A stretch of 64,000 nucleotides of DNA from Dryococelus australis (lineage: Eukaryota; Arthropoda; Insecta; Phasmatodea; Phasmatidae): the NCBI GenBank assembly GCA_029891345.1, contig CM057009.1:291100966-291164965 (forward strand), given 5' to 3'. The position numbers were made by a program, and so were the translations under genes. Of this stretch, positions 1-64,000 are shown one piece after another. The stretch's first letter is position 1. Every line of letters begins with the position of its first letter. Below the pieces are notes generated by a model. It was not told where the DNA came from and searched no databases. It saw only the letters and a list, made by a program, of their open reading frames with translations.

Positions 1-560
1 ATACTTGGATGGGGTTATGCAATACTTCTTGGATGTAGTATTCCATAAACCCCGCTCCGCCTACATTAAACGGACATGCCATTAACAGCAAAACATGTCT
101 AATAAAATAAGGTGTAATTATATCGGTAGAAAGTTCAGTCCATACCCTCTTTCATAAAATATAGTTTAGTAAATAAACTATTAAACAATTATCACAGTAT
201 CATTAATAAAACGTACCTGCGAAACTTTTCCTTGTGTGTTAAACAACAAAACAATTTTTTTAGAAACACACTCGTTACTAACACAACTCAACCATGTTGT
301 AACATCGCATTAGCTACTGTTGATGTAGTTGTGCCGCTATACAAGATAGTGCAGCACATACTAGAGCTAATACGACCATATTCCATAACCTCCATACTAT
401 TCCATATCCCCTTACTTTCCTCTATGTATAAAATATATTGAAATTAATTATATATTCCCAATTAAATGTACATATATATTTATTTAAATTATTTTTATAT
501 ACTCTTCTCTTATATATAATACTACCTGCATATTTTCTTCCAGTGCAAACGAGTATTACA
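1..560. other. AT-rich stretch, nothing recognised
   Basis: I see no gene, repeat family or RNA gene here. The short open frames overlap each other on both strands and have the base composition of the surrounding DNA, so I treat them as chance. Confidence 0.5.
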
Positions 561-584
561 GTTTTCTCAGAGTGCTCCCATACC

Positions 585-761
585 ACGAAAATTAATTGCG
601 AATACGAAGGCCTGCGTTTTGATCGCGACGACCATGGAGCCACGACCTGCATCATCGCTAACTGGTTTTCGCCAGTGTCGATTCTGCGATCGGGGTTTAA
701 TGTATCTTTAAATATGCACATCGGCATGAGAGGGCAGTCTGTGCGAAGACCTACTGAATGA
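585..761 (+). pseudogene. Zinc-finger gene fragment (family of E2/E3), broken
   Basis: An open frame runs from upstream to a stop at 761, but the conserved reading is in another frame. That frame gives a peptide around the finger start RQCRFCDR, also found at 24105-24220 (+) and, with small changes, on the minus strand at about 21240. The fragment keeps the first CxxC of finger one and then meets stop codons, so it is not functional. It ends in an LNE-like run similar to the end of the equivalent exon-like block of E2. The function of the intact gene is unknown; paired C2HC fingers suggest nucleic-acid binding. Confidence 0.55.
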
Positions 762-1189
762 AAACTTCAATAATATCGTTTCAGTGTGATTTCTGCCAGA
801 GGCAATTCACAAGTGAGATAATCTAAAATGTGTAGCAATGGTTCTCTGCAATTAAAATCGGCTCTGCTTACGCCTTCGCTTCTGCCTCCGCTTCTGCGTC
901 CGGAATCAGGAGCCATTATGAGTCATTTTGGAGTCATTAGGAGTCATTTTTGAGTCAATTTGTAGGAGTCAGTCGGCTGGAGTTAATTGGCAACTCGGTG
1001 ATTGGCTGGTCTTTGTCCGAACTATATATTAAAGGTGCAATACTATTGTTTCAAAGTCAATATGACTACACAGGGCTTCCATACACGTATATTATAATTA
1101 GTAGGGGGGTCAGCTGAGTGGATTGTTTGACAGCAGCTCCCATGAAAATTTAATCATCTCGGCTCGGCTAGCTTCTGCATCTTGATTTT

Positions 1190-1725
1190 TTGTTTTCGAG
1201 GTCAATCAAGGTCATGGGGTTAAGGTCAAGGTATTCTGCAGCTAATGTTGCCGTAGTAGTCTGTAATGTAATATGCTTGCTAACTTTTATGTATTTTTTT
1301 CCAGTTTTGGTTTTAAAGGTCATTCAAGGCCATTGGGTCAAGGTCGAGGTAGTTACATCTAATATGGTGGCAGTAGTCAGTAATATGTTATACTTGTTGA
1401 CTTTTATCTATTTTTTCGTGTTTTTGTTATCAAGGTCATGGGGTCAATGTCGAGGTATTCTGCATTTAATATTGCTATAGTGTCTGTAATGTTATATGCT
1501 TGCTAACTTTTATGAATTTTTCTAGAGTTTTTGTTTTCAAGGTCGTTAAACGGCATGCTGTCAAGGTCAGGGTCGTATGCATCTAATACGGTGGTGGTAG
1601 TATCTAATGTTATTATGCTTAATGACTTTCATTTATTTTTTCTCGAATTTTTTCGAGGTCATTCAAGGTCATAGTGTCAAAGTCAAGTTCACTGTCTTCC
1701 AATATGGTGGATTTGTGATGTGTAC
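1190..1725 (+). repeat. About five 117-bp tandem repeats rich in TCAAGGTCA
   Basis: The core CAAGGTCA (or a variant) followed by TGGGGTCAAGG recurs at about 1207, 1325, 1431, 1547 and 1664, spacings of 106 to 118 bp. Each unit continues with a pyrimidine-rich stretch containing TTGCTAACTTTTAT or a variant. Exact TCAAGGTCA occurs at 1206, 1430, 1561 and 1663, and once more at 2117 outside the array. This nonamer is the known consensus of monomer-binding nuclear receptors (FTZ-F1/ERR type). Whether it is used here is inference. Confidence 0.75.
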
Positions 1726-2335
1726 CAAAATAGTGGTCGCCTTATAAGATGGCGGAATGGGTATAATAATTATTAAATAAATTTTAATAATGTTCAGTAA
1801 TTTTTAAAATAATTTTAATATAATTTTTTTTGTGATTTTGAGTGATATTTTTATTTATTTGGATTTTTTGGTCAATGGTCAACGGTCATAGATTCTGCTC
1901 TCCTGACCCCTAAGTCACTGATCCCAGCCACCTGCATCGCTGATCCCTGACCCTGGGTCGCTGATCCCTCTCGCCTGCTCCAGGAAAAATTTGACATTTT
2001 TGATGATCCTTTTTTAGTAATTTCTAAATAATTTTTAGTAATTTTAATAACAAATTTTTTCAGGAATTTTTTTTAGAACTTGTTATAATTATTTGGATTT
2101 TTTGGGATGTTAAAGGTCAAGGTCAAATGTTAAGGTCAACGGGCATGGGTCTGGGGTTAAAGGTCAATGAAATCCAATATGGTGGTTGGGTGACATCACA
2201 ACATGGCGGCTCCCCCTGCCGCGGCTCCTCCTCCCCAATCCCTTGTCAAAGACTTGCCATTTCCGTACTACTAACGGGCACTTTTTGTGATATCAGGGTT
2301 TTTTTTATTGGTGTATTCACTGGACTGTACCTGTG

Positions 2336-4250
2336 ACGGGGTAGGTAGCATCATCCGCTCGGAGATATTCAGCAGATAGTTCCTACGCGTACCTCGCTGC
2401 GCACATTGAGTGGAAGACGCGCAGGTATAAACATGCTCCGTGCATTGCAAAATACGATGTACTGCAAGGTTTCGACGCTTTTGTTGCATTGGTGTAAATT
2501 GTGAAACAAACACGATTGCTCGGTGGACTAGTTCTAAGCAAGCTATGAACATCAAATTAAACACAAGTGTTATTTGTCTGTAACATAAATTACAACAAAC
2601 TATCTTTCGGATGCGTTCGATACTTGTGTTACTGTATCACTAGCGCGTGGGTCATCTCCCAGAGGATGACGTAACCTACCCCAACAAAATTGCAGTCAAA
2701 TGCATACACCTATGATCACACCCTTGTATCTTTAAAAGTGCTCTCGGATTTTCAAAATAATCACGTCACTGAACTCGCCGATTAATAGCATACTATACTA
2801 TTGGGAGGAATAAGAATAATCCCACTTTAAAAATAAAAGTTGATATCGTTATTTCTGTAATTAATTACATAACAGTACAGACATAAACGGTGTCTCATGA
2901 GCCCCGTAGTGCCATTTGCGAATTCTTAATCAATTTTCGATACATTTAGCCATTCGGAATATATTTAGGGTGAATATCACAGCTTAATTAAACTGTATAT
3001 GATTTTTTAGGCAGGAGTTAAATGCGTTTTGAATTTCCGAACTGTGTATATTAGCATTTTAATGATCGCAGCCTGAGGCATGGTAAATATTACAAACAAT
3101 GTACACTTAAAGTTAGATTATACCAAGTTTGATGACAAAAATTTACAATTGGCGAAACCAAAGCTATCCAGCTCTAACTTATCGAACAGGAACATATACA
3201 AATGGGCCAAATCTTCTGTTATAAGTAAACCAAAGTCCTATTTCTGCAGCATGTTTTGAAGAAACAAGTTTCCAAGCGGAACTTTCGCTCAGTTCGAAAC
3301 ACGAATTAGTAGGTAGTGTCCCTTCCATATAGTATTATTGTACAAATATTTATAATCAAAATTCTTGTGCGGTAATTAAGAATCAAAGCTTTACATGATA
3401 TAAAGAACTCCTAAAAGGAATTTCTGAAACTTCTACGGTTTCTCTTATATCTGTGTTTTCCGACGTGAAACTGAATGATCGAATAAAGGGGCTCTCTTTG
3501 ACTATGGTTACAGATGTAAAACGAAAAATGTAAGAAACGGATGTTGAAATTCGAAATAACTAGTAAGATAATTCCTCTGCCTTGACAAGCTTGGTTTTTA
3601 AATACTGACTCCCACAACTAGGTTATGGAAGGATATACGTAAATCCAAGGTGTCAGGTATCCTTACGTCTTAAGGTTACGGTATTCGCCGTGTCTTGACT
3701 TATTCTCGAATTATTCAGGGATAATTCACTTGAAACCAGTTAGCATAACATACCTTGAGAAGCCACCGGTTAAAGTAAAGAAATAACACCATGCAAGTGT
3801 CCCAAAGTAGTCGCTTTTAAGCTGGCGGGAAATAAAGAAATTATATTAATTTGTACGTTGGAGTGCGAGTTTGGCTCTAATTGTCATATATATTTACTCC
3901 AGCCAAAACTTTAAGCGTTAAATTTATTTCTTAACTGTTATGCACTTCCTCCAATGGTGTAAACAAGGGCAAACAGTAAAAATACAACTGCATTAGGCAG
4001 TGAACCTTCATAAGCAAGCTTATATCAATAGAAAAATTTAACGAATTACACTGCGAAATAAATACAGCCGTTATCAAACGAACTCTGTACTTTTCTCCTT
4101 TCCCTTAATGAAGCAGCGCAGGTAAATAAACTTATTATCCACTCCAATATATATTTTTTATTCAGTTGTCATATTAAAATAAAATAATGGTGTAAGCCAA
4201 CTTTTTGTTAACGCAAGTTTACGACATAATTTCAACATAATGGGAATACA
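2336..4250. other. AT-rich stretch, nothing recognised
   Basis: No element or gene that I can support. Open frames are short, on both strands, and have no recognisable domain. Confidence 0.5.
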
Positions 4251-4251
4251 G

Positions 4252-4495
4252 GATCGCGGTGGCTGAGCGAATAGACTGCTCGCCTCCCACCATGGCGAAC
4301 TGGGTTTGATCCCCGGCCGGGTCACTCCCGGATTTTCGCAAGGAGGAATCGTGGCGGACGATACCGCTGGTCGGTTGGTTTTCTCGGGGATATCACATTT
4401 CCCCGCCATTGCATTCCGGTGCTGTTCCATTCACGCCTCATTTCACCTTCACCGGCTCTCAAGACCTCGTTATTAAGAGCAGCTGAAATCTCTCA
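4252..4495 (+). mobile_element. tRNA-derived SINE, family A
   Basis: It starts with a tRNA-like head: an A-box-like GCGGTGGCTGAGC, then a B-box-like GGGTTTGATCCCC, the pol III internal promoter elements. A conserved body follows, with CTCCCGGATTTTCGC, CGCTGGTCGGT, TTTCTCGGGGAT and CATTCCGGTGCT, and the tail CTCAAGACCTCG. Three other copies share this layout (13214, 57393, and 39851 on the minus strand). Antisense translation gives a proline- and arginine-rich peptide that is often mis-annotated as protein in phasmid genomes; this is from memory. Confidence 0.85.
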
Positions 4496-6291
4496 ACATC
4501 ATCATGTAAACATATTTCGTTGTAATGCCACTCTAGTGAGAGGAACAAAGTTGATTCTTCTACCACATTGTAGTCAATTATGTTTATTTGATGAAAATTG
4601 CAATTATCCCATTTACTTACACACAAAACGGAAAAATGCGGTAGGCCTACACCAGTGCACCCTTGCGGCTAAAATGTTTATTTGCCAAACTAAAAGCATT
4701 CAGCTTCCCAAACTTAGCAGAATAGACTTCACCGTCTCGAATTGAGTGACGAACTGAATGCCTATCAACCGTAGGTCATTTTCATATGTTTCATCAGTCA
4801 CGGCGTCGTTAAAGCATTTTATAAAACTCATTTCTTGAAAAGTCATAGAATATTATTTAAAAACTCGCAGTATTATTGCAAAGCACGGAATTATATTAGT
4901 ACAACGATTAGAAAATATTATTACGTCTTTGGTCATCAAAAACAAAGAAATTTTCTTAGTAGTGCGACCTCTGCTATATTCGTACTCGAATTATTAGCCT
5001 AAGAGTTCGCAACCTAAGAGTTATCCAACCAACTACAAATTTTCTCGAATCACAACCCCGATAATTTTTTTTTTCTTGGGCCAAAAAAACGCCGTATGGG
5101 AATTGCGTATGTTCTCTTAAAATAATGTCATCTCGTGACATCTTACACGGAATCAATTAATAGATACGAGAAACCGTACCAAATATCAGTTGAGCTACCT
5201 TAAGCCATGCGCATAGTTCCAGAAGGCAGATTTAAAAAAAGATTATCCTCTCAGATGTTCGGTAGTAAATATTAGCCTTTACTCGCGCGTTCGATAAGAA
5301 AACTTCGTCTGTATAGCTACTGAAAATCCGCCGGTAAATTAAGTTATTCCGTATAAAAAAAAAATAAAAAAAATCCTGTTAAAGCTTTTAAAGCTTTCAG
5401 TGGTTTCCTACGAGAAGATGTAAACGAATGTATTAAACAATTTGAGACAGATAATTACATTAAAGTGTAATACAGTTCGTAGCCGGTATAGGAAATCAGT
5501 TTACATCGTAGAGAGCAAGGGAAGTGGCTACAGGAAAACATTCTCGCAGAATTAGGTTATAATGAAACGCTCTGAAAAAACTGTATCGGAAAAATATGAG
5601 AGTAGGTTCCGACAACAAATAAGAAAACGGTTACAAAAAATGGACACAAGAAAGAAACAAAATATCGAGCAAAATGAGTTGTGGATTCGGATGAGAAAAT
5701 ATATCTCGCTGACAATATAATCCAACATATAATTTTCAGTTCGTTCTGCCTCAGGTAGTAGATAATCTTGTAATCCGACAAGTCGTATCTAGCAAATTTG
5801 TGATCCAGACTTTGACATATTGACGTTGGTATATAAAAACACGGAAATAATTATTACCAGAAGCAAAGGGAATGATGATTAATTTTCAGTTTAATTAAAT
5901 CAGAAAAGGAAATTTAGCAGATTCATACAAAAGAGAAAAAAAAAATGTTTTGCAATCTTTATCGTTCCTAACCGTTGGGCAGGGCGTTCTAGGATAGCAA
6001 AATAAACGCATATAAAAATTACAGAAATAAAGGTCACGGTAAAATACTACAGTATATAGTATGCGGATAGTTAATAATAACGCCTTAACCAACTCGATCA
6101 GAGTGTATGCTCACAGTTTCTAAACAGTCCTACAACGAATACAACCAGAGCGCAAATGCAGTCATTCAAATCACAACAATGTCGGAAACCTTTCCCAAAA
6201 AGCATATTACGGAACCGAAATGATTCCAAGGTACGCAATAAACAACAAAATATGATCTTAAAATTTAAAAAATTGGAAACAGCGTTATACA
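4496..6291. other. AT-rich stretch, nothing recognised
   Basis: No gene, RNA or repeat family that I can support. Confidence 0.5.
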
Positions 6292-6532
6292 TAAATACCT
6301 GAAAAATTCGCGAGTTCAATGATCTGCAGACCAGTCTCTTCAGTTTTATGTACTAATATTCTGATATCAAATGAACATTGATTGTCTGCTGTCACAGTGG
6401 AAGGCAACAATTGTGCACCGTTCTCCAGGAGGTGTCAAACACCGTGTGGACCAATGGAAAAAACTGTATAAACGCACGTGTTTTGAATTCTACCTTGTCC
6501 CAAAATGATTCCGCAAATTATTCAAGTATCTA
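6292..6532. mobile_element. hAT-type MITE, copy 1
   Basis: A 241-bp element with terminal inverted repeats: TAAATACCTGAAAAATTCGC at the left and, in reverse complement, TAGATACTTGAATAATTTGC at the right. Flanking 8-mers are GTTATACA and AATATACA (6 of 8 match), as expected for an old 8-bp hAT duplication. Two further copies at 32573 and 60271 share the ends and interior motifs such as TTGTCTGCTGTCACAGTGG. It has no coding capacity, so it would depend on an autonomous relative. Confidence 0.7.
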
Positions 6533-6804
6533 AATATACATAATTCCGTAATTAGACATTATCCCGTCATTCCGTCCTGCTTTCCATTCTGCTAAATATC
6601 AGGTTTATATTCCATTCTTACACAATAAAAATATTTTCTCTGCTGCTACACATACCTTGATTCCGTAAAGGTATTTGTCGTTAAATATTACATATTATTA
6701 TTATTTCTGATTATTCCCCTTTAGGAGAGCGTGTAAACTTGGGCCAATCACTACTTCACTTCCTTTTTCTCTTATCCTTTCTTCCCAAAACCACTTAACT
6801 AAAC

Positions 6805-6808
<4 letters not shown>

Positions 6809-6842
<34 letters not shown>
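6809..6842. repeat. (TA)n microsatellite
   Basis: Uninterrupted TA dinucleotide run of about 16 units. The open frames across it are an artefact of the repeat. Confidence 0.95.
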
Positions 6843-6844
<2 letters not shown>

Positions 6845-6910
6845 CAGAAAATAAGTTTACCAGAAAGAATGCTACTAAAATATTGTAACGACAATGCAAG
6901 GTTGTCATTG

Positions 6911-6918
6911 ATATATAC

Positions 6919-6996
<78 letters not shown>
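6911..6996. repeat. (TA)n-(CA)n compound microsatellite
   Basis: A run of about 35 TA units passes directly into a short CA run. The Tyr-Ile frames on the minus strand are repeat artefacts. Confidence 0.95.
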
Positions 6997-8310
6997 GTAC
7001 TAATAACTATAACGTACCAAAGAAATGTTTCAATATTATTTAACCTTTTGCTTTTGTATACAGAGCAAGAGTTCTTTTCTGTAAACAAAACAAGTTCAAA
7101 GAAACATTTTCTTTGTTATAAAGAAATGTGATGTTTCCATAAAACAGAAATGTATAAAGAAAAATTTAATACCAAAAAACCTAGTTTTCATTAAACTTCC
7201 CTACGAATTTAAGCAAGAATTTTTTTACAGTAGACAAAAGCCCTTCAAATAAATGGTTTACTTTGCTGTCCAGAAAGCTTTCAATGTATATTTTACAGCG
7301 TACGTTAACTCTGAAAGGCTTTGGATTAAAATGCACAGAAATTATCAAACTGGCCAAGAGTTACAAAGGTTCTAGTGCATTGTTTGGAGAAATTTATCTA
7401 CAATGTACAAGGTATTTAAATTATTTTCTTTTTGACCATCAATGGTGTTGAGGTATGCTTGCATGCATTTTTGTGTAAGTTTGCTGGCATGGCGAATTAA
7501 CGTATAAGAAAATTTAAATTTTTTTTATCTTCCCATGTGTTGAGTAAATTCCTATTAGGCTACTTTACATCTATCAGCATAAACTACCTTCAATTTTAAG
7601 CTAACTTGTTTTAGACGCATGCTATTCCCAGTAAATTAGATTTTTATGTGCTTAGAATTATGCTGTTCTGTTATAGTTTTAAATATATATATCTCTAGAA
7701 TATTTCTTACTTCACTAATTTTCTCTACTTGGTTAGTTGTGATTAAGTTGTAGATAAGGCCAAACGGTTATAACTTCGCACCTTGAAGATATGTATTGAA
7801 TTTTTATTTTTATTGTTACTGTATTTAAAACACATATATTCAAATAACATCACAGGTGCTTAACAAATGGTGAAAATATATTCATAAATGGCCAGGATGC
7901 AAATCACCATGATAGAGCTATAGAGATGAAATAAATCATGAGTTGTTTACTACCGATACTACTTAATAATTTTTTTGTAATAGATTAAATGGCTCCCAGG
8001 ATAATATATTAAATTAAACATTGCTTACAAGTGGTATTATCAAGGAGGTAAATAAAAGAGAATTTTAATTAATGTTTTAAATTTACATTGGGTGCTGCCA
8101 GTATAACATTTCTGGTTTCAATTGTTTGTGTGATTTATAAGACTATGATGATTTCTAAACAATTTTAAGACAGGCGTTTTGAAATCCAGCTATGCATATT
8201 GCTTTAAATCATAACATTTCGATTTCCTTGCTGGGAATTATTGGCGTATCCAGTTTCACAAAATCCTTTGTAAACGATCTGAAACCTATAAGGGTGAACG
8301 AACACACGCA
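6997..8310. other. AT-rich stretch, nothing recognised
   Basis: No supported feature. Only short chance frames are present. Confidence 0.5.
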
Positions 8311-8640
8311 CTAAAATAAGGTGATCTAATAAGCTTTTCCTCGCTAAAATAAGGTAATCTAATAAGCTTTTCCTCGCTAAAATAAGGTAATCTAATAAGC
8401 TTTTCCTCGCTAAAATAAGGTAATCTAATAAGCTTTTCCTCGCTAAAATAAGGTAATCTAATAAGCTTTTCCTCGCTAAAATAAGGTAATCTAATAAGCT
8501 TTTCCTCGCTAAAATAAGGTAATCTAATAAGCTTTTCCTCGCTAAAATAAGGTAATCTAATAAGCTTTTCCTCGCTAAAATAAGGTAATCTAATAAGCTT
8601 TTCCTCGCTAAAATAAGGTAATCTAATAAGCTTTTCCTCG
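8311..8640. repeat. Minisatellite, 10 x 33 bp, nearly perfect
   Basis: Ten head-to-tail units of exactly 33 bp fill 330 bp. Only the first unit differs visibly (GGTGATCT instead of GGTAATCT). Each unit contains AAGCTTTTCCTCGCT. Because 33 is a multiple of 3 and the unit lacks stops in two minus-strand frames, long frames of 135 and 156 codons appear, made of an 11-residue repeat (LARKSLLDYLI in one frame). The flanks are not conserved coding sequence, so I treat the frames as by-products. Confidence 0.95.
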
Positions 8641-10279
8641 CTAAAATGTAGACGGTAACGGGCCGAGTTTGCAATACATGGCATGTTTACCAAATCTGTG
8701 AGAATTTTTAAAAAGTAGATTTAAGATTTCGATATCAGTTACAAGTACTTACGAACTGGTTATGTATTTTTACAACTAGGCAAAATAAATATTACCTATT
8801 AAAATAAACGAAAATCTAGATCACATTATGCAATACAACGTTGCCACACAAACCGTCAGTAAATATTACTACTAATCATACATGCTGTGCATGATCCATG
8901 AAACAGTGGTGAGAATGTAGTTATGCCTTTCAACTATAGTACTTCGCTAATCACAGGCTTTAAATATTTCCCATTTTTACATCATTTCGTCCAAGTACGC
9001 CATAAAAACTTCTCATTTCGTGCCGGGTATATTTATAGCGAATATAAATGAATGGAGAGGAGATCACATAGAATAAAAGCAAAAAAAAAGAAGAAGCAAA
9101 ACTAAAAAAAAAAAAAAACAGCACAGCACAACCAAAAGCAAAACAAAAAATATTCTTTAATAAAAAATACAAACCCAGTATATTTTGCGACGGAAAGGTT
9201 TTTTTTTTTCAGGCATAAACAAAAAATCTTGTCCCAACAGCTTTACCATCAAAGTTTTTCGTTAAAAATAACCAAACGCTCACGATCATCCATTGCTGCC
9301 CGTAAAATGAAAACAAATTTTAAAAAATATATATATGTCCGGAGCACGGTTTGTATGCATCTCTGAAATCACTCATCAAAGAAACGCTACGGGCTACAAC
9401 TCGTTGTTTATTTTAGGTGTTAAAAATAAATTTTAATAAGACGAGTAAATATTAGCTAAGAGAGGCAAGAGGGAGAGTTGTTCTAAATAACTGACAGCAA
9501 GATAAAATATATTAGGTCGAGGAATTTTTCGACAGCAAATCTATGGTCACGGTTTATTTTATTAATTCGGCAAACACACCAGCGGCATAGCAACAATCAA
9601 AGCGAAAATACGATAATGTTAATGTCAGTTTTTTAAATGATGCGGGGACAAAAATCAGTGTTATGTCCGGCAAGCTTTGATTAATAACAAACCATTTCAT
9701 TAAAATGCAATGCGCCGTTGAAGACAAGAGATCGCCGTTGTTTTATATATAAAACACCTACATTATTTAAAATATACGTTCTTTTCGGGTAAGGAAACAA
9801 GGACACGTCATGATTACTTCGCCTACGTATAGTAATAATTGTGCTCACGAAAATAGACGTCAGAGCACGTATTGTTATGTTACGGTATTACATTACTTTT
9901 AAAAGTTATTTACAAACTCTCTAACAGTGTTGGCACAACTGAACCGCGATTTCCTTCTCTTAAAAAAAATAATAAAAAATCTCCATCAACCAAATCTCTA
10001 AACAGAAGTATTGATAAAGCACGATGGGTAAAGTTTATCTCCATTCAGCCATTGCAGTTTCCTCAAATTTGCTAACGGAAGAACCTAAATACGTAGTAAA
10101 TTTTCCAAATTTTAATGGCAGTTCTATATCTGCAGGCTGATTTGGGGTAAAATTTCCATGTATTATTTTCAATTTACTTTATAGTTCTTACGAAAGGCAG
10201 TAATTTGAACACTGGAAACCAAAATTACAAACTACAGCCTGAAGATCAGATACAGTGTTTTCCAAGTAAATCATGGAGA

Positions 10280-10530
10280 CATTAAATAACAAAAGCAAAA
10301 AAGGACGGCAAAGAACTACGAAGAAACGGCGAGCCCAGTAATCATTGAAAGAGGGCACTAACATTCTCTGACTGGTTTTCAGTAATGGATTTTCTTCTGT
10401 ACAGTTTTGTCCGTGTTGTATAGTTCGTTGTTTTCTGTAGGTGTTTAAATAACTGGCGAGATCTCTGTTTCTTCCTAGTTCTTTGCCGTGCCGTTCTGTG
10501 TTTGTTGTTTTTTACATTGCACTTGGTTTC
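10280..10530. repeat. Short imperfect inverted repeat
   Basis: The stretch around 10300-10335 with GGCAAAGAACTACGAAGAAA has its reverse complement around 10460-10500 (TTTCTTCCTAGTTCTTTGCC). The arms are roughly 60 bp and the loop roughly 110 bp. It could be a small foldback element or MITE remnant; no further copy was seen. Confidence 0.45.
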
Positions 10531-12184
10531 TCGACGTTGTAGAGTTATGCTTGGCCACTGACAAAGCCTGTAAAATTGTTTTTTTTTATCATACAATCGT
10601 TTATGATACAATCTAAAAACACTTTCTTTTGAGCAGTACGTGTTTTTTTGTATTTTTAATTTGAACTACTTCTAAGTATTATTACCATAAACTATTTATT
10701 TTTTTGGTTCAGATAAGTATATCTTAATGGCAATGATAACTTTGCTTTGTGTGTACAATAGTTCAGCAGTATCCTTTGTGATAAATTCAGTTACACTGTG
10801 TTGATGATATAAGGAATGTGTTATTTAACAATCTGATATTTAGAAAATTTCCTTTCGTACGAAATCTACAATGAACGAAAGAAAAATTTTCATACAAATT
10901 TTTCCCTTTTTATTGGTATACAGCAACATTTCCTTACTGTAAACCAAACAGGCACAAGGAAATTTTTTCATCGCCATGAATTAATTTAGAATTGCCATAA
11001 AATATGCATTCATTAAGAAAAAACGCAATAACAACAAAACCAGTTTATTTAAATGTCCCTTTGAATTAATTCAAGAATTTTTGGGTATGGACAAAACAGC
11101 GCAGAAGAAATACTTTTATTTCCTATACAGGAAATTTTGAACGCATTACTTTTTACCATGTAACATGAAGCTATCTTGCCTGCTGGCGCATCCCTACCAA
11201 CAACCATGAATTATTTACACCAGCTTTTCAGTACACGTCTGAAACGATTCGTTTCAATTATGGTAGCGTTAAAAGCCATTCGCTAAGAGCTGAAGAATTT
11301 TAGCCGATGCTAACTATGAATTCAAGAAAGCGCAACTTATCTGGTAACAGCCAAATTTTCCGCCGCGAAAATTCACGAATCCGCGCAACTCTGCCATCAT
11401 CGCTGGCTTGTTTTATTATTTTTATACGCGGTTGTAAGGACACACTTAGGCCAGAGATACCACACAGTAAGGATCTTCAGTGTGCGTGGTTGTTAAGTTT
11501 ATCACCCTCGTGTTGAGAAAAGACCCGGGAGCGAAGATGGTTGGAGCTGTGTGATAAAGCGATACATCAAATCATATCGTTTGCAGTGTCACTCACATCC
11601 TATTGTAACAATGTTTGCGAAATAGCGATATTTGACCATATAACTATTGCCGTGTAGCAAATTTTTGTGTCATTTATTTCATTCGTTGTTTGCTATATTT
11701 ACGATATTGGCGAAATAAATATTTACTATTATAACGGTATTTGCTTCTGCTATGGATATGTGCAACGCTGTTACTATCGATGTTTTTATAATCACTGAGA
11801 TTTAAGACGTCGATAATTCGATATCAACGCAAGTGAAATTTACGATGTGTCTTCACATATTTTGACTACCTTGTGGTGGCGATATACCTCACTGCTACCG
11901 ATACGCAAGCATGTATCATAATATTTGTTAAAGACGTGGGCAACTCACCATTCTAACGATGATACTTATTCATGTCTCACGTAAGAGCACCAAGTCGTTA
12001 AAAATATATGCCGTTTACGATAATACGAGTATTTTCGAACCCTAGTTAATTTATCCTTACAGCCTTTAACTACCTTTTTAAAAATATTGTCGTGTGAGTA
12101 ATGAACGCATGGTGCACATTCCATCGCCCTCGAAAGTTAACATCTAAGGCTAAAATGAAATATATTTATTGAACATTATTCCAA

Positions 12185-12234
12185 ATGGGAGGGCTTTCAA
12201 AATGTCTCACTTTACCGTGAATAGCCCATAACTA
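12185..12234. mobile_element. Right-end fragment of a Tc1-type MITE (family B)
   Basis: GGGCTTTCAAAATGTCTCAC followed by TTTACCGTGAATAGCC is a diverged form of the right terminus seen at 13967, 42104 and 54425. No left end was found within 450 bp. Confidence 0.5.
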
Positions 12235-13213
12235 CTTTCACTCTTATTCGTTCACGTTCATAACGAAGTCATTTTCCATCGCGAACAGAATTCCAGACTT
12301 GTCATCAACACGAAGGAATGATGACCTTTGCGTGATGCGACGGGCAAACTACACAAAGATACAAAGAAATATGAAAGAAAAAAAAAACGTTCTCACGAAA
12401 TCTCGACATTTCATAGACGCATAAACTTCTCAGAAAAGCAAACATAGTTGCCAGCAGTTGATTAGCAAAGCTAAATGAGGGTCGGAATTTTGGGTACACG
12501 GATAGCTAAGAAATTGTCGTAGCGTGTGGATAGTTGCCAATGAAACCCGCTCAGCTCTGCCTGTCATGTCAGTACGAACTGCGAACGTGAAAATCCACCT
12601 TTAGAAATTGTTGTCGGTGAAACGTTTGAGGGGCGAATCGCTAAAATCACAGAATAGATAAGTATGTAGGGGCGAAATGGCGTACTGGCGGTTCCTTTGA
12701 TTTGGATACTTCCATTCTTTGATTGGCTGCGCGAGGCTAAATATTTAATTTTTCCTGGTAGTTCTACGAGGACGGGAGTGTCAATTTTAATACTGACTAA
12801 GGAAACAGTTTTCAAAGATTGGAAAACCCCATAAGGAACTACTGCTTATATACTTTCGTTGAAAGTAGCTTAAATCGCGATAAATAATTTGCACGGTAAT
12901 GTAAGTACGTTTGAAATAAACCTTTGAAAGAAATATATCACTGTTGATAACTACAGAGTATACACTACAGTACAGAATGGCATGCAAGTTCCCAGGTAAG
13001 ATGGTATAAAATTAATGAAAACAGTTCTAATACCTGGCGCTGTACTGCAAATGTAATGTTTTAATTTATATCCACTCTTTTAGTATTTCTTACTACATAC
13101 GCATCAATAGAAAGAATTGTATATCAATAACACATTTATATTCCTAAAACTTCAAGGGTTTAACTTGTTCCACCTGAATTGAAAATGAAGGAAGTGGGAA
13201 GTCCAGTAGCTGT

Positions 13214-13470
13214 AGAGGCCGCGTTGGTGTAGTAATAAGACTACGCGCTTTCCACATAGGCGAACTGGGTTCGAATCCTCTGCGGGGTTGCTCCCAGATT
13301 TTCGCATGTGGGGATCGTCCTGGACGATCCCACTGGTCGGCGGATTTTCTCGGGGATCTGCCGTTTTCCCCCGCCCTTGCATTCCGGTGCTACTCCATAC
13401 TCACTCACTCCCAAGACTTCTATGTTAAAAGCCACCCATGTCCCTTCACACACACACACACGCAGTGTCT
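13214..13470 (+). mobile_element. tRNA-derived SINE, family A
   Basis: The tRNA-like head includes a near-ideal B box, GGGTTCGAATCC, at about 13268. The body matches the copy at 4252 (CTCCCAGATTTTCGC, CACTGGTCGGCGG, TTTCTCGGGGATCTG, CATTCCGGTGCT). A short CA run follows the 3' end, so part of the tail may be microsatellite. Confidence 0.85.
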
Positions 13471-13559
13471 TAGTTGATTTTTACATATGCTGGGAGGACA
13501 CACAATTAGAAGGGAAAGCAGGTCCTAAACACGGATTTAAAAAGTAGGTAAGGTAGGTA

Positions 13560-13967
13560 AAGGCTGTTTATAATAAAGTGAGCAGTTTTGAAATCAACCT
13601 TCGAAAAAAGTCACTGCCCCTGCATATATTTTAAAGGGCGCACTAGGGGACACGCGCCTAGTTAAGTTAATAACGATGGATTCAAAGTAGTTCCATATCT
13701 TAACATCGAATGAAAATTGTTGGGTAACCATTTGTGATAATTTGAATTTATTTATTTTGCTTTCTGTTTTTTAATACACCGAAGTGTAAAACTGACCAGA
13801 TTGGAAATAGTTTATTTTCTAATAATTTCACAGGTTCACTTGGCCGACGTATGAACAAAGTGATGAGGCCATGTTAATTTCACATAAGGCGGAAGAATAG
13901 ACAACGTGCGTACAAGAAGAACTTAAGCAGGGCTTTCAAAACTGCTCACTTTACCGTGAACAGCCTG
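13560..13967. mobile_element. Tc1/mariner-type MITE, family B, copy 1
   Basis: About 408 bp. The left end AAGGCTGTTTATAATAAAGT is a diverged form of the TAGGCTGTTCACGG terminus; the right end is TTTACCGTGAACAGCCT. The interior keeps family motifs, including the 'gatggattcaaagtagttcc' region and the 'gaggccatgttaatttcac' region, shared with 41694 and 42840. The right target duplication is lost next to the adjoining SINE. Confidence 0.7.
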
Positions 13968-13980
13968 GAGGTAATTGATC

Positions 13981-14212
13981 TTAACGTCTCGTCGACAGCG
14001 AGGTCATTAGAGACTGTGCAAGTCGCCCAGGGAAGAGGGATTGAGGAAGGAATCGGCCATAGCCTTTGTTAGGGACCCCATCCCAGCATTCGCCTGGAGT
14101 GATTTCGGGAAACCATTGAAGACCGAAATCAGGATGGCTGGACCGGGATTCGAACCCGGGTCCTCCCGAATGCGAGTCCAGTGAACTAACCACTGCGCCA
14201 CCTCGCTCGGTG
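13981..14212 (-). mobile_element. tRNA-derived SINE, family B
   Basis: Read on the minus strand, it starts GAGCGAGGTGGCGCAGTGG (A box) and has GGGTTCGAATCCCGG (B box) about 40 bp on, in a 70-bp tRNA-like head with an anticodon-region CTCGCATTCGG. The body contains TTTCCCGAAATCACTCC and GCTGGGATGGGGTCCC and ends near GACGAGACGTTAA. This type of SINE is widespread in insects from what I know. It is unrelated in its body to family A and abuts the MITE at 13560. Confidence 0.85.
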
Positions 14213-14256
14213 GCTTCTAAAAGTGTTCAGTTAACTGTAAACAGCCTATACGTACT
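14213..14256. mobile_element. Right-end fragment of family B MITE
   Basis: GGCTTCTAAAAGTGTTCAGT then TTAACTGTAAACAGCCTATA resembles the right terminus of family B. It lies just beyond the SINE, so the SINE may have landed in nested MITE debris. Confidence 0.5.
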
Positions 14257-15550
14257 GTACCTACGGCGCAAGCAGCTTTGTTAAATTCAGCAGACGTCTG
14301 TCGCTTTATCTACGCAAGTGGCTTATGTAGTAATTGGTTTCCAACGAAGCCTTGCTACATACCTCTCAGGGAATCACAAATACAAGTTTTTTTTTTTTTT
14401 CGCACGTCTGTGTAAGAACCATTTGCGTGTAACTGCCAGTAACACAAACTGCTGTTACACTGGTGGATACTCAGTAAATAGAAGACATCTCTCTCAATCA
14501 TGACTTATTACAGCTTAGGCCTGTACATAATAGTAATGAATCCAGTTACCATGTTCATGTATAGTCATTAGCTCCTGTGAAAATTAAATTACGACTTTAA
14601 CGCAATTCGTATTTATCGCAAGGACTAGCATACGAACGCTTTCCATGTTTGCGCTCGAAATATCCACCAAACCAATTTAGGAAAAAAACCAAGTGCAACT
14701 GCAATGCTTTCTAATGAAACAGTTTCTCAGTAATTGTAACGCTTCTTCATTCTGTGAAACAGTAAGAATGCGGAAATGTAGTAACACAGCGAGGTTAAGA
14801 ACATTTTCTCTTTAAAAATGAAAAAAAAAAAAAGTTTTCCATTTGGTTATTTGCCTAAAATAGGGTTTTTTTTTTTTAATCTGCCGGAAGGAAGGCTTAG
14901 GGATTCTGATAGAAATTCGCCCTTATTTTCATTCAAGAGTTCTACGAAAAATTAAATATATAATATATAGTAGGCTAATATTAAGAATATTTATTGTTAA
15001 TAAAAAATATATAATATCAATTTCCCAAGTAACTGCTATGGAAAAACGCAGCGGTGATCTAAAAAACTGTATTTTAATTTTTTATTCTATCGAGTTTGCT
15101 ATTTAGAATATCGCTATTATTTTAACTATTTTAATACGGTTCTCTTTCACTAAAAAGCGTATAGCAAGCGATTAACTCTGATTATAGTTTATCAACACTA
15201 TAGACACACTACTCACAACATTAGTAAAGCCAAAGAAGAAACACTATTTTATACTTGGAACTTTATATCTTATATGGCAAAGGTTTTTTATTTATTCGGT
15301 AACCTAAATTAACACAATAAATTACTGAGCAAATAACCAAATATAGATTTTTTTTCAGTGTTGTGAGTGTTAACTTTCATAATTGCATGCAGCAGTAGTC
15401 TTAAAATCAAAGCAGACATATTTCATACAAAGTATATTAATAGCAAAGACAAGCACAACGAAAATGTAAATCTATTACTTCCATCACGTAACCTTATAAC
15501 ATTCCCAACGCTTGTCCCACGGCGACGTCAGAATTTCTTAGAAGAAGTTC
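14257..15550. other. AT-rich stretch, nothing recognised
   Basis: No supported feature beyond homopolymer runs. Confidence 0.5.
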
Positions 15551-15551
15551 A

Positions 15552-15986
15552 GGCATTTTCGGCATATAAGTTGCGAACTCTACAACAAAAGTAAAATTCG
15601 CTTGGGAACCAAGTTTTACAATCGGCCGTGTCCGTGAGGGTGTTTCGGTCAGCATGGGGTGCAGGCAGTTTCGGCATATAAGTTGCGAACTCTACAACAA
15701 GAGTAAAATTCGCTTGGGAACCAAGTTTTACAATCGGCCGTGTCCGTGAGGGTGTTTCGGTCAGCATGGGGTGCAGGCAGTTTCGGCATATAAGTTGCGA
15801 ACTCTACAACAAGAGTAAAATTCGCTTGGGAACCAAGTTTTACAATCGGCCGTGTCCGTGAGGGTGTTTCGGTCAGCATGGGGTGCAGGCAGTTTCGGCA
15901 TATAAGTTGCGAACTCTACAACAAGAGTAAAATTCGCTTGGGAACAAAGTTTTACAATCGGCCGTGTCCGTGAGGGTGTTTCGGTC
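15552..15986. repeat. Tandem array, 3.9 copies of a 112-bp unit
   Basis: The marker GGCATATAAGTTGCGAACTC recurs at 15561, 15673, 15785 and 15897, exactly 112 bp apart. The copies are nearly identical. The first carries a few changes (ACAACAAAAG for ACAACAAGAG), and the last has one change and stops after GTGTTTCGGTC. The unit contains AATCGGCCGTGTCCGTGAGG and is GC-richer than its flanks. Minus-strand frames through it repeat every 112 bp with frame change and are not a gene. Confidence 0.95.
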
Positions 15987-18944
15987 TTTTTCCGTTCTCG
16001 CATCGTTACTGCCTGCGTCGGTCGGATTTAAGATAATTTAGTATTTAATGTTTCAATTATTCTCTTCGAGACTTAGATTCTTATATAAAGAAAAAAATTG
16101 AATTTGCGAGGAGTATTTGCTTCAATTCTCACGTGTGGTATAAGCGGGCGTTCCGTGCGTAAAATCGGTGTAATTATTGCGTGTGAGTCATTCCCAGGTT
16201 TCCAAAAAAAAAAAGAATTATGCAGTACCTACAAGTTATAAAGCACCCAGTTAAATCGTATTTGAAACATGACAAATTACAAGACTGCGAACAGAGAAGT
16301 GAAAATCATGAATATCATATTTCTTCCCTAATTGTCAATATTAGAAAAATCTAAGCTCTTTGGCTTAGATGTGACACGAGTAATACTAAAATCGACAGTT
16401 TTATGACAAGAAACGAAAGTTATTGCTACATTGTTCGGATTTCTTACATATTTAAGTGGTTGTAAATTTAAAATGTTACTGCATTAAAATGCATATTATT
16501 TTTACTATTTTTCAAATATTATATAGCGATATATTACCAGCAATACGATCTGATGTATTGTTCAACATATTGAATTGTTTTAGCACCACCAATAGAATGC
16601 CGTGAAATAAAGCAGAAATGTTTTGAGATTCCGAAAATCTTTTGCTTGTGAGTAAAGTCGCGCGTATTGAAGTGTACGCATTTATATCAGTGCAATAAAC
16701 AAACTGAAATATTATTCAGAGCCAGGCTGAAAAGTTCTTAAGTGCATCTCAATGGAAATAATTAGAGAAAATAGTTTTCTTGTTATCTATCTCGGTTCAT
16801 AATATTAAATTGTATTCTTCAGCGAATATTAGCAAGGATTCGGAATAGGTTCACAATTTTTTAAGCTAGAATATGTTTGAATAGCCAGGAAATTAAACCC
16901 ATGTTTCTGTTCTCCCGTGTCTTACTTTTGATTTCTCTTCCAGTTATATTTTGCACGCTGCTTATAAATGAATTATAAACCCAGGAGGATTCATAATGGT
17001 ATAGAATGCACCTAGAAAAAATCCAAAAAAATATTGGTTTGTATAGTTTCAAAACGCATTTATTTGCTCCAAACAAATATTTTCTTATGTAAAGAAAACT
17101 CGAAAACAAAAAAAAAACATTTTCAATCATCTAACATAATACAAGTGTGAATAAACCAAACTTCTGAGTAGGACTAAAATAAATTAGACTGTTAATAAAA
17201 TATTTTGTTGAATCAGGGGTATATATTTGTTTGGCCACTCATTTGATTGCCTTCGTTCGAAAATACAACTCGGGATTTCATTTGCATTTTTTGTGATTGT
17301 TAGGATGGTAGCCGTGTTTGTTAGTGCTTTAATTGACACTTAATAATGGTATAGACATCCTAATAAAACAAGTTCAACGGAAAACAAAAATGTTAAGTTG
17401 TAAAATTAGAAATGTTTATTTGCGAACGTTGTCGAGTATTTGCAATGCATGAATGTAAAAACATTACAATTTTGTCTGTAGTAGTTTTATTTGAGGATGC
17501 TTGAAGCGTTGCGCCCGAACGCAGATGGCATAGGTTCTTATCCCAGTCGTACTTCCGATAATTTTTATATTAGCCGAAACTGTTTAAATTACGTGGAGTA
17601 AAACAAATATTTGGCTGCACCAACCAAATATTCGGCTGGGGCGTCCAAATTATAACAACATAATAATTTGTTTACCGCAACCAAATCATTCAGTGCCCAA
17701 TATAAACAATTAATTTGGTTGCACGAAACTAACTTCGTTTAATTCGGCGAAACATTTTTCTCCGTCTGGAGAGTTGCAGTAGAATTTTATTTCTAAAATG
17801 CATGAAAAGTTTTATAAACATATCTAAGGAACCATCCTTCTGTCGAAGGAAGGACGTATATATTTCATAGCTTACAGTTATCATTTTACATAGATCAATT
17901 GACTCGGAATATTAGCTAGCAACTTCATGCTGCTTAAATAAACTCGTTATAATAATGACAGCGGTAAAGATAGAGATAATGGAAAATCGCGAAATTTTTT
18001 TTGAGACAGCATATCTTCGATGACACTCTAACTAGTGTATTTTTTCATGATTAAATGAACAAGATTTTGACTCCGCTAAGTTGTTTGCAGACCAGTCACG
18101 AACGTTCCGCCTTACAGTATCAGAATCCTCATTGGCCGAGTGAAATGGGCTAGTAGTTTAATACATGCATGGCAGCCAATAAGAAGATAAAAATGTCGGA
18201 CATGTGTCCAGTACGTTGAATCCTAGCAAACAGTCAACGTTCCCCGCGATAAACCATCGTCCATCATCTTTAAAAGAGGTCATTCATAAATATATTTAAG
18301 TTGTATTATGCGAGACGTATCTTTATCTCCGTATTTGATAAGGTGCGTAGGTTGGATAAAGCTGCTGGCTCTCGTTCTGTGCCTGCTAGCTTAATGTTTT
18401 GTTATATTTTTATAAAGTGATTGCTAACTCAATTTAACGTTTGTAAATTACAAACCAGGCATCATATTTGTTACCGGGAACAATCCCCTAAAACATTTCA
18501 TTTCAATTAAAGTAATCTTTTCTATAACGCACTTTTTTGACAATTACATAGGTTAAGGCCCTTTCGCACTATCCAAGTTTTCTTCAAATTACCTTAAATG
18601 ATTATTGAATTCAATTAATTGAATGCTATATCACGTCATACGAACGTCATTATCGCCACCATTTTCTCTCTCAATTTATTGACTATGTTGTTTTCCTTCA
18701 AGATTTTCGTTTTGAGCATGTTCTATATTTACTTCAATCAAAAATTTCAGTCACCGATCACAGATTTTCTGATAATAACAGAGTTTTGATTGTCACATTA
18801 AAAAATAATACAAAATAAGGATGCAAATTTTTTAAAATGAAAATGTGCATACAATAAAATGAAGAGAGTTTGCTGGGATTTTACCAATTATTTTTGTGTC
18901 GTGCATGAGTCGCAGATACTTCTACAAATTTACTTTTGCTATTT
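15987..18944. other. AT-rich stretch, nothing recognised
   Basis: No supported gene or repeat. At 17590-17720 the motif CCAAAT and its complement recur several times (phrases like 'caaccaaatattcggctgg'), a weak local periodicity only. Confidence 0.45.
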
Positions 18945-19659
18945 ATTTAACTCGTTTCAGTAGTATGATAAAGTGATGTCTGAGACAGGGTATTTTTAAT
19001 GGGAGCTGCATTGCTGTGTCTGTGGCTGGCGGTCTTCGGCTAGAATCGGTTGAGCTATGCAAACTTCGACTCGACTCAGCAGGTGCTCGGCATCTGTTGA
19101 CTTAGGATTGTCGAACGTACGTTAAGGTGCTCGGCAGTTACGCCCATTAATTATTCAAGCATATATGTCTGTTTCTGTTAGTCATATTGATTTTATAGGC
19201 ATGGGGTATGTAAAATTATAAATCTGTATTTATTATCCGATTATAAAAATAATTTTTAATTTTAAAATAATATTTTTATATATTTTGCCGAAAAAAATAC
19301 ATTTGCTATTAAGGAAACATGCCAAAGTCTCTAATAAAACTACTACATTTCCAGTCCCCTCTCTTGAAGACTGATTAATACATAATGCCAGAATCTGTAA
19401 ATTATTAACTGCCTCCATTGTTTTGTAGATATAAGTATGCTACTCAGATTTTTTTATATATGTATATTTGACTAAACCAAACCATCACACTAAGAGCGTT
19501 TCCATGCACGAATATGTTATAACAATGGTATGGATCAGAAACTACCATAATTTTATAGGCTTCATTAGCATTAATTTAAATGCCAATACTGCCAGGCACT
19601 GAAGACTTGGACTGTACGAGGGTGATACACAGTCTTAACTTTGGCGCTCTTCTTGAACA

Positions 19660-20345
19660 TCAATCCGTCAATCATCCAAACATTCCATCGATATTTGGAT
19701 CAATCCATTAATCTCCAATCTTTTCATCAATCTTTCACAATCTTCGCTAATCCGCAACCAATCCTCACCACTCCTTAGCAATCTTCCCATCAATCCTTCT
19801 AAATCTTTCCATCAATATTTCGCAATATTTCCATTAATCTTTCAATCTTCCCATCAATCTTTTCCTTCATTCAGCACCACATGCACCACAACTAGCACTG
19901 CATACACCCAATCAGCACAAAATGAGCTACAATCAGCACCATGCATAATACAATTAGCACCACATGCACCACAATCAGCACCACACACACCCCAGCACAC
20001 CAATCAGCACCACATACCAAATCAGCACAAAAATCAGCACCACATGCACTGAAATCACCACTACAATCAGTATCACGATCAGCCTCCCAATCTGGACTGC
20101 AATCTGCTCTACAATCTTCGCCAAAACCTCACCATTCTTTTAATATATCCATCAATCTTTCGCAATATTTCCATTAATAATTCGCAATATTTCCATCAAT
20201 ATCTCAATCCTACCATAAATCTTTCGCAATGTTTCCAATCAATCTATTACAATTTATCCTTCAATCTTTTGCAATATTTACATCAATCTTTCAACATCTT
20301 TCCATCAATATTTTGCAATATTTCTATCAATCATCAATCGATATT
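19660..20345. repeat. Degenerate minisatellite block in E2 left arm
   Basis: Two interleaved motifs: a TTTCCATCAATCTTTCGCAA type of about 20-25 bp on both sides, and a central CAATCAGCACCACATGCAC type of about 15-20 bp (19880-20060). The mirror block is 25195-25800. The arrays vary in copy order between arms, as expected of fast-evolving repeats. Confidence 0.85.
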
Positions 20346-20609
20346 CAAAACATGGGTTTGTCGTTTGTCTCTATACAAACAAAAAAAACAGTTCACCAGC
20401 TGTCTTATTTGTACATGTCGATAGAATTAATGTTTGTTATGCAGTCAACTATTCTTTAATTTTTGTACATAAAGTCTTTTATAACATCCTAGGTACTGAT
20501 CTTTTCATTAAAAGTTGAGTGCTCATAACACCACTTTAAAGTTGTGAAGGATAAAAGGATACAACAAAACAAATTAAGAAAGAAACAATTTTTTTGTAAT
20601 AATAATTTA

Positions 20610-21285
20610 TTATTGTTTTGTAATTACAATTTCAGAACAGAGTAGTTCATCACCTAATTCATATTACCCCGTTCCTTCAGTTCATTAATGGTTGAAGATA
20701 TTTAAACAATGTGTGAGAGATACCATCGTTTTTCAAGGTCAATCAAATATCTGAGTATATTAACAAGTTCATTTGGGTATTCGGGAAAAAGGTAGCCAGT
20801 ATCCTCGGCGTCTTCTGCCTTCTTCATGTCGCTTGTTGTAGAAAATGTGTTGAAGGGGTGTGTCAGTGAATCGAGAAAAAGTAATTGCCTTCATCAACAC
20901 TGTCGCCAAGATCATTATCAACAATGCTATCGTCGCGATCATCTTCACCTCCTGTTTCATCCTCAATATCAAGTTTACTTTTCTTTGTAGGAGTCACATT
21001 GTCATCTGCAGTATTTAAAGCTAACGACCATTTTTTTTTCAAGTTCATCGACTTCACGCGACAGTCTTCATTCCACACAAAACAACTCCACAGCACTCAT
21101 TTAGTCTGTAGCACTAACTGTCTCGTCACAATCGCCTATGCAATCAGTATCCACCGTCGAGGAGCACTTTGACAGTAGGTAAGAACTCTATCGCAGAATC
21201 TACATAGTCGGCAATCGGGCAGCGATAATGCAGGTCGCAGCTCAATGATCGATGAGGTCAAAGGTAGGCCTTCGTACCTACAATT
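20610..21285 (-). pseudogene. Zinc-finger/acidic protein gene relic, E2 left arm
   Basis: On the minus strand from about 21285: the finger start RLCRFCDR with its CxxC pair, then a deletion that removes the rest of the two fingers found in the right-arm copy. A Cys-Asp-Glu-Thr-Val-Ser motif and a stop follow, then a frame with KKSKLDIEDETGGEDD and more acidic residues (about 20863-21000), and a remnant of the C-terminal segment (PNELVNILRYLID-like) with several stops. The same order occurs on the plus strand at 24105-24931. Differences in stops and indels between the two arms show independent decay. A DNA-binding role is inferred only from the fingers; an acidic domain could be an activation or protein-contact region. 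Confidence 0.65.
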
Positions 21286-22345
21286 CATCTTCACTTAATA
21301 GCAAGGTAATGCTTTCAAATCGATGTTAACGTCTCGACGTCTGAACATCAACTAAGGTATCAGTGTACGTCAGTACCCTATATATACTTTCTCCCATCAC
21401 TCGGAAAACCCACCAGTTTTTTTCTAAGACTGAGAGGAAATTAATATTCTTTATGGTTTCGGGCTTCGCACTCAGGGTCCTAAGAGATGCATTACCTTCG
21501 CAAATTGCTTAAAACTTTTGTATCAGTTATGCATGAATATTAAACAGTGAAAACTAATAGTACGTACATCGCTAAAAATAACTTTAAAAAAATCGGATTT
21601 TAATTGAATTGCGAATCTCTGTTCTTACCCTGATCCCCATATCCAATAGCTAAAATCATCGTTTCGTCTCTAAAAGTTTTCAAAGTCGAAAATGAATTAA
21701 TAAAATTTTTTTATTGTTCAGGGTCTTAAACTCAGGTCCCTACACCATACCTCACCTTTGGAGATGGTTTAAATTCTTTTATCAGGTGCGCACGAATACT
21801 AATCAGTAAGAAATTAACGTACGAACATCGCTACACAAAGGCTTCAAAGCTCAGGATGTCAACCGATTTGGGGGCCCATTATCTCACTCTGATTCCTATA
21901 TCCAATAGTTAAAACTTCCATTTCATCTTTCATATAAATTCACATAATATTCACCGGCCACTGGGAAAAATTATAACTTTTTTTTCTAAGTCCCATAGAA
22001 GATAAATATTTTTTATAATTTCGGGTCTCGAACAAAGGTCACTACACCATACTTCAAATTTTGAGCTTGCATAAATCTTTATGCCAGGTATGTTCATAAA
22101 ATAATTTAAAGAGACAGAAAATCATGTACAATGCTCGTTATAAATTATCCAAAACTCGGGTCGGTTTTCGAACTGGGGACATTTCATCTCGGTATATCAT
22201 CTTTATTCTTCATTCCAACCTTCTTCTCACAACCTACATTATAAGTTTCATACACCATGTACTTATACGGCATTTAATCCAGCAATTTTTGTTAAACTGT
22301 CACTTAGGTGATTCTTGGACGTAGACTAGTAGAATGACATGGTGA

Positions 22346-23009
22346 GTTTGGGACAAGGAGGCTCGATTGCGACCTATGTTTGAAGTTTGATCTCAAACAT
22401 TTAACTTCACATTGACCATATTTGGATGTCTTCTGTACCAAAGAAACGCGTAAAAGGGGGGAATTTATTTAATAAATAGCGAAATTAATTCAATATAAAT
22501 CAATTTCGTAGTTTTTGTCAGCTAAGTAGGTTAGGGGGTGGGTGGTCGTTCGACTTAAAGCTGATAGGCAGAAGACGGTATGAACGAATGTGAGGTATTA
22601 GTCAATGATAATCATTAGTGGGAGCTGAAGCCTGCCAACTAATTGGTAGAGCGAGCAGAAGTAATTGGGAAATTAAATATAATGGAAGGGGGGATTGGTG
22701 GGGGTCAGTCGTCTGCTGGATGTTGTGCTGGTGGGACCTCTGGAAATGTGAGTTTTTTAAATACAATTTTTAATAATACTTTTTATGATAAATTGTGGAT
22801 ATTTTAAAATTATATTTATAATTTTTTAAATAAATTTGTTATAAATTTTTGGGATATTTTAGAATTTTATTGGAGTTTTCAAGGTCAAGGTTAAAAATTA
22901 AGGGCGTGGTCACTGACATCCAACATGGCGGACAATATGGCCGCCGGAGGACCAGAATGACAGAACATGAACAGCTCCGATGCTCCGCTCCCCTATCCCA
23001 TTGGCCAAT
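22346..23009. other. E2 loop with terminal-signature block
   Basis: This unpaired centre holds TCAAGGTCA at 22879, followed at 22922 by AACATGGCGG and then a palindromic-looking ATATGGCCGCC. The part at 22620-22760 (GGTGGGACCTCTGGAAAT, a C/G-rich run, AATTGGTAG) resembles, inverted, the outer part of E3 near 58975-59070. The loop therefore carries on one side only the block that lies at the outer end in E3, a real difference in arrangement. Confidence 0.6.
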
Positions 23010-24104
23010 AACATTCATAATCATTCTACTAGTCTACATGCAAGAACCATCCAAGCGACAATTCTGTAAAAAATGCTGGAATAAATCCTGTATATTGTGT
23101 ATTAAACTTATAATATAGGTAGTTAGACAAATTTTGGATAATTAATAGAGATGATATAGTGAGATAAAGGGTTCACAGTTCGAATACCAACACGAGTATT
23201 GGATCATTTTTAACGAACATTGTACATGATTTTCTGTGAGTTATTGTGCTTAAACATACCTAATATATAGATTTACGGAATGTTAAAAGTTGAGGAGTCG
23301 TATAGGGGCCAGAGTTCAAAACCCGAAAATATAAAAAATAAAATTTTCCATTGGACTTAGAAAAAAATATGGTAATTTTCCCCAGTGTTCTGTTAATATT
23401 ATAGGAATTTATATTAAAGGCGAAATGGAAGTTTTAGCCATCGGATATAGGAATCGGAGTAAGATAATAGGATAGAAAAACGACTGATGACCTGACTTTT
23501 TGGAGTCTTTTTTTCTAGCGATGTTTCGTACATTCATTTCTTACTGTTTAAAATTAATGGGCACCAGATATAAGGATTTAAGCCATCTCCAAAGGCGAGG
23601 TACGGCGTAGGGACCTGAGTTTAAGACACTAAACTATAAAAAGAATTATTCATTCACTTTCTGACTTAGAAAAATTTATTAGAGCCGGTATTAGGAAATC
23701 ATAATAATGGTGAAATGAAATGATAGTTTTAGCTATCGAATATGGGGATCAGGGTAAGATAAGAGGTTCGCAATTTTATTAAAGACCCGAGTTTTTGAAG
23801 CCTTTTTAGCGATGTTCGTATATTATTTTTCCCTGTTTAATAATAATGTGTAACTGATACACAAGTGTCAAGCAATTTGCGAAGGAAACGCATGGCTTAG
23901 GGCCCTGAGTTCGAAGTCCAAAAAGATAAAGAATGTTAATAATCTCTCAGTCGTAAAAGAAACTGGCGGGTTTTCCGAGTGATGGGAGGAAGTACATGTA
24001 GAATGCTGACGCACACCGATAACTTAGTTGATGTTCAGACGTCGAGAAGTTAACATCGATTTGGAAGAATTCTCTTGCTATACAGTCAAGACTATTAATA
24101 CGAA

Positions 24105-24931
24105 GGCCTGCCTTTGACCTCGTCGAACATGGAGCTGAGACCTACATCATCGCTGCCTGATTGCCGACAATGTCGATTCTGCGATCGAGTTTTTACCTTC
24201 GGTCAAAATGCTCGTTGACATGAAAAAATCGCCTGTACAAAGAGTCCTTTCCCACGAGGAAGGATTACGACAACAGCCATATAAATTTATTCCAATATGA
24301 TACATTGAAGAACCACATCAAAAACTGTACCGATTCGTCTTTTAAAAGCCAGCAAGTGATGACGTACATACTCTCTGTTACATCGGTGGACACTGATTCC
24401 TCAGATGATTGTGACGAGACAGTTAGTGCCAAGGACTGAATGAGTGCAGTAGAGTCGGTTTGTGTGAATGTACACTTGCAAGACTTTCATGTAAAATCGT
24501 TGAAATTCAAATAAATAGTCGTTGACTTTAAACACTGAAAATGACCATGAGACTTCCACAAAGAGAAGTAAACTTGATATTGAGGGTGAAACAGGAGGTG
24601 AAGATGATCATGAAGATAGCATTGATCATAATGACTATGACGACAGTGTTGATGAAGGCGATGACGATTTTCTCGATGCAATGGCACACCCTTCCAAGAC
24701 ATTTGCTGCAACAATATACACGAAGAAGACAGAAAACTCCGAGAATACTGGCTATTTCCCGAAAACCCGAATGAACTTGTTGGTATACTCAGATATTTGA
24801 TTGACCATATAAAAAGTTCGGATCTCTCACGCATTGTTGAAATATCTTCAACTAATAGTAAACTGAAGGAATGGAGATATATCGCATTATGTGATGAACT
24901 GCTTTGTTCTGAATTTGTAATTATAAAATAA
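24105..24931 (+). pseudogene. Zinc-finger/acidic protein gene relic, E2 right arm (best preserved)
   Basis: Reading in order: RQCRFCDRVFTFGQ with the CxxC pair of finger one, a stop where an arginine would be expected, then HEKIAC giving the His and last Cys. About 35 codons later, in a shifted frame, comes a second finger-like half, YDTLKNHIKNC. Next is a Ser/Asp-rich stretch with DETVSAKD, then KLDIEGETGGEDDHEDSID and further acidic residues (24570-24660). The C-terminal segment reads PNELVGILRYLIDH and later SSTNSKLKEW, to a stop at 24929-24931. At least two frame changes and three stops break it. I do not recognise the family. The last segment faintly recalls a short helical tail I associate with Polinton-like or virus-like insect proteins, but this is weak. 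Confidence 0.65.
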
Positions 24932-25194
24932 TGGTAAATTAGTATTAAAAATTAACAGTTTTCCTGTATTTTGGTGTTTCGTATTATTTTATCCCTCACA
25001 TATTTAATGTGGTGCTGTGAGCTCTCGATTATTAATGAAAAGAACTCCATACAGATTTATAATAATTACTCTATATACAAAAGTGCATGAATAGTTTTTG
25101 CATACAAGTCATTAATTCTGTCCACTTGTACAACTTTTGGATACAGATCGTGAATCGTTTTTTATATGTATGAATAGAGACCAATGACAAACAC

Positions 25195-25800
25195 ATGTAT
25201 TGAATATCGATTGATGAGTGATGGAAATATCGGGAACGATTGATGGAAGGATTGTGGAAGATTGATTAGATAATTTATAAATTAATGGGAATATTGAATG
25301 AGTGCTGGAAATATTGTGAAACATTTATGTGGAAAGATAGCAAAAGATTTATGGGAAGATTGAAAGATTGATGGAAAGATTGAAAGTTTGGTGAGGATTG
25401 GCGAAGATTGTGGTGCTGATTGTGTTGCATGTGGTGCTTATTGCAGTGTTGATTGTGGTGCTGATTGCAGTGCATGTGGTGCTGGTTGTGGTGTGTGTGG
25501 TGCTGATTGTGGTGCATGTGGTATTGATTGTGGTGCTGATTGATAGAAATATTGCGAAAGTTTGATGAAAAGATTGATGAAAAGATCGTGAGAGATTGAT
25601 TATATGATTAAAAGATTAATTGAATAATTGAAAGATTAATGGAAAGACTGCGAAATACTGGTATAAAGATTGCAAAAGATTTATGGAATTTGCTGAGTAT
25701 TGGTGGGGACTGGTTGTGGATTGGTTAAGATTGAGAAAAATTTCTGGAAAGATTGGAAGTTTAATGGATTGATCCGATGGAATGATTGGAAGATTAATGG
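25195..25800. repeat. Degenerate minisatellite block in E2 right arm
   Basis: Mirror of 19660-20345: GATTGATGGAAAGATTG-type motifs flank a central GTGGTGCTGATTGTGGTGCA-type array at 25405-25545. The open frames across it, rich in His and Asn or in Ser, are repeat artefacts. Confidence 0.85.
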
Positions 25801-26525
25801 ACACGAAGAGCACGAGAATTAAGACAGTTTATCATACTTGTACATTCCAATTCTACAGGGCCTGGCAGTTTTGGCATTTAAAATAATGCCAATTGAGCTT
25901 ATAAATGTGTTGTTAAATGCTGATCCATACTATAAATGTAACATATTCACGAATGTGGTCGCTGTTAGTATGATGGGCTAGATTTAGTCAAATCAACATA
26001 CATTAAAAAAATCTGAGTAGCATGTTGTACCTACAAAACACTCGAAGCATTGAATAATTAGTCGATTCTGGCATTATATACTGTTAATCAATATTCAAGA
26101 GAGGGTGCTAGAAATTTGGTAATCTAATGAGAGACTTTTGCATGTTTCCATAATACCCTATGAATATTTTCGGCACAGTATATAAAAAATAAATCATTTT
26201 TTAATTTAAAATAATTGTTAAAATTTGCTTACAAATACCGATTTATATTTGGCATATCCTATGCCTATAAAATCAATATGGTTACCATAAACAGACATGT
26301 ATACTTGAATAATTTATGGGTGTAACTACCGAGAACCTTTCAGTACATTTGACATTCCTAAGTCGACAGATTCCGAGAGCCCGCTGAGTCGAGCCGATGA
26401 GTGCCGAGCTCGTCCAAGTCGATCCGAAGATCGCCAGCCACCACCACAGCCACAGAAACACAGCTCCCGTATAAAACGCATTGTCCCAGAATTCCCTTTT
26501 TCACAATACTCGTTTTATTATTAGA

Positions 26526-26944
26526 AATCTGTGATACATTTTCTTGTGCAGACTTGAAAGCTTGTTGAATACAATTCATTTAAAGGCAAGCGAAGTGATT
26601 TTTTTCGTTTAGTAAATTGAATTCAATTCAATAAATATTTGATCTTGTGAATGTGCCTTTACTCTTGTGTATCACACGTAGTCATCACTGAGACTATGAT
26701 TGAATTCCTCTGTTGTATTATGGTTACCTTAGAGTTTAACCATGGGGAAAATCATACAGGCATCAGTAAATATAATTCAGATACGTGTTATAACATTCTA
26801 CAATGTTATAGATCGTAAATTTTTTTTCCACCGTCAGTCGCATTTTGTGAGTAATTTTTTCTAGCTCAAGTATGTTTGCAGGATATGACATGGTTGCGAC
26901 GGACATTTAAATCTACATACACTCTAAACTTAAACATTTGACGA
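26526..26944. other. AT-rich stretch, nothing recognised
   Basis: No supported feature. Confidence 0.5.
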
Positions 26945-27185
26945 CTGAGCCAAATAAGTGAAAACAGTGAGAATTGAGCACCTGATAATCAGTGCCAGAT
27001 AACTAATTAAATTAGTATAGTGGTTGAATTTCGCCGATTTATTTGTGTTTTTTCACTGACTGTCAAGAATATCACTGCTATAAATCACTTGTTCCGAGTT
27101 ATTTTTCTTGAATCGCCAGTCAGCAGTAGCTTATCAAGTGACTCCCAGTGAATGTTCTTTCGCTGATTGATATCACTGATTGTTC
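26945..27185 (+). mobile_element. MITE family C, copy 1 (AATCAGTGA-rich)
   Basis: About 240 bp beginning TGAGCCAAATAAGTGAAAAC and ending near TATCACTGATTG. The interior phrases CAGATAACTAATTAA, CTGTCAAGAAT and ATCACTGCTATAAATCAC have counterparts in the minus-strand copy at 32945-33192. It is packed with CAGTGA and its complement, so the strand can fold on itself. No coding frame and no clear TSD. Confidence 0.65.
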
Positions 27186-27640
27186 ACGAGGTGGCTGAAA
27201 GAGCGGCTTCGACATTCGTGCTGGGTTGCAGAATACCGTTTCCGCCTCGGGAAGTCAGCCACGCGGCAACCGCGGCTAACGAAACCTAGAGCTGCGAACA
27301 AGTGGCTCCGAGCAGTGCATGGTCTAGAGAGATGCTTGAAGTTCCCAGCGCGCTGTACTGACAAAGCGCTTGAGCACGGTCCGAACAGAACTCATCCGTG
27401 GATTGCAGGAAACACAACTCTCTGGGAGCTTGAGGAGTTTGGAGGCAACTCGCGACGAACTCGAGACTCTCCGAGCAGAAAGACCAGGCCGCGCAATCAA
27501 CGGCGGACGCTTGCCGGCATCTGCCGTGAGCATTCATTGTTCCACTATCCGAGTCAATAAAAGACTTTTGAAACGCGACGGTAGTCTTTGCCTGGGGTTC
27601 CCTGGCAGTCCCAACTCGGCACATGGTTAACTGACCAGCT
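27186..27640. other. GC-rich island, possible LTR or retroelement end
   Basis: Distinctly GC-richer than its flanks, with overlapping open frames of 69-126 codons on both strands, none of a family I know. Near its end AATAAAAGACTTTTG looks like a polyadenylation signal, and the island ends ACTCGGCACATGG, which would suit an LTR terminus (CA) followed by a TGG primer-site start. There is no matching second LTR and no clear TG start, so this is a suggestion only. A decayed host exon or CpG-rich promoter are alternatives. Confidence 0.35.
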
Positions 27641-27654
27641 ATGAAATTTCTAAT

Positions 27655-27748
27655 TATAGTCTACTGCCATTATCTTCACACTTTTTTAATCAAACCTTTT
27701 GAAATTCGCCCCATGTATGATGTGTTTGGCTGTTTCCTAAATACATCG
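27655..27748 (-). repeat. Dispersed repeat D, copy 1
   Basis: On the minus strand it contains TTTAGGAAACAGCCAAACAC followed by AAAGGTTTGATT and TAGACTATAATT. The same order occurs on the plus strand at 55221-55335 and 57811-57920. The nature of the repeat is unknown. Confidence 0.65.
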
Positions 27749-27785
27749 TTATCGAGCCGTTTTATGCATCACTGAAAAAGAAATG

Positions 27786-27968
27786 CTTTGTGGCTGCTAC
27801 AAAGTATTTAGTTGCTATACACACAACCTAATTATTTCGTGGTAGACACATGATTTTATAGTTTGCCCCACGAAACATGTGTGGCGTCTAGATATTTATA
27901 TTTTGTGTTCACCAGAAAATTATTTCGATGTGTGTACACGAACAAAGAATTTTGTAGCAGCCACGACG
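27786..27968. repeat. Palindromic repeat, possible MITE
   Basis: CTTTGTGGCTGCTACAAAGT at the left pairs with ATTTTGTAGCAGCCACGACG at the right. Further in, ACACACAACCTAATTATTTCG pairs with a diverged complement. The arms are near 60 bp. A TTCTACAAAG/TCGTGGCAGC phrase at 48150-48175 looks related. Confidence 0.6.
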
Positions 27969-27975
27969 TATTTTT

Positions 27976-30900
27976 TTCAGCGTTCTCTTATTTTTGGTTA
28001 AACTGTACTTCAACTCATATTATATCTATAAATCGCAATAATTCATTTATAATTAATACGAATCAAAACAGATCGTATAAATATTTGTGTTGGTAATTTC
28101 TAGGAGGAGGTAGCTACAGTGAAAAATATTATTTAACTGGGTGTCCACGAATCCAGTGCGTTTTCCTTTTCGTGTAATTTTCTACACTCAGTTAAGATTT
28201 ATTTGCGTGAGGCGGAGGAATAGTCTGAAAATAGAACTTCAGCAGGACTTCATTAAAGTTTGAAGTTACCATGAATATGATTTAGTTTATCCTTTTATCT
28301 ATGGACCTAGTAACTAACTGCATGATTCTATGAAGCTTGACCGCGAAATGTTTACGAATGTAAAATGTTACATTTACGCAAATCCTTGCTCAAAAGTGCG
28401 TAAAACAAAATAAATCGGTTTCAAGTTCATTAAAACACGCAACTACTTTTAACAATTTACTGACTACATTTCTAGGAGAACTATTTATCAGTGTTTGCTA
28501 TGTAATGTGTACAGATTGGACTGGCTGAGACTACTTTTCAAATGTTTTCAAAAACTTAGTGTCAGACTTTGTGTGCCTTCCTGCAAGTTTGTATATCTGA
28601 ATAGCTTCTTTCTACATATTTGTGTATCTTTATGAATAATAAGTACTGATAAAAGTGTTTTGATGACTGAAAAATACATTTAGTTTAGTATTGTTGTCGG
28701 AGGAGCCGCCTACACATTTAAAACAATTTGCATTTATCTAGGTAGTAATTACTTACATTTATAATTTGGATAAGTCCACCATGTGAGCCTTTAAATGTGA
28801 ATAATTAAAATAACGTGAACTTCAGTAGTTTTGCATAAAGGATCGGCAAAATTGTTCGATTTTTATGTATCTACAAATAACTTACGCTGGTGAGAATACA
28901 GGTTTATGTACAAGGAGCTCATTGCAATCGTGAAGTTTTCCATAAAATCACAAACCTTTTAACATCTCTGGAGAGTCATTACAAGTCTACGGGCAGTAGA
29001 AGTCTGTTCCGGGAACATTTACGTATGTCGATGATCTCATTTTTACGTAAACTTAACCAGCGTATGCTTATATCTTCCCCTTATTCCCTCCATATTTTCC
29101 CTCTTGAATGAGTGGGTGCTGCTGATTAAAATTTTTTTAGACCACTTTTAAACCCACGGGTTGCAAGAAATTGTTTCAAACATTTCAAACGCAAAATTGG
29201 CGAGATCGAAATGTTTGCTCATAGTACGTCACTGACAGCCCGAAAAGTTACAACAACCAGTTCACTGAATTGTTTATTTAAACTACTAAGCTTCCAGTTA
29301 ACAACTGAATGAGCGGCATGGTTTGAAAATAACCTCGCTAGATCACTTTCGCAAATTTGTCTAATAAAGAAGTGCCCTTGCTGAATTCAGTCTCGTGCGG
29401 CAAACCATCGTATGCCACTACGGCAATGAAACGTGTTTTTTGATAGCAGTAAATGTTATAAATTGTTGCAATGGATATAAGGGAACAGTGTTTCACTGCC
29501 CTAATATCTGTATTTTTACTACACAGATAGCAGTTAGTAAATATTCAGAGGAACTTACAGAAGGAATTTCCCTTCTCTATTTCACGTTTCTCGCTTATTG
29601 GCGCTCTAGATGACACGCTTTTAACCAACGGGGTAGCAAAAATATCAGTGCGATTATTTCAAACAAGTCGGCAATTGCGTGTTATTCAAGTTAGAAACGA
29701 ACTAATGGTATGAATTTATGCATGGCAAAAGTATGCACTGATATTCGTTATCGCGTTTGTCGTATAAATGTTTAATGGAAGTTGTAGAGTAATATATCAA
29801 AAACGTGTGCGATTTCTAGCATCCCTACTTAACGTCATGCAGGAAGACAGAGAAAATACTATTACGCGTGTGAAAGTATGCTAAGGGTGAATTATTCCAG
29901 TGCGTAATTAAACTCGGTGCATACTTTAGAAGAGATAACATAGTTTTACTAACTGCGGTATTTGCAGTGCTAAGGGGACGAACGTACTTTATATGCAAAT
30001 GGGTACTTATATACACATGTTGCCAACTGAGAACAGTAATACGAAAGTGTTCACACGGTTTAAAAAAAAAAGATACCATTTGTGAACTTGAGCCAAGGAA
30101 AAAAGTTAATTCAGAGGATTTCCTCCGCTTGCTGCGTACAAATGACCTCGGGAAAGCGGGGTAACATCCAATCCTCAAAGCGCACGTAGCAATTTCGCGA
30201 GAGAATTCGCGTGCATTTGCCATTTGCGCTGTATCCACCCTCGTAAACAAACGGCACTTCCATAGTCTGCAACTCAAGTGACGTTTACTAGCGAGAAGAT
30301 TATGTAGATTGCTTAAGCCCGAGAGCTTAACTACTTTCCCTCCTTCTCGACCATCATTACACCTACCTTGTTGCTGTGACGTAATTCGCCATTCCAATAA
30401 GATGACACGTAGAAAATGTATTGCGAACATCAGTATCTGCGAAAATAAACTCGGGGTCATCGTCCAGCATATCTTCAAGTTGGTCGTGAGGACACACGGC
30501 CAATTAAAGTTGCCAACCTGAGAATAAAAAAATGTTTACATTTTCAAAATTGCTCGTTTGATTAGTTGTAAAATCATGCGGCTGAGTTAAACACAACATA
30601 CTAAAGGTCATCTCTGCTTGAAAGTAACCTATAGCATAGATATAAAAATAGTTTCTACAGATAATTAAAAAACTATCAACATCGTCAAAATTTCAAAAGT
30701 ATTTTTTTACATAGCGGCGAAGCATAAACGGGCTGAATATCATTTATACATGTATGGATAATGCGGTCACAATTTCCTTACAAAAAATAAGGTGTATTAT
30801 ATGTAAATATGTTTTATACAGTCAAACCTAACGGCGAGGGTATGCCTTCAAAAGGAGATCTGGAATTTTGAAGATAGCTTTATTTGCAAATATTACCGTA

Positions 30901-31045
30901 CTATTCGATTTGGAACACCGAGTGTATAGGCAATTTGTAACGAAACATATCTACAGGCACGGAAATTCCTATCAATGTTATCACTTTATTGAATAGCCAT
31001 AAATGTGTATGATACCCTAGTTTTGCAATATTTTTGTGACACGAA
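27976..31045. other. Mostly featureless stretch
   Basis: Only a 217-codon minus-strand frame (29825-30478, listed separately) and a short motif at 28203-28258 stand out. That motif, GAGGCGGAGGAATAGTCTGA, recurs inverted at about 54945-55000 (with CCTCCGCCTCGTGCAAATAA), a minor dispersed repeat. Confidence 0.45.
29825..30478 (-). other. Longest open frame in the window, 217 codons, unrecognised
   Basis: The frame from the ATG at 30478 to a stop at 29825-29827 has no domain I recognise. It has one hydrophobic stretch near residues 15-30, basic patches and Ser-rich parts. Nucleotide composition is close to the flanks apart from a GC-richer centre at 30110-30380. No splice context or promoter stands out. 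It is probably a chance frame, or a fragment of a repeat; a lineage-specific gene cannot be ruled out. Confidence 0.2.
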
Positions 31046-31049
31046 AGAA

Positions 31050-31420
31050 AAAATGTGTCCTTGTGGTGTTAACGTAAACACCGCCCTTTTCGAGGAATCA
31101 AATGCAACACATCGGCAATATGCAAAACAGTCAATATGCCTCGGTTGCTTTAACACGGGAACAAATATTCTTTATGGACGAAAACCTCCATGAACGTTTT
31201 AGGCGAAACGCTTTAACTCAGAATGAAAATAGAAAAATTAAAGGCAAATCACTGCTTTCCTATATAATTGTTTGTACTGCAAGGAGATAGGCTACAGACG
31301 TGAGCTGTAGAAATATTCGCGGTCAACAAACCGCAGCACTGCAAAATCACGTGACAGACGTAGTTTCCGTGGTAAATATAGCAAACCCCATGCGCACATA
31401 AATTAATTAACCCGTTCTGT
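31050..31420 (+). repeat. IR3 left arm
   Basis: About 370 bp whose reverse complement is at 32265-32905. Shared phrases include AACACCGCCCTTTTCGAGGA, AATATTCTTTATGGACG, CATGAACGTTTTA, GCTTTAACTCAGAATGAA and GTGAGCTGTAGAAATATTCG. An open frame of 62 codons crosses it on the plus strand, but the other arm does not keep it. Confidence 0.8.
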
Positions 31421-32264
31421 CCACACATTAATTACTGAGGCTAAGTGTTGCAACCACGTAATATTTTGGTTTGCTCTGTAACTTGCTTGTATCTAGTATA
31501 CTTTTGGTTCATTTGTTTGAAGTTGTTGTTAAACAACGAATTTAACAAAAAAAATGCATATAAATGATTAACTATGAAACACCGGAGTGTCTGGATAGCA
31601 TAAATTTGGACAAAGATCCGAAAACATTGCCAAACTCGTTACTGCCGTCAAAATATTTCAAGGAGACCAATGGTGAGGGACACCCAAATTTCGCGGAAAG
31701 ATTTCACGACCAGATGTATTTCATAACAGTTTAGCTCAGATCCACGTTTCTGATTGGTTTATTTAGATGTTACGCGTTTTAAGTGTCTGCCAATGAATCA
31801 GAGACGTACAGTATCGGAGTAACTTATTTCTGATTTGCCTATCAACTAAGAAGATGTCTTCTCACGGACACACGCTGCCAATAAGCAAAAGGAAACTGCT
31901 GGTTCGCTCGCAGGGTATTGAAATCTAGCACGTGCGGAAATATTTTCGCGAAATTCAGGCGTCACCACAAATGGTATTGTCATTAGCAGGGTTGTCACGG
32001 AAACAAAATATACTATTTATCTACAGTTTATTGATCGACATGTCGAAAGTAACGAAGAACTTCGTCATTTGTCATTTCTCTAAACTCTACACTTTTTTTT
32101 TAAATCCATAAACCTATTAAAGAACCAGCATTATCCCTGTTGTTTGACAGTGCACATTTCACAAGAGGTTCCTTGTAGGTCCGTACTACGTATGCTTTTG
32201 TTATAAACGTCTCTTTCTTTAGGAGGAAGCGAATTTTGCAAGCGTGTATGGGTTACCATCCTTC
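31421..32264. other. IR3 spacer
   Basis: About 840 bp between the arms, containing the MITE at 31670-31972. Both strands are full of stops and no transposase was recognised. Confidence 0.5.
31670..31972 (-). mobile_element. MITE family E, copy 1
   Basis: About 300 bp. The ends AGGGACACCCAAATTTCGCG and, in complement, TGACGCCTGAATTTCGCGAA are imperfect terminal inverted repeats. Minus-strand interior: CTTTTGCTTATTGGCAGC, GTGTCCGTGAGAAGA, GATCTGAGCTAAA and GTTATGAAATACATCT. Copies on the plus strand lie at 42510 and, more diverged, at 56560. AATGGT occurs just outside both ends and may be a target duplication. Confidence 0.7.
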
Positions 32265-32905
32265 ATTAATTAATTTGTGCGCGAATGGTTGTTTACTATA
32301 TTTGCCACGGAAACTACGGCTGACACGTGATTTTGCAGTGCTGGGGTTTGTTGACCGCGAATATTTCTACAGCTCACGCTTGTAGCCCATCTCCTCGCAT
32401 TACCAAAAAATGTATAGGAAAAACCGATTTGCCTTCAATTTTTCTAGGTTCATTCTGAGTTAAAGCGTTTCGTATAAAACGTTCATGGAGGGTTACGTCC
32501 ATAAAGAATATTTGTTTCCGTGTTAAATCAATCGAAGCATATCGACTGTTCAGCGTGTTGCCGACCTATTACTAGAGACCCGAGTTCGTTTGTAGACAAG
32601 TTGTAATTCACACACATGTACGTTCATGTTACTTTTGTAATTGGGCGATGTGTTGTTTGACACCTCCGGGAGATAAATGAGCCAATAACAAACATGCAAT
32701 AAATTGTGCGCCGAACCAGCCCTTTTACTACCACTACAATCAACCAATTATCAGTTTATATCTGTATGGGAGTAAATAAGACTGTGAAGTCTAGCCTGCA
32801 CGTCATTGAACTCGCGAATTTCTCGGGTCTCTAACTATTACGTATTGCATTTAAGTCCTCGAAAAGGGCGGTGTTTAGGGTAATACCACAAGGATATGTG
32901 TTTTC
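32265..32905 (-). repeat. IR3 right arm, interrupted by a hAT-type MITE
   Basis: Reverse complement of 31050-31420, split at 32573-32833 by a MITE. Removing the MITE and one copy of its 8-bp duplication restores an arm of about 375 bp, close to the left arm's length. Confidence 0.8.
32573..32833. mobile_element. hAT-type MITE, copy 2
   Basis: 261 bp bounded by TAGAGACCCGAG and CTCGGGTCTCTA. Flanking 8-mers are CCTATTAC and ACTATTAC (7 of 8). The right-hand half contains the family phrase 'tgtgaagtctagcctgcacg' followed by GAACTCGCGAATTTCTC, matching the terminal part of the copy at 60271. The insertion lies inside the right arm of IR3, so it is younger than that inverted repeat. Confidence 0.8.
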
Positions 32906-32944
32906 TTTAATTTTTACGTGTTGAATAACAATTTATATCGAAAC

Positions 32945-33192
32945 AGTGAAATTCTCACTGATTTAGATTTAGAGTGCACTGGAAGTCAGTTGATAAGCTT
33001 AAGCCGACTGGCAAATCATTAAGCAAATGAATTGGGAACATGTGACTTATAGCAGTGAAATTCTTGACATTCAGCGGGAATCACAAATCAGTGAAATACA
33101 ACCACCTTATTAATCAGTTATCTGGTATGGATTATCAGTCGCTGAATTTTCATTGGTTTTCGCTGATTTGGCTCAATTCTCACTTTTTTAGG
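32945..33192 (-). mobile_element. MITE family C, copy 2
   Basis: Reverse complement of the element at 26945: AAAAAGTGAGAATTGAGCC at the far end, ACCAGATAACTGATTAAT and CTGAATGTCAAGAATTTCAC inside. It begins directly after IR3. Confidence 0.65.
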
Positions 33193-34645
33193 TTTGAGAA
33201 TACAGTTGCGAGGAGAGCTCGGTGGGTGACAAGGTTTATTTATTTTTTTGCGCGCCACCAACCCGGACGCTTTTGTCAAAAGTTCGCCCTCAGACGCTTG
33301 AAAAGAACACGATCCGAAGATCCCCCCCTCCCGGTTCGGGGCACATCGAAGCGGGTGACAATAGCAAGTACAGCCAGTATCCCGTCGCTTCTACGAGCAA
33401 GGTGCTGCTGAACTTACCTGCAGTGCTTCCTTTGTTGTTCTCCTTTTGCCTCGGCCTCAGGAGTACAATTTCGACCCAATTCGCTTTTCTACCTTTTTTT
33501 TTTTAACTACCTTATTCTAAGTGTTACGTGTAAGTAAGAAGGTAGGATCGCATTCTAATCGCATCTCAGGGCTGAGCCCCTTAAGCCTAAAGGAAAGGGC
33601 ATTGAACACAAAGCAGGCGGGCATCGCGGCCGTGAGGGAATGGGTAGGCATGGCCATCACTTTGGGGCATGTCTACCTCCCTAAGTGCAGTGTAGTTAAA
33701 GCTACATTAAGAAGGGCTATGGTTAAACCCGCATAGACACGGTAAAACCCATACCGACAGAAGAAGAGTTAAACTCGTGGGAGCACTAGTGAAAATGCTA
33801 AAGGAGATAGCAGGTGTCGAGTCTATGCTGTTTAATATTGGAGTGAAGAATCTAGTAGAGAGGTGGCGGGGCTTTCGGCCAGCATGTTAAAGGAACATGG
33901 GCCCTTGAGGTGGAACTGCCATCCATGTTCCTGCGCGGGCAGTCTGACTACCCGCACAGCAACATCGACAGCAGTGACTTCAGACAGGGTCCTTCAGCTT
34001 CCAGGCGAGGACGCAAGAAATCCGGGCAGCGCAGTAATGGCACCTACTCCAGCTTTGCTCTTCTGCGCCGACATCAGGATCTCCACATCGCGGGTGAAGG
34101 TGGGAAGTAACGGATCGGGTGGCCACCCCCCCGCCCTCCTGCAAAATCCCCCACGGTCTTGGTGAGCAGCGCTCGGTGGGACATCCAGGAGCTACCAGTT
34201 GCGGAGGCGAATCCGCTGGCCCACGAGTGAAGTCTGACGCCATTGCTTCCAAGTTCCGATGATGTTCCATTCCATTCCGCACGCATGTACAGTTGACAGG
34301 CCGCAGAATCCAGCAGTGGAGTGTTTGGTCACACTTCGCATGTTTCAGCACCGCGGGTTACCCCCAACATCCTCTGCCTTGATCGTTGGGCCGCCCCCAG
34401 CAGATGCGCGAAGCCATCAACAACTGAGACACACAGGCTCCCGACGAACACGACCATCCGCCACGAGGGCCGCCGCCCGAGTCCGCTTTTCTACCTCTTT
34501 ACCCGCAAGGATCAGGAAAAGGGAAGGGTCCACCCAAAACAAACATCATCAAAAAGGTTCTTTAGTTGAAGATTCGTGCCATTTCAACATTGTCCAAAAG
34601 GGGCAAAATTCTAACCAGCTAGAACATCATACAACACCTTAATTC
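33193..34645. other. GC-rich island, probably degraded retroelement or 5' region, unrecognised
   Basis: About 1.45 kb of GC-richer sequence with overlapping frames of 60-127 codons on both strands and frequent frame breaks. On the plus strand, a region near 33740-33880 reads like a helical gag-type segment (an EEEL-like acidic start, then GALVKMLKEIAGVESMLFNI), followed by a Ser/Arg-rich part. No cysteine knuckle, protease or reverse transcriptase follows. My preferred reading is a truncated gag-like or ORF1-like fragment, but it could equally be a decayed host gene. Confidence 0.35.
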
Positions 34646-35138
34646 AATAACCAGTATCCTTTTTAATACATCCTTTGAAAAAAGATCAGTACTACAACTT
34701 GTTTTAAATATGTTTTCTTCCATACATACTTATAATTTTCCATTATAATTCAGTCTTAATTCCAACGTATGCACTATACGACTCTTACTTAAAGGTTAAT
34801 ACTATCACGTGAACGATAAGTATAAAATGTATAATAAAATTATATTTTTTTCTGTTTTTTAACTTTCTTGGGAGAAAAACAGTATCTTATTACTATTTTT
34901 ACAAAACAAACACCACTAAAAATATCGCCTGTATAAAATAGTAACAAATAACTAGACAAACTCCCAATCTTCAATTAGTCCAATAAACCTTACATAAAAA
35001 TTTACATGCTGGCCTTTTTTGAGCTATCTTCCCAGTGACAACTCTTAAATCCTAATTCAAACGCACATAATACTATCTCAATAAAACCTCTGTTTGGACT
35101 AAACGAGTGCGCTTTTCATTAATACTGGCATTTCACGT
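34646..35138. other. AT-rich stretch, nothing recognised
   Basis: No supported feature. Confidence 0.5.
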
Positions 35139-35636
35139 CTATATTCCTGTCAAGGAAAGAATACTATTTGTACAAACACCATTTCCATGTTTAAAAATTA
35201 CAAACACCAATAGAGACGCTCGCCAGAGGTAATGGTCCCACAGATGAGGAAAACTTTCGTTGCCAATTTCTCTTCCACGTCGCTTAAACCTTCCCACTAT
35301 CCCATTCTTTTCACACTCGCACTCATACACAAACCTCCTCTCAGACAAACTCCACCCAGACCCTGCCATGCCTAAGGATATTCTCCTTAACTCCACCTGG
35401 GTGGCGACAATGCCCCGGACCATCAATCACTCCCACGATATATAGTCGAGGGTGCCATGAGGATATGTTCCCCGCCCGCCTTTTCATTTTAAAGTTGCTG
35501 GCAGTGCCTCCTCAACACCATTCACCTTCAAACACAACCATTGGTGGAGGAAATAGGCAAAAGGAATTGTCCCTACCGAAAACCACTTGCGTGACAGATG
35601 CTGCCATTGCTCCACCCATTCTCCCACAATGCAACC

Positions 35637-35640
<4 letters not shown>
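35139..35640 (-). other. Broken open region on the minus strand, unrecognised
   Basis: Two consecutive minus-strand frames (95 codons at 35139-35426 and the 68-codon frame ending at 35484) read rather like degraded coding sequence with Trp, Gly and Arg at plausible frequency, GC-richer than the flanks. I cannot assign a family. It ends at the CA microsatellite. Confidence 0.25.

Positions 35641-35670
<30 letters not shown>
35641..35670. repeat. (CA)n microsatellite, about 15 units
   Basis: Uninterrupted CA run. The His-Thr and Cys-Val frames through it are artefacts. Confidence 0.95.
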
Positions 35671-35672
<2 letters not shown>

Positions 35673-35866
35673 ACCATACGAAATTACCACAAATTATAAA
35701 AACCCTACCGCAAAAACTATTAAGTCCTCTTCCAATATCACCTATTCTTCCTTTTTGCCAAATCGTGCCTGTCGCGTCAATGTAAATCCAGCATAACGAT
35801 GATGGGCTCGTCACAGCAAGCGGTGACACAGCTCCGGCACTGTCTTCAAGAAAGGTTTGTTCTATA

Positions 35867-36442
35867 CTGATCCGCATCTACGAGCTTTAGCAAGATGACA
35901 GACGCTTACACCTTAAAAACATATATAGTTGTTTGTGAAAAACCAGGGGTTTCGTAAAGTGTAGTTAAGTACAAAAATAAATGTATTGCAAGTTTGAATA
36001 ACGTAAAACACTTAGAACAACTCATATAATAATAATAACACTAACAATAATAATAACACAACTGCAATTTTAAAAAAACACGTGACGGTATTATTCATTA
36101 ACTGTTAATGTTTTAAATCTACACAGATCTCTTAAAATGAAATAAATGCGTTCTTCTTAACCAAATATATTCACTAATATTTTGTAGGCATTTACTGCAA
36201 TATTTACAAAAAAGTAATTACGTAACTCGCAAGTTAGTCAACGTGCTGGCAAGGTGTACCTTTTTCTGTGGATAATATTTTGAAATTTTTTTTCTCTCTA
36301 TTCTGTTATTAATTCATTACATTTGGTTGCTAGAAAAAAATAATATTTTGTCCACTTTTCAATAATATAAGTAGTAATACAAACCTATCATTTATAATAT
36401 TACAATTATATGTTTTGTTTATTTTACAAGAAAGCTGTTTGT
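35867..36442 (+). repeat. Dispersed repeat F, copy 1
   Basis: About 575 bp that is also present, direct and near full length, at 47580-48152. It starts with a GATCCGCATCTACGAGC phrase and contains GTTTGTGAAAAACCAGGGGT, TTTGAATAACGTAAAACACT, ACACGTGACGGTATTA and CTTTACTAATATTTTGTAGG-like text; it ends CAAGAAAGCTGTTTGTAG. No open frame. It could be a long MITE or a non-autonomous element; the ends are not inverted repeats that I can see. Confidence 0.8.
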
Positions 36443-36702
36443 AGAACTTTTAAGATGTAGTCGAACAGCCGTAATAAACGTTACTACCAATTAATATGAT
36501 TGTATAAATTTTTATTTAGTGTATAAAATCTTGGCGCGAATAGTCAAGAGCCTTACGCAAGATATGGGCTTACTATGCTTACGCAAATGAGGTATACGTT
36601 CTACATTGCGCCAAGCTTTTATATGCTAGATATAAATTGATACAAATTTATTAATTTTTAGTAAAGTTTATTTTGGCTCTTCGACCACATCCTACAAGTT
36701 CT
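36443..36702. mobile_element. MITE with 28-bp terminal inverted repeats, inserted at the end of repeat F
   Basis: The left end AGAACTTTTAAGATGTAGTC pairs with the complement of GACCACATCCTACAAGTTCT at the right, and the match extends to GAACAGCC/GGCTCTTC. It is 260 bp, AT-rich and non-coding. It sits exactly where repeat F copy 1 leaves the alignment with copy 2. Confidence 0.75.
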
Positions 36703-37265
36703 ATAAATTTTGTAACTACAATAATTGTTTTTCTTTTTTTAGTACATTTATAAATAAAAACTTGGTTTTAAAAGTTTCTTACAGTTATTTTATTTTTCAC
36801 TTTTTAGTTTCACCAAATTGTTTGCTAATTTATTATGTAGCAATGTACAGTACATCTCGCGACAAACTTTATATCTGTTAATGTGCGTTGCTACATAATT
36901 GCTACAGATCCGGGTCACCATCTACAACCAAATTACTCATTGAGACAAGTCAAACGAGGCCAAACTCGATACCTTCACTATTTGAGGAAAAAGATTAATT
37001 TGAATCAGCATTTCCAAGACATCGAAGTTTCTCGTACACTTTCGCCAACATACTAAAACATTTATGCGAAATGCATTAGTTACGTAATATGGAAAACCAG
37101 CATTAATACGCTAGATAACGACGCAACTCGACTCTGTGTGTGCACGTGCGCGCGAGCACAGCTGATCGGACGCACAAAGTCACGCTGCCTGTTCGAGGCA
37201 GGCTTTTGCCACCCACACGAGGGCGACAGTCAAAGACAGGGAAGTCTGGCAACATTGATGTAGCA
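36703..37265. other. AT-rich stretch, nothing recognised
   Basis: No supported feature. Confidence 0.5.
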
Positions 37266-37540
37266 AGTTCAATTGGATAACGGGACGTAGTTACACACGA
37301 ATACACGTAGAGTTACATAAAAGCTTGTAACTTCCGGATCCATAATCATATCAGCTCAGTGGTACTATCACATTGTATTGTCATCGGAACTACACATGTT
37401 TGAGACATTTCAGCTCAATTGGATGACGGGAAGTGGTTTAACATACATACACGTGAAGTTACATAAAAGCTTGTAACTTCCGGCAGATCAGCTCAGTGGT
37501 GCTTTCACATTTGATTGTCATCAGAACTACAGGAACTTTG
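37266..37540. repeat. Tandem duplication, 2 copies of about 146 bp
   Basis: AGTTCAATTGGATAACGGGA at 37266 recurs as AGCTCAATTGGATGACGGGA at 37412. Both are followed by GTTACATAAAAGCTTGTAAC, TTCCGG, CAGCTCAGTGGT and TTGTCATC. The second copy has a short deletion. Confidence 0.85.
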
Positions 37541-39595
37541 ACACGCTATACACTAGCACGGATGTTAAAACATGAGTTTACCTTTCCTGTCGGTATGTAT
37601 GACATCCATCTCTAGGACTAGCATAAAATAACGCAAAGAGTTTCAATTCGCTGGACAACTACCGACGAAGGATTTCGATATCCGTCTTATGATTAAATAT
37701 AGTTGGAGATGTGGGGCACGCAGAACTAACAGGCTCTCGCGTTCTCCTTCCAGTGTTCAACGAACCGTGAATTCAATCTGATTACGATGAACACTGGAAG
37801 GTATCATATTACCTTTGATAAACAACTTAAGGAGTGATGTTTCTCAAATTTTTCATTTAGCATCTACGGAACTTCCATTAAAACATAGCAAATTTCCATC
37901 CCTCTGTGATTCTGTATGTATTGGGTTTGTCATCTCTTCACCGAAATAGTTACCGACATGAACTTTCAGATTCATTTTAAAACTATTCTCTCACGCAATC
38001 GTTGCTCTAAAATCAGACAAGTCTCGTGTTTCGCCACCAATGCAATTGCCGTAGTTGGTGTTAGTTAAAAACTTTCCGATTGCCTAGCGCAACAAAATAT
38101 CAGATAAAGAATTGAGAATTTCTCCAAAATATGCTCCATTAGAATTATTTGTAATGAGTTTCTGACCAGCGTCACCTCAAATGTACGCAGTAACATTTCC
38201 CGTGCTGCAATAATAGTGGCCGTCATTTTTTTCACCAGGGACCTGTATCGGGCGGATGCCACTGTCAGACCACGCATGTATCCAATTCGCGTACCATTTC
38301 GTGTTGACCGAACCAAGGGCAATGTTACGGAAACCATTTTTCGACACTACTTCACGCTTGCAGGTGTGCATGCAGCATGAGATATCACTGAATATGTTTG
38401 TGTGTAGGCAAGTATTTACGACATTCATTTTAAGTGTGAATATCTGTACGTATTTTAAGTATCCCCTGCCGCTAATTTTGAACGTTTAGTTTAATATCCT
38501 GTGCAATATTTATTATGACCTGCCATCCAAAATAATAGGAGAAAAAGGGAAAATAGTTTAAGTTAGAGAAATGTGTAACAAGTGAGCACTGGGGTTATTT
38601 TGAGCAGTGAGACTCAGGTTTTGCTTTATTTAAGCCATCGCCGTTATCCACTGACTTAAATGGCTGCCCAACCCTCACGCTTCGAAACCTCTTCTCTTCG
38701 CTCCATCGCTAACATTTGCCGAACCTACGTTTTTCACGCTCTTTTGTTTCATCTGCGAACAAACACATTTGCAAATGATGACCTCTCATTCTCTCCGTTC
38801 CTCTCACTTCTGTTTGCGAAGTGTGCTTCCTTCCGCAATCGTTTCCTTCGGCTTCGAACAAGTCAATTTACATACGGCCGAGTGAAGTTCACAGGGGAAA
38901 GTGGTTTGTCGAGCAAAGAGAGGAAGAAAGGAAGCAGAACTCTGAAATGAAAGGTGCGAGGGCATGAAAAAAAAAAAAAAATCTGTAAATAAATATTGCT
39001 GAGTACTTCTTTCACTGCTGTCTGCTGAAAAGTCACTATCGCAAAAACTCCTGCTACTTCAGAGAAAAGACTGAGTTCTGCAGTTAACTGGAACTACGAG
39101 TCTGCAACAAGGAGAAAATGAAAACGGAATAAATATGCGCCAACTTTGATGTTTGTGAATACTACTTACAAGGGCAAACTGCAAGCGTTGGTGATTAATT
39201 TTTTGTTCGTGTCCAGCAACAAAATTAATATGTGGCATTTGGCACAGTTACAACTTAACGTTGGTTAAGTGGAATTAGTTTGCCCCCTGTCACATGACAC
39301 ACAGTGAAAGTTTTTTTTCTACTTTAACAAAAAAAAAATTTTTTTCAATTGGTTGCCAAATAATTGTAGGTAACACTACAAAAAATTTTTTGTAAACACT
39401 GCAAGAAATCGTTTAAAAAGTGTACGAGATAATGTGATGTATTTGTACAAGAAATTACTGTAACTTACGGACGGATATCCTGTAGAGTAATAATTTTCAA
39501 ATTATTTCATTGCAAAATCACAAGATACTATTTGGACTTCTACGAGTAATTGGTCTCCTAGATGCTGAGTAATATTTGTGGTGCAAAATTACATG
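37541..39595. other. No recognised feature
   Basis: Two moderately long frames (38177-38428 minus and 38660-38950 plus) have no family I know. Poly-A and poly-T runs occur at 38970 and 39310-39350. Confidence 0.45.
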
Positions 39596-39755
39596 TCAGC
39601 CAGATCGACACAGAACATATTTAGCGTGGCACAGTCACGTACGTCCTAATCCAACTACGACATCGAAAATTCCCATCGAGAAGACGACAATCGAAACCCA
39701 GACCCTCTACGTTAGAAGCGAGTGCCCTAACCAACACGCCACTTATTCCTCTATA
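39596..39755 (-). mobile_element. tRNA-derived SINE-like sequence
   Basis: The minus strand reads GGCGTGTTGGTTAGGGCACT (A-box-like), then a CGCTTCTAACGTAGAGG anticodon-arm region and GGTTTCGATT (B-box-like). The body differs from families A and B. It may be a third SINE family or a decayed tRNA copy; the absence of a proper acceptor-stem pairing argues against a functional tRNA gene. Confidence 0.45.
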
Positions 39756-39850
39756 CTTCGTGGACTACTTTAATACAATATAAATACATTAAATAAATAA
39801 ATGTCGTGTTAATATGCGGTATTTGACATTTAAAAAGTTGAAGAAAGTGA

Positions 39851-40102
39851 AGAGATTTCGGCTGCTCTTATCAGCGAGGTCTTGAGATCTGATGAGGGTG
39901 ATTTAAGTGAATATGTAGCGGCGCCGGAATGGGGTGAGGGGGGGGGGGTTCGGGGGAAACGGGAGATCCCGAGAAAACACGCCAACCATTGGCATCGTCC
40001 GGCACGATTCCCACATGCGAAAATCCGGTGACCCGGCCGGGGATTGAGCCATGTTCGCTTTGGTGGGAGCCGAGCGTGCTAATCGCTCAGGCACCGGGGC
40101 CC
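39851..40102 (-). mobile_element. tRNA-derived SINE, family A
   Basis: The minus strand carries the family head (GGTGCCTGAGCGATTAGCAC with a B box near 40045), then GGATTTTCGCATGTGGGAAT, TTTTCTCGGGATCTCCCG, CATTCCGGCGCC and the tail CTCAAGACCTCGCTGATAAG. A run of nine Gs on the plus strand (39940s) lies in the variable part. Confidence 0.85.
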
Positions 40103-41494
40103 CGCCTTCAAAAGAGAACATCAAGTTTTTACTGAGCTCGAGGCGGAGATGTAATTAGTTTAAAACTTAACTACAAGGGGCATGTTGGTCCCACGTAAAA
40201 AAAAAAAAAGCGGCAACTTTGTACATGCAGGAGATATAAATGCTGCCGATTTCTATTAAATGTTTCTGAGAGTTTTTATTTCTTAATCCCTGCATTGTTG
40301 CTTTTTTTTTTTTTTTTTTTGTCACTTATAATCTTTAATTCAAAGGAAGCCATATGAAACTGTGTGAATGTACTCGTATTTTGAAACACACTTTTTACGT
40401 TCAGCGGTCTACAGAAGCATTATAAACAACACAATAAGTGTTAAAAATAATTCAGAACATTTCGTAAAAGATTTAGAAGAAACGTACATATTTGTACTAT
40501 TGCATCTAAAATCACACGAATTGAAAAAAAACCTGGTCTGTACTGTTACAAAAATTAATGTTGCAAACCCGTAACTTGGGGGAACACATCGTTTTCAAGC
40601 TAGTCAAAGTGGACTTTGCCCTGTCGTCCAAGGACAGAAGTAGCCCTCACTATAAGTGGATTCTCGGACTTCAGTATTAAGCAAACATCTTAACTTGAAC
40701 TTCTGAGGTGGAACCAGAAGTTTACTATATATCAGTGTTCCTGAAAGAATTTTTAATACACCGCAGCTGTTACTCTTGTAGATTAACAACATTTTTTTGT
40801 TAATTTATAAAAATTTGTTTTCATACAAAATATTTTAACTCCTCTTACAAACAATTTTTATTTATATATATTATATATAATAAATTAATTCTCACGACTT
40901 TTCATTTCAATATGCTGCAATATGTTAAAATAATCGAAATAAAATTATTTATTTTAAAGTTCATTGCATGGTTTTACTGTAATCCATTGACTAAATTTTA
41001 AGCCCTGAATCCGCTGTTCAAACGCTTTTTAACGACGAATTTTAAAATACTTCAAACAACTAAGAAATTATCTCTATAACTACTTTATATTAGTCACAAT
41101 AGAATTTGCAGCATTAATATTCTGCAGTAGCATTCTTCAAAATGTTATACTGTTTAAAAGTGCAACCCTCCTCTAGCCAGAGCAGGCTCTTCTCGGAATG
41201 TGTGGAATTCCCAGAAGTGACTAGTCACACGCGGTTGTGTAATAATACCAACTTATTTCGTTATTCAAACAAACGCTATTCTTGCACAAGAACAAGTACT
41301 GCAGATTTACGAACGATAAATCTGTACATCAAAAATCTTGTAATTATATAAGAGTGTTGTCAGTTTCAGTTTGTTCGGGAAATCTTCCGATTTTGTTATT
41401 CATCGTATGGATTTTTTAAAGTAAACTTGACGTTTAATTTTCTTGCACGTGTCAAACACTGGTCTGAAGCAGCGTTGCCCTTCCCTGTGTGCAG
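40103..41494. other. Probable intron of the FN3 gene, nothing recognised
   Basis: AT-rich sequence upstream of the exon, with short homopolymer runs. No second exon could be supported by eye. Confidence 0.45.
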
Positions 41495-41618
41495 ACGTTC
41501 CCGACCCTCCTGGCCGGCCTCTCATCATGGGCTTCACGTCGCGCACTGCCAACCTGTCGTGGGCGTCGCCCCAAAGCTCGCACAACAGCCTCATCCTCAG
41601 CTACATCATCCAAGTGAG
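41495..41618 (+). CDS. Internal exon encoding the first half of a fibronectin type III domain (Ig/FN3 adhesion protein, sidekick-like?)
   Basis: 124-bp exon. A polypyrimidine tract and CCTGTGTGCAG precede it, and the donor is GTGAG|GTAAGT. The reading starts after one codon base in the previous exon (phase 1) and leaves two bases at the end (phase 2), giving 40 complete codons. The peptide opens VPDPPGRPLI, then has TANLSWASP with the conserved tryptophan of the FN3 B strand, and ends LILSYIIQV, the C-strand with its conserved tyrosine. Phase-1 introns at FN3 domain starts are usual. The Pro-rich start is typical of an Ig-to-FN3 or FN3-FN3 junction in axon-guidance and synaptic adhesion receptors. 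Sidekick is my best recollection; Dscam, Lar-type phosphatases or contactin-like proteins are alternatives. It is clearly GC-richer than its flanks. I found no other exon, so flanking introns are probably very long. Confidence 0.8.
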
Positions 41619-41693
41619 GTAAGTCCGCAGCGGCCCTAGCCAACCTGCTTTCGCCAAGGAATTGGAAATATATGTATATATATAATCTAACTA

Positions 41694-42104
41694 TAGGCTG
41701 TTCACGGTAACATGAGCACTTTTGAAAGCCCTCCTCGAGATCTACTTGTAAGCACGTTGTTTATTCTTCCACCTAACATATAATTAAAGTTGCCATAGGC
41801 CTTATCACTTTATTCATACGTCGGTCAAGTGAAAATTCAAAATTATTACAAAAATTAATATGTAGCTAATATTCTCATTTTTACACTTAGATGCATTAAA
41901 ATAAAAAAAACAACGAAAGGAATAACTTAATGGTTACGTGACACTTTTCGTTCGACATTAAGATATGGAACTACTTTCCATTCATCGTTACCAACTTTAC
42001 TGGGCGCATATCACTCAGTTCGCCCGTTGAATAAATGCAGGTATGGGCAGTAACATTTTTCTAAGGTTGATTTTAAAAGTGCTCACTTTATCGTGAACAG
42101 CCTT
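41694..42104. mobile_element. Tc1/mariner-type MITE, family B, copy 2 (in intron)
   Basis: 411 bp with ends TAGGCTGTTCACGGTAACAT and, in complement, AAAGGCTGTTCACGATAAAG, flanked by TA on both sides (41692 and 42105). It shares its length and interior (ACTTGTAAGCACGTTGT, GATATGGAACTACTTTCC, CAACTTTACTGGGCGCAT) with the copy at 54005. It starts 75 bp after the FN3 exon's donor. Confidence 0.85.
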
Positions 42105-42509
42105 TAGTAGTAGTTTAATGCCACAATATAGGCATAGTATAATCAACAATATAATAGAATGTTGATAAAATGACCCTCGAGCTGCTAGGGGAGTCAGGGT
42201 GGAATGCAGAAAAACCGCGCCATTCTCACCTTCCAGGCAACTTGGTGTACATAGTTGTAATGTTATATTAAAATGTAATCCATAAAGGCTGTAATGGGAA
42301 AATAAAATATAAAATAAAAGAAAAAACACATGAAAAATGAACATCCTATACCCAGTATTAGCCAGGAAGGGCACAGGTACGAGGGTGATAAGAAAAATGC
42401 ATGACCGGCCTTTGGCTGGCCCCGTTATAAAAAGAAAGGCTATTCGCATTTATTTGAGCACTTCTGAAATATGCTTTAAAAGAACCACTGCCCGTAACTA
42501 CATTTACGC
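42105..42509. other. Intronic stretch, nothing recognised
   Basis: A 144-codon minus-strand frame covers part of this interval but also overlaps the MITE and has no recognisable domain; treated as chance. Confidence 0.45.
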
Positions 42510-42765
42510 GGGGCCACGCGAATTTCGCGAAAATATTTCCGCACATGCTATATTTCAATACCCTACGGGCGTTCCTGCAGTGTTCTTTTGCTTATTGCCG
42601 GCGTGTCTCTGTGAGAAGATATTTTCTTACTTGACTGGCCAATCATAATAACATTACCCCGATACAGCATGTCTGTGATTCTGGGACAGACACCTAAATT
42701 GTCTGAGCTCAAATGTTATGAAATACATCTCGTCGTAAATTTTTTTTCGCCGAAATCGGATGTCC
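42510..42765 (+). mobile_element. MITE family E, copy 2
   Basis: Plus strand: GCGAATTTCGCGAAAATATT, then CTTTTGCTTATTGCCGGC, GTGTCTCTGTGAGAAGAT and GTTATGAAATACATCTCG, ending near GCCGAAATCGGATGTCCC. It matches the minus strand of 31670-31972 along its length with small deletions. Confidence 0.7.
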
Positions 42766-42839
42766 CAACATATACGTTACAGTGCGCATTGACACGTGGG
42801 CTTCCAGATAATGCATTAACATGCCTAAACTATTACACG

Positions 42840-42985
42840 TGGATGGCGCATGAATAAATTGATCAGGCCGGTGGCAATGTTAATTTCACATACGGCGAAA
42901 ATATGCAATGTTCCCGGAGAAGAAAGTCCTAAGCCGTGCTTTCAAAAGTGCTCAGATTACCGTAAACATTCGAAAAAAAAATTGG
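42840..42985. mobile_element. Right half of a family B MITE
   Basis: GAATAAATTGATCAGGCCGG, TGTTAATTTCACATACGGCG and CTTTCAAAAGTGCTCAGATT follow the order seen at 13850-13960. The left half is missing. Confidence 0.65.
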
Positions 42986-45900
42986 TTGTTCTTATTTGTA
43001 TGCCCTTAACTGGTAAGACTTGTTTGGCGCGACTAAAGATTAACGCCTGATATAGACGGGCATCTTTCTTGTGCAAGTCAACTTGCATCGTGTGACTGGC
43101 TAACTTGTATACAAGTGGTGTGCATGCAAGGGCTTGCATGCTACCTATAATCGTTTAGAGACGGTCCTATCTATCGTTCAACTTCTTGTGCACTGCACAA
43201 CAACTCGCTCAATGCATCTTGTTTCAATACTTTCTGTTTCTCATAGCTCATTTTTGTTTCAGTTTAAGGTCTTCCCACATGTGTGCTTTTCACAGTGGGT
43301 ACCTTTCAACGAAATTCCCCTAAGAAATAATTTGGTGCTGTTTAAGACAAACCTTATAGGGCATTAAAAAATGTCGGAGTGGTGATTCCGGATCAATATT
43401 CATATAACTCAACTTGAGGAATTTTTGTACAATCAAAAAGACATGTATTCGTATTTTATATATTTTATGTCATAACAATTTACTATGAGATAATTAATTA
43501 AGTAACTGCAGACAGGTTCATCTCTGATTTCACACAGCTGGTCTCAATGAAAAGTTTATGAAACAATGTGTACTTAGATTATGACACTATATTCGTAGGT
43601 GCTTCAAGAAAGCTTCATAAAATAGTTTTTAAACTTCTCAAATATACTCTTCTAAAAAACTTATTATTGCTCACGCCATCAACTTCCACTCCTTACCACC
43701 TACAAGTCCTCATCAAAGAGGATTGTGAAAATATGTGGTAGAAACAGGAAAATACACCATCAGGCAATTGAGTGGCATCCAGTGCATCCAGTTACTAACT
43801 CTTGTACGGATAATGTCATTTTCCAGTAGAGTGGAGTATTCCTCAATTACAGATCGTTTATACCAGTTTCATCTGACCACAGTGACATTGCAGCTATTAC
43901 ATCAAATTATTACCTCATTGGCAGGCATCTTATAGCTGTACCTAAGTCACATGAAATTATGGCGGTGTGTGTTTTTCCAGAAGGTGAAAAATTGTTTCTG
44001 CTATAGCCAGCTTGTTTTGTAAATGTTCGTAAGTAGAACTTGTGGCAATTGGCAAACTCCAAAACCAGGACTCGCTGATGGGAGATCTGTTCCTAATTGA
44101 AGAACATGTGCTACATCTGGGCTCATACATATCCAGAGTACTCAGGATTCATATTGGAGGGTAATGGCACTGCCAGAGTGATACACAATACACTCCGAAA
44201 AGGGACAGATATGTCTACCAGCATATAAGCTGTACTGTCTTCCAGAGCAATAAAGTTCACCGGTTCTGTGTCTGTATTCCTTGTGCATAGTGAATTTGTA
44301 TTGAGGTTACATTTGTAGTGTTAGGGACCTCAGTCGGTGTCTGTGGGCGGAATACTTCTGGGTTCATTCATGTGGTCTTATTTCACAAGTGTGGAAATGA
44401 TCACTTACAATTAGATCCTGCAATATTACGAGAATCAGTGGAATTAGATGACATCGCAGTAAGTTTGCTTGTGTCTTAATCTCTCGTTAGCGTTTCGGCA
44501 AGTATTAATGTTAAATTTTTCAACAGGCGCTCCTATGCAATTTTAATGTGCAAATGCACTTCAAGGCCACTATATCGATTCCCGAACTTCCAGATTTTCC
44601 TGGGAAACTCTCTTATTTTTTCTGAAAAGTGCCATAAATAGGAAACTTGAGCTTTATGTTTGTAGTTTGGGGGGGGGGAGGGGGTGGATAGAGATCCTTA
44701 CACACACTAACTTCAGTAACAGCGTGCTTTATGGAGACTTGATACCATTTTGCGTTCGTAATTTATGACTTTGTGAACTCTAAGAGTTGATAACCGATGT
44801 CGCTAGGATGCCATTGGACTAAGGTTCTAGACTTGAAACCCATGTAAACCATATATGTATGTGTAGTTTATACTGTAAAGTTGCGTTAAGTTAGTATGAA
44901 GGCCGTTCCCGATTATCGTTATGGCTTAAGCAGAAAACTCCGAAGAGTAGTAATGAAAGAAAATCTACTGAAGTATTTACAGTAATATTGCCGGCGACGT
45001 ACAAAAAGTGTATAATGTACCGCTGTCTTTTGAAAGTGTAACATTTAAGTTTCTTATTTATTGCTATTGGTTTATACAAATTATGACAATAACTTGAGTG
45101 ATATAAGAGTGTTACTGTTTCTCCCTCAGTGTTATTTTATTGGCACATGGATACAAGTCATTGGGACCATGCCAATTTTAATTTTACCTTATGGCGGATG
45201 GATATACAGCGGGAAGGGAAAGGAAACTACAAATGGTTTTTTTTCTTCAAAAGTGTTAGTCGACCATGGATTACGCCTCAGAGTCGGCAACGCATCAGTT
45301 TTCGTAGTGTAGGTTATTTATATTACCTGGACACTTTTAAGATCAGTCTGAAGCTAAAGCCAGAAAGAGTATGCTAAATATAGTTGTGAATATTTCTGGA
45401 GTAAAAGTTTATTTTAATGCCTAAATTGTCGAAACAACTATTCTTTGACCAGGTATAACGTGGTCTAGCTCTAACATGTGTAGCTAAATTTATAGTTGTC
45501 TATTATATTAAACATATGAGATGTTCGGGTAATTTGGCGGTTTGTTTTTATATTAGTGCATCTTATACAAACGTTAATATCTATAAATATACTAAAAACG
45601 TAATTTATGTGTAGTTGGAAAATAATACTTCGTTTAAATGGGATTTGTTTTAATACCTCACGAGAGCACGATAATATTATTAAGCACAAGTTAAATTCAC
45701 GAGAGACTGTCTAAACCTCCACTGCAAGGCATTTAAAATTGTGGCGATATATTTTAGGGAGTCGAGAAACATAATTATTTAGTTACACATCAAATCCAGG
45801 ATTGAGCAACAATGACAAATTGCACTGGCCTTCCTCTTCTGCATTTTAACTCCACTTATAGAAGCTTCACGTTGAGTCACTTTTGTCAAACCTGCCTTTA

Positions 45901-47579
45901 TTTGGTACCTAGTTCACTCCAGTGCAAGGTTTCTGTTGTGGTTATTCTGGATCTCTTCAAATAATGTACGTTATTTTTGTGTTTCCTGCAGCATATCAAA
46001 ACGCATACCTTCTTTGCTTCACTGTTATTTCTTGAACACGTTCAAATCGCTGGGAAGAGCATTCCTGTAAATAGGAAATACCATAGTGTATCTAATTCCA
46101 CTGATTACGTTATTCATGTTGACTGACTCTTGGAATACTCCAGTATAAATAAGTATACATTTTTTCTTCTGGCCTTCGTTCCACGGTTGACCAAGAATTC
46201 TCTAACAGAATTTTTCCAGTAGGACTTCATGGGACAGAAAATTGACACAATTATAGTCTGTATTATCTAGTATTTAACTAAACTGTTAGAAAAGTTCATT
46301 TCTTCTCCTCCCTCATACATGGCTGCAATATCAAACGAGGATTGTGATGCTAGGTTACGCCTGGGACAGTATTTTCTTCAAAGTGGTGCGTGAATTGAAA
46401 AATTTCAGCGTTCAACTGCACATTTGAGAAACAGGTACATCTCTGTTTCCAGGCGCCCTGACTTTTAAATCACCGGGGAACTTCCATCCTTTTAATATTG
46501 TTTCAGCAAGGACAATCTGGCTATGCAACTTTTATATGAAAATACCCGCTGGTTGCCTAACAATTTATGTTGTTGTCTTTTGATGAATGGGGCTTGCCAC
46601 CATTCTCACAATTTACTTTCCTTGATCAAATTGAAGTTTATCGTGGACGTACACCAGTGCAAATATATGTTGTAACATAAAATCCTATATATTACATAAA
46701 ACACAAACGTCCAAAATAAAACATCAGTAGGTGTGTGTATATGGATAAGTTTTCTGTGGCAACAGAGCTATGTAGTGGCTAGTCGGTAAAAATATTTGCT
46801 AGCCTCATTACTTAATCCCGTTGCAAGACTCATTCAAAGAACATAATTTTCCTGGTTAGTTCACAAACGCATGCCCACGTTCATGAAAATTGCGTATAGA
46901 TTTAGGTTTGTTCATAAAGACATGTTTCCTGGCATGGTGATTAATAAATACTAAAATTCATTCTGGATCAGAAAATACTTAATTAATGGCTAAGCCCTGA
47001 TGGCCTTATGACTAGTAGACGAAGAGTTACTTATATGAAGTCAACCAATCTCAGCCGGGCACGCCTTCTTCCACATAGAAATTACATTTTATGTCGCTCT
47101 TTTTGTCTGAGCCAAAGTTTTCGCCGTCTAACATTCACAGCATACAAACCAAAATCAGTTTCTTGGAACGTATGATATGAAATGATAGTAATAATCTTGT
47201 ATATAAAGAATTGCCAGCTCTAGACTGTACTGAACGGAATACGTAAAATTGGCGGTATTGTCTAGATATCGGAAAATAATATATAAACCATTCGTATTTA
47301 CAGACATATTTTCTGTAGTACATATAAAATAATGTGCCTGGATTTGGATTGTTAGTCACAGATTTTACACATTTGTCGTTACTGAGTATATATACACCCT
47401 TTCCTCAGCAGTGGAACTTTAAAGTACAATGTAAAAATTTTTTGTAATTTTTACTGAGAAATTGTTTGTAGTCTAACAAATGTCTGTAACAATACACAAA
47501 TTTCTCTTGTAAAATGACTTGTTTGTAAAACTACAAGAGCCGTGTTTTTAATAGACCTCAAGAAATGATTGTGCTACCC
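42986..47579. other. No recognised feature, presumably intron
   Basis: 4.6 kb without a gene or repeat family that I can support. A run of nine Gs lies at about 44670. Short frames do not continue past 100 codons. Confidence 0.45.
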
Positions 47580-48152
47580 CGATCCGTATCTACGAGCTCT
47601 AGCAAGATGGCGGACACTTAACAATGTGAAACCATATATAGCTGTTTGTGAAAAACTAGGGGTTTTGTAAAGTGTGCTTAAGTGCAAAAAGAAATGTATT
47701 GCACGTTTGAATAACGTAAAACACTTAAAACAACTCATATAACCATTTTAACACAACTACAATTAAAAAAAAACACGTGACGGTATTACTCATAAACTGT
47801 TAATGTTTTAAATCTACACAGATCTCTTAAAAGTAAATAAATTTTTTCCTGCTAACCGAATATATTGACTAATATTTTGTAGGAATTTACTGTAATATTC
47901 ACGAAAAAGTAATTACGAAGCTCGCAAGCCAAGTTAGTCTCCGTGCTGGCAAGGTGTAACTTTTTTTTTGTTGATAATATTTTGAAAAAAAATTTGGTCT
48001 ATTCTCTGTTATTAATTCATTACATTTGGTTCCTAGAAAAAAAATAATTTAATGTCCGCTTCTTAATAGTGGAAGTTGTAATACAAACCTATCATTTGTA
48101 ATATTACAATTATATGTTTTGTTGATTTTACAAGAAAGCTGTTTGTAGTTCT
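47580..48152 (+). repeat. Dispersed repeat F, copy 2
   Basis: Direct copy of 35867-36442. Near its start it carries AAGATGGCGGAC (47604-47615), changed to AAGATGACAGAC in copy 1. It ends CTGTTTGTAGTTCTACAAAG and lacks the MITE that follows copy 1. Confidence 0.8.
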
Positions 48153-50697
48153 ACAAAGAATTTTCGTGGCAGCTGGGTTTCCAAGAATTGTCTTGTAAAT
48201 GAACAAAAAAAATAGTTTATAGACTGACGTGTTAAAGTTAGATGTCTATATCTATTTGTTAATGAGCTGGAAGAATTCGCACTGAGCTTATAGGTAGATC
48301 CCCGAGTATCTCGCGCATTGAGCTGGCAGCAAGCTAGGCTGGACAGCTTCCTATACACTCGTGAAATCTCGTTTGCTTACTCGTTGTTGTAATTAGGTGT
48401 GGCCTCTGTGCTGGATGGTTAAACACTCACTCACACTAGTGTTGCCTGATTAAGTGATTATTACTGGCTCACAGGTCTAAATAACTGTCGTCCAGTCACA
48501 ACAGTCGGAGAAAATAACACGTGTCTGGAGTCTACCTCGCCTCGGAATGAATTCGTGAAATACTCGTGGCTCTACTTATAGGAGAATTCAAACAGCGTTT
48601 TCGGACTGATGAAGTTTTCTCCAACAAGCCACTTATATTTTAATATCCGTTCACAATGATCTGTGATGCTTGAAATCGCACTTGTGCTAAACATTTACAT
48701 GCCGCAGTGCGCCATTTTACGCTAGTAAATAAGTCGGTTGTTTTGACAACGTGCTCAAGTCCAATATTAGGCCACGTTCAACTATGCACATACTCGCAAA
48801 TGTGAGGAATGAATACACCATGTTGAGCAGAAACAACACATGTAAATTCGACATCCTGTTTAACATGGCGACGTAAAATTTACGTCTGTATGATAAGTGA
48901 TACAAGTCTAGGTGTTGCGCTGTTTCTCTAACAAATGAATGTTAGTGTCTAATTCTGTAACCAGGAGCGCTGCTACTCTGAAACCCTTGGTACATTTTGG
49001 GAGCACGGAGGGTGATAGCAGTCCATTCTAGCACGCACCTATTAAATAAATAATAAGGTGCGGAAACTGTGAAATATTAACGGGAGAAGCCTAAGAACAA
49101 ATGTGCAAAGACTTGGACTATACTAACTCAGCGGGAAATGTTATACCAAACGGACGTTGAAATTCAATGCAGGTAAGTAAAACTAATATTTATGTAGCAT
49201 ATGTAGAAACAATCGTTAATAAGACGTTATTTCCACTTAAATTTGTACGAATATACATTTTGTATGCATTTCTATTTCGTAATTTACAAATGTATGCACT
49301 TTCCTGAGACACATCAGCTTTAAACGATTAAAGCCATCTGTGAATGTTTATCCATTTTATAGATGTTCAAAGAAGTGCTTTAAAATTTTTCAGAAGAGAA
49401 AACGTTAAAAATATGTAGTAAATTGTGCTCATTCTGTACAAAAAATGAGCAAGATGCATACCTTCAGAGTTTACTGGAAGTTCTGCCAGTACAATGTAGA
49501 AACTCCGAATTGACGATGGTGACAAAAGTAAGAAGGAAAGTGACACACTTTTTTTTAAAAGTATTTACATCACTTTCTTGGGTACATTAAGTGTCTGGGC
49601 ACACTAAGTTATGCAAAACAGTTTATATGTCTTTACGTGGAATTGCTGCCAGTAGAGTAAGGCGTCTGAGTGATTCCTTAGCAATAGACTAGTCTCGTGT
49701 TGATAGACTGGGGAAGTCATGCCCAGGGAATGCCCAAAACTTAGATAATTTAACACTTGTTAATAATTGCACGTCGCATTTCCATATAAAACGAATAACT
49801 ACTCTAGAAGTATCCGAAAGTATCTTAATTAAGAAACTCAACCATACGATCATGTTTAAGTTATTTAATGAGGAACACACAGAAGAAAGTCAGCTATATA
49901 TTTTGGAGAAAGATATTCTTTTCACTATTTGATGTGTTATTTGATCTTTCTCGTGTCGGCACTTGTACTGCATGCGAAGAACACAGTGTTCAAATAAACA
50001 GTAAATTTTCGGAATGAAAATTTTATAAATGCTATACTTAATGAATTGATGGTTCATAAAGGATTTACAGGAGAGTTTTTCATTAAACTTAAAGGAAGTG
50101 AAGTATGTAACGAATAGTAGAGATGCAATTGCATGAATTGGCATAGATCTCATGTGAAAATTTACGTTTGCCAAGGATTCCTGTGAAGAATGTATCGTAT
50201 CTTAGAAAAGTACGTTAGATATTTTTGCGCATATGACCACAGCACAGAAAATGTATATTTGTACATATATCATGAGATAGACACTAAGTGTCCAAATAAG
50301 GTTTGCTTTTTGGTAACGGACTTTATTATCAGCAATTTACATTTAAATGTGGAGGATTTGCATGGATTTCCACACCAAATTTCACGCAGTCGTAAGAATG
50401 TGGCGTATGATGGAAGAGCGAGGAAGATTTCACATCATACGACATTACTTTCCCGTTTGTTGATATTCCTTCATGTCGTGGGACAGGGAATTCACTGTGA
50501 TTAGGAGAAAATTAAGGAAACGTGGTCAAGTCAGCAGACCATAAGAGTACGTGCAGTTCATAGCATCAGCCGGTTCGGCAAACAAATTCACTGTCATCAT
50601 TATAGAAACTAGGGATATTGTGGATTTTAAAACATGGTCGCAAAGCAGTAACCTCCGAATGGACCGGACGTAGAAATAGGACCTTCGCCTGAACGTA
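48153..50697. other. No recognised feature
   Basis: No gene or repeat family supported, apart from a short TTCGTGGCAGCTGGG phrase at 48166 that recalls the palindrome at 27786. Confidence 0.45.
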
Positions 50698-51180
50698 GGT
50701 GTGGCGTAGGATCTGAAATTATATTTCAGGTTTATAGCGCCCCCTCGTTATTTTAAGTGTTTTAGAAAGAGTTGCAGCAAGTGTGATAGCTGATAAAGGC
50801 CCCGTTGCTAGATTATTTTAGTAATTAGGAGGTATAAGCTTTAGGTTAACGTCAGTGTAAGAGCGAGAACTCCGCTGAGTTGAGACGCCCTAATATAGTC
50901 CTACAGCTGTAATATTGTCCAACGTCAAGGTTTGGTTGTTTAATAAAGCTGAACGAACATCGTCGACAGCTCCCAGATCTCCTAGACTAATTGCAATTAA
51001 AGCTTAACATGTATGGTATAGGACTGCGCACCTAGCGTAGACCATAATACATTCTAGAAGATTTCTTTCCTAGAGGCGACGCCATCTTGTTTTAAGCTAA
51101 CGCAACGTCCTTAGCTCTAACTTTGCCTACGGTAACCCTAAGAAGAGTTAAAGCTACGCTCAGCTAAGCACTACAATTTA
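50698..51180 (+). mobile_element. Candidate solo LTR
   Basis: About 480 bp of higher GC and CpG content, starting near GTGTGGCGTAGGATCTG and containing a polyadenylation-like TTTAATAAAGCTGAACG at about 50940, followed by an R/U5-like stretch and CGCCATCTTGTTT at 51081. Ends, target duplication and a partner LTR could not be shown. A non-LTR fragment or an unknown repeat is possible. Confidence 0.35.
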
Positions 51181-52884
51181 AATTCTTTTTTCTTTTTTTT
51201 TTTTTTCTTCTGGAGAAACTTGTTTTTACTAACTTTTATTTTAAGAAATGCTAACGTTCAGTAATATTTTTCAGTGACATATGTGTTGACAATCTTCGAC
51301 ATGCAGGGTCTCTATGAAATTATGCACGGCCACTTTCCTCGCTAATGGGAGTGTTGTATGTTCTTTATTAGTTTTGGAAATTGCCGTCAGGGTATTTGAA
51401 CTTTAGTATGTCCAAACAAGAAAGACACTATAATGAATATCTGAAAGAAAATAAATATAAGTACTGGGCTTAAACTGAATAGTATCGTAGTCGTCTCCAT
51501 TTGTTTGTAGCTAGAAAACCCTTGTGTCTTCATTATTATTTCTTATAAGTTTTTACGAATTAAGTATAAAATATCTTATGTTGTTCCTGAGAACTGTCTT
51601 CAGTGCACAAATTGTGTACCCTTCTGCTGTACTGCCAGATGGATTAGCATTCATATGGTAAGTGGTGTGCCTCCTGCCTACCAATCTATGGCGGGCACTG
51701 TCAGTAATCTTAACCTCGGTTTGTAAACACTTAGTAAAGCTACGTTTTAAACATGCCTTGTTTTTTTCTTAAATTGTGGTTACACATTATTCAACAATTG
51801 AGAGTAACTTCAAGGGAAAAGCTAACAACGTGTGATGAGAGAAGAATACTTCAAAGGACATCACACGAATGATCAACTCGTACGAATTACAGGAAAGATA
51901 TTCCACAGCTAAACAACTTCATATTGCGTGTATATTTGCCAGCCGGTAAAAAACTGTACCGAGGCCACAGATCAGAGGATTGCAGTCTCTGTACTACGCA
52001 TATAATATTGACGCCCACTCTACGGCGTCGGAAGTATTTTGCAAAGAATTCGTAAGTGTGTGAACCTTTGCATATTCCCTCACACATTGAGTGTCTCCGC
52101 AGTACTCATCCTCACTCACGCATTTGCTAATAAATTTATGTAAATTGACACTATACATTTTGTTTTACATATGTGGCTGCCCCTACGCGTGTACGTCTAC
52201 GGGCCACAAACCCCTTTCTTTAAACTTTAAAAGTTTCTAAAGCTGACTAAATATTTACCAACTCACTTGTTTAAGAAACAACATATGGACATGTAAAATA
52301 ACTGTCTATATTTGTAAGCCTAAAGAATTGACGTATTTTAGAATATAAATCTAAATATTCCGTTGCAATGATTTCAATTGGTATAAGAATAATTTCCATA
52401 GTATTTTCAATTTTCGATTAAGTTTTTTTCTTTATTTCATGAAGAATATACATTTCTGGACCTATTCTGTCTCTTAAACAACTAATTCACATATTTAGCA
52501 GGGCTGCGCGGTATACTGGAACCATACGGTTTACAAATTCTAAAGACAACTTCGGCTAAGTTCGGAAATATTTGTGCGCAAATTTCGAGAATTATTTTCC
52601 TTTAGGCATTGCACAGCATGAGTTAATTTAATTTAGTAGTTTAATAATAATTTCTAAATCTGTATCTATATATTAGAAATAAATAAAAAAGACGATAAGC
52701 GTTCTCAAACTGTACACGAATGGAGAGGTGATCGTGGATTTGATGAAAGTTATGCGGCGCCATGTGTAGTTGACTGTCCTCTCTGAGAGATAAATTTGTC
52801 GTTCCCGACGACTTTGACAAACGGGAGAGGAAAGCGAAGGGAGGACGGAGCGGCGGAGGATTTCAATCGTTGGAGATACGGAAG
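51181..52884. other. No recognised feature
   Basis: A GTAAGT-type donor-like site at 51659 follows a short open stretch after TCTTCAG at about 51597; the peptide matches no domain I know, so I do not call an exon. Confidence 0.4.
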
Positions 52885-52985
52885 ACCCCGAAGAAATTAA
52901 CCACGCTCTAAATCTGAATCAGTGGGAATTTCACTCCGAATCAGTGCTTTCCCGCTGATTCGAATTTGGCGTGCAGTGGGTCACG
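52885..52985. mobile_element. Fragment of MITE family C
   Basis: CTCTAAATCTGAATCAGTGG then GAATTTCACTCCGAATCAGT resembles the inner end of the copy at 32945-33192 (CTAAATCTAAATCAGTGAG in complement). The fragment is short. Confidence 0.45.
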
Positions 52986-54004
52986 ACGTTCGCTACTTCT
53001 ACCACCTGCGGAAGATATTGTCTCATTCACGGTGGAATTGTTAATCGAAATCGCCTAGTACTAACCATCTAAATCCCGAAATATTATCCTTGCAATTTTT
53101 TAAGGTGATACCGTTTCCACTGCTGCCTTTAAATAAATATCTAACAATATTAAAATTTTACTATACTGTTATTTGTTCTCCTTTAATTTACGAACAGAAT
53201 TAAACTTTAATAACTTCAGATATTGAATAAAACTGCCGGAAACAAAAGCGATTCCTCTTTTCAGATAGTGAAATGTGAAGTGCGGCGTATTTAATATATT
53301 TCTTTTGCCAGAGAGATGAAATAATTTGGTCTAACCCCAAAAATTTATTGGGTTAATTCGTGTGTTGGAAAGCTTGAATAGTTCCTTAACACGATATTGT
53401 TAAAATTTCGAAATAAAAGTACCACTTTCAAAGGAGACGCTCGTGGTACACCCAGTGCTTAGTGCCGACATTGTTAACCTGAGATTTTAGTATGAGGCGG
53501 AAGTATTACTTTGAACAGAAAAAATCAGTAATATTTTCATTTATGTTATCGCCTTTTCTTTAACTATGTGATTGCTCCTCATATTTCGTGTTCGGAAACA
53601 ATGTACGGAGTAGTGATAGAAATTTTGGCAGAGATTAATTTGTGCCATTTAAATTGTAATTTTAAAATAAAATGTAATTTTTGAATTCGTGACTTATGAA
53701 TTTTTTTCCCACATAAAAGAGGTTAATATCGTGTAATACTAGCATTTTTATACTTATAACTTTTGCGGCTAACTTCTGCGGGTGCATCACTAGACTGATG
53801 CATAACAACTGGTCGATATATCAGTAGCAATGATAATATTTGCGTATAGCCAGTTGATACTCATAAGGTGGTATTACTTATGAAACGTTTACCTAATGAA
53901 AATTACATTTGTATAATTCCTTACAAATTCTACGTTGGAATGTACAGTATTTCGCTCTAAACATAGAATGTTGCGGTAAAGGTCCCAATTGAACGGCGCC
54001 ACTA
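52986..54004. other. AT-rich stretch, nothing recognised
   Basis: No supported feature. Confidence 0.5.
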
Positions 54005-54425
54005 TAGGCTGTTCACGGTAAAATGAGCACTTTTGAAAGTCCTTCTTAAGATCTACTTGTACGCACGTTGTGTATTCCTACGCCTTATCTAAAATTAACA
54101 TTGCCATGGGCCTCATCGTTTAATTCAAACGTCGGTCAGGCAAAACTGTGGAATTATTGATTAGTAAATGTGTTACAAATCTGTTAATTTTTACACTTCG
54201 ATGCGTTAAAAGACGGGAAGCGAAAGAAAAAAATTAAGTTATCACAAATGGTTACCCTCACACTTTTTATTCGACGTTAAGATATGGAACTATTTACCCT
54301 CCAAGGTTACCAACTTTACTGGGTGCATGTCACTCATTGCGCCCGTTGAAATGTATGCAGGTAAGAGCAGTGACTTTTTTTTTTAGGTTGATTTCAAAAG
54401 TGCTCACTTTATCGTGAACAGCCTA
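54005..54425. mobile_element. Tc1/mariner-type MITE, family B, copy 3 (most intact)
   Basis: 421 bp with ends TAGGCTGTTCACGGTAAAAT and, in complement, TAGGCTGTTCACGATAAAGT, flanked by TA (54003 and 54426). The repeats extend for about 34 bp (to CACTTTTGAAA). It is non-coding. It pairs closely with the copy at 41694. Confidence 0.9.
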
Positions 54426-55220
54426 TAGTATGGAATACGCTAGAAAAGTGTTGTTTGATTCTCATCCTGTTTTTTTCACCTTTGACAACAAACGGAAGCC
54501 CATGTCAATCAGGGGAAAGTGTTCGGGTATTACTTTTGTTTGTACCAAGCTAAGACTTAAAACTGGAATTATCGAGCTGGTTGTGTATTTCACCCTTGCC
54601 AAATTGTATCACTGCAGTGTATGGCCGTGATAACAATTCCGAAAAAGTATTGAAGCGATCACGCATATTTTTTCCTGGTGATATTTTGAAAGCCTTCCTC
54701 TCACGTCTCAACTCTTCTAACTTGTATTCTCACTTCACATGCGTTAAAATTGTTATAAATTGTATATTTTGAATTTTATAATTATCTCTGATTAAATTGC
54801 CAAAGTGCACCAACATAATGCTCTGTTTAGGCTATATAGATATAACTTGGCCAATTTTTCAGAACTAAATTTGGTCAGAATAATTTGTAATTATCTTACG
54901 ATATTAGTATACTCTATTCACGGTTACTTCCCACTTTTCTGAAGCCCTGCTAAAGTTCGACTTTCAGAATATTCCTCCGCCTCGTGCAAATAAAGCCTAA
55001 ATAAGCCTAGAAAATTACACCAAAGGGACGACCCGCGGAATTCGTGTGCACTCTTTTTAAAAAAAATTTTTTGCATGAGCACTATTACTTAATAATCATT
55101 AACAAATCTCTTATTTTCTTTCTGGTTTTATTCACATTAGTTATAAATGAAATATTATAATTTATAGATAATAAATGTGTAAAAATATTTTATTCTACAG
55201 TATGTTAGCAGAAGTGTTAA
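54426..55220. other. No recognised feature
   Basis: Contains a stretch at 54930-55010 that is the complement of the phrase at 28203-28258; otherwise nothing recognised. Confidence 0.45.
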
Positions 55221-55335
55221 AACGCTTGTGATACACGTTGTATTTAGGAAACAACCAAACACGTCATATATTGTGTGATTTATTTAAACGTTTGATAAAA
55301 AAAACCGTTTGAAGATACTGCGAATATACTATGAA
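55221..55335 (+). repeat. Dispersed repeat D, copy 2
   Basis: TTTAGGAAACAACCAAACAC then TTAAACGTTTGATAAAA and a diverged GAATATACTATGAAAG, in the same order as 57811-57920. Confidence 0.65.
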
Positions 55336-56559
55336 AGTAATCACACGTCAGTTAACGTTCATGAAAAAGCAGTAATGGCGTATAATTTGCTTAAGATTTA
55401 GTCCTGTAAAAAGTGGAAGAAAAACCAGCAATTCCTCTCCATAGTGGCTATTACGTAATTAACTCGAAAAAAATACTGATGTAATAAATATCAAATCTTA
55501 TTTTAATCAAAACTAAAACAAAGTCATATACCTAAAAAAAATTATAATAGCAGATTATGAGCAAAGAACTATAGAATTATACTGAATGTAAAATAGTCAA
55601 AAAGTAATTATTTAATTACAAATGCATAGAATGAAGTATCTCATGTGTATTTATTTAAGAGTTGTAATAGATATCTCGCGTGCAGTATACCCCTAACTAC
55701 ATCGTAGAAAGTAATATATAAGAAGGCATTACAGGCCTACGACAGTACCATATTCAGCATGCATTCGCGTGGTAAATGTGAGCACAGGCGTATAAGATGT
55801 CAACATCCTTCTTCTGAGGAGGTGTCCCTGCCAACTGTGTTATAATTTTCAAGGTTTATGCAGCGTTTATGTTATATTTCTCACTTGCCGAGCCGAAAAA
55901 AAGAATAAATCTTCTGGTATTTAGAACTGAAGATAGCGCTGACTCCGAATACTTTCACCCATGTTATCCCAACATTACATACATTTGGATCAAGAGCAAT
56001 AACTTTATTGCTTAGTAATTCTTTCTGTCGAGTTGAGAATCGCGTCTTTTTTTTTTTTCATGAATTATTGGCTTAAGAATGCGTAAAACTACTCTGCGAT
56101 GTGTCCTTCCCGTTCCACTGCGGGCACATTTTCCTGAAACCTTGAATGTTGCTAATTTTTTACTTGATAATTTCACGAATTCAAAACAATTTCTGAAACT
56201 TGATGACATTCCAAAAAAAAAAAAAAAAATCCATTGAACTACCTAGAAACAAATGTTATATTATGCTCTTCCTTACTAATCCAGGTAGGCAGATTACATT
56301 TTTTAATGCACAAGATTGTTCGGACATAAATGGTCAATGTGCTCGCTGTCAGCATTCAACTCCCCCTGCTTCTATCAGACACGAACAATGGACCGTAGTA
56401 CCTGTTCGAGGTCAGAATATAAATACAGGACCTATAAATATCCGTTATTAATTGATAGCATGTTAGGTGTCATAGGAGTGTATGGTGTTTCCACATGTAT
56501 CACTGACCCTCCACTCGTACGATTCCCCCTGGAGATATTTGAACCAGTAGCTAGAGCCA
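55336..56559. other. AT-rich stretch, nothing recognised
   Basis: No supported feature; a 16-bp A run lies at about 56213. Confidence 0.45.
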
Positions 56560-56805
56560 TCACGAACTGGTTTACACGGTGGTTATACTTTAACATCCTA
56601 CGTTTGCACTTGCAACTTTCCTTTGGTTATTCGCCGGCTGCCTTTGTGTGAGAACAGTCTGTTACGTGAGGGAGGCAGTCAGAGTTATGTTTGTACGATA
56701 CTGACCATCCCTCATTCGTGGGCAGACAGATTAGACGCGTAAATTTCAAATGATCCAGTCACAAAGGTGTATCTGAGCTGAAGTGTTTTGGAGCACAACT
56801 AAAAA
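56560..56805 (+). mobile_element. MITE family E, copy 3 (diverged)
   Basis: Keeps TTCCTTTGGTTATTCGCCGG, CTTTGTGTGAGAACA, GGGCAGACAGATTAGACGCG and GTATCTGAGCTGAAGTG in family order. The terminal TTTCGCGAAA motif is lost. Confidence 0.55.
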
Positions 56806-57392
56806 TTGAAATATATATTTTTTGGGGGGAAAAAAACGCCCCTAAAAATATCATACATTCAACACTCGTGTCGAACTTGAGAATCAAATCTGATTGTGAC
56901 ATGCAGCCATTGAGCAAACGAACTATGCTTTAGTAAATAAAGTATAGAGACTTCGCACCATAGATTGTACTACCGTGCTCTGTGCAATGTATATGAGCGG
57001 TGAGATTTGAGCAGCTATTAACACCGATGTCTTGAGAGCCGATAACGTATAGGGTTGGCACAATGCGTGAGTTCAAAGAGGTACGAACAGTGGCAATAAC
57101 GTATCATAATACAGAGAACACGTGGTGCGTGGACGAAACTTGAAAAAGGACAGCCCGCCACTGGCTTGGAAAATTTCTTCCCAGTGAACGTTGAACAAGA
57201 TAAAGGATGCTGGTGTCAAGGTGGTGAAGACGACACTTTAAAGCCATTTGTGAAAGGGGGAGGGGCGGTGGCAAATCCATGCGCCACCTTCACACGGAAA
57301 TTGTGCGACAGTTCATTTTTTTTCTATTCAAAGCATTTCTGACCACCTACAGCAAGTTAAGGTCGGTTTACGGTGAAAAACGGGTGACAAGG
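56806..57392. other. No recognised feature
   Basis: No gene or repeat family supported. Confidence 0.45.
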
Positions 57393-57640
57393 GGGCCGCG
57401 GTGGCTGAGCTGTTAGCTTGTTCGCCTCCTACCAAGACAAACTGTGTTCAAGGCCCGTCCGTGCCACTCCCGAATTTTCGCGTGTGGGAATCGAGCTGAA
57501 CGATGCCGCTGGTCGGTGGGTTTTTTCGGGGATCTCCCGTTTCCCACGCCCTTTCATTCCGGAGCTGCTCCATACTCGCCTCAATCACCCTCATCGGCTC
57601 TCAAGACCTCGCTTTTAAGAGCCGCCCAAATCTCTTCACT
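57393..57640 (+). mobile_element. tRNA-derived SINE, family A
   Basis: Starts GGGCCGCGGTGGCTGAGCTG; the B-box region is diverged (GTGTTCAAGGCCC). The body has CTCCCGAATTTTCGCGTGTG, CGCTGGTCGGTGGG, TCGGGGATCTCCCG, CATTCCGGAGCTGC and the tail CTCTCAAGACCTCGC. Confidence 0.85.
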
Positions 57641-57810
57641 CATTTTATATCTTTCTCGGTATTACTTATAATGTATAGATAAAATATAAGTAACTTACTA
57701 CACGTCAGTCCTCCATTGCTTTGTCTGTGCACTGTTGAATTTTCGCTCACGAAAATTGGCAGCCTCAATTTAACCAAAAATAATATAATTTTATGTCAAT
57801 AAAAGTACAA

Positions 57811-57920
57811 AACGCTTAAGCAAATTTAGGAAACAACCAAACACGTACAACGTGGGGTGTTCTTTTAAAGGTTTGATTTTAAAACTGTGGGGAAAACAGA
57901 GAATAGACTATAATTATTTT
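57811..57920 (+). repeat. Dispersed repeat D, copy 3
   Basis: TTTAGGAAACAACCAAACAC, AAAGGTTTGATT and TAGACTATAATTATT in order, as in the minus-strand copy at 27655-27748. Confidence 0.65.
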
Positions 57921-58185
57921 CAGGAACAGTCGAAGGTATAGCTTACATGACAATGATAAATTTATTCAGCATATATAATTATTATAGGAAAAGTTAACTC
58001 TCACACGACTTAAATCCTGGTGTACGTGATTTACATTTCTGAATCAATCTTCAAATCTTGAAATGGGAGGAAAAATTTACCTTAATCGCGATTTACGATT
58101 TACTCCTCCAAATGAGAATTTTCCGTGTTATAATGAATATTCATTCGGCTGTCAAATGACACTGGTTAAACCAAATTTCAAATTC

Positions 58186-58190
<5 letters not shown>
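57921..58190. other. AT-rich stretch, nothing recognised
   Basis: No supported feature. Confidence 0.5.

Positions 58191-58247
<57 letters not shown>
58191..58247. repeat. (TA)n microsatellite
   Basis: Uninterrupted run of about 28 TA units. Confidence 0.95.
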
Positions 58248-58253
<6 letters not shown>

Positions 58254-58554
58254 TAAAACTTCTTAAAAGCATTGACAAACGAAAAAAAAATTAGTTGTTT
58301 TATATTTGTACCATATATAGTTCAAATTTTTAGACTATGTCCGTGAATTTTTTTCTCGGCAAAATTTTTTTAGAACTCATAGTTTTGGCTTAAATACATG
58401 TCAAAGTCAGAGTTTTGCTGTAATATAGGTACATTAAAGCTTACTTTCGTATAGAAATAAAATAATTTACACTGGAAGTTCTTGCATATTTTTAATTTCT
58501 GTAAAACGACTTATGCTAAACGTGCATTAAATTCACTTAATACCCGACTGGCCA

Positions 58555-58870
58555 GCCGTTATGTTGTGACGTCACCCGACCGCCATGTCAGGTACCAGAT
58601 GACCTTGACCTTGATTCTGTATCCGTGACCTTGAATGAACTTAAAACCCAAAAATGCAGAAAAATTATCAAATAAAAAACTTTAAAATAAAAACATGTTT
58701 AAATTTATTCATTAAGGATGCAAATATAGATGGTCTGGGGTTCAATGACAGATGGATCGCCTAAACACCCGACATGGCCGGCTTTCGCCAGGTCGACCAG
58801 TGTCCATCTTGTCAGCTATGTCAAATGTCGGTGACCTTGATATTTGACCTTGATTTTGGATGACTTTAAA
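58555..58870 (-). repeat. E3 terminal signature blocks (TCAAGGTCA and ATGGCGG)
   Basis: On the minus strand TCAAGGTCA occurs five times (plus-strand positions 58600, 58606, 58626, 58832, 58845), the first two overlapping as a direct repeat. ACATGGCGG lies at 58580-58588 next to GGGTGACGTCACAACAT, the same order as in E1 (2190-2210). A second, diverged block with ACATGGCC lies near 58780. The spacing and order of the motifs, not only their presence, are shared. Confidence 0.7.
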
Positions 58871-59536
58871 GTCAAAAAAAATTTCAAACTCCCAAAAATT
58901 TCGTATAAACCAAAAAAATTATTTTTAAATCTATTAAAGGTTTTTTTTTATAAAACTTATATTAAGAACTTATATATTCAGAGGTCCCTCCACAACCACC
59001 ATTAACAATTTTTTATTGGTTGTTTAATCGATAAATTACTGCCTTCGCAAATAAGTCGGTAGGCATCCACCCCCCTCACGTATAATCATTTCATCGCATG
59101 CAAATATCTTCTTATTTTCGTTTGTCATTTGTTTTCTTTTTCAACAACTAGCTGATGTCATAGTCAAGATTCTCCCACCAGGCGAGCTGGTTATACAGCC
59201 ACCAGGTGGGGGCCGTATTTGTCTAAGGGTGTAAAGTAAAGGTGGTGCTGTCAGCATCCTCTATATTGGATTCTATTTTCAACACGTATGGGGAGTTAAT
59301 TTATCGATTTAAACACCAGACGAGTCTCCGATTCAGCCGCCAGGCAAGATGTTGACATTCAATTTTTAGGCATAGGAAAATCTTTAATTTTCATCCCTTT
59401 AAAAAATTATTTTTCCAATAAGCAGTATAATTAAATAGATCATGCGCGACTTTGACTACCTGCATAATTTTTTAAATCTATATTTTCTATTAAACACGTT
59501 AAGTTGTTCAACTATAAATAGTATTTTATATTTAGA

Positions 59537-59755
59537 CTAGCGGACCCGACAGACGTTGTCCTGTACATATGTCTTAAATCTCTCCCCCTCTCTCTCCCCC
59601 TCTCTCTCCCCCTCTCTTCACCTAATTGTGAATCTAAACCATTCTCGAATCCACTTGAACACACACAAAAAATTTCATCAAAATCGGTCCAGCCGTTTAG
59701 GAGAAGTTCAGTGTCATACACACGCACAGAAGAATTATATATATATAAAGATATA
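59537..59755 (+). mobile_element. Non-LTR retrotransposon 3' end (RTE-like) or derived SINE
   Basis: It starts near ACTAGCGGACCCGACAGACG, contains a CTCTCTCCCC microsatellite (59580-59616), then TTTCATCAAAATCGGTCCAG and CCGTTTAGGAGAAGTTCAG, and ends in an AT-repeat tail. I know this ending as a common insect RTE-type 3' region. The equivalent site in the E3 right arm (about 63420-63560) lacks it. Confidence 0.6.
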
Positions 59756-59990
59756 TAATCCTACATATAGTACAATCTTACTTTATGCAATACTTCTAAT
59801 TAAATTTATATTGTTACTGTGCATTTAAAATTTTACTTTATATGGAAAAATTAGGTAAATATTAAATAAAACACAAGTTTATTCTCAGGCATTTTTCCAT
59901 TCAATTAATTTAATACAGGCGTTTATGTTCTCGAAAAATATTACAATATTCTTCGATTGATATGCGTCTCAATATATACAACTATGTTGT
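59756..59990. other. E3 left arm, AT-rich segment
   Basis: Matches, inverted, the region about 63120-63400 of the right arm (for example TATAATCCTACATATAGTA with its complement near 63350). No coding sequence. Confidence 0.6.
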
Positions 59991-60015
59991 ATGTTACAGT
60001 CTTTTATCCATCTTG

Positions 60016-60885
60016 CTATTCGCACTTGTGTTGTCCTTGTGCGAAAATATCGTAACATTTATTACACTGACACACTGAGCAGGGCATGTTATATAGGTAA
60101 CTACACTTTTGAGGACATGTACCGAAGTCACAAGAGACCTGCTTGCAGCAAACCTGGTAGCGAGGTTCTGATGAGAAATGCACTTCGCCTTTACAGGTCT
60201 TTGTATGTCTAAGTAAATGGTCGATACGGCTGATCTGATAACCGCACCTGTAACATAAATATGATATGAGTAGAGACCTGAAAAATTCGCGAGTTCAATG
60301 ACCTGCAGGCTAGACTTCACAGTCTTATGTAAAAGTATGCAGATATCAACTTCACATTGCTTGTCTGCTGTCACAGTGGAAGACGACAGGAGGTATCAAA
60401 CACTGTGAGAACCAATGGCTATGCTTATATAAACACACGTTTTCTTTTTAATTCTAGCTTATCCCAAAATGAATTCGCGAATTCTTCATGTCTCTAGACA
60501 TGAGGCAGGGATTCTTGGCACAATGAAAGCGTTCATGGCGCCGTACACCGTAGCCTAAAGCAAATGTCTTATCACATAAGTGACACTGATTACGACGTAC
60601 CTGTTGAAGATGTTGGTGCTGGATTTAAAGAAGCAGGTAAGGCCGGCAAATGGTGTTCTAATTACCTCAGCCGAAAATATCGATAGTTCCATTGAAGATT
60701 CCGTAGGCGTCACAGTTGAAGAATTCAATGGTACTGTAACATCTGTAGATGATCGTGTTCCACTGGTGACAGTATATGTTGGCAGTGATGTAGGTGTCAC
60801 AGCTGACGAAGTCGATGGCGCTATACCAATCTGAAAATAAGGTACTCCTCTGATGGAAGTAGATGGTGCTAGTAATGTAGACATT
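60016..60885 (-). pseudogene. Zinc-finger gene relic, E3 left arm, split by a MITE
   Basis: Minus strand. A Ser/Thr/Pro-rich N-terminal part with repeats such as STSSAVTPTSLP and NSSTVTPTESSMELSI runs from about 60884 to 60660. Then, in another frame, comes finger one (CHLCDKTF, later RRHERFHC; near 60595-60510). A 226-bp MITE interrupts the gene. Beyond it finger two reads YLCYRCGYQISRIDHLLRH and ends TKTC. A Cys-rich tail then has six or more further Cys residues in CxC and CxxC pairs (YQVCCKQVSCDFGTC and others), to a TAG at 60016. Finger spacing fits C2HC. One frame change besides the MITE. The tail is read open to the stop. Confidence 0.7.
60271..60496. mobile_element. hAT-type MITE, copy 3, inside the zinc-finger gene
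   Basis: 226 bp with ends TAGAGACCTGAAAAATTCGC and, in complement, TAGAGACATGAAGAATTCGC. Flanking 8-mers are GATATGAG (60263-60270) and GACATGAG (60497-60504), 7 of 8. The right arm has a single uninterrupted site at about 62857-62870, confirming insertion after the arms formed. Confidence 0.9.
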
Positions 60886-61130
60886 ACAGTTGAATAAATC
60901 TATGGTGCTGTAAAAACAGGAGACATCTCATTCGAAAAATAATTCGATGGCGAGAAACCATTGGAGGGCAATATCTGCTCCACTTTAACGTAACTAGCAA
61001 TGGATTACCTAGCGTAGAAGCTAGCCGAAACGATTCACCTTTCACATTAGCTGTTGTAAAACTAAGCCTCTCAGATGACACGCCACTGCTTATAATATAC
61101 GTGTATTCAAGTCCTATGACGTCATATTAA

Positions 61131-62194
61131 TGTCGAACAAATAGTATTACACCATTACATATTTTGGACATCGACCAGCCAATAGCGAGTTGCCACGTGA
61201 TTGCAGCTGACTAGTCGCATGCAGACTTTGAGACATCACATGCAGGCAGGTAGACCGGCTTTAGGTGCTTATCATTTTACATATACGAACCACACAAACA
61301 AAGCAGTCCGACAGACCCTGTGGAAACTGCTCCAGTTGAAGACATTTACTCGCAAACACGACCCGGCGACAAGGAAGCCAACCTATAACACAAGTGCCTG
61401 CTGTGTATAGACCTTGATGAAGTTTTGGATGACTTTGTCAAAATTTTCTGAAGAAAAAAAAATGGTTTGTGTGCATGCGAACTTAATATTTTATAAAAAA
61501 AATTTAATGAAATATGCTGCAATATTGGAGCATTATTTTGTAAAACTATTTCACAATCAAGCATATTTTACTCTCGACTCACTCAGCAGACTAACTCCTT
61601 TAGAACGACTCCTTAAGACTGACTCCTGTTAAGATGTTACTGATTTCTTGATTAAAAAGAACTAACGTATGATTCACGAATATATTCATTTATATATGCA
61701 GATAATTCATCGTATTTATTAAAGTGTCGGGTATCAGCCATTTTTCACATGGCGCATGGCCGATACTGTTTTACAAGCTATTGCCCAACGAATCCTCGAG
61801 CTAAGTGACAGACGCTGGATAAATCAGCATCTATACACACCGCTCACTCGCGAGCATCCCCATGATAGTCAATGTAGCACCATCCGATCGAGACTCGAAC
61901 TGGCGACACACACTCGCCAAAATCTTCGAGGTCCAGAAGCAAGTTGCCGTTCGCGATTCATTTCGCAAAACTTTTCAGCAGCCATTCATCCATTGTACCA
62001 ACATAGCCTCTCGAATAAATTCACGAAAGATATTGTAAATTATCCATCTTATTGGAGGAACATTTCAAGTACTGCTCTTTTAAGGAGCCCGCATTATTCT
62101 CTCATAATATCTTCTGCCAAATATTTCAAATAAATAATATGGGAGCACTCTAAGAAAAAAAAAACTAATACTCGTTGCCCCCAAAAGAAAACAC
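61131..62194. other. E3 loop, with one unrecognised open frame
   Basis: The plus-strand frame 61756-62133 (125 codons) has no domain I know. It starts ALADTVLQ-like (read MADTVLQAIAQRILEL), has a helical start and many Arg, His and Ser residues later. Antisense to its middle (61846-61950) is a tRNA-like B box (CAGTTCGAGTCTC on the minus strand), so part of it is probably SINE debris. The rest is AT-rich. Confidence 0.35.
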
Positions 62195-62427
62195 GGAGAT
62201 ACTTACATAAAAATATGAAGTCATTGGGCTTGCATACGTGTATACTATGAACAATGGGGAGTCAGCTGAGTGGCTTAGTTTGACAATTGCTAATGTGAAA
62301 TTGGATCGTCTCGGCTGGCTTCTACGCCCGGTACTCCATGGCCAGTTATGTTAAAGTGGAGTCCATAATGCCCTCCAATGGTTTCTTTCCATCTATTTCT
62401 TTTTCGAGTGAGACATATCCTGTTTGA

Positions 62428-63108
62428 CCAGCATCATCTACTTCTACAGGTATGATTTCTACATTACTAGCAGCATCAACTTCCACCAGTGCACCACCGT
62501 TTCATATTGGTATAGTGTCACTGACTTCTTCAGCTGTTTCAACTACATCACTACCAGCACCTACTGCCACCAGTGCAAAACGATCATCTACAGATTGTAC
62601 AGTACCATCGACTTCTTCAGCTGTGACGCCTACGAAATCTTCAATGGAGCTATCGATCGTTTCGGCTGAGGTACCTAGGACATCAATGCTGGCGTTACAT
62701 GATTCTTAAATTCCAGCACCTACCTCTCCAAGAAGTCCGTCCGAGACTTTGCCTGAACCACTACGCCATCAGTGTCACTTTTGGGATAAGAAATTTGCTT
62801 TCGGCTACTGTGTACGGCGATTTGAACGTTTTAATTGTGCCAAGAATCCCTGTCGCATGTCATATTTGTGTTACAGGTGCGGTAAGAAGTTCAGCCATAC
62901 CGACTGTTTACTTATAAATGCAAAGACCTGTAAATGTGAAGTGCATTTCTCATTAGTACCTTGCTACCAGGTTTGGCGCAAGCAGGTCTCTTGTGACTTC
63001 GGTGCATGTCTTCAAAAGTGTAGTTACCTACATAACCTGACCTGCAGATTGTGTCGGCGTTATAAATGTCACAATATTTCAGCACAAAGACTACACATGT
63101 ACAAATAG
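62428..63108 (+). pseudogene. Zinc-finger gene relic, E3 right arm (single in-frame stop)
   Basis: One frame runs from about 62428 to the stop at 63106-63108 with a single internal TAA at 62707. The N-terminal part is Ser/Thr/Pro-rich (TSSAVTPTKSSMELSIVSAE, also found in the left arm). Finger one: CHFWDKKFAFGYCVRRFERF then NC, in which the second Cys (now Trp) and a His (now Phe) are lost. Finger two: CYRCGKKFSHTDCLL, where an expected His is Asn or shifted, then KTC. A Cys-rich tail follows (CRLCRRYKCHN near the end). The lost zinc ligands and the stop mark it as non-functional. There is no poly-A tail or splice signal I can prove. A DNA-binding role is inferred. Confidence 0.7.
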
Positions 63109-63690
63109 CGAGTGGTTTAAAAGAATGTAAACTACAACAATGTTGATTATATTCAGATGCATATAAATCTAAGAATATTGTAATATTTTCTTGGGGGCAT
63201 GAATTGCTGTATAAAATTAATAGAATAAAAACAAGCCTGTGAATAAAATTGTGTTTTATATTTTGTTTACCTAATTTTTCAGTATAAAATTAAAATTTTA
63301 AAGCACAGAAAAAAAATTAAAATTATTGTGTAAAGTACCATTATACTAAATGTAGGATTATATAATTAAATAGAAATTAATTTTTAAAATTGCACAACTT
63401 AAAACTTTTAATAAAAAATATAGATTTAATAAATGATGCAGGTATTCAATGTCCCGCATCATGCATGTAGGTAAATTGCAAATTGGAAAAATTATTATTT
63501 AAAAAGAATAAAAATTATGAGTATTATTATAAAAAATATATTATAAAAAATATGAGTGTCGAGAGCTCACCTAGCGGCTGAATTGGCAACTCGTCTGGTG
63601 TTGAAATCGATAAATTAATATCCCCTACGTGTTGAAAAAATAATCCAATAAAGAGGGGGCAGACAACACCACATATACTTTACAAACATT
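63109..63690. other. E3 right arm, AT-rich segment
   Basis: Mirrors 59180-59990 without the inserted retroelement tail; no coding sequence. Confidence 0.55.
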
Positions 63691-64000
63691 AACCAATATG
63701 GCCCCCAAATGATGACTTAATCACCAGCTCGCCTGGCTGGGTAGTCGTGAATATAGCGCCACCTTGTTGTTCAAAATTAAAATTAATGTCAAACAAAAAA
63801 AAAAAGGAAGTTAATGGCATGCAATTGAAGGAGATTGGGTGAGGGGGGTTGAGGCCTGTCGAGTTATTAGCGAAGGCAACTAATTGACCGATTAAACAAC
63901 CAATAATAAAATTAGTAATGATGGCGTAGGGGCCTCTGTAAATGTAATATTTTAAATACATTATTAAATAATAATATTTAAATAAAATTTTTGAACATAT

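Follow-up and report, generated by a model that had tools for sequence, protein, structure and literature searches.

A zinc-finger-bearing palindrome with Polinton-type ends and foldback anatomy in the genome of Dryococelus australis

Introduction

Most foldback elements are classified with transposons of the Mutator or P type. Tetris and similar foldbacks are described as combining very long inverted arms, tandem sub-repeats and a variable middle with the lack of a transposase, and the target duplication of Tetris is given as 8-10 bp (PMC4079207). Mutator-like elements with multiple terminal inverted repeats (TIRs) are reported from plants; in these, terminal-type sequence is repeated internally and the extra TIRs are mostly tandem (PMC3310237). 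Polintons, or Mavericks, are described as encoding a protein-primed PolB and a retroviral-type integrase (PMC6431247), and for Mavericks 5'-(AGT)2//(ACT)2-3' ends with 6-bp target duplications are reported (PMC8097293).

Here we describe E2, a palindrome of 7.55 kb (18959-26510) within a 64-kb stretch of the Dryococelus australis genome (hereafter the window, in whose positions all E2 coordinates are given). Like Polintons/Mavericks, E2 has TIRs, ends of the (AGT)2//(ACT)2 type and a 6-bp target duplication, and its type of zinc-finger module occurs in a PolB element, P1; unlike them, it consists almost entirely of inverted repeat with a gene inside each arm, and neither PolB nor a Pfam integrase was found in the outward-strand frames of its arms. 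With foldback elements it shares a middle domain flanked by long inverted arms that contain tandem sub-repeats, but it differs from them in its 6-bp duplication, the gene remains in each arm and the Polinton-type ends. Similar to the multiple-TIR Mutator-like elements, it repeats terminal-type sequence internally; in E2, however, the two arm/loop junctions, ~3.4 kb inward from the ends, bear one short motif each. MITEs are short elements with short TIRs, a class to which E2, with its 3.4-kb arms, does not belong. The titles and abstract openings in the literature that we searched contain no description of such a family.

Results

Anatomy of E2

Self-BLAST paired 18959-21156 with 26510-24384 (74.1% over 2241 columns, E = 0) and, further inward, 21156-22337 with 24219-23021 (77.0% over 1220 columns, E = 0). 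The two arms of ~3.4 kb are thus 74-77% identical, and in a mafft alignment they match end to end, with the gene, the minisatellite and the outer ends all included (Table 1). The inverted repeat of the original prediction, whose coordinates were right to ~15 bp, is therefore real and paired over its full length. Nor do the arms align merely in low-complexity sequence, as ungapped blocks reach 82-86% identity in the zinc-finger/acidic region and 80% in the outer block. Approximately 163 bp of the right arm (24220-24383) are absent from the left arm. The loop measures 683 bp, or 703 bp with the terminal-type motifs included (22328-23030).

Table 1. Features of E2 and its immediate flanks (window positions).
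Feature	Position	Strand	Details
Left target-site duplication	18953..18958	.	CGTTTC; 5/6 bases same as 26511-26516
Left arm (arm A)	18959..22337	-	outward gene remains on minus strand; starts AGTAGTATGA; self-BLAST, mafft
Minisatellite block, left arm	19657..20340	.	
Acidic segment, left arm	20880..21056	-	ends approximate
Zinc-finger fragment, left arm	21139..21294	-	cut off by the ~163-bp gap
Diverged ~260-bp tandem units, inner left arm	21420..22190	.	21420-21885 vs 21677-22190
Inner terminal-type motif AGTAGAATGA, arm A/loop junction	22328..22337	+	AGTAGWATGA matches; other units
Loop	22338..23020	.	full-length conservation in U09 (74%) and U20 (68%); genome matches
Inner terminal-type motif AGTAGAATGA, arm B/loop junction	23021..23030	-	AGTAGWATGA matches; other units
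Right arm (arm B)	23021..26510	+	outward gene remains on plus strand; last letters AATACT
Diverged ~260-bp tandem units, inner right arm	23258..23961	.	23258-23674 vs 23563-23961
Zinc-finger fragment, right arm	24099..24215	+	ended by a stop within the finger
Acidic ORF, right arm	24519..24800	+	
Third coding-like segment, right arm	24665..24931	+	left-arm counterpart ~20640-20830
Minisatellite block, right arm	25197..25760	.	
Right target-site duplication	26511..26516	.	CGTTTT

The terminal sequence AGTAGTATGA is exact at 7/15 outer ends and present with at most one mismatch at 10/15, compared with 0.24% and 0.74% of random 60-bp boxes; it is inexact at the remaining eight ends, including the right end of E2. 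The short form AGTAGWATGA has three exact matches in the window, a number reached in 0/100 shuffles. A longer form of the end motif, searched with three mismatches allowed, occurred twice in the window versus 1.54 times expected, which is no excess over chance.

Gene remains in the arms

Each arm carries a zinc-finger gene that faces outward and is broken; the gene of E2 is dead in both arms. A Pfam scan of the outward strand, covering sequence outside 22450-22899 of the loop, yielded no family above the cut-off in the frames of either arm. Among 12 arms (L036_B left out), we saw no codon-position signal of protein selection. In the zinc-finger region, the difference between units is somewhat smaller than in control stretches.

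Insertion as a single unit

E2 is an old element that integrated as a single mobile unit with a 6-bp target duplication. The duplication retains 5/6 bases in register, compared with at most 3/6 in ten shifted registers. When the flanks were joined without E2, they matched 40 places in the genome (973 candidates), two of which are E2's own flanks; the other matches are uninterrupted across the join in 38/38 cases, with genome minus query span between -18 and +10 bp. The sequence in which E2 sits is thus a copy of an interspersed repeat. Three units of the E2 family have both ends: the duplication is perfect in U20 (6/6; CACCAC on either side of AGTAGT...ACTACT) and, beside the 5/6 of E2, absent from U09 (2/6). 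The related palindrome E1 likewise has none (2/6).

Related palindromes and one-armed copies

Two further units, U09 and U20, form complete palindromes that have the ends and the loop of E2. The original prediction of a foldback-like unit with gene copies facing outward is thereby borne out. Its further expectation, whole units elsewhere and a target duplication at the ends of E2, holds for the recurrence and, at five of six bases, for the duplication. Genome searches for the family yielded 8931 and 11239 candidate places. Among 41 gene-region places (41 of 43 rows, two secondary rows being dropped) there are four neighbouring pairs, E2's own counted, all of them divergent.

In the arm trees, partner arms are sisters (E2_A with E2_B, U09_A with U09_B, U20_A with U20_B; support 100, 100 and 95-96). 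All three pairs are kept in the first tree, which includes L036_B; the second was built without it. Raw identity by segment places an arm of another unit closer than the partner in 8/12 unit-segments, and partner-arm identity exceeds the mean in 11/12. The tree supports the view that the two arms would have been alike when inserted and diverged later.

One-armed copies also occur, with U10 consisting of the loop and one arm and U19 of one arm and the loop. We considered them as smaller two-ended elements and rejected this, as a target duplication was looked for and none was seen. Similarly, the extra ~3.5 kb of U18 was dismissed as an element core, having no Pfam family above the cut-off and failing to match the additional sequence in U11. 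The loop of L036 contains a fragment resembling PolB (tblastn E = 3.5e-6). In L038, which has an end of the E2 type, inspection of the listed ORFs by eye revealed no recognisable PolB.

Three palindromes of the E2 superfamily (E1, E2 and E3) lie wholly or partly within the window, E1 being cut by the window start. Against 6958 peptides, a zinc-finger profile of the E2 family matches both E3 (best E 1.5e-6) and E1 (4.7e-15). The palindrome plan is therefore shared by descent, and its supposed independent occurrence in E3 gives way to homology.

Link to a PolB element

The element P1 (C1:151.72-151.74 Mb) has inverted repeats of ~2.7 kb and encodes PolB (PF03175, E = 2.7e-21); a zinc-finger ORF precedes the polymerase on that strand. 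The other end of P1 carries a small E2-like inner-repeat/zinc-finger module. This module and the zinc-finger-plus-PolB gene both face outward in P1, the one such element examined. The same combination recurs: an E2-like module and a P1-type PolB-side zinc-finger ORF lie within 20 kb of each other at 8/40 module places (7/39 without P1; 40 of 60 rows used, 20 secondary rows dropped). These pairs are 5.5-12.8 kb apart and divergent in 8/8 cases, with 0.07 pairs expected and none at 20-100 kb.

PolB itself is confirmed in P1 only, the comparison with 47 PF03175 rows (of 54 in the genome, seven being left out) giving a partner at 1/40 module places, namely P1; PolB (PF03175) is also found elsewhere in the genome. 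Pox_A32 partners occur at 1/40 module places and at 0/150 for the zinc-finger ORF. The PolB-side and E2-type fingers match weakly (E = 0.0015). AGTAGT ends of the E2 type were found on no PolB element, and the approximate ends of P1, to which no duplication was assigned, showed no AGTAGT. The E2 lineage is likely derived from PolB-bearing Polinton-like elements of Dryococelus australis.

Discussion

The ends and relatives of E2 point to Polinton elements. We consider E2 to be, probably, a foldback-like derivative of Polintons that is non-autonomous, carries a copy of its zinc-finger end in place of the other end, and had arms that were alike at insertion. The ancestor would have been a PolB-bearing Polinton-like element with two different ends, as in P1. 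Elements of the E2 lineage have the zinc-finger end, comprising inner repeats, gene, minisatellite and terminus, on both sides and so form a palindrome. E2 may have arisen by copying one end onto the other, and the likely route is such copying between the TIRs during replication. Its zinc-finger protein probably bound element DNA, and full elements presumably supplied the integrase and PolB that mobilised it in trans. The unit integrated with its 6-bp duplication in the Polinton/Maverick manner, and the arms would have drifted apart afterwards.

E2 could instead be an ordinary foldback of the Mutator/P lineage, moved by an unseen cut-and-paste transposase and bearing Polinton-like ends by coincidence. 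Its foldback anatomy and the lack of any transposase found within it fit this reading, which we nevertheless regard as unlikely, since the duplication is 6 bp rather than the 8-10 bp given for Tetris (PMC4079207), the ends are (AGT)2, and the E2-type module occurs in linkage with a zinc-finger ORF that belongs to a PolB element. We also find it improbable that a Polinton-like lineage always had long, gene-bearing TIRs and lost its core by internal deletion, with no copying of ends. Loops can indeed differ, as the PolB-like fragment in that of L036 illustrates; however, the ends of P1 carry different genes and the two types are divergent at 8/40 places, so that simple deletion would not yield the same gene at both ends, and terminal-type motifs stand at the inner junctions.

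Two separate, opposite single-arm insertions, or a local inversion or inverted duplication that followed insertion, would accord with the existence of the one-armed copies U10 and U19, but a single empty site spans both flanks (38/38) and U09 and U20 repeat the same loop and both ends; we reject these origins as very improbable. A host zinc-finger gene pair whose palindrome is kept by selection, suggested by the two outward copies and the somewhat smaller difference in the zinc-finger region, is hardly credible and is rejected by the empty site, together with the target duplication, the thousands of candidate places, the frames broken in both arms and the missing codon-position signal.

Linear DNA viruses with protein-primed replication, such as adenovirus, give rise to symmetrical defective genomes in which one end is copied onto the other to form a palindrome. 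E2, unlike these, belongs to an inherited family spread through the genome. A tentative extension of the end-copying origin, which we hold to be possible but doubtful, is that such palindromes are self-perpetuating symmetrical defective Polintons: protein-primed end copying would re-equalise the arms in each cycle, AGTAGAATGA would be the fossil of an older, shorter terminus, and palindromes like E1, E2 and E3 could form part of the unclassified repeats of the genome.

These repeats are reported to amount to 1.56 Gb in Dryococelus australis (PMC10268593), and with three palindromes wholly or partly in one 64-kb window, elements of this kind are candidates for some of this unclassified sequence. 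Annotation could also mistake their zinc-finger frames for genes of the host. If tied to Polintons/Mavericks, a foldback lineage would extend this architecture to self-synthesising, virus-like elements and, because the divergence between arms dates the insertion of each copy, would record how Polinton ends recombine.

E2 anatomy and gene remains

E2 is made up of two arms that are mutually inverted copies along their full length, with 74-77% identity, and that enclose a loop (Table), which is the anatomy given in the original prediction. From the inside to the outside, each arm comprises a set of tandem units, a zinc-finger segment, an acidic segment, a third coding-like segment, a minisatellite block, and the outer end. 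The right half of the loop is a separate repeat, which is found without arms at many of the listed loop-search places; in two fetched stretches (L015 and L023), it is accompanied by a PolB-element-like zinc-finger stretch a few kilobases away.

A gene copy had been predicted in each arm. Gene remains indeed face outward in both arms, but neither copy is intact: in the right-arm copy, the finger is interrupted by a stop and the reading frame shifts from one segment to the next, while the left-arm copy lacks ~163 bp after the finger and contains other stops and frame changes. A Pfam scan of the outward-strand frames of both arms, outside 22450-22899 of the loop, detected no family at cut-off, and no codon-position signal of protein selection was detected. 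The zinc-finger protein is similar to the beginning of the PolB gene and is likely to have bound the DNA of the element.

Table. Positions of features in the window, unless another stretch is named
Feature	Location	Coordinates	Size and remarks
E2 left arm (A)		18959-22337	
E2 loop	between arms		683 bp
E2 right arm (B)		23021-26510	
Diverged tandem units	innermost part of each E2 arm		~260 bp each, about three
Zinc-finger fragment	E2 left arm	21139-21294	
Zinc-finger fragment	E2 right arm	24099-24215	
Outer end	each E2 arm, outside minisatellite block		about 0.7 kb
AGTAGWATGA	E2 outer left end	18959	
AGTAGWATGA	E2 arm/loop junctions	22328 and 23021	
Separate repeat	right half of E2 loop	22663-23000	~340 bp
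E1	right part of a third palindrome	1-2277	C17:291095731-291103242; L025 1732-9243
E3	palindrome	58832-64000	extends ~86 bp beyond window; L024 898-6152
P1 PolB frame with endonuclease VII domain	L030	5206-7113	minus strand
Repeat family		13558-13966, 41690-42109, 54001-54430	~420 bp; 54001-54430 copy MITE-like, 38-bp terminal inverted repeats, 95%
Short self-inverted palindromes		36438-36707 and 27772-27980	69-73%
Tandem array		8311-8647	33-bp unit x 10.2, 99%, nearly uniform
Tandem array		15550-15986	112-bp unit x 3.9, 99%, nearly uniform

Recurrence of E2-like units

The assembly (3.415 Gb, 646 contigs) yielded 3098 first-look candidates for the loop and 8931 for the gene region, 40 of which were scored in each case. 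As proposed, whole E2-like units do occur elsewhere: among the stretches fetched, U09 (contig C1) and U20 (contig C9) are complete palindromes sharing E2's outer ends and its loop (74 and 68% loop identity to E2, respectively). L032 is also palindromic and shares the gene of E2, but its ends differ. L036 combines an E2-type arm with a second arm of just 58-63% similarity to the rest in the trimmed alignment, although its two arms match at 87% over the outermost ~210 bp. In U18 and U11, a complete arm is combined with an incomplete second one and additional sequence. Five stretches (U10, U19, L035, L037, and L039) show a single arm, whole or partial, and in L038 only an end is present. The 41 gene-region places include four neighboring pairs, one of them E2's own, and every pair is divergent.

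Two further palindromes lie partly in the window. In E1, which belongs to the same superfamily, the zinc finger is homologous, repeats of ~117 bp contain AAGGTCA motifs, and the right end reads ...ACTACT. E3 carries zinc-finger remains homologous to those of E2 in each arm, and its outer-end module is also similar to the right half of the E2 loop and to the outer end of E1.

Insertion and age

The hexamers flanking E2 (CGTTTC before, CGTTTT after) agree at five of six bases, compared with at most three in ten shifted registers. Target-site duplications, anticipated for such units, were recovered for E2 and, in perfect form, for U20 (CACCAC/AGTAGT ... ACTACT/CACCAC), but not for U09, where 2/6 bases agree; E1 likewise has none (2/6). 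A query joining the 200 bases on either side of E2, with CGTTTC kept once, gave 973 candidates in the genome. Among the 40 places scored, two are E2's own flanks, and each of the remaining 38, at 75-80% identity, extends across the join with no insertion at this point (span difference, genome minus query, -18 to +10). Since these places run across the join uninterrupted, E2 landed as a unit, its target being one member of an older interspersed repeat family.

For tree building (13 arms, then 12), units were oriented by their loop, making sides A and B comparable. The two arms of E2 (support 100), U09 (100), and U20 (95-96) are sisters, and between different units, same-side arms (74.0%, 36 pairs) are hardly closer than opposite-side arms (73.2%, 38 pairs). 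Thus, the arms of one unit were alike at its insertion, and because the loop is shared, the units descend from one palindromic ancestor. Raw identity by segment gives a less clear picture, as the partner is outranked by an arm from another unit in 8/12 unit-segments, while it lies above the other-unit mean in 11/12; the tree accommodates unequal arm decay, which raw identity ignores. The K80 distance between the E2 arms is 0.25 over 2760 sites, or about 0.125 per arm since insertion, and this copy is therefore old.

End motifs

The commonest end motif given for vertebrate Mavericks in PMC8097293 is 5'-(AGT)2//(ACT)2-3', with duplications of 6 bp. At the 15 outer ends examined here, AGTAGTATGA is present exactly in seven and with at most one mismatch in ten, compared with 0.24 and 0.74% of random boxes. 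AGTAGWATGA, picked after the ends had been inspected, occurs three times in the window (Table), a count reached in 0/100 shuffles. A longer form of the motif, allowing up to three mismatches, is not above chance in the window (2 found, 1.54 expected). Of 11 junctions in the other units, six carry the motif with at most one mismatch, four of them exactly.

Proposed link to a PolB element

The genome is rich in DNA_pol_B_2 (PF03175), with 6287 candidates and 54 listed matches, all above cut-off; the family was found in none of 14 control genomes. Pox_A32, an ATPase family typical of Polintons, has 41 matches here and is also present in two of the 14 controls. P1, a PolB-bearing element on C1 (PolB E = 2.7e-21), contains ~2.7-kb inverted repeats. 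Its PolB frame includes an endonuclease VII domain ahead of the polymerase (PF02945, 26.4 bits, cut-off 23.6), and a C2H2-type finger ORF lies upstream on the same strand (zf-C2H2 E = 0.0012, under the curated cut-off). The inner repeats and first zinc finger of E2 have homologs in an outward-facing stretch at the far end of P1. Among 6958 peptides, the E2-family zinc-finger profile matches E1 (4.7e-15), E3 (1.5e-6), and this P1 module (3.6e-6), and weakly P1's PolB-side ORF (0.0015).

Comparing the 40 scored places of the P1 end module with 150 listed matches of the PolB-side zinc-finger ORF, we found the two less than 20 kb apart at eight places, P1 included (0.07 expected by chance). The pairs are 5.5-12.8 kb apart and all divergent, and none of the 40 places has a partner at 20-100 kb; P1 was read in sequence, and the seven others are known from coordinates alone. 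PF03175 partners (47 of the 54 listed rows) accompany the module only at P1 itself, and a Pox_A32 partner at one place other than P1. A hand count places 53 of the 150 listed ORF matches on C17, the window's contig, which makes up about 9.6% of the assembly.

Proposed origin

Strictly tested, E2 is not a Polinton; neither PolB nor integrase was seen in its scanned frames, and we found no PolB element with E2-type ends. The ends of P1 are unlike: one carries the outward-facing zinc finger and PolB, and the second the E2-type zinc-finger module, likewise outward-facing. E2 has the zinc-finger end on both sides. The simplest route would be that one end was copied onto the other between the terminal inverted repeats during replication, and full elements may then have supplied the integrase and PolB that mobilized the resulting palindrome in trans. 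The inner AGTAGAATGA motifs could be interpreted as remnants of an earlier terminus, with new sequence added outside.

A Polinton-type foldback with a gene in each arm was not found in the titles and abstract openings searched, which excluded subscription papers. The main text of PMC10268593, which reports 63.29% repeats for the Dryococelus australis genome, 1.56 Gb of them unclassified, contains neither "Maverick" nor "Polinton". In this genome, E2 looks like a non-autonomous Polinton derivative with the anatomy of a foldback element.
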